A stretch of DNA of 64,000 nucleotides from Sclerotinia nivalis. Lineage: Eukaryota > Ascomycota > Leotiomycetes > Helotiales > Sclerotiniaceae. The position numbers were made by a program, and so were the translations under genes. The notes beneath the pieces are model-generated. The model made no database searches and was not told the origin of the DNA. It saw only the letters and a list, made by a program, of their open reading frames with translations. Numbering within the stretch: position 1 is the stretch's first letter; each line of letters begins with the position of its first letter. This document shows positions 1-64,000 of this stretch, one piece after another. The stretch covers positions 620,001 to 684,000 of the forward strand of contig JAPEIS010000007.1 in NCBI GenBank assembly GCA_029531795.1. The letters run 5' to 3'.

Positions 1-1
1 A

Positions 2-70
2 AGCCATAACTACATGATCGGAGGAGCATTTGCGGCGTTTGCGGATACCATACAGAACCACTTCTCATAA
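2..70 (+). CDS. C-terminal end of an unidentified gene (partial)
   Basis: An open frame enters from the left edge and ends at a TAA at 68-70, giving about 22 residues. They are small and hydrophobic (a GGAFAAFA core) and end in NHFS. This looks like the last exon of a gene that begins outside the window, possibly ending near a membrane segment. The tail is too short to name a family. The reading frame could be fortuitous, but composition and the immediate change to non-coding DNA support a real terminus. Confidence 0.4.
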   Translation, partial: SHNYMIGGAFAAFADTIQNHFS

Positions 71-1130
71 GACTTTTCCTAGCTTCCTACTTTCCTTTTT
101 GTGTTTCTTTTGTTGATCACCACAACGCTTAGAAATTGATTAGAAATTAAAGAGTGATTGGCCATGGATGAATGGATAAATTGATGGAGTCGTGGAGGAA
201 TGATATGGGATGATGGAGCTCTTTACAATGAAGTGAAGCAAGCTCATAATAGCAGAAGAAATCTCCTCTCTCTTTCTTCTGAGAACTGCAGATATCTGAT
301 GATAATTGAAAGAAAACAAATTTCCTTAGTGTTGATATAGAATCAATAGAACTGATAACAAAAAATATTACAAAATGAATTCAATTGAATTTGGTGAAAA
401 CCAGAGATTGAAGAGATGAGGTCGGAGGACAAATTTCAAGAGTTCCGACAGTTGCCGAGGATTATCCAGTTAATCCTTTGACTATCTTCAACAGCTCTAT
501 CTCCAAGTGGTATATATCTCACTGCCTGACACGACCTCAATCAAAGGGTGTTATTTGATATCATAGCCCCTTTTATCGCTTGAAGCTATAATGAATCTCC
601 GTGGTCTTGCGATTAGTATTGGAAGTGGTAGTAATGGTGTAAGCTCTCTATCAACTTTTCTGCCTCTATGATATGGATGATGGTGGATTTGTACATCACA
701 AACTCATGATGGAGCCCACACTCATAGCTCATGGGCCTGGGGACCTCCAAAGTTGTTGGACATTCAGAGCTTTTGGACTTGAGTATCTCAAGCTTCTTTC
801 CATAGATACGCACATGCTCCATAATCATGCAAAACCCTCACATGCACATGATATCGTATCAAGGCATCGTATATTACTTGACTAATAGCTCAATACAGGG
901 TCACAGTATATCTCGAATCCTTTCTGACCCTAATAAGGGCAAGTAAGTAAACTAAACCTCAATCCCCAAACAATCTTTTAACAATTGCCAGCTTGGCCGT
1001 TGCTCTCCTCCCCAGAGATCAACAAACCCTGCCCATAATCTGCACCACGATTCTCAAACAAACTCCCCGATCCCTTCTACAAACATGTCACATACACTAT
1101 AACTCTCAGATCTGCGAAAAACCTTCAAAG
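71..1130. other. Intergenic region, no supported gene
   Basis: Normal-composition DNA with several overlapping short frames on both strands and no recognisable protein family. It would hold the 3' UTR of the left-edge gene and the promoter and possible 5' exons of the small NUMOD1-like ORF. No RNA gene was recognised. Confidence 0.4.
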
Positions 1131-1451
1131 ATGTTCGCAATCCCGCCTCTTTCGAGTCCCTCCCCGTGGGCCTCTCTATCTTCACCATCAGCACCAATAG
1201 CACGGCGCCATGCACAGACACGGTCTTTCAAGTCTATTGCGAAGCCCTCTACGCCAATACCCAAACCTATATACGTCTATGAAAAATCTTCAATGCCAAA
1301 CGCTCAGGGAAAAAATCAGTGGCAGCTGATAGGTAGTTTTGTTTCATCTAAAAGAGCAGCGATATTCCTGGGTTTAAGTCCCGCCGAGCTTCAGAATTAT
1401 GGCACCTCAGGAGCAGTATATAAAGAACATTACAAGTTTTCTTACAAATAG
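1131..1451 (+). CDS. Small protein with NUMOD1-like domain (nuclear, possibly mitochondrially targeted)
   Basis: The ORF encodes 106 residues from the ATG at 1131; the same frame is open upstream, but without an earlier ATG. Residues about 1-45 are rich in S, P, A and R with no acidic residue, as in a mitochondrial presequence. Residues about 46-105 match the NUMOD1 layout: a KPIYVYE start, a WQLIGSF strand, a helix-turn-helix-like stretch SSKRAAIFLGLS, then Y..SG.VYK..YKFSY. NUMOD1 is a DNA-binding module usually attached to GIY-YIG or HNH homing endonucleases encoded in fungal mitochondrial introns. No nuclease part is visible here. It could be a transferred mitochondrial fragment (NUMT) that gained expression, or a decayed remnant. 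Upstream exons cannot be excluded. The domain call is by motif memory, not a profile search. Confidence 0.55.
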   Translation: MFAIPPLSSPSPWASLSSPSAPIARRHAQTRSFKSIAKPSTPIPKPIYVYEKSSMPNAQGKNQWQLIGSFVSSKRAAIFLGLSPAELQNYGTSGAVYKEHYKFSYK

Positions 1452-2267
1452 TCACTGGCTATTTTCTCTCAATTCAAATCCCCGTCAGAATTCTGTTTGA
1501 TTATCACGTTGATGAACTTCTTGGATTAAAGGCAAGCAAAATGGAACTATCATCTTCATCGGGACGACGGCGGCTGTTTATAGATGATGCAAAGTCACGG
1601 AATCGAGAGTAATGGCTAGGTTGGTCGGCGGCAGGTATACGAGGAAAGGCGATGCGTATGATGCATTAGATTGCAAAATTAAGGATTGAGAACCAGCTTG
1701 GGTGGCTCTTAAGGTTAGAAGAGTGCGATTTCCAATGTGGTACGTTATTTCACCATATTGTTAGTACATCGCTGTAAGATCTGTAGTAAGTCGAACACTC
1801 GGCAGGAATGATTGAGTTTTCACTCATGAGTATACATACTACCTGCTGTGGATAACACAATGCTGATTTTTTAGTGTATGTATGTAGGAAAAACAAACTT
1901 ATGATTGAGTGGGCAAGAGCTAGTACTAAGTTATTATTTAAAAATACGATTCAGTGTAAAGTCTGCAGTAATGCTGGAACATTAAAACTATATCAAAAAA
2001 TACTTACTGCCCTTTTGATTTGCCGGCCTTGAGACAGCTAGATCAAATTTACTGATCTCCACGACGCACCTAAGATATGTAAGATCTTACAGAATTTCCA
2101 ATGGCTCAAGCTATCACAATTCGGCAATCATTGATAGATTTTAATAAATTCTCAATCCCCATCCACCCATCCTTTTGATCCTGAACACAAAATTGTGGTA
2201 TTCATTCCCATGATATACATCGGACATCTATATGCCTTTTCCCTCCCCACTATCCAGTCCCTCCACT
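1452..2267. other. Intergenic region between NUMOD1-like ORF and MFS gene
   Basis: No coding sequence is supported. The rightmost part should contain the 3' UTR of the minus-strand MFS gene ending at 2268. The tract is moderately AT-rich after about 1,900. Confidence 0.4.
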
Positions 2268-4407
2268 CTACTTCATTGCCAAGCCCCTCCTAACCTCCGA
2301 GCTAACGCCCTTACTACTCCCTACCATAGTTCCCCGCTCTACCTCATCATCCAAATCTCTCAAATCCAAGCCGGTACTTCCACCCATCTGTCCCATGAGC
2401 CCCTGTCTCTCAGCAGCAACGCCCTCCCCTCTTTCCCTCTGATTCTCCCTCATCAATCCTCGCATCTCAACTTCCTCCATATATTCTTCTTCCCCTTGCG
2501 GAAAGATCTCATGACCACTTCCCTCATAAACCCACATTGCAGTAACACAGCCCGCCGCAGCCACCACCGCCGTCTCCCACCACGCCCATCCTACCACTCC
2601 CCGTTCCAATCCCTTTCCGTACCAAATCCCGCCGACCACCGGTCCCACCGTGCGGAAACCCGCTGACACCGATTGTCCAATCCCATGTATCGTACCCAGA
2701 ACAGAGGGATGGGGCGAGCAATTATTCAACAAGATAATGGTGGCGGGAAGGGTAAATGTTCTCGCCGAAACAGCAAGTAAAAGCACAAAAAAAATTCCAA
2801 TCCAAATAGCAGGTCCGGCAGCTGGTTCTGGCGCCGACGTGCTAGAAGGTAATACTGTCAAATATGGGGCAAAGAAATAAGCGACGGGAAATAAGATGAG
2901 GAAAAATCGAAAACAAAGGAGAGTACCAAGTCTTGCATGTACAGACGGATAAAGGAGAACCTGTAGAGCCATGCCTAAGACGCCGAGAATGGATGTCGCA
3001 AAACCAACAGTGGCTGCAGGCATACCGAGACCGCCTGTGAATACAAAAGGAAGGGATCGAGAATCGGTGGAGGTAGGTCGAGGGGTCGAGAGGAAGAGCG
3101 ACCAGATATTTGTGAAGGCTCCAAGATGGAAATCGAAAAAGGCGCCGGTGATGAGGGTGAAGATTACATTTTTGGTCCAGATGCGATTAAAGGGTAATTT
3201 GTTGGCGGCGGGACGAGTGATTGATTTAGGATCCGAGTTATCGAGGCTATCAGTTGAGGTCTCGAGATGAAAGTAGTCAACCGGAGCCACGATAGTTCCA
3301 AAACCTATCGATTGTTTAATACGATTCATGAGGCTAATTCCGTAATCAAATTGGCCACGTGCTGAAGGAAGAGTCTATGATAGACGCCAAAAGTTAGGAT
3401 CGCGTATTCAGAGATGTGGGGGTGGAGACATCGAAATATATGCCATGACAAGAGCACGCACCTCTTCTAGTCCCAGGAACACGATGGCGCCGGTAGTTAC
3501 TAAGAAGACGGCATTGAGAATGCCAGGAAGAGCATAGGGATATGACTGAAGCCACTCAAATCCGAATGCAGCTTGGTCACCGAAAAGACCGGGGAGTGTC
3601 ATTGCTGGATCGGCAAGTAATCCACCCATGACTATGAGCAATATTAGTACATGATGGTGTGATTGCTCTAATACTATATACACATACCTGGACCCAATAT
3701 ACCAGCCACGTTGAAACTCATAGGTAAGATCAAAAATGCTCGAGATTGATATTTCTTTTCTTTGGTAAACTCTGCAACCATGGTACGTCTAATCAAAAAG
3801 GTTTAGCTATTATAGACTTGAAGATAGAGGATCTATGTACTAACATAATTCCAACAGTACCATTGATAGCACCACCAAAAGCTCGAAATAGAGCAGCTTG
3901 CCAGAATGTCGTCGAGAATCCATATCCCATACACGAGATGGCTGTTCCAACCAATCCAATCATCAAAACCATTTTTCTCCCCCAGGTATCAGCGGCCTTA
4001 CCCCATAGTACCGCAGTACAGACCTGAGCCCCAGTGAAGCACCCTTGCAGTATCCCCGCCTGCGACGAGATAGCAGCATCAGATAAACCCGAATCAAAAC
4101 TTTTCAATTGATAGAACATATAAGCTTGCAACGAAGCAACTTGTAAGAAATCTACCAATCTAGAAAAGAAGAGAATGGCTAATTGATCTTTCCGCGGTAA
4201 TGACATCCAGGTCACTGCTTGCGGTCTGGGACCAGATGCTTCCGAATCGGGTTCTGAAGAAGTACTACATCGTGATTCGAAGGTCTCACGTGGGGATGGA
4301 GGCACGAGAGAGGTGTGTCGGTGATGGAAACCACTTACCCCTCTATGCTCGGTTAGGGACGGTGACCATAACGGCGTTGGAAAGTTGGTCTTCTCCGACA
4401 TAGTCAT
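2268..4407 (-). CDS. MFS transporter, four exons
   Basis: Predicted exons are 4407-3845, 3788-3688, 3631-3462 and 3374-2268, joining in frame to 646 residues. The three introns are 56, 56 and 87 nt with GTTAGT, GTATGT and GTGCGT donors and AG acceptors, and the joins restore a continuous family-like sequence (for example GTVGI-IRTMVAE and GP-VMGGLLADP). Residues 1-70 are a Ser/Pro-rich cytosolic tail. The first membrane segment starts near residue 74 (DQLAILFFSRLVDF), and the MFS loop motif GKAADTWGRK lies at about 136-145. More membrane segments follow in exons 2-4, and the tail of about 110 residues is charged and Glu/Gly-rich. The family belongs to the drug:H+ antiporter-like fungal MFS proteins that carry a KEKKYQSRAF loop. 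The substrate cannot be read from sequence. It is divergent with the arylsulfotransferase-like gene across about 1.6 kb. Confidence 0.88.
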
Positions 4408-5980
4408 TAATTTTCATCCAAAGATTTTTATGTATAAAAAAATGATAAAACAAAACAAAACCCCCAAAAGTCATGGAAATAATCAACCAAGCTAAAAAAT
4501 GAACGGTACAAATCAACAACCAAAAAAAGAAGAGCAAGAAGTTAGATTGGAAGATTGGAAGAAATCGGGCGGCTCAAGCCAAGTAGCCAAATGGATGCTG
4601 AAGAAAGGAAAGAACGGAAGAGGGATGGATCATAGAGGGAAGGTGCAGGCCAAGAAGAGATCAAAATCTACCGTTTGATCTCCATCAATCAAACATTTTG
4701 GAAGTCTCTAATCGGAGTCACTACTCTTTTTCCTCGTGGAAAGTTAGAGTTCTCCTTGTGCCTTATCCTTGTTGGGGGTGGGGAAATGTGTGCGTATGGG
4801 ATATACATCATCATCAATCTCAATATAATGCTTGCCCCATATCTTTGTAGGTGAGGTCGCGCTCTGAACAAAATGGTTAGTTGTATTCATGATCCACCTA
4901 AGATCCCAACTTTCCAACTTCCCGAGCCTTTCCAAATTATGCTCTCGACTATCTCTCGGTTGGACGATTATCAAACAAGAACCAAAAATGGGAACCAGGG
5001 ATCAGTATAAAATCACCAGATACACAAGGACATAAATAGTGCAAGGGGCAAGGCAATTCAAAAATGACACCGATGATCGGGAAGAAGGTCAAGGGTTGAC
5101 TACGTTTGAATTCCCCACTGACTGCTAAACCCCCATGTAAACTTGGCATGTAGTATAATATTGAACCATTGGGGATTCTGGATTCGAGGGACTTTTCAGA
5201 GCTTCGATGAATGAAGACTGGTCGAATTGTCAATGCACCCACCCACTCTAGAGGAGACGACCAGAATATGTACCCAGAATATTGAGTTATCTCAATTAAA
5301 TTGAGCGATTAAAATTAAACGATTTGATTTTTGGTTGTTTCCAAGCGCGACGGCAAGCGCCCACCCGAAAAGTCTTGGCGCGTCGCGTCGCAATTTAACT
5401 CTGCCCATTGTCCATGTCCCCCTTGTCGTCTTGTCGTCTTGTCGTTTCCAGGAAATCTTTTTATTCCTTCCGGTACGAGTAATGGCATTATGATTAATTC
5501 ATTAATTACACCAAACCACAAATCATGAAACGGGTTAGAAACCTGAAATGAATCTTTTCCGGGAAGCATTATTTCATCCATACACGTCTACGTCAATTGT
5601 GCATATCCTAGACCCATAGACATGTTTCTATACCCTCACCAGAGACTACTTCGTCCGTACTGCTCGAAATGCTTCTTCTTCCTTCACAACGACAGCCTTC
5701 GAGTGTTGCTCCTAAGTTCTGAGTTCTGAGTTCTAAGTTCTTAACCTCCAAAAGTTACAATAACCCTTCGACCCCCCCTTCTCTCCCCCCCAACATACAG
5801 ATGGTGGCAGTTGATCTTCTTTTCATGCTATTAAAGTATTTCTGGCTGTCGATTGCTACTATATCCTAGTAGGTTTTGATCTGATCACTTCCTCTTGTAA
5901 ATTATTTATTCATTTGCAAAGTCTCATGAGCAAATGACATACATCTTTTTATTCTCTTGTTGCTATTGAGTCAGGTTAAC
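4408..5980. promoter_or_regulatory. Divergent intergenic region with both promoters
   Basis: This 1.57-kb stretch separates the starts of the minus-strand MFS gene and the plus-strand arylsulfotransferase-like gene, so both promoters should lie here. It contains C/T-rich tracts near 5,400-5,450 and 5,755-5,800 (common near fungal transcription starts) and a thrice-repeated TTCTGAG/TTCTAAG motif near 5,715-5,740. No conserved short ORF was found. Confidence 0.4.
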
Positions 5981-7850
5981 ATGGGCTTGGAAATACTGTC
6001 GTTGTTTTCTCTTCTCACCCTTCTCTTACCTATCCTCACTGTTGCTGAGATAGGCCCTTTTTATGGCGATGATGCTTTCGATGCTGGTAGCTATGGGTCA
6101 TATCCAATCCATACCTATATGTCAACCGATGTCGTTTCCCCGCGTTTGAATATGTTACGGTCAAGTACACTATGTCGAAATTATTTATATTGGGTATTGA
6201 GTCCTCGAGGGAGATCCATTAGTGATCCAGGTCCAATGATTTTGGATTCAGCAGGAAATTTGATTTGGACCAAGGGAGGTTACGATCAAGTCTATAATCT
6301 TCAGGTTCAAGATTTTTTGGGGGAAAAGTATTTGACCTTCTGGGCTGGAACCGATGCTGTGCAGGGACATGGCGCGGGGAGTTATTATATGGTCAGTATA
6401 TGTTGTGTCGAACGCATCTATTTTGGTTTATGCTGACGTGCGTAGCTCGATAAAAATTATAGGGAGGTTCATAAAGTCGTTGCGGCAAACGGTCTCGCGG
6501 GCGATTTGCACGATTTTACAATCACCAAAAACGGCACTGCCTTGATTACAATCTACGACGTTGTGGTAGCCGATTTATCATATGCTGGAATACCTCAAGG
6601 GTATGTTTGGGATTGTGTTATACAGGAAATCGATTTGGCTTCCGGTGAACTCGTGTTCCAATGGAGAGCGGCAGAGCATTATCCTGTCTCTGATACATAT
6701 AGAGATCTGCCAGAGGGAGATGGAGGAGCAAACTCTGCCTTCGATTTCTTTCACATAAACAGTATCGATAAGGATCCCAAAGGCAACTTCCTCATTTCCA
6801 GCAGATATTTTCACTCTCTGACCTATTTAAATGGTACCACTGGGGATATTATCTGGATTCTGGGAGGCAAGAAAAATATGTTCAAAGATCTTTCCGGTGG
6901 ACTAGCTACCAATTTCGCATATCAACACGATGCCCGCTGGCGCCACAATCGCACCGCCATTTCCTTATTCGACAATGCAGGTGATGATTCTCATCCAGGA
7001 AATGCTACCCGTGGGCTTCTCGTCTCCCTCGATGAGATCAACATGACAGTAGAGGTCATTCGTGAGTACATGAATCCTAACGGTATCCGTGCCATCTCAC
7101 AAGGAAATCTTCAAATGCTGGACGACGGCCACGTAATCATGGGTTATGGGAACACTGGCGCATTCACCGAGTACGATACCAATGGAACCGCTATTTGCGA
7201 TGTACATTTTGGACCACAAAGTAGTTTTGGAGCTGGAGAAGTCCAATCATATCGGACCTTTAAATTCGATTGGCACGGATGGCCCACGACCGACCCCGAC
7301 GTCCGCATATTGGTCAATGGAGACGATTGGTTGAGTTTTTATGTGAGTTGGAATGGAGCAACGGAAGTTACGAAATGGTTATTACAAGGGGCTGATGAGC
7401 CTGAAGCGGAAGAGGAAGAGTGGGAAACTCTAGATTACGCGGACAAAACCACTTTTGAAACAGAGTTTGAAATTCACCGCATGTATCCAAGATACTTGAG
7501 GGTGAAGGGAATGGGGAGTTACAATAATGTGACAGGGGAGGAAGAGTTATTGGGGGTAAGTTTCCCGCTGGATGTGAATTTAGAAAAGGTAAGGCTGACT
7601 TTATCTTTTTTCTTGCTTTTAGGCTTCGGGTATCTTTAATGCTAATACTGGAACGCAGATTTGGTCGCTGAAGTCTATGAGATTGGAGAGGTCTAGTAGT
7701 TGGCCATTGCTGACGTTAATGGTGTTTGCGGGGGTTGCCGGGTTAGTGGTGGGAGTAAGGGAAGCGATGATTTGGAGGAGAAGGAAGAGAGGGCCTAGTT
7801 TATTGAGGTGGAGGCCTAGGGGTCTGGGGGTTCCATTGTTATCCGGGTAG
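5981..7850 (+). CDS. Arylsulfotransferase-like (ASST family, Arylsulfotran_2) membrane-anchored protein
   Basis: Exons are 5981-6391, 6446-7555 and 7623-7850, all phase 0, giving 582 residues. Introns of 54 nt (GTCAGT..TAG, branch TGCTGAC) and 67 nt (GTAAGT..TAG, branch GGCTGAC) are well formed. The ATG at 5981 gives a classic signal peptide (residues 1-22, Leu-rich). The body has the beta-propeller-type repeats of fungal arylsulfotransferases, including DLHDF near residue 155, an FDFFHINSID block, IIWILGGK, and FAYQHDARW, whose His is typical of the family. Several N-glycosylation sequons are present. The last exon adds a membrane helix (about 535-556) followed by RRRKR, so the protein is probably a type I membrane protein facing the secretory lumen or outside. 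Bacterial ASST moves sulfate between phenols; the fungal members have no settled substrate. It converges with a sulfotransferase-like gene downstream. Confidence 0.87.
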
Positions 7851-9180
7851 GGACGAGATTTGGGAAACGGAGCAAAACAGAGGTTGTTTGGAAACATTTG
7901 GGGGAGTTCTGGTCGAATTTTCTATTCTGCATATAAAACACACATTTTCAGGTCTTTGCTTGTTTGAACATTTTCCTCTTGGGAGAGAAGGGAGCCGCGG
8001 ATACCCATTGCATATACCCATGTAAATACCTACCAGTATTTTAGTACAAAATAAAATGAATGTACAATCCAAGTTTGAGCCAACCAATCAATACCTGACT
8101 GAGTACGCACCTCTGCGCCCCTATCTTCCCCAAAAGCATCGACATTTACAACTCCCACGCACAATCCATCAAGGATTATTCCCCAATGCCCCATCATCAT
8201 GATCCATTCTTGCAACAGCCCATGCGAATTATTACCCAAATGAGAACGACTCATGCACACGCAAAGCACAGACCAAGCCGAGTAAGTACGAATGAATCTT
8301 GGTCTAGTACCGGTATACTTTATTATTCGTCCTCTGGCCGCGTCACTTGAATTGGTACCCTTTTGTTTAATTTTCAAAGCGTTACGTAGAGATGAGAATC
8401 ATGTGCACAATGCACTCGATTGAAGAAGTATGCATGGTTTTGATCTGTCCGGTCTATTGGTTTCCATATTTGACCTGCTCGAGACCTTTGTATGTGCATT
8501 GTTGTGGAGATTGAATGGGATGGTATGAGAATGAAGACTGTCAAGACTCAAACACCTTGTCCACTTCCATTCCCAGTCCTCATATCCTTACGCGTTGATC
8601 TAGTTCTCGAATTCCCAAAGTTCATTCAGGCCCGAGAATTTAATCTTATCTTATCCATCTTTTCCCCTAATCCAGAACAGGGTACGCGTCCGTAATTTGG
8701 TTTTGAAGCTTCGTTTTGTGCGTGATAATGTGATATCTATCGATGATGTGAATTCTAGAGGGAAATATATATTTTCTATATATATTTTCTAGAGTATACA
8801 TTAAACAGTTTATTTATTACACAAAGATGAAAAACACAAGATACGATTCAATATATGTAAAGATGTATAAAATGCAGTAAGGTAAATAAATATCTATATA
8901 AATTTAGGGTTTCTAAAGAACAAGTGGAACGATTTCGAAGTGGAAAATATGCTATTTGGTATATACAACAGAAAAAAGTAACCCAACAAAAAGGCTAGAA
9001 TGTACAGTAAATGCCCAATACCCTACATATCCGTTCTAGCCAGAACCCAAACCCAATAATACTTTGCTTCTTTCTAAAAAGATATACAGTAACGCAAGCA
9101 ACCTTCCCCATCCCAATGTTTACCCATTCATACATCCTCTTTTCCGAAGTCTCGCCGTTGATCTCTCCATCATCCCTCAC
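7851..9180. other. Convergent intergenic region
   Basis: This lies between the stop of the arylsulfotransferase-like gene and the stop of the minus-strand sulfotransferase-like gene, so it should contain both 3' UTRs and polyadenylation sites. An AATAAA-like signal lies near 8,050. AT-rich low-complexity DNA with short ATATATTTTCTA repeats lies at about 8,765-8,800. No gene is supported. Confidence 0.4.
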
Positions 9181-10103
9181 CTACAACAGATTCCAAATCC
9201 TCATCAAACAAACATATGCCAACCCACAACCAACCACCATACAGACGTATCTAAACAACACATTCATCAATTGACATCTGTTTCTCCACCTCGATCGATC
9301 AATGAAATCATTGTTATCATTGACTTTGGGGAATGGTCTATCCTTAGGAACCGCCTCTCCCAAAAACTCGCACAATTTCTCCCATCCATCAGTAATCTTG
9401 TATTCCAGCAATTTGCCCTCGCCAGGTGGTCCCATTGCCTTCACAATATTCCTGACATTCTCATAATGTTGAGTATAAATCTGTTTTCCTTTATTTTCAA
9501 AATCGCCCTCGAAGAAACAATCGAAAAACTCTTGCAACATCGGTTTATACATGCTAGCAGCCCAATCCCATCCCTTGAGTTTTTCGAGCTCCCAATCGTT
9601 CACGCGCCAGTTTACCGTCTTGAGTGTAGATGCGTGCCATGAATCGACGTCGCGATTTGTGAGGATGATTTTGGCTTCGGGATATGCGGCGATGAGCTCA
9701 GGGGCGAAGGCTACGGCTGGCCAATCACAAACTGCTTGGCAGTGGCCCAGAAGTTGATCCCAGTCTGCGCGGGTGAAGGCGGGGCCGTTGTGGTATTTGG
9801 CGTCGAATGCATCGCGCCAGAGGAGACAGTCCGGTGGGTTTTCGATACTGGCTGACATCATGTGGTATGTGTCTACAAAGCCTAGTTCGCGCATTGCTGC
9901 TCTCATTGCTGTGGAATCTGTTAGTATTCTGTTTGCAGATGAAATTGGTTGAATGGGAACGAACATGCAGTTCCAGTTCTACCCAGCCCGAGAATGAGAA
10001 CTTTCATGGGGACTTTACGGCGGCAGTTTCGACGGTTGATGTCGGTGTCTGCCGTGAAGATATCCGTGATAGGTTTTGGTGTGTAAAGACGTGAGTTTGC
10101 CAT
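9181..10103 (-). CDS. PAPS-dependent sulfotransferase-like protein (Sulfotransfer_4 type)
   Basis: Two exons, 10103-9965 and 9908-9181, join to 288 residues. The 56-nt intron has a GTTCGT donor and CAG acceptor, and the splice rebuilds the P-loop (LGLGRTGTA-SMR). The start at 10103 is the first true ATG (MANSRLYTP). Residues about 34-50 carry the 5'-phosphosulfate-binding loop. TNRDVDSW at about 130-137 matches the 3'-phosphate-binding strand. ENPPDC, DWDQLLGHCQAVCDWPA and AYPEAKIILT are hallmarks of the fungal P-loop family often annotated as sulfotransferase or NAD-dependent epimerase. Residues about 262-285 form a C-terminal membrane helix, so it is probably tail-anchored facing the cytosol. 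The acceptor is unknown. It sits head-on to the arylsulfotransferase-like gene. Confidence 0.85.
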
Positions 10104-13100
10104 TATGAAAGATATGATATGATTTATTTGCAAAAAAGAATGGTACTGTGTATAGCAATGATGTTCAAAGGGAGGAATAAATGGGTATCTTGAAATGAAA
10201 AGCAGACCAAATCCAGGTATAGTAGAGAATAGGGAGAGAAGTATGCGAAAAGCAAATAAAGATGGTATGGATAAAGATTCGGAGAGACAACACCTACAAA
10301 TGAACCTCTATATCTATCTAATCAAGAACGTTTGAATGCCAAGACCATCTCGGGAGGATAGATCCATATAAACCCCTTCTCATGAATATTCAGGAACAAG
10401 GACCTCTAGAATTACGTAGACAAACGTTCTAGCCAGGATTGATCGATTGTACTCTACCCCAATTTCAACATGTAACATTTGAGATTCGCGGCCTGTTTAT
10501 CTTGCTTCGGCCGTAGGCGAAGAGATGCGAGGAGAAATTGTGGGGGTCTTGGGACATTAAGGAGGTTGAAATGAATATTGGATTGACGGGAAGCGCGCGT
10601 GCGTTTATAAGTCTTCTCGAAACTTGAGACTATCTTCACTAGAAGCTTTGGAAAATGGTGCATTTTCTGGTTGTATACGCTCGACATTTTACTACTATTA
10701 TGCTTGCAGTCTAGCCTTCCGCGAAGAAAGGTAGGGAAATGCACTAGGATGTTCTGGTGAAGAAGAGACATTCTGAAAGGCCTAGAAGGATATCGAAAAC
10801 CAACAAAAGGATGCGTCTACCTGCGCATAATACTTCTGCGAACATCTCTCCTCCATTACCCCATCATAGTATCACTAGTACGAACCAAATGAGTTTTATA
10901 AACTTAAAAAAAGCATTCAGCAGAATGAGGTATATGTGAGCAAGAAAGAATATGATTTGATCAGAAAAAGAATTAGTGTAGACAGGTAGATTATTTTCCA
11001 AGTTAGAATTATAACAATTTAGAGTATATATAATTTGATAAAACTACTTCTTCCGAACTAAATTCTGAATCACAATTTAAATTATAATTTAATATTTCTA
11101 AGTAAAAAGAATTTTACAATTTAGATTATGATTTAGAATTTCAATTATATAATATAGAATTTTAATTATATAATATAGAATTTTAATTATATAATATAGA
11201 ATTTTAATTGTATAGAATTTTAATTATATAGAATTTTAATTATATATTTAGTATTTTATATTTTACTAAGAATTATATATCTTAGAATTGTTCTCAAAGA
11301 ACGTAATATTAATAATCTTCTTTATTAGTTTTTAATAATTCATTCATATACAATATATTGAATATCAAATATATACAAATGATTTACTTATATATTGTAT
11401 TCTGTAAATCAAAAACAATCAAGCATTCATAGTGTCCAACAGTCAAAGAATAAATATAAGAATAATGGAGGTCTCTCTTCATTATAATAATGTGGATCGG
11501 ACCTGGATTCGAATTCGATTATTCCATGTCCTTCCCAAGGAAATGGAGAAAGTTGGTTGTCAATCTTTTCTTTCTGGAATAGCCAAGGTGCCAAGTACTG
11601 GTTGAGCTGGGTTACCAGGCTTCGGGAAGAAATGCTTGACCATGTAGACATGCTTTTCTATCTAAGTAGTATCCAGGGGTCACTTTCTTCTAACTTTTTC
11701 ATACCTTTGCTTACGAGGATACCGGTTTACATTTACCGGGCAAGAAAAGCGGTTTTGGAGGTGACCTTGCTAAGGTGGTGGTGTTAGTGTTTCAAGATTT
11801 CAAACCGATAAATTTTATGGAAGGAATCGCAGGATGTTCATCAATCTGTTGCATTATTGTTGGGGAAACATGGATTAGTTGTCCGGTGCCGGCATGTAAT
11901 AAACTTCTTATGTATATGGAAGCCTCCTACCGGTTTCTAATATACCTACCTACCATGGGTGATATTTTAATGATGGACAATGATGGACAATGATATTTAT
12001 ATACATGTGTTTCATCAGAGTGGATTAAACTTCATTTAAGGTTAGTGGATATATTCACATTTTATATGACGTCTTGGCTTACGACGCGGGCCCCGGTACA
12101 AAAGCCATCAATGATTCAAGCTGTAGAATCGAATTATGTGTAATTGAGTTTTGCTTGTTTGCGATTTGATTTATTTGGCACGTACTCGTAACTATAAAAA
12201 GATACAATATTGCGTGATGGCATTGCGTCTATTTGTATATTTATGTTCATTATTGGAGCTCAAGCTACTGTTTGCTATATTTGTTCGTTTGAGCTCTTAT
12301 ATTCTTCCAACTGACAATATTCGCAGCATGCGGCGACAGTATTTGACAGCACACGTGTATACAACTTGCAGTCGATCATAATATTCCGTGCATGTTGTGG
12401 ATACTAAAGAATCAACGGTCGATCAGCATAATCCAATATTCTATTGAGGGTCTCATCTGAAACCTTGCGACCTGGGGTCTAACCTTGAAAATCAAACCAT
12501 ATCAAGGTCTTATCAGCAAGAGAAGATTATGACTTGGAAAAATACCCTTGAACATGCCAAGGGCTGTCAATTACAATTATTTTGAAGCCCCTGTAATGGT
12601 GAAAAATCCAAACAACGGTCAGGACAGCAATCAAGTGTTTGCTCGAGGGATATGAACTTATGTTGCGAGATTACGAAAGATAAGTGCCAAGTACTTACTT
12701 CGGAGCTCAAAGATTGAACAAAAGATATTAAGACTGATGAGCCCCTTGTCGATCCTGGCTTGGTTACAATTTCGGGCAACTGGGAAAGATTCTGTCGTCA
12801 GCAGGGGATTGAGTATGTTTTTAGTCTACTTGAGATGTCGGAATAAGGTATTGATATTGATATTTTCATAAGTGCCATAGATTTTCATTGAAAGAGGATA
12901 ACAGATACATAATCTTTCAACTGAGCATCAAGTCCTTTGAGTCGCATGGAGAACTTCTATTGCTAGCCAGCACCAATCCTGTCATCAAGGAATTTTTTTT
13001 TGGAACCCGAATCCCTAAAAAACTTAGACTGATTGGTTGATGAAGCTCTATACATTTTCAAGTCAGAAATGCACAAATATGTCCACATATTATCTATTAG

Positions 13101-13675
13101 AGATTACCGTGACCGTATAACTATATAAGTAAGTGTTTTGGGGTAGATTCGTAAATTCTCCGTGACAGCTGCGATGCACTTTTCCTACCAAGAAGCACCG
13201 TTCTACTTTACTCCATTTTTGGCTTACCCTTCTCTTGAGTATGTGCTGTTTCATCACTTTTGGCCCTGTTGACAATCTGGACTGCAATTGCAATATCACA
13301 GCGGAGACATCGAGACCACACTATTTGATCTCATTGATTTTGTGCCGCTTAATTCTCAAGATTTGGGCTCCTTAGTTATTCTTGTGTTTCGCTGGTTTGA
13401 ATTTGTCGGGGAAGTGATATGAAAGTTAGAACCACTTTGGATCAGCAGAGCGAAAGGTGAGGCCGGAAATCGTGATGTAGAAGTCCAAAAATCGAATGCA
13501 ATGTGCATGGTATTTGGTTTGAATGTAGAGCCAAGAGCTCAGTTCGCTAGATTAAATATTAGAGAACGAATCATCCTTGTTTATTTAGGATGGTACTACA
13601 AGATGTTGGATTTGGATAGGATTAACGGTTCATAGGTATTTCCTTATTATATGCTTCGGCGTTTGTAGGGCGGGA
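10104..13675. other. Gene-free transition zone
   Basis: About 3.6 kb in which only short, unrelated frames are open. It starts with the promoter of the sulfotransferase-like gene. Composition drops to strongly AT at about 10,950-11,420 and recovers afterwards. The parts at 11.4-13.6 kb look like unique DNA or old decayed sequence with no recognisable domain. Confidence 0.45.
11136..11250. repeat. A/T-rich tandem repeat (units of about 21 then 16 bp)
   Basis: The unit TATATAATATAGAATTTTAAT is repeated about three times, followed by a shortened unit (TATAGAATTTTAATTA) about three times. It is a small AT minisatellite within the AT-rich transition zone and shows unit shortening toward its right end. 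No function is implied. Confidence 0.75.
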
Positions 13676-13857
13676 TCCATCCCCCAGGATTAGTTTTCAC
13701 TTCCCCCATTCAACTCAAAAGATTGAGTCCATCTCAATCACTCAAATTATATACTGAACCAGATCAATTAGCCAGCTTACTTTCATTATGTTACCTGCTA
13801 GGAGTTCGCAAGAGCCTCTAGCCATCTTAGATAGTCTTAGACTCAGTGTAGACGTTA

Positions 13858-13896
<39 letters not shown>
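13676..13896 (+). repeat. SINE-like repeat, left copy, ending in (CAAT)9
   Basis: About 220 bp that recurs in the same orientation at 33,037-33,240. Shared blocks include GGATTAGTTTTCACTTCCCC near the start and TTTTAGATAGTCTTAGACTC-type sequence near the end. It ends in nine perfect CAAT units (13,861-13,896). A short body with a simple-repeat 3' tail is the usual layout of a SINE. I could not find convincing pol III A and B boxes, so the class is uncertain. The two copies bracket the retroelement nest. Confidence 0.55.
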
Positions 13897-14779
13897 GGTT
13901 CATAGGAAGAAATCCTGGATAAAAACACTATTTTCTTGAGAATCTCATCGTTTGGACAAGCATCATGTGCCTGAGGGTTGCTCGTGTACTATGTTTCGCA
14001 TAAAGGCGCTGTAGATAGGGAATACTAGTAATTGGATATCAAGAGTATCTCAACTATCATTCAAAACCCCTGATTTTTAATACAGAGCGCTGCATGCAGA
14101 CGCTCAATATTAATTCATAAATCTTGCTGAGCAACGGCTTTACATCCACGTACATATCTCCTCATTACCACAAGACTCGACGTCAAATCAAGAGTTAGAA
14201 GGAACCAGGATATTAGCAGGGTGTATTGCAGGGCTACAGGGCTGAATCGATCGTCTATCACGCCATATTGATGGGCCGTTGCGTGATTGAGTAATTGAGT
14301 ACAATAGCTTGGAGAAGATTGACAGAATTGAATTGAATTAGATCCAAGTGCGGTGATTTTCTGCTTTTGTTCGCGGGGAAGAGGTATGCAGATTTGACAT
14401 TTGGAATTTGGTATCTAAATGGCGAGGAGGAAAGGATTAAGAACCTATAAGGATGAAAATGGGTTCTAGTTTTGATAGCTGGATAGTGGATGAGCGCTCA
14501 TCAGTGTTGGAAGGAAGTTGGAAATCCTGATAGACTGGTATCTGAGAGAGAGAGCAGATGGTGAAGATCACACAGAGAGATTCAGCAACGCAGCCATATC
14601 AGATTCTCTCATATCCCTCCTTAAATCTTTCGCAAGCACGGGATAGCTTGAGTGCTTGGAATTCTGTTACTATCTTCCATTCACCGCGGAAATCAATATT
14701 CTAATCTAGCTGTATCAAGGTCAATGGCCACACACAACAAATTTCGAAGAACAAAATTTCTTCGAAATACAATCAGTTC
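13897..14779. other. Unassigned DNA before the RIP-affected nest
   Basis: Ordinary composition with no supported gene. The abrupt change to A/T-skewed LINE sequence occurs at about 14,780. Confidence 0.4.
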
Positions 14780-15589
14780 TTCCCTTTATTTAATAAAGAA
14801 ATACTCCCAAAATTCATTCCAATTGTTCCCAAATGAATCGGCTCAGTAATTGTTGTGATATTGTCGTCGTCGTTCAAAACACAAAACTTATACGAAAATT
14901 CGTATAAAAACTCTTTCCAACTTTTTTCAATTTTTCTTCTTATTTGAATATATAAAACTCTGATAGGTTTATCAAGTCTAATAATAAACTCTCCAATAGA
15001 AGGATCCCTTGGATTATCTCCTGAATCTACTCTTTTACAAGTAATAATGATACTAGGTTCTCCAATATCCAATCCTTTTATTATTGATCCAATCCCCCCA
15101 TCCAGAAACCCCTTTACAATACAAAGATAATTTAATCTTTTGAATCCTATCTCAGTTTAATCTTTCAATTCGTAAAATCAATTGGATATTCTTAGTTCAG
15201 ATGATCCATTCCGATTCTTTGATAAATCGATTTCTTTTAAAATCAATAATAAACATTGTCGATAATCAATCAACTCCGGAATCAGGCAATTTAATCAATC
15301 AGGATCTAATTCTACAAAACCAAAAGAAGTTATTCAAAAAACTAAAGATCTTTTTATTCTAATTACCTCTTTGAAAAAGGAAATCGAAAAACAATCGAAG
15401 ATTCTAAATCTAATCGAAATATTCTGTAAATACTTCGAAAAAGGAAAATTGATAAGAGCTTCGAATATTATCACATTATAAATCTTTTATCTCGAAAAAA
15501 CTACCAAAAGGATTGAAAATCAAATCAATTATCTTTCCAACCTTCCCAATCAATCAATTACTCCTTCAACAAACGCTTCACCAATTGAC

Positions 15590-16440
15590 AAAGCAAACTA
15601 TACTACTGTTATCAAATCAATAAAGAAATGGAAAATAATTTCTAAAAGGAACTCTACAAAACAAAAGCCTGTAAAGCAAAAGAATGATGTTCTTAGTAAA
15701 CGATTAATTCTTATCAATCTATTTCTTCATCAATCCAATTCTTTTATATTATTATATACAAGAAACAAGATCAATGAAGCTTTCAAAAAGGTTAGTATTA
15801 ACGGATCAGTTATTTCGACTATTATTACAATTAGAAGTAACAATATTATTCTAATTATTAATAACCCTTTCAATACATAATTCCTTATAGAAAAAAAAGA
15901 AATCTGGAATTGTATCCTCGAATCAGAAAGACTTCAAATCAATAAATTATGGTACAAAGTGATTATATATAAGATCCCAATCAAGGAATTCTTTGGTTCA
16001 AAAGGAATGGATTTGATTAAAAACGAAATTAAAACCTTCAATTCAGGGTTCATTATAATAGGTACCCTTTATTGGCTTATTAATGTTTCTAAAAAAGCTA
16101 ATCAACAAAAAGGAGCAATTGTGATTGTATTTGCTATACAAAAGGAAGCAGAATTACCCATTCGAAAAAGACTATATATCGCTGGTATTAGCGTCAGAGT
16201 TGAAAGATTCTATTCTTCTATCCCTTCCTCTCAATACAATAAATGTCAAGGATTCGGTTATAACGAATCATATTGCAAAAAACCTTCAGTTTGTGGACTT
16301 TGTAGTAATAATCATGCTACAGTTGATCATTTTTGTTTAATTTGTCAAGCTAAAGGCAAATCTTGTTAGCATTTAGTGATCAAATGCGTTAATTGCAAAG
16401 GAGAGTATAAAGCTAGCTTTAAAGTATGCGAAATATACTA
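15590..16440 (+). pseudogene. LINE 1 ORF1 remnant with CCHC-type zinc knuckles
   Basis: The longest surviving open stretch is 15,959-16,369. It contains KCQGFGYNESYCKKPSVC, then GLCSNNHATVDHFC and ICQAKGKSC, followed across a stop by VNCKGEYKASFKVC. These spaced Cys and His residues form two to three zinc knuckles as in Tad1-type ORF1 proteins, which bind the element RNA. The upstream gag-like body is readable across stops from about 15,590. It is not functional as it stands. Confidence 0.7.
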
Positions 16441-16469
16441 AACAACCGTTCGGAAATCCAATTAATGTT

Positions 16470-17200
16470 ATACAATAATATTCGTATTCTTCAAATCAAT
16501 CTAAACAAGAGCCCTCAAGTTACCGAAAGTGCTCTTTAATTTGTTTTAGAATTCGATATCGATCTTATAATCATTCAAGAACCTTGGATCCTTTCAAACT
16601 TTGAGAAAGATTACTTTTCAATTAGATTGATTGCTTATTCTAGCTTTTCCCAACTCCTTCCAAATTATCCTTCGAACCTTCGTCCCTGTATAATGATCTA
16701 CATCTCGAAAGAATTCAAACTGTTAGTAGCTTTAACCCCCAACTCTCCCAAAGATACAGATATTCAAATTATCGATATCACTTAGGGAAATCACACGATT
16801 CAATTATTCAATATATATAATGAAACTGATCAAGCTAAAAAGAAAGGTTATATTATCGAAAGATATCTTTTCAATACTCCTCTTTTTCATTATACTATTC
16901 TTACAAAGGACTTCAACTTTTACTATCTTTAATGAAACTCTTTTTCAAACAAAAACTCGAATGTTGATCAATTAATTGAATAGTTCGAAGACCAAAATTT
17001 TATTTTTCTCAATGAACCAGGGATTAGTACTTTCTATCGAACTAATATAACAAATCCAAGTGTTTTAGATCTTATATTAACTATTGAAACAATATCCTCC
17101 AATATTATTGATTAGTAAGTTCTTTCTGATCTTGGTTTAGATCATTTAGGGATTCTGTTTAAAATGAAAAATATTTCATTTTATACTACGAATATTGCTT
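16470..17200 (+). pseudogene. LINE 1 ORF2 endonuclease (EEP) remnant
   Basis: The conceptual frame reads RILQINLNKSP at the start, then DLIIIQEPWI, whose Glu-Pro-Trp block is the catalytic region of APE-like retroelement endonucleases, followed by RPCIMIYIS. Stops interrupt the frame. This domain would nick the target DNA for target-primed reverse transcription. Confidence 0.65.
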
Positions 17201-17989
17201 TATTAACAAAATTCAATACAAAACTAATAAATTAAAACAAATTTGTATTAACCTTCGAAATTGAGATAGCTACATTAACAATCCTCAATTCGAACAAATA
17301 CTTCAATCTCTTTACTCTAAAATCTGATTCTTTCGATTCTTTTTTTAACAAAAATCTGTATATACAAATATTAAATAAAACTGCAATAGAATTTATTCGA
17401 ATTATTATCAATTCAGCAAACGTTAGTATACCTAAATCCAAATCGATCAAAAAAGTAAAGCCTTAATGATCTTCAGAATTGAAAGCTTTTTGTAAACAAT
17501 TCTCATTAGTATATAAGAATACTAAACGATACTTTAAAAATAATATATTCAAAAAAAATCTACCAATCAACAAGGAATCATTACTTTCAAGCTATTAAAA
17601 CAGCAAAAAAGAATCACTAAAACGAATTCCTTGAAAAAAAGAATACTCAAACGATCTTCAAAACAATATCATATACAAAAGATCTTCGAATCGAAAGGAT
17701 CCTGAATATTCAATTTAGTTTCTTTTAATTTGAAAACTCATTCGAAGGAAAATGTTCGGTTTTCAGATCTATCCTTTTCTTTCCCCCCCTATATATAATT
17801 ATATTTGAATGGGAAGGATATAAATAATCGAAAAAATGAAAATAACCTGATCTCATTGAAAATGAATTTTTCAATATTTGCTCGATTAAAATCAAAAGAA
17901 AGATTCCTGATCTAAACAGAATTATTTAAAAGATCATTATTCGAATTTACAAAGCAATCCCAAAAGCTTTTTTTACTCTTTTCAACAAT

Positions 17990-19180
17990 TTGATTAATCT
18001 CGGTTATCATCCTTCTTGCTGGAAACAAACTATTAAAGCTATATTCAAAAAACCTTCGAAATCAGATTATTCTATTCCAAAAGTATATAAAGTTATCGCT
18101 TTTTTGAATTGTTTAAACAAGATAAGTGAAAGAATATTAGCTTAAAGGTTTAGCTATTTTGTTGAAACAACAAAACTACTTTATTATTCCCAAATGAATA
18201 GAAAACAAAAGAAATCAGCTATCGATATAATAATCCTACTTATTACCAAAATCGAAAGGAATTCAAGAAACAAAAAGAAAACCTCAACTTTTTTTCTAGA
18301 TATCAAAAGGACCTTCGATTATATATCCAAAAATCAACTCTTAGATATCTACAAGAATCTCAATCTTCCAATTAATCTTATTATATAGATCTCATTATTT
18401 TTGGAAAAAAGATTATTCAAACTTTCGTTCGATAGTTAAACCGAAGCTTTTAAACTAATCAATACCGGAATCCCTTAAGGAAATCCAATCTCATCAATCC
18501 TTTTCCTAATCTATATTCAAGATCTCTTTCAATCGAATTTGATTGAATATCTTTCGTATATTGATAATATAACCATAATCATTTATTCTTCAAACTAAAA
18601 AAAGAACATTTTTTCCCTCGAAAAAACAATTAAACAAATTTATATTCTCGATGAGAAAAACGCTATTCAATTCGATTTAGCAAAGACAGAATTAATACAT
18701 TTCTCCACATCCAAATACACTAAAGATACTTCAATCAAACTCCCAAATTCTAAGATTATACAACCTTCATCATTAATCAAATAATTAAAAATATAATTCG
18801 ATCCCGACCTCAACTTCAAACAACATATTACTATTCGAACAATTCAAGTTAAAGCTTCATTCTATCGAATAACCAAATTAACTAATACTAAAAAAGAACT
18901 AAACCCTAAAGCACTAAAACAACTCTATATAGCATATATCATTAGTATAATTAATTACAGATCAATCATCTAATGAAAAGATCAAGCTTCATTCAAAAAG
19001 ACTCTTCAATTACTCCAGAATCTTATTCTACATAAGATTCTAAAAGTCTTCAAAACCTCACCAATAAAGCTAATAGAAATAAAAACCGCTTTATACCCTT
19101 CAAAGATCAAATTAAACATTGAAATCAAACAATATACTTTCAGATTGTTGAAAATCTCGTCTTCCCATTCTATTAATACA
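17990..19180 (+). pseudogene. LINE 1 ORF2 reverse transcriptase remnant
   Basis: Readable blocks in order are NLGYHPSCWKQTIKAIFKKP, STFFLDIKRTFDYISKNQLL (A motif region), GIPQGNPISSILFLIYIQDLF (B motif region) and YIDNITII near 18,556, which corresponds to the Y-x-D-D catalytic box with the second Asp changed to Asn. A thumb-like region with INLNFKQH and ALKQLYIAYI-type blocks follows. The Asp-to-Asn change fits G-to-A decay. Confidence 0.7.
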
Positions 19181-19181
19181 A

Positions 19182-19394
19182 TATCACGGAGGCAGCAGAC
19201 AGGATAACAGAAATCACTTTTATTGATAAGACGTAGCTCGAAGAGCTACGTTTCTATAGAAGGAACGGTTCCTTAAACACATTTATGTGTAGCGCTAGCC
19301 CCGACCGGGGCTAGCCTACACTTATCCGAGGTCCGACTCCTACGGGTCGGAACCCGAGCGGTCTCCGTATACCATATACGGGGACCCCGTGACA
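19182..19394 (-). mobile_element. 213-bp multi-hairpin element, copy A
   Basis: This is one of three equal-length copies. It is flanked by the perfect 5-bp duplication TACAA (19,177-19,181 and 19,395-19,399). Termini are TATCACGG on the left and CCGTGACA on the right; read from the other strand it starts TGTCACGGGG. It is packed with consecutive hairpins: 19,231-19,251 (9-bp arms, GAA loop), 19,260-19,274 (7-bp arms), 19,277-19,290 (6-bp arms), 19,285-19,321 (9-bp GCTAGCCCC arms extended by GTGTAG/CTACAC), 19,332-19,351 and 19,361-19,384 (10-bp arms with one mismatch). GC content is far above the host LINE. There is no ORF. It sits in the LINE 1 ORF2. Strand is set by the TG end. Confidence 0.88.
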
Positions 19395-19596
19395 TACAAT
19401 TATAAATAAACTAATTACTAAAAGAAAAACTCTAAATACAATAACAATCCTTCAAAGGAAACTATCAAAACTTATTCAGTTTAAAAAAATCATAAAATCA
19501 ATCGAAGAAGATTTCGATCCTTTAATTCTAGAAAAGATCGATCATTTTCACTTCCCTCTTTAGAAAAGGAATACTTCATACAAAATCAATATCAAT

Positions 19597-19759
19597 TGTT
19601 ACGGGTTCATCTCCCTTCACCTGCACGTGATCATGCGTGCCTTAGGCATACATGCATACACTCACTTTTATATAGTCAGGTCACCTCCTTGATCTTCTTC
19701 TCCTCCTCGTAGTACAATAATAGATCAAATCTATATATACCTTTTCCCTTATTGTGATA
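19597..19759 (+). repeat. 163-bp LTR, left copy
   Basis: This begins TGTTACGGGTTCATC and ends GTGATA. It matches 31,642-31,804 over its full length, both being 163 bp, with differences that are mostly transitions. The left copy is less decayed than the right. Preceding sequence ATCAA resembles ATCAG after the right copy, a possible 5-bp target duplication with one transition. The pair bounds a 12.2-kb element inserted in LINE 1. Confidence 0.75.
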
Positions 19760-20792
19760 GTTTGTACTACCCTTTCAAAGGCTCCATCATTTTACGAAAT
19801 GATCTGGCCTTGCCAAATCATTTGCAGGCTTCTTGTTACGCCGCTACAATCCTTTATCATTAAGAAGTGATCAAGGGACTTATAGAAAGGCCGTGGTGGT
19901 TTCTACTAAAGATCAAACAGGGGCTTGGTGAGAATGAAAGATATAACGATTGTATTGTATAGTAACTATAGTGTTTAAACTAATGATTGTTCTTGAGCAC
20001 GAAGCTCTACAAATAAAGGAATCCATCCTGCTTATATAGATCTTCGTACTTGGGAGCTCTAGGAGCCCTCGAAACTCCAATGCTCCATGCTCCATCACAT
20101 GATCTGATACTAACATGGTCTGTACTCGTTTGTTCCTACGATCACCTTGGCCGGCGAAGACGGATCTCTCACCTGTACGCGGTGCTGGCTACGAACTGGT
20201 GATGCTTTTGGCATTCATCTGAGCTGACGAGAGAACGCGTGGCAGAGCTGGAAGGGCTGGATTGGGTTGAGAATTGGGGTTTTTCATAAGGGCGAAAATT
20301 TTTCATTTCACTTCACTAGCCAACAGCGATCAGAACAGAGGATCATATTGCGATAATGATAATTAGCAACAAAGCCATCATTCGTTTTAGCTAGGTGTAC
20401 GACTTGATGCTCTGTACGACTATCGACATGGACGATTGACTTCTCTGGAGTATTTTGTAGGATTTTCATGTCGGAAGAAAATAATAATCGGGAACTGATC
20501 TTCTTCGGCATCCTGAACGATTCGAACCTAAAGTTTATTACAATCTCGATTTGTGGTAGAGGTAGGTAGTAGGAAACTATGAAAGGGCAAAGAGAATAGG
20601 GGGACAACGATGCTCGAGTGAACCTTAATCTGCAAAGGCAGGCCCGAGGATATCCCCGGATTATAATTGGCTACGAGGTTTCGCATAAAAACGGATTGTT
20701 ATAAGGGATGAGAGGGAAAACGATTGGAATATTTGGTTATACTATAAAGGATGTGGATTAGGGAAGAGAGATTATATAGATTAGAGACGATC
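19760..20792. other. About 1-kb RIP-free patch inside the LTR element
   Basis: Between the left LTR and the first 258-bp repeat lies about 1 kb with ordinary base composition, unlike the AT-skewed DNA on both sides. Retroelement gag would be expected here, but no gag, zinc knuckle or other domain is readable. The longest frame (minus strand, 20,308-20,607) has no early ATG. A 7-bp hairpin (ATCATTT/AAATGAT) lies near 19,787-19,804. It may be captured host DNA or a low-copy non-coding internal region. Confidence 0.45.
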
Positions 20793-21050
20793 TACTATAT
20801 TAAAGAAAACAACTGATATATCCGTTCGAGGGATTAACTCAATACGCAACGGCAATCATATAAATCCTGTTGAAGCATATAATATATTCATTAAATTAGC
20901 ATTTTTCCCTGAAAAGGGTTTTTATATAGTTAGCTCAGAAACCCAGGGGCCTTCCTCCCCTAGCGTCCTTTGTCCCAATTGGGAATTTGAGGCCTGTGCT
21001 TCGCACAGAGCCTCGGACGAAAAATATCACACATACACTACGATCACCTT
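20793..21050 (+). repeat. Direct repeat of about 250 bp, left copy (flanks LINE 2)
   Basis: It matches 26,665-27,126 once the 213-bp hairpin insertion and its duplication are removed. It contains GGGATTAACTCAATAC, a CCCAGGGGCC...CCCC stem, the palindrome TCCCAATTGGGA and a GGCCTGTGC/GCACAGAGCC hairpin. It ends near ATATCACACA...CACTACGA. The left copy shows the empty hairpin-insertion site. Whether these are LTRs of another element or an internal regulatory or 5' UTR module is not settled. Confidence 0.65.
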
Positions 21051-22779
21051 TGAAGGGGAGATATTTTCGAAAAATTGAATTTTTCGAAAAACGCGTTTAT
21101 TATCGCGTTTTATTGATCAATCGATCGTTCTTATCATCTATAGGATTTAAAAACGAAACTTTTCAGCCCCGGCAGGCACTGTACAGACGTGTTTCCGCCA
21201 CCATACCTCCCGCCCCCTCGACCCTTTTCCTCTCCCAAGCCCTCATTAATACAGTTAATACTACTACTAATAGAGCAAATGAAGATCAACAGATTTTTAG
21301 CCCCATCGCTTCGCTATAGAACGACTATCTCAATACCGAAGCAATTCGGACTCTCCCTACCCGACTTCGAAAACCCTTGATTACGTTATGTACCGATATC
21401 TCTCTTACAGTAAACAAGTACTTCGATATATTTATCAATGGATTTCATTCTCCTCGATTTATCAAATCTTTTATTAAAACTTTTATCAATCTTTTTAATC
21501 TTGATACACAAATCTTTCAATCAGTATTTGCATTTGAAATTGTTAAACCTATAAGAGGCCTTTCTACAATTCAATATTTCAAGGATTCCATTTATGCTTA
21601 AAAGATTGCAACTCTTTTATTATCAATTATACAACCTACAAACCCAAAAACTGGGAACCGAATTGGATCTCAATCCAAAACTCAATTTCAAATCTTATAC
21701 AAAACTGATACTTGCCTTTTTGTTTGAATTGGATTCGATTATCCAGTTCGAAAAGTTGGTTTTTTTGTTGTATTTAGTGTATTGAAAGGACAATTAGGAA
21801 ACGATACTAAACTTCTGAAAAAAATCCAAACAATAAATACTGGGTTTGTATTATATACGAACTCTTTAGCGAATTTAATAGCTTTAGAAAACCTTTCAAA
21901 TATAATCGAAAAAGTATTCGAAACTTGTAAAATCGAACGATAATAATTATGGATTATATATCGATTGAATTATATTCTATGAACTATTACAACTCTGGAA
22001 GATTTACAACAATTGATCATCGTCCCAATCGAATCGGAAACTATATTCGACATTATCAACGATAATACAGGATAATAAGCGATCCAAGCAATTGAATTTA
22101 TATAAAGCAAAGAATCCGGATTGTATAATTCTATTTGATTCTTGAGTTTTTTAGTTTTGCAATATATAACCTTTTTTAAGAATCTTTGGATTTTAGGAAT
22201 TATAATTAATACTTTCCAAATTGTTTTCAAACCCAAGATAATCTAATGTATTCGATACTTTCAATGGTATAATACTCGAACTTGCTTTTATCCAGAAAGA
22301 TACTGAATCTATGGTACAATCGAATATACAGAAAAGAATCATTCAATCTGATACAATACAATCTATATTTGCCCAACGAGGTGCCTATATTGTAGAAGCC
22401 CTTATTCTGCAAACAATCTATATTGCCCCTTTTGTCTTACTAACAAAGGCTTCAAAAGCAAATCGGAAAAACAAACTATCCAGAAAACCTCAAAAGAAAC
22501 TAGGGCTAGAACTTATGCTAATACAAAATACTCTCAAACCCCAAAAGCCGATTCCCCTATAAAGGAATCTATTACTTCTTTAACTCCAATCCGAATTCCT
22601 TCGATACTATCTTCATTGATACCACCCCCTTTTAATCTTTCTAATCGTTTCATTATATTAAAAGCTTTTCCTTTTCCGATTCCTTTTAATATATAATTCT
22701 AAATTATCTTCTAAATCATTGATCATTTTATAAACTAATATAGCCAAAAACACTATTTTATATAAATTAGTACTTTCCT

Positions 22780-23390
22780 TAACCAATGATTCTTGTATTG
22801 ATATAATTCTGATTCAAAAATCTTATACATTCTCAGATATCTCACATTGAATCACTAAATCCCATTTTGTTTATAAAACTTTTATATTATTCGATAACTA
22901 GGAAATCCAGTTTTGTGTGATGTTTTATACCCGAAAAAATGTAGACATTCGAGCTAATCAGCTTTGGTCTGTATCCTTTCGGGATTTATTATTTTTACAA
23001 ATTCAATCTTTAACTGATTCTATTCTTACAATCATTAATATTTATAATACTTTTAAAAGTTGTACAAATGAAAACCAAACAATACAAATTCTTTTTGATT
23101 TACTTTCGAATATTTTAAATTCTACATTTCTTACAAGGGATCTAAATCTTTATCATTCGAAATGGAATCTCTTTTGTTTTTTATATTCAAATTCTGTAGA
23201 ATCTTTTACAATCTGGTTAGATATAAATTCTTTTAATTTTCTTTCTACAATCAATGAACCTATCTATAATTTGGGCAACATTCTCGATCTAGTTTTTCTT
23301 TCAGGATCATATATAACTAATACAATTTCTGCATCGCATTTGGATACAATTTTCGATCATCGATTCTTATTGACAACTTTGAATTAAAAT
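22780..23390 (+). pseudogene. LINE 2 endonuclease (EEP) remnant
   Basis: The open stretch 22,917-23,387 is free of stops. It contains a FRDLLFLQIQ...TIINIYN core, then TRDLNLYHSKWN, which corresponds to the GDFN-H-P box of retroelement endonucleases, GNILDLVF, and LDTIFDHRFLL, which corresponds to the terminal S-D-H box. These residues bind metal and phosphate in the family. Upstream residues are readable across stops. Confidence 0.65.
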
Positions 23391-24129
23391 ACAAAGTTTC
23401 AGAACCCGATCCAAAAACTCCGAATCAATACATTAGACAAAAAACTCTTTTCTATTTTATTAATAGAGAATCTATTGAATTTAAATCTACTAATTCTAAA
23501 CACAATTACAGATCTTGATAAATTAGTTTTAAATATCATTTAAACTCTACAATCAATATACATAGGATCAATTCAAAGATCACTCGGCCGAAATACAGAT
23601 CAACTATAATAGAACAAGATCTACCGAACAGCTGTTCAAGAAAACCAAACGAACAACTCTTCAGAATCAAAACAAAATCTTCGAAAGGTTGTCAAAAAAG
23701 CGAAAAAGGAATTCTGACTTTTTAAGCTTGATTTAATCAAGGAAATAAAAGATATCTTTAAAATGACAAAATAGTATCAATCAATTGGAATATATCGAAC
23801 TCCTCTTCTAATAGATCCTTTAGATCATTCTCTTACTACAATAATTCAAACTAAAAAAGATTTACTTATCAATAATCTATTAATCAATACAACTGAAATT
23901 AACGATATCTCATTTGATTCATCTTCAACTTCCATTCGTTCAATTGCCTTTCCTGTTATCACAATTCAGGATATTCAAACTGCTATCCTTCATACAGATA
24001 ATACAATTCCAAGAATAAACAAGATCCCTATCAAGATCCTACAATTAGCATAACCACTAATCGAACTATATATCTTACAACTCTTTCAAAAATATCTCGA
24101 AATAAATCACTATCCTAAATGCTTCCGAT

Positions 24130-24800
24130 CAACAATTGTAGTTATCGTTCCGAAACCGAACAAATCAGATCACACAAACCCTAAATCCTATAGACCAATA
24201 ATCCTATTCTCAGTATTAGAAAAAGATCTCGAATATTTGATTGCAAAAAAGATATCCTGGATTGCTATAACCCTCAAAATACTAACCAAACAACAATTCA
24301 GAACGCTTCCCCTACGTTCATTAGTCGATCTTACAACTTGCCTTATATATGATTTAGAAATAGCTTTGAATTCAGATTCTAAAACTACCTTATTAACTAT
24401 GAATATTAAAAATACTTTTGATACTATTCTTCCAGAACATTTGATTCGCCGATTCAAGGAACAAGAATGGCCTGATAACCTAATTCGATAAATACAATCG
24501 TTTTCTACAAATCGATCAATTCGTATTCGACTTGATAACAAAACAAAACCCAGTATTAGTATTGAATATAGTTTACTATAAGACTCCTCAATTTCATCTA
24601 TTCTTTTTATACTTTATATAGCTCCTTTGTTTTGATTAAACAATCCTATTTGAAGATTTGGATATACAAACGATATTGTATTAATAGCTTTTTCTTCAAA
24701 CTTACAATTTAATTATAATCAATTATAATCCGAAATACTAAAGACTTTGAATTGGGGCAAATCTGAAAAGATTACTTTCGATTCTATAAAGTCTGAATTG
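24130..24800 (+). pseudogene. LINE 2 reverse transcriptase remnant
   Basis: Readable blocks are IVVIVPKPNKSDH, NPKSYRPIILFSVLEKDLEYLI, TKQQFRTLPLRSLVDL, TTLLTMNIKNTFDTILPEHL (A motif) and RFGYTNDIVLIAF near 24,655, the equivalent of the catalytic Y-A-D-D box with Asn replacing the first Asp. The order matches non-LTR reverse transcriptases. Confidence 0.68.
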
Positions 24801-25599
24801 ATATATTTCTTCAAAGATTTCAGAAAAGATATCGAAAGCTTTATTATTTATACAGAAAATCTTTTAATAATAAAGAAACCAAATCCATTGAGATAATTAG
24901 GGGTTTATTTCGATAAAGAACTGAATTTCAAACCTTATATCCAGATCCTTTCAGTTAAAACTTTTACTATTACAAACGTATTGTATTCATTTGAAAAAAC
25001 AACTCGAGATATCCTATCAATTTTGCTTCAAAGAACAATTACAGTCTGTATCCTGAAGAAATATTACTTTGCAGCTGAAACCTAGTGGTCTAACCGAACT
25101 AGAAAACGAAATCTAAACTTCACAATCTCGAATCAAATGGATGGACATTTGAAGCTTTTGAATAAGATTGTACTAATTAATATTCGAGCAATCCTTTTTG
25201 TATTCTGTATAACTAATATTGTTGTTCTATATAAGGAATCAAATCTAATACCTTCTGAGATTGAGCTAAATTTGATATCCCAAAGTTTCGCTGTCCGAAC
25301 GGCTCGGTTAGATCCTAAACATCCCCTTCGAATTCGAATCAAAAATATCTTAGTTAAAGCTAGAGCTAGAACTACTGAATCAAGATTCTCAAGAATTATT
25401 CTAGTTCTTTCAAAAGCTGAATATATCAATCCAATTGCTTTTCTCTCTTAAAAAAACAAAGAACTACATATTATTATAGAAATCCGGATCGATAGTTTTC
25501 TCAATTGTTCGAAGGAACAAACAGTTAAGGATTTCGAAAGGTTTATATTTACGATTTACAAATCTTCTCCGATGATTCGAAAAGCGAAGCTCTGGATAA

Positions 25600-26080
25600 T
25601 ACTACAGAAAATGGATCAATGATTTATCAATACAATCTGCAAATGAATCAACAAACTTTCTTACTAGATTATAATACTGAAATCTTCAATACCAAAGCAA
25701 TTACAGTTTTGAAAGATACTCAAACAGTAATACAATTACTCTTAACTAGATTCGTTACAAACCTTTAGGTTTTCTTGGATAACCTAAAAATTACTATACA
25801 ATTAAACTTTCATTCCATTAGATCCTTTCAATCTATATTTGAAGAATTCTGCAAACTAGTTACAATTTGACCTCTCAGGCCCCATTTGCCATATATTCGC
25901 CCTAGCTCAATTCGAATTCAATGGATTCCTAAATACTTAGATATCCCCAGAAACAAAGCAACGAATAAAACAGCTAAAAATAAAACAATACTCCTATCTT
26001 TATCTAATCCTATCTGCACTTTTGCCTCCTTGAAAAGAATCGCTAAAACGAATACCAAATCAACAAAAACTAAATTATAA
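25600..26080 (+). pseudogene. LINE 2 RNase H remnant
   Basis: Near 25,905-25,970 the frame reads IRIQWIPKYLDIPRNKATNKTAK, the equivalent of the W-(I/V)-P-G-H-x-x-I-x-G-N-E-x-A-D block of retroelement RNase H, with key Gly and Asp residues changed. Upstream Ile/Leu-rich strands are readable across stops. Confidence 0.6.
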
Positions 26081-26664
26081 ATAATTACAACATTACAAAT
26101 CTATAATAATCTTTTTATAATTTATAATAACAAATCGATTATACTTTTTTTTGATCAAACAATACTAGAATATATTCTAACAACCAAATCTCAATACAGC
26201 GATTTCGCAATATATCATGACCGCTTCAATCACAAAGATGCTTATATATTATGTTTATATAGGAAAAGAAAATCCCCTCTTCATTTTTACTTTTATAAAA
26301 TTGGAAATACTCAAAAAATCCTTTCAAAGTTATTACCATTTGAAACCATCCCCTATCTTTTGGAAAACATAAAAGGAACAACGAAACTAACAATTTAACT
26401 CAAATCTACAAAGTTCTATCAGAATATATATCCTCAATTCCCTATACAATTTATTAATTGAAAGATTGTTTTGATTTTTATTTTTATTTTTATTTTTATT
26501 TTATATTATTTTTGGATTTTCTTTATATAAAACATTAGATTTTGATTCGGAAAGATTGAATTTGTATAAACTTTATAAAAAAAAAAAATCTTTATATTAA
26601 CAAAATCATATTAAAAAGCTCGATTACAATAACGAAGGAGAGGAAATCAAAAATCAAAGGATCT

Positions 26665-27126
26665 AACTGTATTATAAAGGACAGCTGAAATATCTACCCA
26701 AGGGATTAACTCAATACACAATGTCACGGGGTCCCCGTATATGGTATACGGAGACCGCTCGGGTTCCGACCCATAGGAGTCGGACCTCGGATAAGTGTAG
26801 GCTAGCCCCGGTCGGGGCTAGCGCTACACATAAATGTATTTAAGGAACCGTTCCTTCTATAGAAACGTAGCTCTTCGAGCTACGTCTTATTAATAAAAGT
26901 GATTCCTGTTGTCCTGTCTGTTGCTTCTGTGATACACAACAACAATCATGTAAACCCTACTAAAGCATTTAATATATATAATACTAGTAAATTTAGATTA
27001 GCTAATTAGAAACCCAGGGGCCTTCCTCCCCTGGCGTCCTTTGTCCCAATTGGGAATTTGAGGCCTGTACTTCGCACAGAGCCTCGGACGAAAAATATCA
27101 CACACACACACACACTACGACCACCT
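26665..27126 (+). repeat. Direct repeat, right copy, interrupted by hairpin element B
   Basis: About 244 bp homologous to 20,793-21,050, broken at 26,722 by the 213-bp hairpin element. The right end expands to a (CA)n run at about 27,100-27,115. It lies directly upstream of chromovirus coding sequence, so it may be part of that element's 5' region. Confidence 0.65.
26722..26934 (+). mobile_element. 213-bp multi-hairpin element, copy B
   Basis: It is in the opposite orientation to copies A and C. It begins TGTCACGGGGTCCCC and ends TCTGTGATA, with a perfect 5-bp duplication CACAA on both sides (26,717-26,721 and 26,935-26,939). The related sequence at 20,850 (AATACGCAACGGCAATCAT) is an uninterrupted version of the target, which fixes both ends independently. 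The internal hairpin series is the same as in copy A. Confidence 0.9.
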
Positions 27127-27752
27127 TAATCTCATACTAATCCGATCAAATCATAACGTGTATTCACACGATCGGTTACTATAAGATCCGTGATCGTAAC
27201 AAATAGATCATTGATACTATCAAACCTTTAAATAAATTCCTTATCGATCCTAATATAAAAACTAAATATACAATTTATAAATACCGCTCTCTATATATCA
27301 AGGATTATTCAAAGAACGATATCGATTATTCACCTATTCAAATACTTTCTACTTTTAAAAGAACTTCTTATAAAAAACCTTCTATTAAAGAAATACCAAA
27401 TAAAGATTATATATCACAATCTGATAATTCTTCTATTGACCTCGAATTTCAACAAGATCTAATATCTAATATAAATCATTATCGAATAAAGCACTACAAA
27501 GAACCAAATAATCAAATACAAATGATTCTCAATTATCTACATCCAAAATCGATCTTAAAGATTGTAGATCAGCATCAATCTATTCACAATCCAAAAAACC
27601 ATTTGCCTCCACTTTCTATTAAAGAACTCCTTATACCTATTTACAAAAATATAAGCCCAAATATAAATAATATTCGTTGATTACAAACTTTTAACTTTGT
27701 TTCGTTTTGTCAACAAGATAACATTCGGGCTATCCGATTAATATAAGATGAA

Positions 27753-28025
27753 TTGAATACTATACAGAAAATTATTGAACAAGATTATCTACAACAAACT
27801 ATATTGTCCTCGATACTCACAAAAAAAGATTTTCGATCGATTTTACAAAGGCAAAGCAATATAATAGAAATACTCTTTAAAACCCCACTGCAACTTTATG
27901 ATTTTATATACGATTGTTATAAGCCGCTCCATTTGCGAAAGGTCTCTAAAACTAATATCAACAAATTTTTAACTAACAAACCTCCCCTTAATGATAATCA
28001 AATACAACAAAAGCTTCCTATATAA
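27753..28025 (+). pseudogene. Chromovirus pol, region upstream of reverse transcriptase
   Basis: A 90-residue open remnant with EQDYLQQTILSSILTKKDFR and TPLQLYDFIYDCYKPLHLRK blocks. After the stop, the frame leads through NKLPPHRIWNHKIELIFDKE, a typical lead-in to Ty3/gypsy reverse transcriptase (LPPHR...D..IEL). A protease Asp triad is not identifiable. Confidence 0.55.
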
Positions 28026-28139
28026 TTACAAAACAAACTTCCTGCCTTCCTCCCACATTATACAAATAAATTACCGCCTCATCGAATCTGGAATCACAAA
28101 ATTGAATTGATATTCGATAAAGAACCACCTTATTTCAAA

Positions 28140-28650
28140 AATCATTTTTTATCATCAATAAAATTAATAATGATACACAAATGATTTGATAATAATCTCT
28201 CTAAAGAATTCATTCGGGAATCGAAATCACGATACACTTTTCCTTTATTATTGATTGCCAAACCGAAAAAAGGGATCTATATTTATCAAAATTATCAAAA
28301 ATTAAATAATATTACTATAAAGAATCATTATCCATTATTTATTATTTACAAAATATTAAACATTCTTTACAATACAAAAATTTATATTAAACTTGATATC
28401 ATTGCAATATTCAACAAATTGCAAATCGCCGAAAAAAATGAATGGAAAATTATATTCATTATTCGTTTTGGTCTTTTTGAATTTCTGATTATACTTTTCG
28501 ATTTTTATAATATATCTATATCGTTTCAATATTATATCAATTATATACTTTTCGATGAATTGAACAAATATTGTACTGTATATCTCGATGATATCCTAAT
28601 CTATTCCAATAATCCTGTAGAATATAAAGAATATATTTGTTAAGTAATTC
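28140..28650 (+). pseudogene. Chromovirus reverse transcriptase remnant
   Basis: The open part 28,251-28,643 contains IAKPKKGIYIYQNYQKLNNI, then TKIYIKLDIIAIFNKLQIAE (the A motif Asp is present), FGLFEFLIILFDFYN.S.SFQYYIN (B region) and YLDDILIYS near 28,580, the intact catalytic box. It is the best-preserved domain of this element. Stops lie on both sides. Confidence 0.8.
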
Positions 28651-29599
28651 AAAAGTTAATAGATATTGGATTATAGATTGATATTAACAAATACGAATTC
28701 GAAACTACAAAGACAAAGTATTTGAATCTTATCATTATAATCGAAGATATCGAAATGGATTAAGAAAAGATTATAATTATTATATCTTGGGAATTGCCTT
28801 TATATATAAAGGATTTACAACGATTTCTTGGTTTTGTTAATTTCTATTAACGTTTTATAAAAGATTTTTTAAAGATTTATTGCTCTTTCAATAATCTTTT
28901 ACAAAAGAATATTATATAGGATTGAATTATAGATTATATAAAGACTTTTAATATTTTAAAAAGAGCTTTCATAATAATACCGGTTTTGGTATATTTTGAT
29001 TACAAACAGAAAACTGTTTTGGAAATCAATACTTTCGATTGAACTTTAAAAGGAATTCTTTTGCAATACGATAATGATAACATTTTATATTCAATCGTTT
29101 ATTTTTCATCTAAATATATAACAATGGAATGTAATTATGAAATCTATAATAAAGAACTACTTATTATTATCAAAACAATAATAAAGAACTACTTATTATT
29201 ATCAAAACAATAAAAAAAAATATTCAAAACTCCAAAATTCATAAGAGAAATTCAAGATTCTTATTGATTACAAAAACCTCGAATATTTTATAACTACAAA
29301 AGCTCTCAATCAATAACAAATACGATAATCTGAATTTCTATCTCAATATAATTTCTGTATAGTTTATCGATTAAGAAACAAAGCTATTCGATTAGATACA
29401 CTAAATAGAAAACACGAAGATCAACTATATCACTTTAATCCAAACAATAAACATCTAAAGAATCGAAAACATATTATTCTCCCTCAAAATCATTTTGACG
29501 ATAACCTTTATAAGGATTTGATTGAGTATATCAATTTGACATCAATAAAAACAATAATATTATTCTACAACCAACCAATTGATATCTTAATCGATACAA

Positions 29600-30800
29600 T
29601 GTATACTAAATCCGATATTGCAAATCAATTTATCTTTATTTTTAACAATCCATCAATAATTAAATAACCAAAAAAGCATTGTAAAACCCTTTAGATCGCT
29701 ATACAAGATTATTCGATCCAAAATAATAGAATTTACTATCGGGATAAGATTTGGATTCTACTAAACGATAAACTCAAACTTCAAATTATCTATCGAACTC
29801 ATTCTTCTAATCCTGCCGGCTATCACAGAGGCAACAGACAGAACAACAGGAATCACTTTTATTAATAAGACGTAGCTCGAAAAGCTACATTTCTATAGAA
29901 GGAACGGTTCCTTAAATACATTTATGTATAGCGCTAGCCCCGACCGGGGCTAGCCTACACTTATCCGAGGTCCGACTCCTATGGGTCGGAACCCGAGCGG
30001 TCTCCGCATACCATATACGGGGACCCCGTGACACCGGCCATCCTAATCGAACTAAAACGATCGATCTTGTTTCTTATATATACTAATAATCTAATATACA
30101 TTTGAAAATCATATTCTACATAAAAACCTACGAACTTTGTATTCACACCAAATCGTCCAAATCGACGCCTCCCGGATTTTTGAAACCATTGCCTATCCCT
30201 TTTCACACATGATCTGATATTTCAATCGATTATATTACACCGCTCCCGAATTGCACTCGTTATAATTCTACTTATAAATATATCTTAATAGTAATCTGTA
30301 AACTAACCAAAATGAGATATTTTATCAATATACATACACTAACAATAGAAAAAGTAATCAATACTTTTATCAACCACATCTATATACTTTATAAACTTCC
30401 GGACAATATCATTTCCAATCGAAGAATACAATTCGTATCAGGATTTTGATTACAACTTTCGAAATAGTTGAAAGTTATCTTAAAACATTCTTCAACTTTT
30501 CATCCTCAAATAGATAATTAAACTAAATATATTAACTCGATTCTGGAACAGTATTTACAAACTTTTGTTAACTATTATCAAAACAATTGATTGGATTGAT
30601 TACCCTTAATCAAATTTGTATCCAATAATTTAATCTTTGAAATAACTAATTGTTCGCCTTTCTTCACCAATTACAACTTTAATCTATACCTAAACATTGA
30701 ACCTAATAAATTTTGTCCACCAAATATAACTCTAATATAAAAACAGGAATTCTTTAAAAGTAATAGAATTATAAATCGTATAAAACATATCTTAAAACAA
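29600..30800 (+). pseudogene. Chromovirus integrase remnant, split by hairpin element C
   Basis: The zinc-binding segment reads YRTHSSNPAG up to 29,820 and resumes as HPNRTKTIDLV at 30,039 after the 213-bp insertion and its duplication. The catalytic core follows with ISIDYITPLP (first Asp) and LPDNIISNRRIQFVSGF (second Asp). The Glu segment is degraded. This reading supports the element's orientation and dates the hairpin insertion after the chromovirus. Confidence 0.7.
29821..30033 (-). mobile_element. 213-bp multi-hairpin element, copy C
   Basis: It has a perfect 5-bp duplication CCGGC (29,816-29,820 and 30,034-30,038). Same orientation as copy A, and differs from it at about 12 positions, all transitions. 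It is inserted in the integrase zinc-binding region of the chromovirus. The hairpin series is conserved, although a few stem pairs (for example in the first hairpin) are weakened by the transitions. Confidence 0.9.
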
Positions 30801-31239
30801 CTTTATATTCTTATATAATAAACAATTACTATTTATAAGAACTATACTAACCACCACTACTCTAACTCATCTTGCTACACAACTAATTAGAAAATCTTTA
30901 TCAATACCAAAAATATAAAGATTTCATACAAAACAAAAAAGTTAAATAATAAATAAATCGATTCTTACAAAATTATCAAAATTTATCCTCATACTTATCT
31001 TGTTCAATTATCTAAGAACATTAAAATCTTCTCTATTTTCCATTATTTTCTTTTACTTCTAGTTTATACTAATCTTTACTTTTCAGCTCAAACAACGATT
31101 AACAAATCAAAATCCCTAATTATACGGAACAGAATTTTGAAATAGAACAACAATAAAAATAAACCTATTCAAAAATGAATATTTAAAAGAATTCTAGATA
31201 ATTATAATAAAGATAACTATCATTATTTAATCAAATGAA

Positions 31240-31370
31240 AACACTACATACCAATTTGGCAACCAATTAATGATTTAAAGAATAACAAAAAGGTTCTTAT
31301 CGAATATCATTGCCTTCATTCAGAGAAACCAGGACCGCCAGTTTAAATCCTAAAACATTCTGACACTATT
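31240..31370 (+). pseudogene. Chromodomain-like tail of the chromovirus
   Basis: The frame reads NDLKNNKKVLIEYHCLHSEKPGPPV, close to the chromodomain end of fungal chromoviruses (W-P-x-x-x-L-x-x-A...F-H...K-P-G-P-P). In intact elements this domain steers integration to marked chromatin. The aromatic cage residues upstream are uncertain because of stops. Confidence 0.55.
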
Positions 31371-31628
31371 ATATTGCAACCAGAACCACAAAATTTGCAA
31401 TCGGAATCATATAATGTAATTACTACACCTATTCTACAAAGATCTACTTATACCAAGACTATTTGCTTTGTTTAAAAATATATTATATATTATAACAATA
31501 AGAAATATAACATCATTAAAAAATATTATATATTTTTTATTCAGAAATCTAATTGAAGAAAGAGATCTATATTTTTTCTTTATTTTTCTTTATTTTTTAA
31601 TACCCATTTAAAATCAAATAGATTTCTT

Positions 31629-31804
31629 GAAAAGGGAATACTATTACAGGTTTATCTTTTTTCATCTACACATAATCATATATACCTTAGGCACACATAC
31701 ATACACTCATTTCTATATAGTTAGATCACCTCCTTGACCTTCTTCTCCTCTTTGTAGTACAACAATAGATCAAACCTACACATACCTTTTCCCTCACCGT
31801 GATA
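31629..31804 (+). repeat. Polypurine tract and 163-bp LTR, right copy
   Basis: GAAAAGGGAA at 31,629-31,638 is a polypurine tract just before the LTR (31,642-31,804), as expected for plus-strand priming. The LTR begins TATTACAGG and ends GTGATA, the same length as the left copy but with more C-to-T and G-to-A changes. Confidence 0.7.
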
Positions 31805-32655
31805 ATCAGTTTATCTACAATAATGAACTTCTTGGAATCACTAAAGCAATCGAATATACTAGCTCCATTACTCAACTAGATGAAAAATTCAAAATCTATT
31901 CAAATAATCAAACCGGATTATACCGATTGAAAATACTCTCTGATACTCCTAACCAGATATACCAAATTAAAGCAATCAAAATCACAAAAACTCTCCTTAG
32001 AAAAGGAACTGAAATCTCCCTTAATTGGATTCCAAAGCATACCTCCATTAAAGGAAACGAATTGATCGATGCTTTGACAAAAGAAACTACAAAACAAAAA
32101 TCATCATCAAACAAAACTAACTTTGCTTTCTTAGAAATGAATATCAAAAAAACAAAATCCGAAAAATAAAATACTTTTCTCTATTCATCTAATTCAGCCT
32201 ATTCGAAAATATATTCCTAAAAGACTAACTCAAAAATCGAAATTCCAAAAAACACCAAGAAAAGCTCTATTAGTGCTTTGTTTCAATTTAAAATCGATCA
32301 TAGATATTTCAAATCTTACCTACAACAATTCGAAATCTCAACAAATGATAATTGTAAATATAGAAAAAGAGAATCTCCTAATCATCTTCTGTTCAATTAC
32401 TCATTATACAAATCAACAAAAAGAATATTCAAAAAAAACAATTCTACCTCCCGACTTACTATGAAATACCTACTTCACACCAAAACAGGAATCATTAAAA
32501 CCCTTGAATTTATCGAGGAAACAAAAATAACCACCAAATCATAACATCTAATTAAAATGCAAAAGGATATAAAACAAGAAAACGAAAATGAAGAAAATGA
32601 ACTAAAAGAAAATAGTTAATTGAATCAATTTGATCAATTTGATCAATTTACCCCT
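31805..32655 (+). mobile_element. LINE 1, 3' part with RNase H
   Basis: The ORF2 frame of LINE 1 resumes with FIYNNELLGITKAIEYTSSI, then FKIYSNNQTGLYRL, and LNWIPKHTSIKGNELIDALTKE, the characteristic RNase H end (W-I-P-x-H...G-N-E-x-x-D). About 70 family residues expected before this point are absent, so the insertion was accompanied or followed by a small deletion. The 3' tail ends in three TTGATCAAT-type units at about 32,625-32,650. Confidence 0.72.
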
Positions 32656-32940
32656 TGTTACGATCACGCAACAGTTTCGTCAAAACAAGAAACCTAAACG
32701 GAGGCGTTCTCATTTCGAATCATCAGCGTAGGAACGTCATCGATCAGTTTGGAATGTTTAGTAAACAAGCTTCTTTGTATTGCTTATGAAAGGACAGGAA
32801 TGGTGGCGAACTATAGGCGTTCTGATATCTCTTTATTGATTGAACTTAAAAGTAATAGTTTATTCATGATTAGAAAGGGTAATGAAAAGTTTGGCTACGG
32901 TTTTACGACTAATTGATTCTTTGCCTATGTGATCTTAACA
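32656..32940 (+). repeat. Solo LTR, 285 bp, family with TGTTACGATC start
   Basis: This begins TGTTACGATCACGC and ends ATCTTAACA, a classic TGTTA...TAACA border. Flanking CCCCT and ACCCT are a near-perfect 5-bp duplication. No internal region is attached. Relatives lie at 46,602-46,894 (reverse) and 46,983-47,264 (forward). This copy keeps more GC than those. Confidence 0.7.
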
Positions 32941-33036
32941 ACCCTCTATATAAAGTAAATCGTTCTAATTTCGAATTATATTATATTTCATTTGTTATTT
33001 TTCTTATTATATACAAAAATATTTGTAAAGTGGACT

Positions 33037-33240
33037 TTGTTCCCCAAGATTAGTTTTCACTTCCCCTATTCAAAAATTAGTAGATTGAGACCATTTCAAT
33101 CTTCCCAAATTGTATTAACTACAGCCGAATATGGCCAGCAATTCTCCATTTGTTACTTGTTAGAAACCTATAAAGCTCCTAGCCGTTTTAGATAGTCTTA
33201 GACTCAGTGTAGACATTAATTTAATCAATCAATCAAGGTC
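33037..33240 (+). repeat. SINE-like repeat, right copy
   Basis: Direct match to 13,676-13,896 with about 75-80 percent identity by eye, strongest over the first 40 and last 50 bases, ending in AATCAATCAATCAA. The CAAT tail is shorter than in the left copy. Confidence 0.55.
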
Positions 33241-36200
33241 AATGGATGAAAGAGCAGTAAAAAGTTTTTGATTTAACTTCAATGTTTTGACATTATCGCG
33301 GACTTGCATCTTGAAACCTGAAGTCGCCTGTTTAGACGATTACCCACATTAATTTTGAGCTCGAAGTATGAAGAGGAGTACTCACTTGGTTTATCTGTTT
33401 GTATTGCGAAACCTTCCACTTTTCTAGTCTTAGGAACGTAATTGCAAAATTATACATGCATGTTGAAGCGGTCTTCGCTATGAGATTGACAATTGGTGGC
33501 GCATGTGTGATGGGTTTCCGGTTAATCAAGTTACGGTCAAATGATTAATCATCAGGATTGGAGTTGTTATATCGAGTCAGGGGAACAGAGAGGTAAGAAC
33601 CGGGGTGCTTAATTGCATCTATGTCACATCGGGATGCTGAGCATTAAAACTTCAGGATCTTAATACATTCCAAATACCCAGGATATAAAACATAAAGTAG
33701 AGAGGACGTCTTGACGTACTGACTACAAACGGTGGAAGGTTTGTAATTATATATGAATAAATACGATCAGCTGGGCATAACTGATGTCAATTTATGTTCT
33801 GAGAGAAGGGTATTGGGAAATAAAGCACTGCGGGAGTGGGATCATCTACAATGGCAAGCAATAGCGAAGAAAATGTAATTTTATTGGGGCTAGGCCGAGT
33901 ACCGATACAATGAAATCTTTCGATATCACGATAGGTCTAGTAGCGCAGAAATGTGAAAGAGTTTCTACAAAGGATGTTGGACCTGGTGGAAAGCAGAAAG
34001 GTCAGATCAAGTCTTTGGAAGGTTGCCATAAGATACATGTCGAGGGTACGGGACGTATGATTATAAGAAACAAGAGTACTAGAAGTTATGAATGAATCTA
34101 TTGAAGATTATAGAAAGGTAAGGACTTGAGTGGGATACTTCTTTGCATGCTGGCAATAAAACGAAGACATAGACACCGGCCGGTAAATAACGCACGGAGA
34201 AGTGAAGTGATGTAAGATTCCAGAAGCTGGTCGAAATAAATTCTCAATTCGACCCATGGATTGAGCAGTTTTTCTCCAGCTTGTTTATTTATCCGAAAGA
34301 TGTGTGTGACGTTGGTAACATTGACCACATGCAGCAATCATATAGAACATTTTGAACTTGGTACACCAGTGTTTTGCTCGAAGTGCCTGTAAAAATTAAG
34401 TATATGAATAGATTAAGATACAAAATATCATTCGATTAGACATCAGGACAATAAATCTATTTTCTAATATTCTTGAAAGCTAGAAACTAAGCACCTAAGC
34501 CTATACCCGGTTCGCCTCCTCTCGTGATATACAACCCGTGGGCTGAAACAATCGCCTTCTCGGTCCCATGCATTCACAACCCCGTCGACTACTCCAGATG
34601 CTATGTTCTTTTCCGAACTTTTCGATTGTACCTCTATCCAAATGATCACTGAATCTGCCAACCGAACCCCTCATTCATCGAAATACGTGCTGTGAAATTG
34701 CCACCCCGACACACTAATCGAAGGACCACTTGTCGACAGACTCTCATGATTAACACAAAGTTTAAGAGAAGAGGCCCGTTCGCCTACCCGTGTGGGTGTG
34801 GTGGCGCCAGCAGCTCCTAATTGCAGATCCAGATATATAATCTGCAAGATGGAGAGTATTTCCTGAAGAAGACGAGATTATAAAAAAATTATTAATTGTA
34901 AAAGAAATACCTGAGAGTCCGCTGTCTTTATTGAGTTCTTTGGTAATTCACAAGGCAAGCAGACCCGAATATATCGTGCATGTTTTTTTGTATGTTTTTG
35001 CCGTGATGACTGAGATAATGTTAACAGAGGCTTATTGGATCCTATTGGGTTGTACCAAAGAAGTTGGTTCCGCAGGAGAAGTGAGTAATGTGCAGGACCG
35101 TATTCGGAGGTAAAGCCTCAAGCATTAATAAAACCCGTTCCACACTTTTGTCTCGTTGCCATTATATACCGTGCTGTGAGCATCCGTGATTGTCGAAATA
35201 CATTCCGACGCCGTGTGAACCATACAAGATATTCGTGCTTTCATCTCATATGTTGATGCCTAACCAGTCGCTCTTAGTCAACCAAGCGTCTTCTCCGTGT
35301 ACGTATTTGTGCTAAAATTGTCCAAAGCACCGTATGCAATCGGATAACGTAAATATCCGCACCGCCCAGGATTTCCTGTCGCTCTCAGCGATCAAGGCAA
35401 GTGTTTTGAACCGTCTCTGCCGCCAGATACCGAGTCAATACTCATTAACCAACAATTTCTGGAAAAAAAACCTCCGAAGACATACCTTCCATTGATATGG
35501 CACAAAAATCAATCAGCCACATTATCTAACTCATAGAAGTAAAGAGACTGAGGTCACTTAGGAACCTGGTGTGTTCCAGTGGAGTCTGCAACACTTGGAC
35601 TGGCTGCGGAAGTCGCAGCCGTACCTGTTGAACGCTCATAAATAGTTCCTAAAACTGTGACAATACAGTGCGGCCAAACATGAACAGAATCAGAGGAAAA
35701 GTAATACATCAAGTATGTTTTTGGTCGTGAAGTTCGCATAGTGATCAAACAATGGAGGCATGAGAAGCAAACATAAAGTCTTGTTGAGAGATGGACACTG
35801 CCTCGTCAATCGTGAAATTGCCTGCCATTAAAGTAGGAATCGCAAGATAAGAGGTGCAAATTTATGGAATACGACCAAAACAGAGTGAAGTTTTCACAGT
35901 TTAAAACGACACTGGTGGGTGTAAAATGCATCGAAGCCACAATCTGATGAAACAGCAGCAAGATGTGGAGCCAGGACTCATCTTTCCGATTGTTACCTGC
36001 GCCAATCAGCGGAATGTGATTATAAAAATTCAAGAAATTCAAGACACCTTTAAATTACAAGCAGCTCTAATCTTTTAAAGAGAAGCTATAGATAGACTGA
36101 TATTCAGAGAGCCAAGATATCTGCACAAATTGCAGTTCAAAAATTCTTTCCTCCCGCTTGTGACGACATGCTCATCGAGATTATATCCCTGTCGATCATC

Positions 36201-37870
36201 AAAGCACAGACTGAAAGGTTTTTCCACTTGCAATTAGGTGAAGACTGCATTAAATCATCAGTCCAATGCTAATTCCGAATAAACGTATGAGAGTGGTTCC
36301 AGTTATCCAGAAAATCACAATGTCAGCAAATGAAATCACTTACTGTATAATCTCTGCAATGCTCCACAACAGAAAGCCAGCCCAATATCTAGACCTGGGT
36401 GGAGCATCTTCTAACCTGGCGGATAAACTCTGACGAGAATGCCAATTCGTGGGTGCCTTTAAATCGTACCAGTCATTGCAGTCCATCACGAGAAGTGACT
36501 AGCAGGCTACCAACGGGAGCGTGAACTGCATCGTGCCTTTTCTCTCCGGAGAAGAAAGTGGACGGAAACTGCATGGTCGGCGCCTGGAAAACGCCACAAA
36601 AACCAAGCCAAGAAGAGCTGGATTACTGTTTATACAGAACACATCTTCTCGCTCTTGCCGTCAACTTCTCACAGCCATTCTCCACTATCTTGACTATCTC
36701 TCTCCGAGATCTCCATAAGGAAAGGGTGAGCAGGGAAAAGGGCCCACTACTGGCGTGTCCAATCACGTGTTATGAAGGGATTCAAATCCTTCTGGAGATC
36801 GATGGTGTACATATCGTGAATCTCCTAAGAGTTATTCCAAATATTTATTCCATTACTCCGTGCCATTCAGGAACTAGCCAAGTGGGGACAATCACTCTTA
36901 TCGTCTGAACTTTAAAGGTATACTATCCTCCTGAGTCCGGAAATGCACGATAACTGCCTGCCTATTTTATTTTGAGGCTCCCTTTTCACTTGGCTTACTT
37001 CAAAATTTTCACCAATACTAACAAAACCACATCAACTTTGATGGATTCTTTCCCCGACGGGAGAAAAACGTAATAAGTAATCATAAGTGAGGCTGAAGCT
37101 GATTAAAATTTTGATGTTTGTACTTCCAGTAGAACTATAAAAGATTGTCCTATGTATAGCTAAGGTCCGTGCACATATTATTAGATTAGTCTTGTCTTGA
37201 GTTACAGCACTAATTGGGGTCAGCTCCCACAACCATGAACGGGCAACGACTTTCAATTTTGCCATCTTTTCTCTTTAATGCACTGCTTCACCGAACTTCT
37301 TTCTCACGGAAAGGTCACTCTTGATCATGTTATATCATATTCTATTCTTAAACGTACTCCAATTTTGAAATTTTGAACATGGATCATATATATCTCACGT
37401 GCTAGGCACGTGGCATCAGAATCCTGCGCTGCAGCCCCTGTCTGCCACCGTAAGATGGCGTTGAAGAAAGATGGGTACCTACCTAGCTGCATAGATTTAC
37501 TGGGCATGTAAGGGTGAATGAAACTCCGGTATTCAGCTGTCAGAAGATAGTACAGTATCAGGTGGAAGTCATGGCGGGACGATCAGGATAATCTATTCTA
37601 TTGATCTAATTGACTAACGTGTACTTGCACTTTTTTACTCCACCCTTCTATATTGAAAGCAGATACAGAAACCAAGCATAAGTCGTATATCGTATGGAAA
37701 AGAAGCACAAAAATCAACAAACGCCACAACAAACGAAACAACAACCTCCGAAGCCGATTATAAATTGATAGGAAATTAACAGCGCATGGTTCATTATCGT
37801 GATGTTCAAATGTACTAAGAAGGAGGACGAAGGAGCGGAGGTACGGAATTGATGATAGCCAGCTCTCTTT
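33241..37870. other. Gene-poor region, no supported gene
   Basis: Ordinary composition. Several 60-116-residue frames are open, the most protein-like being plus-strand 36,558-36,908 (starts GTG, no known domain) and minus-strand 35,554-35,748 (a Ser/Thr/Ala-rich end). Without homology or clear splice structure I do not call them genes. Old decayed genes or lineage-specific small secreted proteins could be hidden here. Confidence 0.4.
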
Positions 37871-39349
37871 CTACGAGTCCCAAATAGGACCAAAGGCCGG
37901 AATTCCAAGATATTCCAAATCCTGCACGAGTTTTATCGTCAATTTCGGATTCGAAATAACAATGACAGCTTCAGATTTAGTGTCCCGGTACTGTTGTATC
38001 ACAAGAGGAAGTGTCGCGGGTCTTCCCATGGTCGTTGTATTATGGATGTATGCGTTAGGCCCCAGTGCTTTGATAATGCCACCAATCTCATCACCATAAG
38101 TCGTCAACGGGTCTCGAGTTGACCAAAAGAGATTGATTCTGGTTTTTTGTGCAAGGATGACCGGTAAGCAGGGTGCGATTCCAGAACCGGTAGCTACGAG
38201 TAAGATACTTCGAAACATGGGAGCGATTCGTAAAACACCACATGTGGGCGTACGACGAGCCCAAACCTCCTTCGGTGGTTCGCTTATCAATTTTTTGGTC
38301 CAGTCACCTGCGTTCGAAATAATGAGGGAGAAGCCGTCTTTCTTTGGGTCTGCGACAGTGGCAAATGCATGCCATTCGAAGAGAGGGCTGCTGGATATGC
38401 GAATGGTTGTTCCTGGTGAAGGAGTAACGTAGTCGAAGTATATGCGCAAGGCATGTGTTGAAAGTTGTTCTGATTGAACTTTGACCTTTCGGCAATTAAG
38501 CCACGTCATAATGATGCTCCATGTAGCGATAGCGAGAAGCCAAATGTTAGGGTTGACTAGTAAAACTTTGGACAATTTTTGAGTTGACGATCGCTCGATA
38601 TCACTGTTGAGTACGGTGAGAGTCCAGAGCAGAGCGAGTGCTGACCACCCAGCAAATCGATGGATGATTTCAAAGCCATTGTGGAGTTTTGCACGAATTG
38701 ATGGATGAGCCATGACAATCATTGAGATGAGAAGAATATCCAAAATGTAGATGATGATGAGTAGGATGATCTTTTCCGCGTGGTACGGTCCCCTCCAACT
38801 AGTTTCGATAGAGAGAAGGATGAACCAAAATGTTGCAGCTGAGGCGCATCCGGAATGAAGACCTCCCAAGTGGTAGATCTTTCCCATGCGTCGGCGAAGC
38901 CACAATGGAAAGCTTTTTGGTGCGGATGCAAAAATGGTATACAAACCATTGATTACATGCTCTTCCCGAATGACAATAGAGATCACCAGATTAATTGAGG
39001 TTGCCAAAGCAGCTGTTGTTTTGCTTGGCGTCCCATTAGTAGCCCATTCGTACAGGAATCCCACGGCACCTCCCAAATTGAGGCAAAACACGATTGTGAA
39101 CAGAAGTCGATATTCGGAGGTGATGAAGCGATAAAATCGCAGAAGGGGCGTGGCAGATTGTCTTGCGACATCTTCCAGAAGCTTGGGATCCACAGATACT
39201 TTCATCAAACTTGAGCCTCCAGAACTATTTGATTCTGCCAAGCTGCTAGAGGATGGTGATGGTGGTACTTTGGTCGATTCGCCCATATCGCTGGAGTCCG
39301 CCAAGCTGCGAACATCTGGCGACTCGACTACCTTTTCTGGTTCTCCCAT
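37871..39349 (-). CDS. TmpA-like integral membrane oxidoreductase-like protein
   Basis: A single exon of 492 residues from the ATG at 39,349 (MGEPEK). The N-terminal 55 residues are Ser/Pro-rich and cytosolic. Six membrane segments follow: about 85-106, 112-128, 162-187, 195-218, 232-254 and 270-290, including YHLGGLHSG and FEIIHRFAGW, whose His residues fall where ferric-reductase-like proteins hold ligands. The C-terminal half resembles a ferredoxin-reductase fold with VATGSGIAPCLPVIL (nucleotide-binding Gly-x-Gly-x-x-P) and INLFWSTRDP. This architecture matches TmpA of Aspergillus nidulans and the C-terminal module of fungal adenylate-forming reductases such as Cps1/NPS10. TmpA is tied to conidiation signalling; that role here is inference. 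No adenylation domain is attached. A TATATAAA lies about 230 bp upstream (near 39,582). Confidence 0.82.
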   Translation of the reverse strand: MGEPEKVVESPDVRSLADSSDMGESTKVPPSPSSSSLAESNSSGGSSLMKVSVDPKLLEDVARQSATPLLRFYRFITSEYRLLFTIVFCLNLGGAVGFLYEWATNGTPSKTTAALATSINLVISIVIREEHVINGLYTIFASAPKSFPLWLRRRMGKIYHLGGLHSGCASAATFWFILLSIETSWRGPYHAEKIILLIIIYILDILLISMIVMAHPSIRAKLHNGFEIIHRFAGWSALALLWTLTVLNSDIERSSTQKLSKVLLVNPNIWLLAIATWSIIMTWLNCRKVKVQSEQLSTHALRIYFDYVTPSPGTTIRISSSPLFEWHAFATVADPKKDGFSLIISNAGDWTKKLISEPPKEVWARRTPTCGVLRIAPMFRSILLVATGSGIAPCLPVILAQKTRINLFWSTRDPLTTYGDEIGGIIKALGPNAYIHNTTTMGRPATLPLVIQQYRDTKSEAVIVISNPKLTIKLVQDLEYLGIPAFGPIWDS

Positions 39350-42106
39350 ATTGAAAACAAGTAAATGGAACAAGCAATAGTATGATAAAGAGGCGGGTTG
39401 TAGTTGGTCAGTCGCGGAGGAAGTCCCAGTAAGATATTGGCTAAGACCCTCGTGCTAGATTTTGGTTGTTGAGGTAGACGAGACACGAAGAGAATTTCTG
39501 ATCTGGAAAGATAGAAGCAAGTGCAAATTTTGACGGTTTTCGAGCAAGGCTTGATCTGAGAAATAGCTGGTGAGATGAGAGTATATATAAAGTTTTCATC
39601 TGTCTTGAACAGCTCATGACAAATTAGTGGATATTATTTCTATCCAAAAAAGGAGGACTCCGAACGCTCCATTAGGAAGTGCAGATGGATCAGGGCAAGA
39701 AGACCCACTAGGAGCGAGGCCCTATCCAGATGGATTGTACATACGGAGTCTCATTCGGATGAGGGGAAGTAATCGACATAATCCCAAAGGTTGATATCCC
39801 ATCTTCGCTCTCTCCGATGCTGTTATCATTCTTCACGATAGTGGTACGAGATTGATATCTTCTTCACGTACATTGAGGAGTATCCCCGTCCAGACTGGGA
39901 TAAAACGTGCTCGCAATGCTACCCTCCCTTTCGGTAGCTCCTTTACGCACTCACCACGTCATCTCAATCAATCATTCTTTGGCTATGATACCCAGTTTCA
40001 TATCACAGTGCTATTGCGGAAGTGGAACCTCTTTTGCGCGGTAGATAGTATCTCTCTATACATCTCCTTCTGCTTCTTTCAACGCCAGACTACAGGTCCG
40101 AAGTGTGGAAACAAGATAAACTCCTTGTAGACTCTTCCTTCCATAAACTAGGATATCAATGGAACCCACCAAAGCCTTGTTGTGGAGTCAAAAAATTACT
40201 AGTTGTAACCGGGCCGCACCTCTGCATATTTTCCTGGGCGTGCATGTGTGTAAGGCACAGGCAGCACTTGTCCTATCATACTCCACTACAAACTGCACCG
40301 TCATGTTGGAATAATGCTTGGGTATTTAGCTCGTGCATTCCTCTCAATCCTTTGAATTTCGCTTCCAAGTCCGCTCTTGCAATCTGATATGGTAGGTAAT
40401 ACGCTGTCATGAGAAGTAGGTGCACATACGTTCACCGCGAAATGATACACTTGAAGGGCACCTTCCGGCAGTGGTCAAAAAATTGCGAGGAAACGAAACC
40501 GTGTGAATAACAACATTATAATCTTCACAATCCCTGAATTTTACTCTTCAATCACATTTGCTCTTGGGTCGAAAACAAGCATCGTCGCACGCGTGGCATG
40601 GATTTACCCAACAAATTATTGTTCATGAAATGCTACTACCCCTCACATCAATTTATGTTTCAGTTATTGATCTCGATTCAACATCTTGAACTACAAAAAT
40701 TTTGATATGAAGTGGAGCATGTTCTTCTTTATGCATTCTTTGCAAACCGTTGTTAATAATTCATACCCAGTTAACTGGCGTGCTTACCTTCCAAGTTGAG
40801 GGGCCATCTTATCACGACGAAACTCGTGCGGCCGAAAAGTATGCAACTCCGGAGCTAGAAGCACGTTCCACGGGGTGGTAAACTACAAGAGGAATAATCC
40901 TGGTTTCTTTAGCGTCGGAGTTCATACTTTCTGGCACCACAAGTACAGTACTTCGAATTTTGGAGCTATAAACGGCCACATCCCTTGCATGTCCAGATCC
41001 ACCTACAACAACCCACCTTCCCCATTGTAACAAAAATTTGGTTGTCTAACCCTTCCTGTAGCTAAGCAAGGTTCACATGTTGCAAGTAGCGGGGGTATTC
41101 CTAGTTAAATCCTAGTCTCTAGGTCCCATGTAGCACCATGTGAAAATTGGAAAGGGATTTTCACGGGTAAGACTTAGCAGGTACAGGTTAATACCTCATC
41201 CTAAGGACGTGGGGGTTTTACACACTGTGAACATGTTGTATTTTGCAACTTCCGTTTATGACGACACTAAATTTCTCCACCTCATGAGCATTCAGATAAT
41301 GTACGTACATGCTAGCCCAAACGCAAGTGCACGAGTCGAGAGCAATTACCAATAACTATTTCTCTTTTGGTATATCAATATCGCAAAGTTCACAATAGTA
41401 TTGACGCCAGTGACATTGTAAGGACGTTGTCATTGTGTGTTCAATCAACTACATTGACCTATCAAATCCGAGGGCACGAGATTGGGACACACAAAAAATT
41501 GTAGCCATGATGGAGTGTGGTACATCGGTCTTCTGGATAATGGCTATAGGCATAGAATCATTATACCTGCAGTGTTAAGTGTTTGGCGCCGATCACATGC
41601 ATCCAAATTGCACCTTTGCTCGGCTGTTCGTCAGTATCTGGCAGTTCTTCCTGTGTAAATCTCAATTAAACTGTAGATGTCTAGCTGAGTAACCTAAAAT
41701 CGTAAGAGACCCAGAAGAAAAACTGGAGAAAACGGGCCTGGCTAGCATTAAATGTGTTAGTAGATTTGTGACAGAACTCCAATCTCCTCCACAGTTAGAC
41801 AATAGTGCATAATCAACCTTGAGCGCAAGTGTCATAGCACCCTTTTGGTGGACGGCTACTCGCGTAGCCAGAAGGTTTAACACCCCGAACGCTAAATCGG
41901 TGCTAAGAAAGAGGGGGAGACCTTGAAAGCGGGGTAGTTTGACCAATAAGAATAATCATTCCCGAGCGTTTAGAGTTTTGTACTTTGTGGCCGCACGTTT
42001 CTGGCCGCACGAGTACCTCTCCAGTTTGTAGATCACGGGGGTTGCATCTAAAAATGATCGACAGCGAGGTACTGACTGTAGATAGAAACTCAATTGCTCT
42101 ACCGTC
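39350..42106. other. Intergenic region with no supported gene
   Basis: It starts with the promoter of the TmpA-like gene. Short frames on both strands (for example minus-strand 40,812-41,033) carry no recognisable domain. Composition is ordinary and RIP is not evident. Confidence 0.4.
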
Positions 42107-42108
42107 TA

Positions 42109-42361
42109 AACTCAAGTAATCCGGATAAGCCTAAACCCGTTTGAGAACATGATCTGCAATGGGTTAGGGTTCGGAGTTATCAAATTCTGATAAAATTCGT
42201 GACTAATCTGAGATTCCAAAGATCTCATGGTCAACTGATATCGGAATTTTAGATATTCCTATATAAGATTGAAAAAACTTCGGAATTTGAAGATTCCGAA
42301 CTTTAACCCACTGCAGATCATATTCTCAAAAGGGTTTAGGCTTGTCCGGATTACTTGAGTT
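42109..42361. mobile_element. 253-bp fold-back MITE with TA target duplication
   Basis: The left arm starts AACTCAAGTAATCCGG and the right end is its reverse complement. The arms align for about 58 bp with roughly four mismatches (42,109-42,166 against 42,304-42,361), and weaker complementarity continues inward to about 85 bp. TA lies on each side (42,107-42,108 and 42,362-42,363). It has no ORF. Size, long inverted repeats and the TA duplication fit a Tc1/mariner-type MITE. Confidence 0.82.
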
Positions 42362-42363
42362 TA

Positions 42364-42977
42364 TACGATACCGTTGTGCAAGGTCCGTTAACACAATCGA
42401 CATCTATGTGTGGTAGGCTCCACTACATGGTGACTGCTGATTATGCAGATAGTGTAACCAACCCATGCATGCAAATCTTGGCAAAGATAGTAGATGTGGA
42501 TCTAGACGTATCGACTGTATTCAAATAAAGCTAGTATGAAAAACAGTACTTGATGATGCGATGCAAGCATTAAATCGAGAATCCTCCGTAAATAGTCCTA
42601 TCATTGTCCAGAAAGGACACCAAAGGATTTAACATGCATCTTCAAAGCTCGGAGGTGGTGATGACATCATTCCAAATCATTAAACTTCAAGTAAGCAACA
42701 ATTGAAGGATCTTTACCAGCTTACTGGGCCTAAAGGGAATTTGGCAAGGAGATTATAAATGAGAGATTGGTCAAAGCGCAATGACGCTTTAGCTGACTTG
42801 GGATTGAAATGCTACGCGTATGTTCGAGGTAGCTATCGAGTTCTGGCAGTAGATATGATATTCTAGGCCAAATAAAAAATGATATGTTGAATATCCAAAT
42901 TCTCAACTAGTGGTATCCATGGAAGCATAGAAAAGATATGTAGGCGAGAGCCCAGTTGCAAATGCAAATGCGGATGT
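42364..42977. other. Intergenic region / 3' flank of MetAP2
   Basis: No gene supported. The right part should include the 3' UTR of the minus-strand MetAP2 gene. Confidence 0.35.
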
Positions 42978-44705
42978 CTAATAGTCGTCGCCACGGCTAA
43001 TCACTTCTTTACCACCAGAGTGGAGTAGAATCGTCTGAAACTAATGATTGGCCTTGAAGCGGGTTTCCCGGGAGTGTTCCATACATGTTCAAATTGTGCT
43101 GTGTATGAGCCCGTCACGTCGACGAGTGGAGCGTAAGACTCCACAATTCCATTGTCTATCAAACTTCTCATCTATGCACCTCAGATTAACAAGTTCTCAA
43201 TACGCAACGGTCGAACTATATCACTTACTCCGAGATGATAGTTCTTCACTCCAAGACGCTCCAAATATCGGCGGCAAAAAACCAAGGTTCCAAAGTTGGC
43301 GTCGATGGTTTTAAGTAAAGACTTAGCGGACGAGAGTTGCACATCAGCACTTGTGACATCGCTTCGCCCGTAGCCATAAATACCCACCGGCCAGGTAATC
43401 AGAACATATCCCCAAGACATTGAAGATGGGAGCGGAATACAATACATACATCATCACGTAGATATCCCGTTCCAGTACTGCCGAAAGTCTCGATGGCAAA
43501 TACCTCATCCTCCTCCATCTTGTCCCGATTCTTATTTCTGACAAAGGGGACTTGTTTGCCGCCATGTATATGATATCGAAGAATGTCATGACCTGTAATG
43601 TTTCGAATTGTTTTCACTGGTAGAACTTTACCTCCAATCTCTATTTCGTAACTTTCCGTCACCTCTTGGATCGCAGCGCCGATATCACTCATTCTTGCGT
43701 CGACACCAGCATGCTATATTCGATCAGCTGGTAAGTTTCACTTCAAGTTCAAAGCTTCCAATCGATTAGACGTACCAGAATGCCAGTATTGGTTGCTTCT
43801 TTCACAGCGGTCAGGAGGTTGTCGTACGTATGGTCGAAAGTGATGGTGAATGCTGAGTCGACAATACGACCATTTTTTTGCACACCAAAGTCCACCTTTA
43901 GTACATCACTATTCTGCAGGATGACATCTTTTCCGCCTGGATTCGGCGTCCAATGGGCTGCGATATTGTTTAGGCATAACCCGGTGGGGAACCCCATGCT
44001 TGCTTCCAGACTATCTCCAGTTTCAAGTCCCTGGTGGCCAGATAGTGCACGAATTCCATCCTCAATCCCATCAGCAATCGACAGAAGACTTGCACCTGGT
44101 TTGATGAGCTCCTTCTGGGCATACTGACGAACCTGACGATGGATCTCCGCGGCCTCACGGTAATCGTCAAGAAATCCTTTGCCCCAGAGGCGAGAGTCAA
44201 AACGTGACTCCTCATCTGTAACACGGGATGTATTCTCATATGGCGTGAGCTCCCCCTCGAGAAACACAAACGGGAACAGACTAGATACAAGTACGCGAGA
44301 TGGGGTGATTTGCCCAAGCTCCGTTAACTTCTTCTTCTTCTTCTTTTCTGCATATGAGATCATTAGTCCGTGTTAAAACTTCTTTTGCACATGACCGTCT
44401 CTAAGATTAAATATCTGATTGGAAGATTATAACTCGCCATTAGACAGAAGCATATTCACCCCAGGTCCTTCATCGGCAGCATTGCTATCATCATCATCAT
44501 CATCATCACCAATAATCCCGCGATCCAAATCCGCCAAGGTCGAAGCCCTTTGAGAAGGTTTCAAATTTTGATTGGCTGGCTTGAGCTCGATGGAGTCAGA
44601 AGCTACATTACGAAGTCAACTGTTAATTCGTGACTATGTCATCTGCAAAGGGATTTTCGTACCATTGGGAGTCTGCTGGTATTCATCAGAGGTCTTGGAT
44701 CCCAT
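42978..44705 (-). CDS. Methionine aminopeptidase 2 (seven exons)
   Basis: Exons 44705-44663, 44602-44438, 44347-43776, 43713-43450, 43387-43229, 43171-43085 and 43034-42978 join to 448 residues, the normal fungal MetAP2 length. The enzyme removes the initiator Met from nascent proteins on cytosolic ribosomes. The N-terminus has an Asp run (six D) and a Lys run (six K), both typical. All five metal ligands and the active-site His are present: AAHWTPN (His), KVDFG and RIVDSAF (two Asp), RYHIHGGK (His), AIETFGSTG (Glu) and QFEHT (Glu). The protein ends SRGDDY as expected. Two splice sites are odd: intron 2 has a GC donor (G|GCGAGT at 44,437), and intron 4 needs a CG acceptor at 43,389-43,388 to keep the family sequence [11 protein letters not shown]. 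If intron 4 is not spliced there, the gene is broken. It resembles the MetAP2-2 paralogues seen in several ascomycetes. Confidence 0.85.
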
Positions 44706-45408
44706 ACTGAGGCACCGAGTGAAGATACTGTCGCTTGAAATTGAAGAGGTGTTAATACCAAAGTTGAGAAGATGAATAAATATTTAACTACATTTTTGGT
44801 GGGGCTACGCCCCTTCGAATGACATCTCGTCAAAAGTACTCATCGCTACTATTGGAACATAATAAGAAGAAAAGTGAGATGTTTTTGTTATCCAAAATAT
44901 GCAAAGTCTATATTTTGATCTATCGGAAGAACAACATTTCCCTAGAGCTGCTATATTAGGAGTGGAAGGGTTTCCGGGCGTTAACGTTGTTCACCGACCG
45001 TCAAAAATCTCAAAAATTTACCTAATTCTTTTCCCATGTGATCCAGATCATAGAACTATTATAATTGGTTAAAAACAAACCAAAAGCCGAAGATAAATCA
45101 GAATCCAGTAGGGAGAGGGGACGAAGCCCATGTCAAACCGACACTACTGCGCGCCTTGCCCCAGTTATCAGCGCTATACTCCGTTCAGGCTCTATAGGTA
45201 TACCCATGCGCCATAGATTGGTTGTGATAATAGTCTACCGTGCCTCATGAACTTTGAGCTACACATATCACATGATTGAACTCCAGGGTGGGCCACATGC
45301 ATCCCCCCCCCCACGAATCCACCCCGGCCAACCCCACATCTCTAACACCAAATGAAGACTGCTTATTCAATAAAATGAGATGAGGTTCACAATACCAGCC
45401 ACCAAGAT
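44706..45408. other. Promoter and 5' flank of MetAP2
   Basis: Upstream of the minus-strand MetAP2 start. No gene is supported. It contains a C-run near 45,305-45,312. Confidence 0.4.
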
Positions 45409-45994
45409 TTGCCGGATGTGGAATATAGTACAGCTTATGAAATACGATGGCTGGTAATGATTCCTGCCCGAATTAGGAGTGTCTATAATCCCCTACAACT
45501 TAACAGTAACAGCGCAATAAGGCTTATGAGGGGCCCTTATGAGAGTCGCTCCGAATGGACTAGACTGTTCACAAACGATATACGGCTGCGGGAAGCCTAC
45601 TTAGAACTTCAACCATTGATATTGGAATTTGTCTCTAACAGTTAAGGATCTCAATCTGAATGGTGTTTGCTCGGTTGGAGAAAGTAAATCGGGAAGTTAT
45701 CAAGGAAAGTGTCTTTCCACAATGGCTGTTAATTATCGAAGGCGTGCAAATCTAGATTAGAGGCTTTCAGGAGAACTCTTCTCGCAGACATGCTCGCCGT
45801 CCAGCCATCTCTGAATATGACCTTGCTTTAGTTTACTGGATTCAACCCAAATCAGCACACTGTGCAAATGAAGTAGCCCAGAATATTTACGCCTCTCGAA
45901 AGCTTACAATATATCGACAGCAACAGCTAGAGGCATTCGTGAGTGAAATCCTGATGATGGACCCCATAAAAATAGTAGGAGAATACAACGTGTA
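45409..45994 (+). pseudogene. Decayed gene-like remnant of unknown family
   Basis: An open frame from about 45,409 to 45,645 (SNSAIRLMRGPYESRSEWTR and following residues) ends at a TAA. In a shifted frame it is followed by LEKVNREVIKESVFPQWLLI, an in-frame TAG near 45,755, then ENSSRRHARRPAISEYDLAL and RKLTIYRQQQLEAFVSEILM, ending at a TAA near 45,993. The three segments read like one protein broken by a frameshift (or intron) and a nonsense change, in DNA with normal codon use. I do not recognise the family. It lies right at the edge of the AT-rich block. Confidence 0.4.
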
Positions 45995-45999
45995 AACCT

Positions 46000-46384
46000 T
46001 TTATAAAATCGATTTAGTGTAAATTAAATAATGTTTAAAAATTTCTGAATTGGATATGATATTTAAATTAAATATAGAAATTGAATTGAATATAAGAATT
46101 AAATCGATAGATAAATTCTTGTAAATGTTTAATAATTATTAATTTTAAGATTATTCAAATTATATTCTATTTAAAATACTTAGATAAACCCGGTCATTTT
46201 GTTTATAATCGTATAATAACATTTTTTTTTCTTTAAAAACTTTATTAAAATAATTAAAATTATAAAAATTCATTTTTTATAAAGATATCAATAATAATAA
46301 TTTTAAATTCATTTAAGAATATAATCTAATTATTTTATAGATTTTTTGTTAGATTTATTATAATCTATTTATTGAATAGTATTA
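46000..46384. other. Sharp boundary into extreme AT-rich DNA
   Basis: From about 46,000 base composition falls abruptly and stays very AT-rich to the window end. No coding sequence is readable in this first stretch. Confidence 0.6.
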
Positions 46385-46595
46385 TCACGGGTTCATAACT
46401 CATTCCTAACTAGTCTCTGAATGTCTTAGATATTCACTATTCTTATATAGTTGATATCTTTCTTAATATTTTCTTTTCTTTTTTGTAGAAAATTATTATA
46501 TTATTTAAAACCTCTATATATATTATAATATTTAAAACCTCTATATATATTATAATAATATATTTATTACTAGTTTAATTAGGAAGGCAATAATA
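46385..46595 (+). repeat. Decayed LTR fragment (TGTTACGGGTTCAT family)
   Basis: ATCACGGGTTCATAACTCATTCC and the following tract align with the LTR starts at 56,578 and 61,434. A 30-bp A/T unit near 46,495-46,555 is duplicated in tandem. It is cut off by the reverse LTR at 46,602. Confidence 0.5.
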
Positions 46596-46601
46596 ATAAT
46601 G

Positions 46602-46894
46602 TATTAAGATCATATAGATAAAGAATCAATTAGTCGTAAAACAGTAGTCAAACTTTTCATTACCCTTTCTAATCATGAAGAAATTATTACTTTTAAGTTC
46701 AATCAATAAAAAGATATCAGAATGCTTATAATTTATTATCATTCCTATTCTTTCATAATCAGTACAAAAAAGCCTGTTTATTAAACATTCCAAACTGATT
46801 GATGACGTTCCGACGTTCCTACGCTGGTGATTCGAAATAGGAACGCCTCCTTGTAGGTTTCCTATCGATACGAAACTGTTACGTAGTCGTAATA
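46602..46894 (-). repeat. LTR of the 285-bp family, reverse orientation
   Basis: The reverse complement of this stretch aligns end to end with 32,656-32,940, starting TATTACGAC and ending ATCTTAATA. Flanks TAATG and TAATA form a near-perfect 5-bp duplication. It retains moderate GC and faces the next LTR head to head across 88 bp. Confidence 0.65.
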
Positions 46895-46982
46895 TAATAT
46901 ATCGTAAAAATCTTTATAAAACTATTTCGATTCAATTTAATTTATAATTATTACGGTGTAATAGAGGATCTTAGTAATATAA

Positions 46983-47264
46983 TGTTACGACTATATAATA
47001 GTCTCGATCAGGAAATCTACAAGGGGGCGTTCTCATTTCGAACTACTGGTGTAGGAATGTTATCAATTAATTTGGAATACTTAGTAAATAAGCTTCTTTG
47101 TTTTGATTATAAAAAGATAAAAATAGTAATGAATTATAAGTATTCTGATATTTCTTTATTGATTGAATTTAAAAATAATAATTTCTTTATGAATTAGAAA
47201 AAGTAATGAAAAGTTTGATTATTATTTTACAATTAATTGATTTTTTATTTATATAATTTTAATA
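46983..47264 (+). repeat. LTR of the 285-bp family, forward orientation
   Basis: It begins TGTTACGAC and ends TTTTAATA, and aligns with the solo LTR at 32,656. It is more AT-rich than that copy. It is followed by decayed Ty3/gypsy coding sequence, so it may be the 5' LTR of the element below. Confidence 0.65.
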
Positions 47265-50060
47265 ATTCTTTTTATTATTTTTTAAAAGTAATTTATTAAT
47301 TAGTTATTATTAATATTTTAGCGGTATCTTATCGAATAACAATGATAGAAATAAGAAATATTCCAGATTGTTCGATTAATTTAAATACTTTTCAAAGTCA
47401 AAGAAACAATATTTTTAGAATTTTAAATAGGATTAAAAACGAAACATTTATATTTAATTATTAATCTATTATACAATTAGAATTAAATCTGATACAAAGA
47501 TTTGAAAATATATAAAAAAAGTTCGATATCTTTAAATAAATAAATCAATAGAAAATCAAAAAAACTTTTGTTTATTTTATATAGAAAAGAATATCTAATT
47601 TGTTATCAATAATTATTAATGAAATAAAAACAATATTTAATTTTATTTATACTTCTCAAAGAAAACTTCTAAAATTTCAAAAACTATTATTTTACAAAGG
47701 TTTTAATATTGGAAAAGTAAAGGATTTCTTTTTTCAAATTGAATTTATATTTCAGAATAATAATAAGTATTATTTCCTAATCAATCGAAAGAAGATAGAT
47801 TATGTTATTCAATATTTTCAATAACAATTGTTTGTGATTTGATATCGATTCGAAAGCTTTATATCGAATTCTAATATATTATAAAAAGAATTCAAAGAAT
47901 ATATATACGATATAATATTGAATAAAAATAATCGATAATGATATATTATATAGCAAATTATTAATATTAAATAATAATTTAATCAAAATATAAACAATTT
48001 TGTAGTATATTTCGATAATTTGAAAAAGGAAATAGAATTTAAAATGGAAAGTATTTATAAAGAACGATTTTTAGTAGATTTACTTTTTTATATTACTAAA
48101 TGAATTTCAAAATCTATTTAAAAATTTGAAATTAGAAACGAATCAATTAAACAAATATATAATCTAGAAAATATAAACAAAATATATTTATTATTCACAA
48201 AATACAAATAATCTATTTTGTAATCGAAAACAAGATAATCTATTTATATTATCAAATCCATCTTTTAATTATTTTCAAAATAAACAACCCAAATAATAAG
48301 ATAATATATTATTAGTAATCAATATACAATTGCAATCTAAATATTTCAAATTCTTTTCAAAAAAGAAAATCAATAAAGAAAACTAGAAAAATGATTATAA
48401 ATAAAAGAATCTAATTTGCTTTTATTATCAATAAAAAGATTATTATACAAACGGATATACTAATCTATTTATATATCGATAATTTAAAAGCGATTATTAA
48501 TCTTGTATCTGCTTTATATATTCTCAAAAGAAAAAGAATCAAAGAAACAATCAAATTCAATAATAATTTTAATTATCTCGATAACTCTAAATCCTTAATA
48601 AAAGGGATATACTATCTTAATTATTGAAACAACTTTTCGAATTAATAATATTCCAATAAAACAAATATATTAAATAAGATTGAATTCCTAATTCCAAAAA
48701 AAACATTTTATTAGTATTAATCAATAAAATCAATATACTTTTATATAATAATCATTGATTTATTATCGAAATATTAAATAATCTCAAAGAAAAAAGAATT
48801 CATATTTATTGGTTTATTGTTATTACTTTAGATTTACCAAAAATCGATATTATTTTAGATCTATCTTAACTTCAAATTATGAATCCAGATATTAATTAAA
48901 GATCAATTACTCTTTACTTTCGTTCTATATTATATAATATAAAAATGATAATAGCAAAAGAATTATATCGGAATATAAATATTAGAATTAGAATTTATAT
49001 ATTTCTATCTGAAATCAATCTTATTATATAATTTTCATTCAATACTTAAAACATTCTAATATTAATACTTTTAAAAATATTTTCCAAGTATAAACAATAT
49101 GAATAGATTTTCTTTAAGAATAAGAGCAACTTACTTTCTAATTATTATTCGATAAAATATTATATTGATTTCGAATCTGAAACTATTTTTTCTTGAAATC
49201 CAATATATACTTTTTCAGAAAAAGAATTAACTATTCTATAATAATATTTTATAAAATATCAAAAGAAAAATTGGATTCACTATTCGATTAGTTTCACTAA
49301 TGTTTCAATTATATTTGTATTAAAAAAAAACAATAATTATCGATTATATATTGATTATTATAACTTTAATAGGATTATAAAAAAAGATTATATACTTTTA
49401 TCTTTAATTAACAAATCTCTAAATCGTTTAAAATAAAGAATCTTTTTTATAAAGCTCGATTTGAAAAATACTTACTATCGAATATATATATAAAAAAACA
49501 ATAAATAAAAGATAGCTTTCTATATTTAATATAATTAATTTGAATATTCAATTATACTTTTTGATTTGATCAATGCTTTTGTTACTTTTCAAATATATAT
49601 TAATCAAATATTCATTGATTTTATAAATAATATTTGTATTATATATTTGGATAATATTCTTATTTATTCTAAAAATAAAGAAATATATATTATTGATATT
49701 TATAAGATTTTTATTAAATTAATTGAATATAAACTTTATATAAAATTAAAGAAATATATATTTCATATATACAAAATAGAATTTCTAGATTTTATTATAT
49801 TAAACTAAAATATTATTATAAAATCAAATAGAATTTAGATAATTATAAAATAATTAAAATCAATATCATTCTATAATATCTAGATCTTTCTGAATTTTGC
49901 AAATTTCTATTATCTATTTATTATTGGATATTCGCGAATGATTTATAGTTTAATTAATTTACTACAAAATATTAAAAAAGTAAAAGTTATATTAGAATTC
50001 AAATAAATTAAAAAGATTTAAAAAGCTTTTAATAATCTGAAAAAGACTTTTATTATTATA
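47265..50060 (+). mobile_element. Decayed Ty3/gypsy-type element
   Basis: Only one block is clearly readable: 49,566-49,808 gives NAFVTFQIYINQIFIDFINN, ICIIYLDNILIYSKN (the Y-L-D-D box with the second Asp changed to Asn) and LYIKLKKYIFHIYKIEFLDFII. This is the reverse transcriptase palm and thumb of Ty3/gypsy elements. Gag and protease regions to the left are too decayed to assign. The element breaks off near 50,060, where a short GC-richer stretch (about 50,070-50,220) follows. Confidence 0.65.
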
Positions 50061-50276
50061 TCAATACACCCGCAAAATATTTTCTCTATTTTTCGATGTT
50101 ATCGATGCCGAAAATGCTTTGGCGGTTTTGTAATACTCGTCTAATTATAGTATCAATCGATGTATCTACAAAATTTTTGTTGGTATTGATTTGATGGCTT
50201 TAGTAGCTTTGATAATTTTGGTAGTTTTTGATAGTATTGATATTAAACAATGATTATTAGTATTTAACAATATATA

Positions 50277-50512
50277 GTGATAATTTTAATAGAGATAATA
50301 AAGATAATAAAAATAGTAAAGATAATAAAAATGATAAGGATAATAAGGATAATAAAAATGATAAAGATAGTAAAGATAATAAAGATAATAAAAATAGTAA
50401 CGATAGTAAGAATAATAAAGATAATAAGAATAATAGAATTGATAGGGATAATAATACAGATAATAGAAATGATAAAAATGATAAAGATAATAAAGATAAT
50501 ACAGATTATTTA
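50277..50512 (+). repeat. Degenerate 9-bp purine-rich array (GATAATAAG/GATAATAAA)
   Basis: About 25 degenerate 9-bp units on the plus strand, made of purines and T with almost no C. The open frames it creates on both strands (Ile/Lys or Tyr/Leu runs) are by-products and not genes. Confidence 0.8.
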
Positions 50513-51117
50513 TTAGTAACGGTACAAATATACATATATTAATATATTCAAACGAAATAATATAATTAAAAATACTAATAATATAGATTCTAGTTAAACT
50601 ATTACTTTTTTCAATTTTCTTTTCCAGTAATATTCTCAATAATATTCCTATTAATATCTTTATTAGTTTATTTATAAATCCAGAAAGTATATCGATTTGT
50701 ATATTATATTATAATATTTAATTGATTAATTAATTTGATAAAGAATTTTATAGAAAATTAAATAATATTTAATCTTTTGTATTATCAAAAACTAGTAAAC
50801 GATTAATAGGATTATAAATATTAATTTCAGAATCAGCTTACTTTGTATATCCTTTAGAATTGAGTTTAAGAACTCCAAACGTTTAATTAACTAATTTGAT
50901 AAAGAATTTTGTAAAAGACAAGATAATATATATTCATTTGTATTATCAGAAACTAATAAATGATTAACAAGATTATAAATATTAATTTCAAAATTAATTT
51001 ATTTTGTATGTTTTTTGGCTTTGAACTTAAATTTAAAAACTCGAAATGTTGGCGAGATCTTTGATTATCTACTAATATATAAAATTATTAATAAAAGTCT
51101 TTTATAATATATTGAAA

Positions 51118-51355
51118 TTAAAGAATATACAAAAAGGAAAAAAGAAAAGAAAATAGAATAATGATAAAATGAAAAGGGAATAAAATAAAATATAGAGAAT
51201 AAAAAAGGGAAAAAGAATAGAATAATAATAGGAAAGAAAAAAATAAGAAAGGGAATTGAAATATAGAAAATGGAAAAAATAAAGAAAAGATAAATAATGA
51301 AAATGAAGAAAATAAAAAAGAAACTGAAATAGAAAAGATAGAAAAAGGATAAATC
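51118..51355 (+). repeat. Purine-rich low-complexity tract
   Basis: About 240 bp of mostly A and G on the plus strand (GAAAA, GGGAATA, AAGAAAA motifs) without a fixed period. No gene is seen around it. Confidence 0.6.
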
Positions 51356-52082
51356 TATATTGTAATGAAAAAAGCTAAGTTTATTTACCTTAAGAATTAT
51401 TATCTTTTATATTCAATACTTTCTTAAAATCGGTATTTCCATTGTGATTATAAACTGGATTTTGATTATTATTAATAATTAATAATAAACCTTTAATTTC
51501 TTTATATAATTATAATTATTCTCGAAAATCCGAATCAATATCTAAATCATCAATAAGATCATCGATTGTATTATTGTTTATATTCGATACAATTATAATC
51601 TTTCCCTTATCATTTTGAACTATATTAATCTCTAATTCAATCTTTTTTGTAACAAACAAATTGTTCCAAAAGATCGTATTTTAAACTGGGATTTCCAAAT
51701 TCGATAAGTCTTATTATATAAATTTATCAAGAATATTAGCAAAATATATAGAATCAGAATAAATATAAAATTAAAATACTTATTACTTTTATATCCTCAA
51801 ATCTTTTCAATACTTTCTTATCGATTCTATTATTATCAGAAATATAATCTATTCGTTTTCGAATTATATATATAATTATAATAAATATAGTTACTATTGT
51901 TTCAGAATAAAAAAGATTGAATTTTTGTTGATATAATATATTTCTTTCAATATATCCTTTTGATCTATAGAAAAACTGTATAAGATATTTGATTAGTAAT
52001 AGATTTAAAAAGTATTTTTTTCTATCTATTTCAGAATACTATGAAAATATTAGAATAATAAATATAATATAAATTGATATAA

Positions 52083-52275
52083 ATGATAAAGATAATAAGA
52101 ATAATAAAGACAATAAGGATAATAAGGATAATAAAAATAATAAAAACAATAAGGATAGTAAGGATAATAAGGATAATAAGGATAATAAGGATAGTAAGGA
52201 TAGACAGAATGATAAAGATAGATAAGATGGTAAAGATAGTAAGAATAGATAGAATGATAAAAATAATAAAATCAA
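52083..52275 (+). repeat. Second degenerate 9-bp purine-rich array
   Basis: About 20 units close to AATAAGGAT, with GGATAGTAA variants toward the right end, same strand bias as the array at 50,277. The frames it opens are low-complexity by-products. Confidence 0.8.
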
Positions 52276-52569
52276 TGAAGAGTATTTGGAATTCTAGTAA
52301 TGAGTATAATATAAAGATGAAGTTGTGAAAATAAATTTGGAGATAACTTTATTATATTATAATTAGCTTCTAATATTGTTAAATTGATTGTTAATCTCTT
52401 TCAGAATTTCTTATTACATTTTTCTTTTGAAAATGTAAAATTGTTTATAATATTCCGAACTTTTTTTATAAAATTTGTTCGATTTTCATTTATATAATCT
52501 CGAAGTTATTCAAATTAATATTTAATAAAAATATATATCAATTATTCATAACTATTTATCTTTTTTGTA

Positions 52570-53150
52570 ATAATATCTACAAAAGAATATTGAATATATT
52601 GAAGATCAAATTTTTGATGAAATATTTGATATGATTTCCAATATATCACTATTATTTTCTTTAGATTTAGCTTGTTTATTTCAAATCAAAGGATATATCC
52701 GATATTATAATCTTTTATTATAAAAATATATTCTTAATAACTAAAAACTTTTATAATAATTTATAATAGAATATTCTTTGATAGGTTTTGTTTAATTCTT
52801 CTTTTTGAATAACAATTTGTTTCATTTTAATAGAATCGTTTAGAATAATTATTATTATTATCATTTGAGAATAGAACAATATTTAATGATTCAAATGTCA
52901 ATAATGAAAATGATTTTCGATATAATATTTGTATTCGATTGTAAACGATTTTTGATTTATTAAATCGAAATCCTTTTTGAAGATATATAAAACGAGATTC
53001 TCTACAAAGATTGATTGATGAATATTATATATTTTTCATTGTTGATTTATTTCGATTATTTGATAAACTTTTAAGTTTTCTTGATCTCTAAAAAATATAT
53101 AAACTTTTATTAAATAATTTGATATACAATAATAGAAAGGAATAGAAATT
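52570..53150 (+). pseudogene. Possible decayed Ty3/gypsy reverse transcriptase of another family
   Basis: Read across many stops, the plus strand suggests DEIFDMISNISLLFSLDLAC..FQIKGY, then a stretch matching the MPFGL...ATFQRIV region, and later LFEDI and YFDYLINF blocks in the positions of the connection region. This fits an LTR element whose fingers and palm order is intact, but decay makes it tentative. Confidence 0.3.
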
Positions 53151-54104
53151 GTTAAAATAATATAAATAGTTCGAATTGTTTTTGATATTAATTGTATACT
53201 CTTTCTTTTTGCAAATATATTAAAATTACTAAAAAAAAGAATATCCTTTTTATTTTCATTTTCGAAATCAAAATTGTTATTAAAGTTTCTATCGTAATCT
53301 TGATCTTTTATATTATCTTCATCATTATATTGATAATATTATCGATCAATTTAAAGTTTATTATCAAATATACCTTCAAATTCAAATCAATTTTGAAAAA
53401 ATTAAAATATAGATAATTAATAAGTTTTATATATCTTTATTAATTATTTCTCCTTTACAAATTGTATTTTATTAAATCTAATTTATATTTTTATATATTA
53501 ATAGCTTTTATAAAAACAGAACTTCTTATTTGCGAATATATATATATAATCATCCTTTTTTGAATTTTTTTTTTGATAAAACTTATATTACCAAAAAAAG
53601 TATATTTAAATTGAAAAGCTAGAATTGTATTATTTATTTCGAGTTTTGTTTATTAAAATTGAAATTGAAGAATAAACTATAGAATAAAATTATCATAAAC
53701 TTGAAGATAAACATTCAAATACAAATACTCAAATCTTCAAAAGAAAACAAAAATCATATATATAATTATTTTAAATAGAATTATATTTCATAAAGGGGTT
53801 GATAATTATTATAATCGATAAGATCTAGAATAAAGATCAATAAAATCTAATATCAACGAATATAGAAATTGTCAATATTTAGAAAAGTTTGAATTATAAT
53901 AAGAAAGAATATAATGATTATAGATAAAATAATAATATTATAAAGAATATAATAATCATAAATCATCATATATATAAATTAATATCGATCTTATAAAGAA
54001 AGAACAATATACATTTCAATAATATTCATCATTTTTTAATACTTAAAGCTCAAAATCATATCCAAATAATATTTTGATAGATCACAGCTTTACTCAATTT
54101 CCAT

Positions 54105-54965
54105 TTGATTATCCTAACCATTCTAACTATTCTAATCATTCTAATCATTCTAATTATCCTAACCATTCTAATTATCTTTACTATCTTTACTATCTTTAAT
54201 ATCCTTATCATTCTAACTAATCTAATCATCCTAATCAATCTAATCATTCTGATCAATCTAACCAACCAGCTTTATTCAATTTCTACCTAACCCACCTAAC
54301 CATCCTGATTATCTTGATTATCCAACCATTATATATCAACCTGATCAATTTGATCATTCTAACTATCCTAACAATCTTGATTATCCTGCCCATCCAATTA
54401 CTATATATCAACCTGATCAATCTAATTATTCTAATTATCCTGATTATCTTAACTATCCTGATCTATCATCTTTTAATACTCAAAACTCAAAATCACATCC
54501 AAATAATATTTCAACGGATTATATAGCTTTACTCAATTTCCATTTAACCATCCTAATCATTCTGATTATCCTGATTATCCAACCACTATATATCAATCTA
54601 ACCAATCTGACTATCCTAATTATCCTAATCATTCTGATTATTCTGATCTATCATCTTTTAATATTCAAAGTTCAAAATTACATCCAAGTAATATTTCAGC
54701 GAATTACAACTTTACTCAATTTCTATTTACTTATTCTAATCATCTTGATTATCCTAATCATCCAACTATTATATATCAACCTGATCAATCTAATTGATTT
54801 AACCATCTTAACCATCCTAATTATTCTGATTATTCTGACCAATCAGCTTTACTCAATTTCCATTTGATCAATCTGATTATTCTGTCCATTTTAATCAATC
54901 AGCTTTATTCAATTTCCATCTGATCAATTTGATTATCCTGATTAATCTAACCATCTTAAAACAAT
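54105..54965 (+). repeat. Pyrimidine-rich 9-bp array (ATTCTAATC/ATCCTAATC) with a higher-order unit
   Basis: Degenerate 9-bp units run through about 860 bp and are interrupted by a recurring spacer containing GCTTTACTCAATTTCCATTT (near 54,086, 54,268, 54,525, 54,706, 54,846 and 54,901). Several spacers are preceded by a CTTTTAATACTCAAAACTCA-type segment. This gives a higher-order repeat rather than a simple microsatellite. Strand bias is opposite to the arrays at 50.3 and 52.1 kb. Confidence 0.8.
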
Positions 54966-56577
54966 CTCAATTAATCTATTCAAAATTAAAAACGAAAAGG
55001 TTTAAAAAATCAATAAATATAATATCTATAAGATATCTAATTCTTAGAAGAATTGATTTAATAAAAAGTATAAAAGAATTTTGAATAACAATAATAAAAC
55101 AATCAATTCGAAATATATACAATTAAGAATTAAACAATTGTATAAAAAGAATCGATAAAATCAAAAAAATGAATTCGATAATTTATTTATTAAAGAAATC
55201 AATCAATAAATAATATATTAAAAGATCAATAAATTATATACATTTTCAATAAATCCTTTAAATATAAAAATAAATATAATAACAACAAAATTTGATTTGT
55301 TATTCAATTCTATAAAATATATTAAAAAATTTCGAAATATAATAAAGTATAATACATTAATTTGGATTATTATTCTTTAATAATATAATAATAATATTCT
55401 GTTTATTCGATAATATATATTTCTTTTATATATATTTCTTTTATATTGAAATAAACAACAACAATTTATAAAAATAATAATCTATAAAAATGAATAACAA
55501 TAATTTATAAATATAGATAACAATAATCAATAGAAAATTTACAGAATTTAGCTAAATTTTTATATACAATATTTGAACTTTACTTTTTTATTGAAACTAC
55601 TCAATTGAATATTATCATCATCAAAAAGATTATCACCACCTTTATTATTACTATTATCGTTATTGTCTTTATAATTATTTTAATTACTATTTCAGCCCTT
55701 TATTTTATCAACAAAATCGAAAATATCAATAAAATTGATAATATTAATGATATTGTTTTCGTTATTTGAATATCCATTATTATAATACTCTTTTTAATAT
55801 CAACCCTTACCTCTCTTCCTCATCAACTCAATATTCACTATTCTATATTAGCTCGTTATAAATCAATCTTCAATCTCATTATAAATAATAACAAATCTGA
55901 AATAATAATTACCTCTTCCTTTCTTCAAAACAATCATTTTTTATTAATACTATTCTAAATAATCAGAATAATCAGATTGATATATAATGACCGATTAATA
56001 AGAATAATATAAATACAATCAAATTCAAATAATATCATTATACCTCAAATATAATAATATCTTTCTGAATAGCCCCACTATTTTTTATATTTTATAAATT
56101 TACAATTTTCCTTTCTAATATTTTATTAATCTCTTTTTTTATATGATTTCGTTTTCGAATCAAATTCTTTTATATATTATTTTTAATAAAATAAAGATGA
56201 TTATATATCTCTTTGTTACAATTTCTAATCCGATTATATCGAGAAAATATTTGAAACTTATTTATAACTAAATAATCTGGCTTCAATAATATTATCAATA
56301 TAATTTCATTGAATATTAATTCAATTTTAAAAGATATCGATATTGTTATTATATATTTGAATTGTTTAGATTTTGAATTTAGATTATCGATATCTATATA
56401 ATTGTATTCAAGTTTTAATCTTTTATCAAATTCTTGTAATATTATTATTTTATTAAAATAATAACTTTTTTAGAGATTTCGAAAATATAAATCATTTATT
56501 AATTTTATTTAGTCTTATTTATAAATTAGAAATGATAAAAATGATATTTACTAAATATAAAATTCGAATATCAATAT
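54966..56577. other. Extremely AT-rich DNA with no readable gene
   Basis: Only fragments of frames are open. The region 55,590-56,000 is somewhat C-richer on the plus strand. No domain recognised. Confidence 0.45.
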
Positions 56578-56847
56578 TGTTACGGGTTCATAACCCGTTC
56601 CTAGCTAATCTATATAAATGCCTAAAGTACCTATCCTCTATATAGTCGGTGTTCTTTCTAATATCTTCTTCCTTCTTTATAGAATATTATTATATTATAA
56701 AGCACTCTATTATTATTATAATAGTATATTCTATTTTTTACAAAGATTTTTCTATTGAACAAAAAAGAAAATTTAGTTTTGTCAAATAATCAATTTTACA
56801 AAATATTCGAAAACTTCGATTAATAATATATTGATAAACAATAAACA

Positions 56848-57063
56848 ATGTATTATTTCGATTCAAATCCAGATTTAGATTCAGATTCAGATTCAGATCT
56901 AGATTTCGATTTGATCAATATTATATTGTTATACAATCGAAATCAAAGACTTTACAATCATATTTCAGTTTTTAAGATTATCTTAAATAATTCATCACTA
57001 TATCGGATACTATTCAATCAATCCTATCAAAATCATCGATATCTTCAATTCAATCAAAGATAA
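56848..57063 (+). pseudogene. Asp/Ser-rich short frame conserved between the two units
   Basis: 71 residues: an alternating Asp-Ser tract (residues about 5-22) followed by DLINIILLYNRNQRLYNHIS and SLYRILFNQSYQNHRYLQFN. The same sequence occurs in unit 2 at about 61,690-61,935 with the ATG and later codons lost. Conservation of the frame in both copies suggests a real gene start, possibly gag or a transposon accessory protein. I do not recognise the family. Confidence 0.45.
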
Positions 57064-58685
57064 TATTCGAGTTTCGAAAATATATTAAATTTTATTTTTT
57101 TTAATTATCAATAATTTGTATATAAATTTTCCAATATTAAAAATGAAAATCTTAAAAATTCAATTTCTGTTTTCGATATATTTATCAATATACAAAACTC
57201 CAAAATTGTTGTATATATATAATACTTATTCGATTTTATAAAACAAATATTGATTCAAATAGAACAATATTAATAAAAGATATATATATTACAAAAAGAT
57301 CTATAATTGAATAATATAGTTAATATTAGATTAATAATTCAGAATTTTGTTTTTCGAGAATAATTTGATTAATTATTTATCAATTCAAATCCTTCTATAT
57401 TAATTTATTGATTACAATAAATTACAAAGAATCTTGAATTATTCAAAAATGAAAAAATAGATCTTTTGTTTTAATAAAATGAATATAAAGATTGGAAAAT
57501 GAATTTATATATTTATTAAAAAAGTAATATTATAATTTTCAATATAGAATAAAAGAAATTGCTATATATAGTTTCTTTTTTAAAAAGAATAATTCGATAA
57601 GAAAAATAAAAAGATATAAAAGGAATTATAAATGATATATTGGAATTTATTATTATAAATATATTTCTGAAGAAACTTGATGATTTTTATATTTCAATTG
57701 ATATTGAATATAAGATAATAATCAAATTCGATAAATTCCAAATGAGCGAAAAAATCTTATTTATTTTTTTTATTTTATAGTTGGAATATTTAGATGTATT
57801 TAATAATAAAACTTTTTGAGAAATAATTTTTATAATAAAACAAAAAGTTATTAATAAATTAAAAATATTAATAAAAAGTAATTCAAATCCTTATAAATTT
57901 ATCGATACTGAAAAATGAAGAAAGAAATTCCAAATATAAAATCAAAATTATTAGAATAATAAGTATTATAATATAAACTTTTCGAAATTCAATTCAATTC
58001 ATATTTAATATCAAATATTATTAGTATCTCAAATCTAAGATGAACTTATAGATCTTAATATAATCAGAACTCTAAAACAAATACAAAAGGTATTTATATT
58101 CCTTTACGATTTATATTATTTTTATAAATAATTCGATTATCGAATTGTAGATTATAAAGCAAAAAAACAAATTGATATTATAAAAAATACAAATGAATAT
58201 AGAGGAAATTTTTATAGAAGTAATTATTTGAAAGATAATTATTAATTATAATAATAATATCAATAATATTGTTCAAATAATTCGATTATTTAAAATAGTT
58301 ATCAATAAAAGGGATATTAAATACAATTTCAAATTCAATAATATTGTTTTTTTAATTCAATCAATCGCAAAAGTTTTCAACAAAGTAATTATCAAGATTA
58401 TAATAATCATCATTAACAATATCTTAATATATTTAATAACTTTATTGAAGAAGAAATATTAATACTATTAGAAAATATATCTAATATATCTTCTTATAAT
58501 ATAATATCATTATTATTTATATCTATTCAAGAATATTTGGGAAAAGTCTAATCTTTGTAATAAATCGTTTGTAAAGGTTATCAAAGAATATAGAATAAAT
58601 ATAACGAATAATAATTAGCAAAGAACCTTTATAGTTCAATTCTATAAATACCAAATCTTTATTTGTTTAAATTATTATATTCCTA

Positions 58686-58883
58686 ATGTATTCTTCTTCT
58701 TTTAATATAATTAATTTATTTAATAATAGATATTCAGAAAAAGTATTTGCTAATTGTTCTTTTATTGATCAAAATAATATCCTAATTCGATTTTTATTAT
58801 ATTATCGTGGACTCTGTTTGGCAAATAGAAATATTATACATATTATTATTGATTATTTTGTAATGAATATAACAATAAAATAA
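58686..58883 (+). pseudogene. Second conserved short frame of unit 1
   Basis: 65 residues with NNRYSEKVFANCSFIDQNNI and LLYYRGLCLANRNIIHIIID blocks. A matching stretch lies at about 63,548-63,745 in unit 2. It is probably part of a larger element ORF downstream of the Asp/Ser-rich frame. Function unknown. Confidence 0.4.
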
Positions 58884-61433
58884 TATAAAGAAATATAATT
58901 ATTTTTCATTATAAAACTTTTCAAAAAGATTCTAATTATTTTTGGATTATTATAATTATAATATTATAATCTATATATAAATTGAAAAAATATAATTCTC
59001 TTTTTCAATTTTCATTATTATATAATATATTGTTGTTTTTATAGTATATTTGATTCAATATAAATATTAATAATCCTTTCGCTAATGCATATAAATCAAA
59101 TATACAAAAATAATATATTTATAAAATTATTTATCGATAAAATTCTTGATATATTATTTTTAATCAAAATTTTCTTTTTTGATACAAAAAAGAATCCTTT
59201 TTGATATTTATTATTGTTTATTGAAAACAAAAACGAAAACAATGAAATGTATATTGAAAATTTTAAAATGAGTTTAAAAAAGTTGTTAAAGTAAGATTAT
59301 AATGAATTAATTTCTATAAACGAAGGTTATGAATTAATAGAAGATTTTAGAATCGATTTGTTAATCGATAAAACTTTGATATCTAGTATAAATTATTATT
59401 ATATAAAAGTTTATAATAAAGGAGTAACGTTTCAAATACAATATAAGCTTATATAAAAGATTGCTGGATAATATTAATCGAAATCAATATCAAAGAATAA
59501 ATCCTTATTATTATTATCAATTCCAATTCCAAAAAAGCAAATCGAGATTATTTTTAATACAAAATCAAATTTAGATAATATTTATTGATTATAAATTATT
59601 AGTTTTATATCCTTTTATTAATAAAATAAAATAAAGATTATATATTTTATATAATAAAATAAAATAAAGATTATATATTTTATATAATAGAAATTAGATT
59701 GAATAAAAAAAACTATTCGACAAAAATATTTATATGAAACAACAATAATCCCAGTTTTTCAAAAACAAAACTTCAAGGATATATTATATAAAAAAGACAA
59801 TATCATCAATATATTAACTAAAATATCTCCGAAGTTTTACGATTTTATTTATTATTATTATTAATTAAAACATATTCGAAAAATAACAAAAATGAATATC
59901 AATCAATAACAAATCATTCTTTAATAATAATAAGATTAAGGAAAAACTCTTTTTATAATTTCAAAATAAATTATTTGCTTTTTTATTTTGTTATATAGAT
60001 ATATTTCCTTTATATCGAATATAGGATTACAAGATAGAATTGATATCTAAAAAAGAATCTTTATATTTCAAAAATCGTTTTTTGTTTTCTTTCAAATTAA
60101 AAATAATACGAAAATAAATCGATGATAATTTTATCAAAAGTTTCATTTGGGAATCAAGATTATAAAGTATAATCTTATTACTTTTAATAATCAAATCTAA
60201 TAGAGGGATTTATATCTATTAAGATTATTATAGATTGAACAATATTATTATTAAGAATCGATATTTTTTATTAATCGTTTAAAAAACTTTGAATATTTTT
60301 TATAATATAAAAATCTATATCAAATTGAATATTATTATTATCTTTAATAAATTTTGTATTATAAAAAACAATAAATAGAAAACTATTTTCATTATTCAAT
60401 TCGGATTATTTGAATTATTAATTATATTCTTTGATTTTTGCAATATATTAATATTATTCTAATACTATATTAATTATATTTTGTTTAATAAATTGAATAA
60501 AGATTATACTATATATGTCAATAATATTCTTATATATTTCAAAGATAAAAATCAATACTAAAAATATATTTAAAATATAATCTAAAAATTATAAAATACT
60601 AATTTACAAATCGATATTAATAAATACAAATTCGAAACAATTTCTACAAAATACTTAAGTTTTATAATTACAATTGAAAATATAAAAATAAATCAAAATA
60701 AAATATTAATTATTATCTTTTGAATACAATTAATATTTATTAAAAATCTATAATGATTCTTTGATTTTACAAACATTTATTATCGATTTATAAAAAACTT
60801 TTCAAAGATCTATTATCCTTTAAATAATCTATTATAGAAAAAAATAAATTAATAATAAAAAAATGATTATATAATAATATTCGAAAACCTAAAAAATATA
60901 TTTACAATAATTCTGATATTTATCTATTTTAATTACAATAAGAAAACTATATTGAAAACAAATACTTCAGATTAGATTTTGAAAAGAATATTTTCTCAAT
61001 ACAATAATAATAATATTTTATAATTAATAATATATTTTTCTTTGAAATATTCAATTATTAAATATAATTACAAAATCTATAATAAAATCTTTTTTACTAT
61101 TATTAAATTAATAAAAAAATAGCAATCAGAATTATAAAAATCCCAATAGGAATTCGAAATCTTGATCGATTACAAGAATCTGAAATACTTTACAATAACG
61201 AAAACATTAAATTAATATCAAATACAATAATCAAAGTTTCTATCTCAATACAATTTTCGAATCGTTTATCGATCAAATACCAAAACAATTCATTTAAATA
61301 CTTTAAACTATCAATAAAAAGATCGATCTAATAGTTCTAATCCTAATAATAAATATTTAAAAAACTAGAAATATATTATTTTACTTATCGATAGATTCGA
61401 TATAGATTTATATAAAGAATTTATAAATGATTG

Positions 61434-64000
61434 TGTTACAGATTCGTAATTCGTTCCTAGCTAATCTGTATAGATGTCTAAGGCACTTATCCTTTATGTA
61501 ATCGGCGCTCTTTCTAGTATCTTCTTTCTTTTTCGTAGAATATCATTATATTTTAAAGTATTCTATTATTATTGTAATAATATATTCTACTTTTTACAAA
61601 GATTCTATTGTTGAATCAGAAAGGCAGTTTGGTTTTGCCAAATAATCAATTTTACAAAAAATTCGAAAACTTCGATAAACAATAAATAATATATTAATTC
61701 GATTCAAATTCAGATTTAGATCCAGATTCAAACTCAGACCTAGACCCAAATTCAGATCCAGATCTAGATTTAGATTTAGATTTCGATTTGATCAATATTA
61801 TATTGTTATATAATCGAAATCAAGAATTCTACAATTATATCTCAATTTTTAAGATTGTTTTAAATAATTCATCATTATATCGGATACTACTCAATCAATT
61901 CCATCAGAATCATCGATATCTTCAATCCAATTAAAGATAATATTCGAGTTCCGAAAGTATATTAAATCTGTTTTCTTTAATTATTAATAATTTGTATATA
62001 AGTTCTTCAGTATTAAAGATGAAAATCTTAAGAATTCAATTCCTGTTTTCAATATATTTATCAATATACAAAACTCCGAAATTATTGTATATATACAATA
62101 TTTATCCAGTTTTACAAAACAGATATTGATTCAAGTAAAACAATATCAACAAAAAATATAAATATCACAAAAAGATTTATAATTAAATAATACAATTAAT
62201 ATTAGATTAATAATTCAGAATTCTATTTTTCGAGAACAATTCAATCAATCATTTATTGATTTAAATCCTTTTGTATTAATCTATCAATTATAATAAATTA
62301 CGAAAAATCTCGAATTATTCAAAAATGAAAAAATAGATTTTTTGATTCAATAAAACAAATACAAAGATTAGAAAATGAATTTATATATTTGTTAGAAAAG
62401 TAATATTTTAATTTTCGATATAAAGTAAAAGATATTATTATATATAGTTTTCTTTTTGAAAAAAATAATTTGATAAAAAAGATGAAAATATATAAAAGGG
62501 ATTAAAAATAATATATCGGAATTTATTATTGTAGATATATTCCTAAAGGAATTCGATGGTTTTTATATTTCAATTGATATCGAATATAAAATAATAATCA
62601 AATTCGATAAATTCAGAATAAGCGAAAAAACTCTGTTTTTTTCTTTTTATTTATAATTGGAATATTTGAGTATATTTAGTAATAAAACTTTTTAAGAAAT
62701 AATTTTTGTAATAAAACAAAAGATTATCGATGAATTGAAAGTATTAGTAAAGAATAATTCAAATCTTTATAAATTTATCGATATTGAAAGATGAATAAAG
62801 AAATTTCAAGTATAAAATCAAAACTATTAGAATAACGAATATTATAATATAAACTTTTCCAAATCCAGTTCAATTTATATTCAATATCAAATATTGCCAA
62901 TATCTTAAATTCAAAGCGACTTTATAAATCTCGATACAATTAGAATCCTGAAATAAATACAAAGAGAATATAAATATTTTTATAATTTATATTATTTTTA
63001 TAAACAATCCGATTATTGAATTATAAATTGTAAAGCAAAGAAACAAACTGATATTATAAAAAATATAAATAGATATAAAGGAAATTCTTATAAAAGTAAT
63101 TATTTGAAAAGCAATCATCAATTATAATAACAATATTAACAATATCGTTCGAATAATTCAATCATTCGAAATAGTTATCAATAAAGGGGATACTAAATAT
63201 AATCTCAAATTTAATAATATTGCTCTTTTAATTTAATTGATTATAGAAATTTTCAATAAAGTAATTATCAAGATTATAATAATCATTAATAATAATACTT
63301 TAATATATTTAATAGTTTCGCTGAAGAAAAAGCATTAACATTATCAGAAAATATATCTAATATATTTTTTCGCAATACAATATCATTGTTATTTGTATTT
63401 ATTCAAAAGCATTTGGAAAAAACTTAATTTTTGCAATAAATCATTTGTAGAGGTTATCAAAAGATATAGAATGAATACAACAAACAATAACTAACAAAGA
63501 ACTTTTACAATTCAATTCTATAAATAACAGATTTTTATTTGTTCAAACTATTATATTTTCAATATATTTTTATTTTTTTAATATAATCAATTTAATTGAT
63601 AATAAATGTTCAGGAAAAGCATTTGCTGATTGTTCTTTCGTTAATCGAAACAATATCCTAATTCGGCTTTTATTATATTATTACGAAATTTATTTAACAA
63701 ATAGAAATACTATAGATATTATCATTGATTATTTTATAATAAATATAACAATAAAACAATATAAAGAAATATAGTTACTTTTCATTATAAGACTTTCTAA
63801 AAAGATTCTAATTATTTTCGGGTTATTATAATTACAATATTATAATCCATATATAAACTAATAAAATATGACTTTCTTTTTCAATTTTCAATATTATATA
63901 ATACATTGTTATCTTTATAGTATATTCGATTCAATATAAATATTAATAATTCTTTTGTTAATATATATAAATTAAATATATAGAAATAATATATTTACAA
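61434..64000 (+). mobile_element. Chromovirus-like LTR element, unit 2 (runs off the window)
   Basis: A direct repeat of 56,578 onward at an offset of about 4,856 bp. It includes the LTR start (TGTTACAGATTCG), the Asp/Ser tract (here longer, with Asp-Pro and Asp-Leu units) and the 58,686-type frame. Small indels and many transitions separate the copies. The rest of the element lies beyond 64,000. Confidence 0.65.

Follow-up and report, generated by a model that had tools for sequence, protein, structure and literature searches.

Three copies of a 213-bp unit, read here as solo LTRs, lie in the 64-kb stretch of DNA that was analysed (the window). Relative to the sense of the LTR, copy 1 (19182..19394) and copy 3 (29821..30033) are on the minus strand and copy 2 (26722..26934) is on the plus strand. 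As the preliminary description had stated, each copy is 213 bp long and bordered on both sides by a perfect 5-bp duplication, i.e. TACAA at copy 1 (19177..19181 and 19395..19399), CACAA at copy 2 (26717..26721 and 26935..26939) and CCGGC at copy 3 (29816..29820 and 30034..30038). It had also portrayed the units as GC-rich islands in AT-rich hosts that lack an ORF, and this was confirmed: GC content of the unit was 51% as compared to a mean of 29% in the 500-bp flanks of 42 solo LTRs, and no stop-to-stop frame of at least 120 aa overlaps any of the three copies. Copy 1 carries haplotype A and is identical to 34 other copies in a set of 121 LTRs; copies 2 and 3 carry B-type haplotypes, copy 3 with further changes (94.4% identity to copy 1). 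Between 11 and 33 kb of the window, copies 1 and 3 and one additional 102-nt pair were the only direct repeats of at least 80 nt. Rfam yielded no match at gathering score in the 64-kb window, and the reading as a known RNA family was therefore dropped. No tRNA genes were detected in a search using bacterial settings.

The unit had been described as a chain of six hairpins. Indeed, when the count was limited to perfect stems of 6 bp or more and loops no longer than 8 nt, copy 1 was found to contain six perfect hairpins comprising 45 bp of stem in total, which was matched by none of 300 dinucleotide shuffles (mean 2.1 bp, maximum 18 bp). However, the statement that nearly every base belongs to a palindrome was overdrawn, as perfect hairpins cover 109 of the 213 bases. 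In copy 1 (minus strand), H1 (19365..19381; LTR 14-30) has 7 bp, the loop TGG and a 4-bp extension outside, and H2 (19332..19351; LTR 44-63) is a perfect hairpin. H3 (19287..19321; LTR 74-108) has 15 bp with one bulge and contains an inner perfect palindrome (LTR 80-101). These are followed by H4 (19277..19290; LTR 105-118), H5 (19260..19274; LTR 121-135) and H6 (19231..19251; LTR 144-164). Further downstream, a putative polyadenylation-like signal AATAAA (19219..19224; LTR 171-176) was assigned from the motif alone, with its meaning taken from the accessible text of PMC3601003. Folding, one of the checks proposed earlier, gave z-scores for copy 1 of -6.9 (RNA, LTR sense), -8.7 (RNA, antisense) and -6.9 (DNA). 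When 300 tiles of 213 nt from the window were ranked by hairpin stem, the tile at 19171 came first and the tile at 29821 second.

At two places, L031 and L032, identical 213-bp units in direct orientation flank 5,212 bp, yielding an element of 5,638 bp. The unit starts with TG and ends with TA, the pair looked for in an LTR being TG...CA, its 8-bp inverted ends TGTCACGG/CCGTGATA include one G-T pair, and in L031 a purine tract adjoins the 3' LTR on its upstream side (AAGGAGGGGGGTAC followed by TGTCACGG). Pfam models RVT_1, RNase H, H2C2 integrase, SH3_Tf2-1 and Chromo matched above the curated cut-offs. The zf-CCHC model exceeded its curated cut-off in L031 and stayed just below it in L032, while matches to the rve, gag and capsid models were below cut-off, including the integrase core match in L032. 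The element has the domain order RT-RNaseH-integrase with a C-terminal chromodomain, as in Ty3/gypsy chromoviruses, and the 120 matches listed of 4,581 included source names such as 'Transposon Tf2'. Among 20 full elements tried, LTR pairs were readable in 18, of which 17 shared the 5-bp duplication. Judged by sequence, the 213-bp unit is the LTR of a 5,638-bp Tf1/sushi-like Ty3/gypsy chromovirus in the genome of a plant-pathogenic fungus, most likely Sclerotinia nivalis, its placing with Tf1/sushi being derived from Pfam SH3_Tf2-1 and the source names. The preliminary description was thus right in seeing the product of a mobile element with true duplications and a real hairpin chain, but not in seeing a stand-alone transposable element, because the same 213 bp serve as both LTRs of full copies. 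We assign a probability of roughly 85% to the explanation as a whole, including the steps proposed below, in which the three units are solo LTRs of this chromovirus.

The right arm of H6 (LTR 156-164) comprises 9 nt that are exactly complementary to bases 3-11 after the 5' LTR. A match as good was obtained with 25 of 5,000 mononucleotide-shuffled LTRs and in 3 of 1,038 other internal windows. RNA starting from LTR 156 folded into the primer duplex and a U5 stem. H6 therefore looks functional, as its right arm complements a site immediately internal to the 5' LTR in the manner of Tf1 self-priming. U3 would then comprise about LTR 1-155 and R would start near 156, so that H6 would straddle the start and the genomic RNA would begin with the 9 nt of its right arm. 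By pairing after the 5' LTR, this arm may act as self-primer for reverse transcription, a use we infer from the observed anatomy. Tf1/Tf2 and Tj1 of Schizosaccharomyces, which are Tf1/sushi chromoviruses, are likewise Ty3/gypsy elements with a chromodomain and a Tf2-1-like SH3 domain. For Tj1 and Tf1, the available part of PMC4600332 describes complementarity between the mRNA start and a site following the 5' LTR; the present element also has such a site, complementary here to an LTR stretch that could start the mRNA. Compared to Tf1, Tf2 and Tj1, to which this comparison was confined among Tf1/sushi LTRs, the short LTR and the hairpin-chain U3 in two versions were noted for the present element. 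In the fungal GalEa elements, a hairpin at the 5' LTR border, the Conserved Hairpin Site, replaces the tRNA-type primer site, but these elements belong to the Copia superfamily and possess a single hairpin downstream of the LTR; in the text available, their authors saw no U5 inverted repeat complementary to the Conserved Hairpin Site (PMC5445492).

Hairpins H1 to H5 would represent a structured cassette in the inferred U3, upstream of H6. In a second abundant LTR version, a barely alignable U3, which is also hairpin-rich, precedes the same final 75 nt. The preliminary description would have yielded to an LTR of an autonomous element showing no hairpin conservation beyond chance. The first half of this was found, as the 213 bp form both LTRs of an autonomous-type element, but the second was not: most diverged copies still fold better than shuffles and the second U3 is rich in hairpins, though subfamily D lacks H5 and the status of H4 is doubtful. 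Compensatory changes, for which a check had been suggested, were detected in part. In copies of subfamily D, H2 forms again from different letters, and in solo LTR L133 the pair T77-A105 is replaced by C-G, which keeps pairing; this one pair in one copy constitutes the covariation outside the RIP direction. In solo LTR L049, the H6 loop TTC is present as GAA, an exact inversion. H5 and H4 argue to the contrary, the latter being doubtful as a conserved stem because it competes with the base of H3 and is broken in 16 of 105 cells (21 distinct solo haplotypes). Together with the altered loops and the one inverted loop, the compensatory changes are a hint that pairing of the LTR hairpins may be kept. 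A candidate third U3 version in L187 was rejected, as L187 is a 5' LTR truncated near position 147. The hairpin-chain layout of the outer LTR in two unrelated versions is unusual, while the kind of element is ordinary. A Ty3/gypsy LTR with a hairpin-chain U3 was not found described in the literature searched, i.e. the accessible text of mostly subscription-free papers including PMC3248453, PMC2864245, PMC6317226 and PMC8959702.

In the genomic RNA the U3 cassette would lie at the 3' end, and in the DNA form it would precede the transcript start. Most likely it is kept either for pairing, with packaging, protection of the 3' end or strand transfer as its role, or because its palindromes form an array of regulatory sites. 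In the latter case the palindromes would be binding sites of dimeric transcription factors, and the DNA sequence rather than pairing would be selected. CCG/CGG triplets are preferred by Zn2Cys6 factors, and such arms are present in H1, H3 and hairpins of the second version; the hairpins also lie upstream of the inferred start, and both strands fold far better than shuffles. However, the palindromes of the second U3 version are for the most part different ones, and the exchange in L133 preserves pairing while altering the sequence, leaving binding sites a possible but not the favored explanation. Somewhat less probable, and put forward tentatively, is that U3 is an exchangeable cassette of RNA structure: two modules of GC-rich hairpin strings, which can barely be aligned with each other, would have been recombined onto the same R-U5, and selection would act on the hairpin architecture that they give the genomic RNA at its 3' end and not on sequence, e.g. 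as packaging, protection or strand-transfer signal. Less likely again, the palindromes could be mutational products: whenever reverse transcription or replication switches template across a hairpin, its arms would be perfected and its loop flipped, with no selection involved. The inverted loop in L049 is what such switching would produce, but the palindrome excess of the LTR would still need a reason, given 45 bp of perfect hairpin stem there and at most 14 bp in 47 windows of the internal region.

Similar stem-loops have been described elsewhere. Inverted repeats in the U3 of Sire LTRs are thought to form an RNA stem-loop, but according to the available text they pair outside the LTR and expose the PPT, whereas the present U3 has several consecutive hairpins that fold locally (PMC3601003). 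The Ty3 genomic RNA contains palindromes near one end, one of which drives dimerization in vitro; as far as the accessible text goes, these are short and located in the 5' UTR and gag, as opposed to a chain in U3 (PMC11381356). Should selection act on the structure of the hairpin U3, the element would provide a compact natural system to separate the shares of LTR promoter and RNA structure, with many LTR copies in two versions as ready-made variants.

A genome search for further copies, as had been proposed, retrieved 292 places with up to 3 mismatches to the first 51 nt of the LTR. When 30 loci were taken in contig order, solo LTRs with perfect duplications made up 18, 11 adjoined internal sequence (two of them being the ends of one element) and one, L055, consisted of a partial LTR abutting another LTR. 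Among the 121 LTRs of the set, 68 were classed solo, which requires a perfect target-site duplication, and 10 had neither a perfect duplication nor recognised internal sequence. Identity to haplotype A was 94.4-100% (median 98.6) for the 68 LTRs classed solo and 83-100% (median 89.7) for 38 5' LTRs of full elements. Differences were mostly transitions, both in 37 5' LTRs of full elements (818 versus 4 transversions) and among solo LTRs (251 versus 5), and C contexts between two elements revealed only a mild CpA excess. From the transitions we infer RIP in the full-length copies. The full-length copies would have been mutated by this RIP-like process, for which a lone 213-bp LTR is probably too short as target, and this could explain why solo LTRs remain GC-rich within decayed AT-rich DNA.

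The three units in the window would thus go back to integration of a full element, generating the 5-bp duplications, followed by LTR-LTR recombination that deleted the internal 5.2 kb. Alternatively, the chromovirus integrase could move the 213 bp as a unit, which would make it an independent, MITE-like or LTR-only, non-autonomous element, with most solo copies never having possessed an internal region. A 213-bp DNA bearing both LTR ends could in principle serve as integrase substrate, solo copies outnumber full-element ends (18 versus 11 of 30 LTRs), and 27 copies classed solo are letter-identical. Nevertheless, we set this very unlikely reading aside because the unit exactly forms both ends of full elements, with the purine tract and the priming site at its borders. 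Moreover, the ratio of solo to full copies could be due to RIP-like decay, by which full copies drop out of the near-identical class, and the hundreds of solo LTRs in Sclerotinia sclerotiorum, a sister species, are explained by recombination in the available text of PMC5004834. There, Gypsy-LTR_SS, which has 5-bp target repeats, and Copia-LTR_SS account for 359 and 141 solo LTRs, respectively, with RIP-like changes. Compared by description, both resemble the present element in having solo LTRs and RIP-like changes but have LTRs of 435 and 269 bp instead of 213 bp, and the part of the description available mentions neither a hairpin chain nor self-priming (PMC5004834).

The RIP-like transitions in the full elements examined taper toward the outer edges and are far fewer in solo LTRs. 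In 18 LTR pairs, which were selected by internal sequence, bins of the 5' LTR showed 0-3% at positions 1-100 and 17-20% at 101-213, while those of the 3' LTR showed 19-20% at positions 1-40 and 1-2% at 181-213. As the 5' LTR is spared at its start and the 3' LTR at its end, the spared part is the outer edge of the element. Intrinsic protection of the hairpin region from RIP, as suggested by 33 5' LTRs, which formed a biased set because they had been collected with an exact 51-nt start pattern and with a query copy carrying that start, was not borne out by the 18 pairs. These pairs reveal the point near a repeat edge beyond which RIP-like mutation no longer reaches, a finding relevant to the recognition of repeat borders by RIP and to the reason why solo LTRs outlive their parent elements.

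The 213-bp units at window positions 19182-19394 (copy 1, minus strand), 26722-26934 (copy 2, plus strand) and 29821-30033 (copy 3, minus strand) had been described as a GC-rich transposable element in AT-rich DNA. The window sequence bore out three copies of 213 bp each, their perfect 5-bp duplications and their base composition. The structure was recognized correctly but assigned to the wrong level, as the unit is the LTR of a larger element and occurs three times as a solo LTR in the window. In its own sense, the LTR has the sequence TGTCACGG...CCGTGATA, and copies 1 and 3 are inverted relative to this sense. A search of the genome (50.3 Mb, 31 contigs) with copy 1, in which 40 of 665 candidates were scored, yielded at least 41 matches, 35 of the listed ones at top score. 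The assignment as LTR follows from two same-strand pairs 5,425 bp apart, which bound elements of 5,638 bp, from the retroelement domains therein and from a polypurine tract preceding the 3' LTR. RT, RNase H, integrase zinc-binding, SH3_Tf2-1 and chromodomain models matched the open frames above their curated cut-offs, as did the zinc knuckle model in one of the two elements; integrase core, gag and capsid models matched as well, but below the cut-off. The RT frame is 85% identical, over 65% of its length, to an S. nivalis database protein. The element belongs to a known group, within which it forms a new family. A window protein at 37871-39454 is 97% identical to an S. trifoliorum protein.

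The first 51 nt of the LTR recurred with up to 3 mismatches at 292 genome places, while the reversed pattern gave none. LTR status was determined for 30 loci taken from the top of this list: 18 are solo LTRs with perfect duplications, 11 adjoin internal sequence (L046 and L047 being two ends of one element) and one, L055, is a partial LTR abutting another LTR. Among 121 distinct LTRs, a set biased by the underlying searches and from which 5 were dropped at locus edges, a script counted 68 solo LTRs, 43 that border on internal sequence and 10 unclear cases. Locus L042 was assigned to the second class, yet is solo by its duplication.

Copy 1 indeed carries the six hairpins reported previously, all perfect; no stem is shorter than 6 bp and no loop longer than 8 nt (H1 to H6, LTR positions 14-30, 44-63, 74-108 with the inner perfect palindrome at 80-101, 105-118, 121-135 and 144-164). 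The chain is real, but the statement that nearly every base belongs to a palindrome went too far, since 109 of the 213 bases lie in perfect hairpins. Their stems sum to 45 bp, a value attained by none of 300 dinucleotide shuffles, and in the proposed folding check both strands of copy 1 gave folds of much greater stability than their shuffles (z of -6.9 and -8.7). Perfect hairpins also abound in three other 213-nt tiles of the window, at 28756, 48139 and 57937, where their stems amount to 33-38 bp; these tiles are perhaps AT palindromes or simple repeats.

Divergence of the element resembles RIP. A comparison of two full elements revealed 336 differing sites, exclusively transitions, without length change and with none in LTR positions. 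Relative to haplotype A, i.e. the sequence of copy 1, 37 five-prime LTRs of full elements carry 818 transitions and 4 transversions, and 68 solo LTRs carry 251 and 5, respectively, mostly common to whole haplotypes. The C contexts of the changes display no more than a mild CpA excess, unlike the strong CpA preference of RIP in Neurospora. The genome contains 8 C5 DNA methylase matches; those at 188297-189822 of contig C9 include one with 8 internal stops, which may reflect an intron or a broken gene. Readable LTR pairs were available for 18 of 20 elements, the other two being dropped because their LTRs are of a second version. In the 5' LTR, mutated C/G sites make up 0-3% in the bins within 1-100 and 17-20% from there on; the 3' LTR has 19-20% over 1-40 and 1-2% over 181-213. 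Hence, the outer repeat edge is spared by mutation, over a longer stretch at the 5' end of the element than at its 3' end. In L147-L186, the nearly mutation-free margin measures ~100 bp in the 5' LTR and ~30 bp in the 3' LTR. PMC5004834 gives 400 bp as the length threshold for RIP, which would account for the sparing of solo LTRs. At window positions 46001-64000, GC content steps sharply from 44% to 14-27% per kb over 18 kb, perhaps a heavily RIP-decayed block.

Inspection for compensatory changes, as had been proposed, gave a divided outcome as to whether the hairpins are kept. Pairing was surveyed in 21 diverged LTRs, with stem cells scored as unchanged or broken. In favour of their being kept, transversions hit the loops of H1 (site 21) in 16 and of H3 (site 89) in 11 of these, while the inner stem cells were largely unchanged (H1: 120/147, 10 broken; H3: 168/189, 12 broken). 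In solo LTR L133, pair T77-A105 is replaced by C-G, against the RIP direction, and in L049 the loop of H6 is inverted. Replacement of H2 pair C49-G58 by T-A in 11 of the 21 is weak evidence, because both changes are in RIP direction. On the other side, 20/126 cells of H5 and 34/189 of H6 are broken, the first H6 pair has a transversion in 12 of the 21, H2a breaks, and H4 is doubtful as a kept stem. The sole two-sided change in 21 solo haplotypes likewise falls in H4 (3 cells). Transversions are also depleted to only a moderate degree in stems (70 at 126 positions, compared to 77 at 87 others). Fold stability, by contrast, speaks for kept hairpins: sense fold z ranged from -1.9 to -6.8 in eight LTRs (haplotypes A and B and six diverged ones), compared to a mean of 0.15 in 24 internal windows (lowest -2.3), and 40 host windows averaged 0.03, with a single value of -5.1 among them.

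In 2 of 20 elements the LTRs have another U3 and a length of 237 bp. This second version is abundant: 25 of the 41 matches listed reached at least 99% over 150 nt (40 of 203 candidates scored), and 20 fetched loci provided 21 parsed copies, 16 with perfect duplications. Another 20 loci with 5' LTRs, for which the junction with the priming site served as the main anchor, comprised 11 of the second version (full length), 8 of the first and one, L187, of neither; in L187 the 5' LTR is cut off near position 147 with the priming site intact. Both versions share the first 12 and last 75 nt. This 3' part exists as haplotypes A and B, each of which occurs in both versions, identical over 75 nt, indicating that parts have been exchanged. 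The alignment of the U3 middles is little better than for shuffled sequence (score 14, versus 8-12 in 10 letter shuffles), mainly owing to GCTAG/CTAGC at H3; in the second version this motif is kept and the inner letters differ with pairing intact. The second U3 alone forms 2 perfect hairpins with 19 bp of stem (0/300 shuffles; fold z -3.4). Folding nevertheless gives the second version less support than the first: z for the full LTR is -4.5 as opposed to -7.6, and U3 1-167 has a z of -2.3. Judged by the literature searched, a U3 built as a chain of hairpins and present in two versions is unusual. In L221, two LTRs of the second version stand in close tandem, and the leading one is partial.

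The 8 nt that follow the 5' LTR contain no TGG, so the usual tRNA 3'-end site is lacking there. Bases 3-11 after the 5' LTR are the exact complement of LTR positions 156-164, the right arm of H6. Equal complementarity arose in 25 of 5,000 mononucleotide-shuffled LTRs and 3 of 1,038 other internal windows. RNA folded from position 156 formed the 9-bp primer duplex and a further U5 stem; Tf1 reportedly has a U5 stem as well. Assuming a transcript start at 156, the sequence suggests that the element may be self-primed by the right arm of H6. PMC4600332 describes self-priming via such complementarity for Tj1 and Tf1, in which, as in the present element, the site after the 5' LTR is complementary to an LTR stretch, and PMC6317226 predicts self-priming for Tf1/sushi elements.

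Other repeats also occur in the window. A 102-nt direct repeat (97%) lies at 20937-21038 and 27008-27109, one copy ~70 bp past LTR copy 2. Decayed LINE-type fragments occupy AT-rich DNA at 22902-24491, with an RT match above and an endonuclease match just below cut-off. The RT fragment at 28185-28643, just below the cut-off of Pfam RVT_1, apparently derives from another retroelement.
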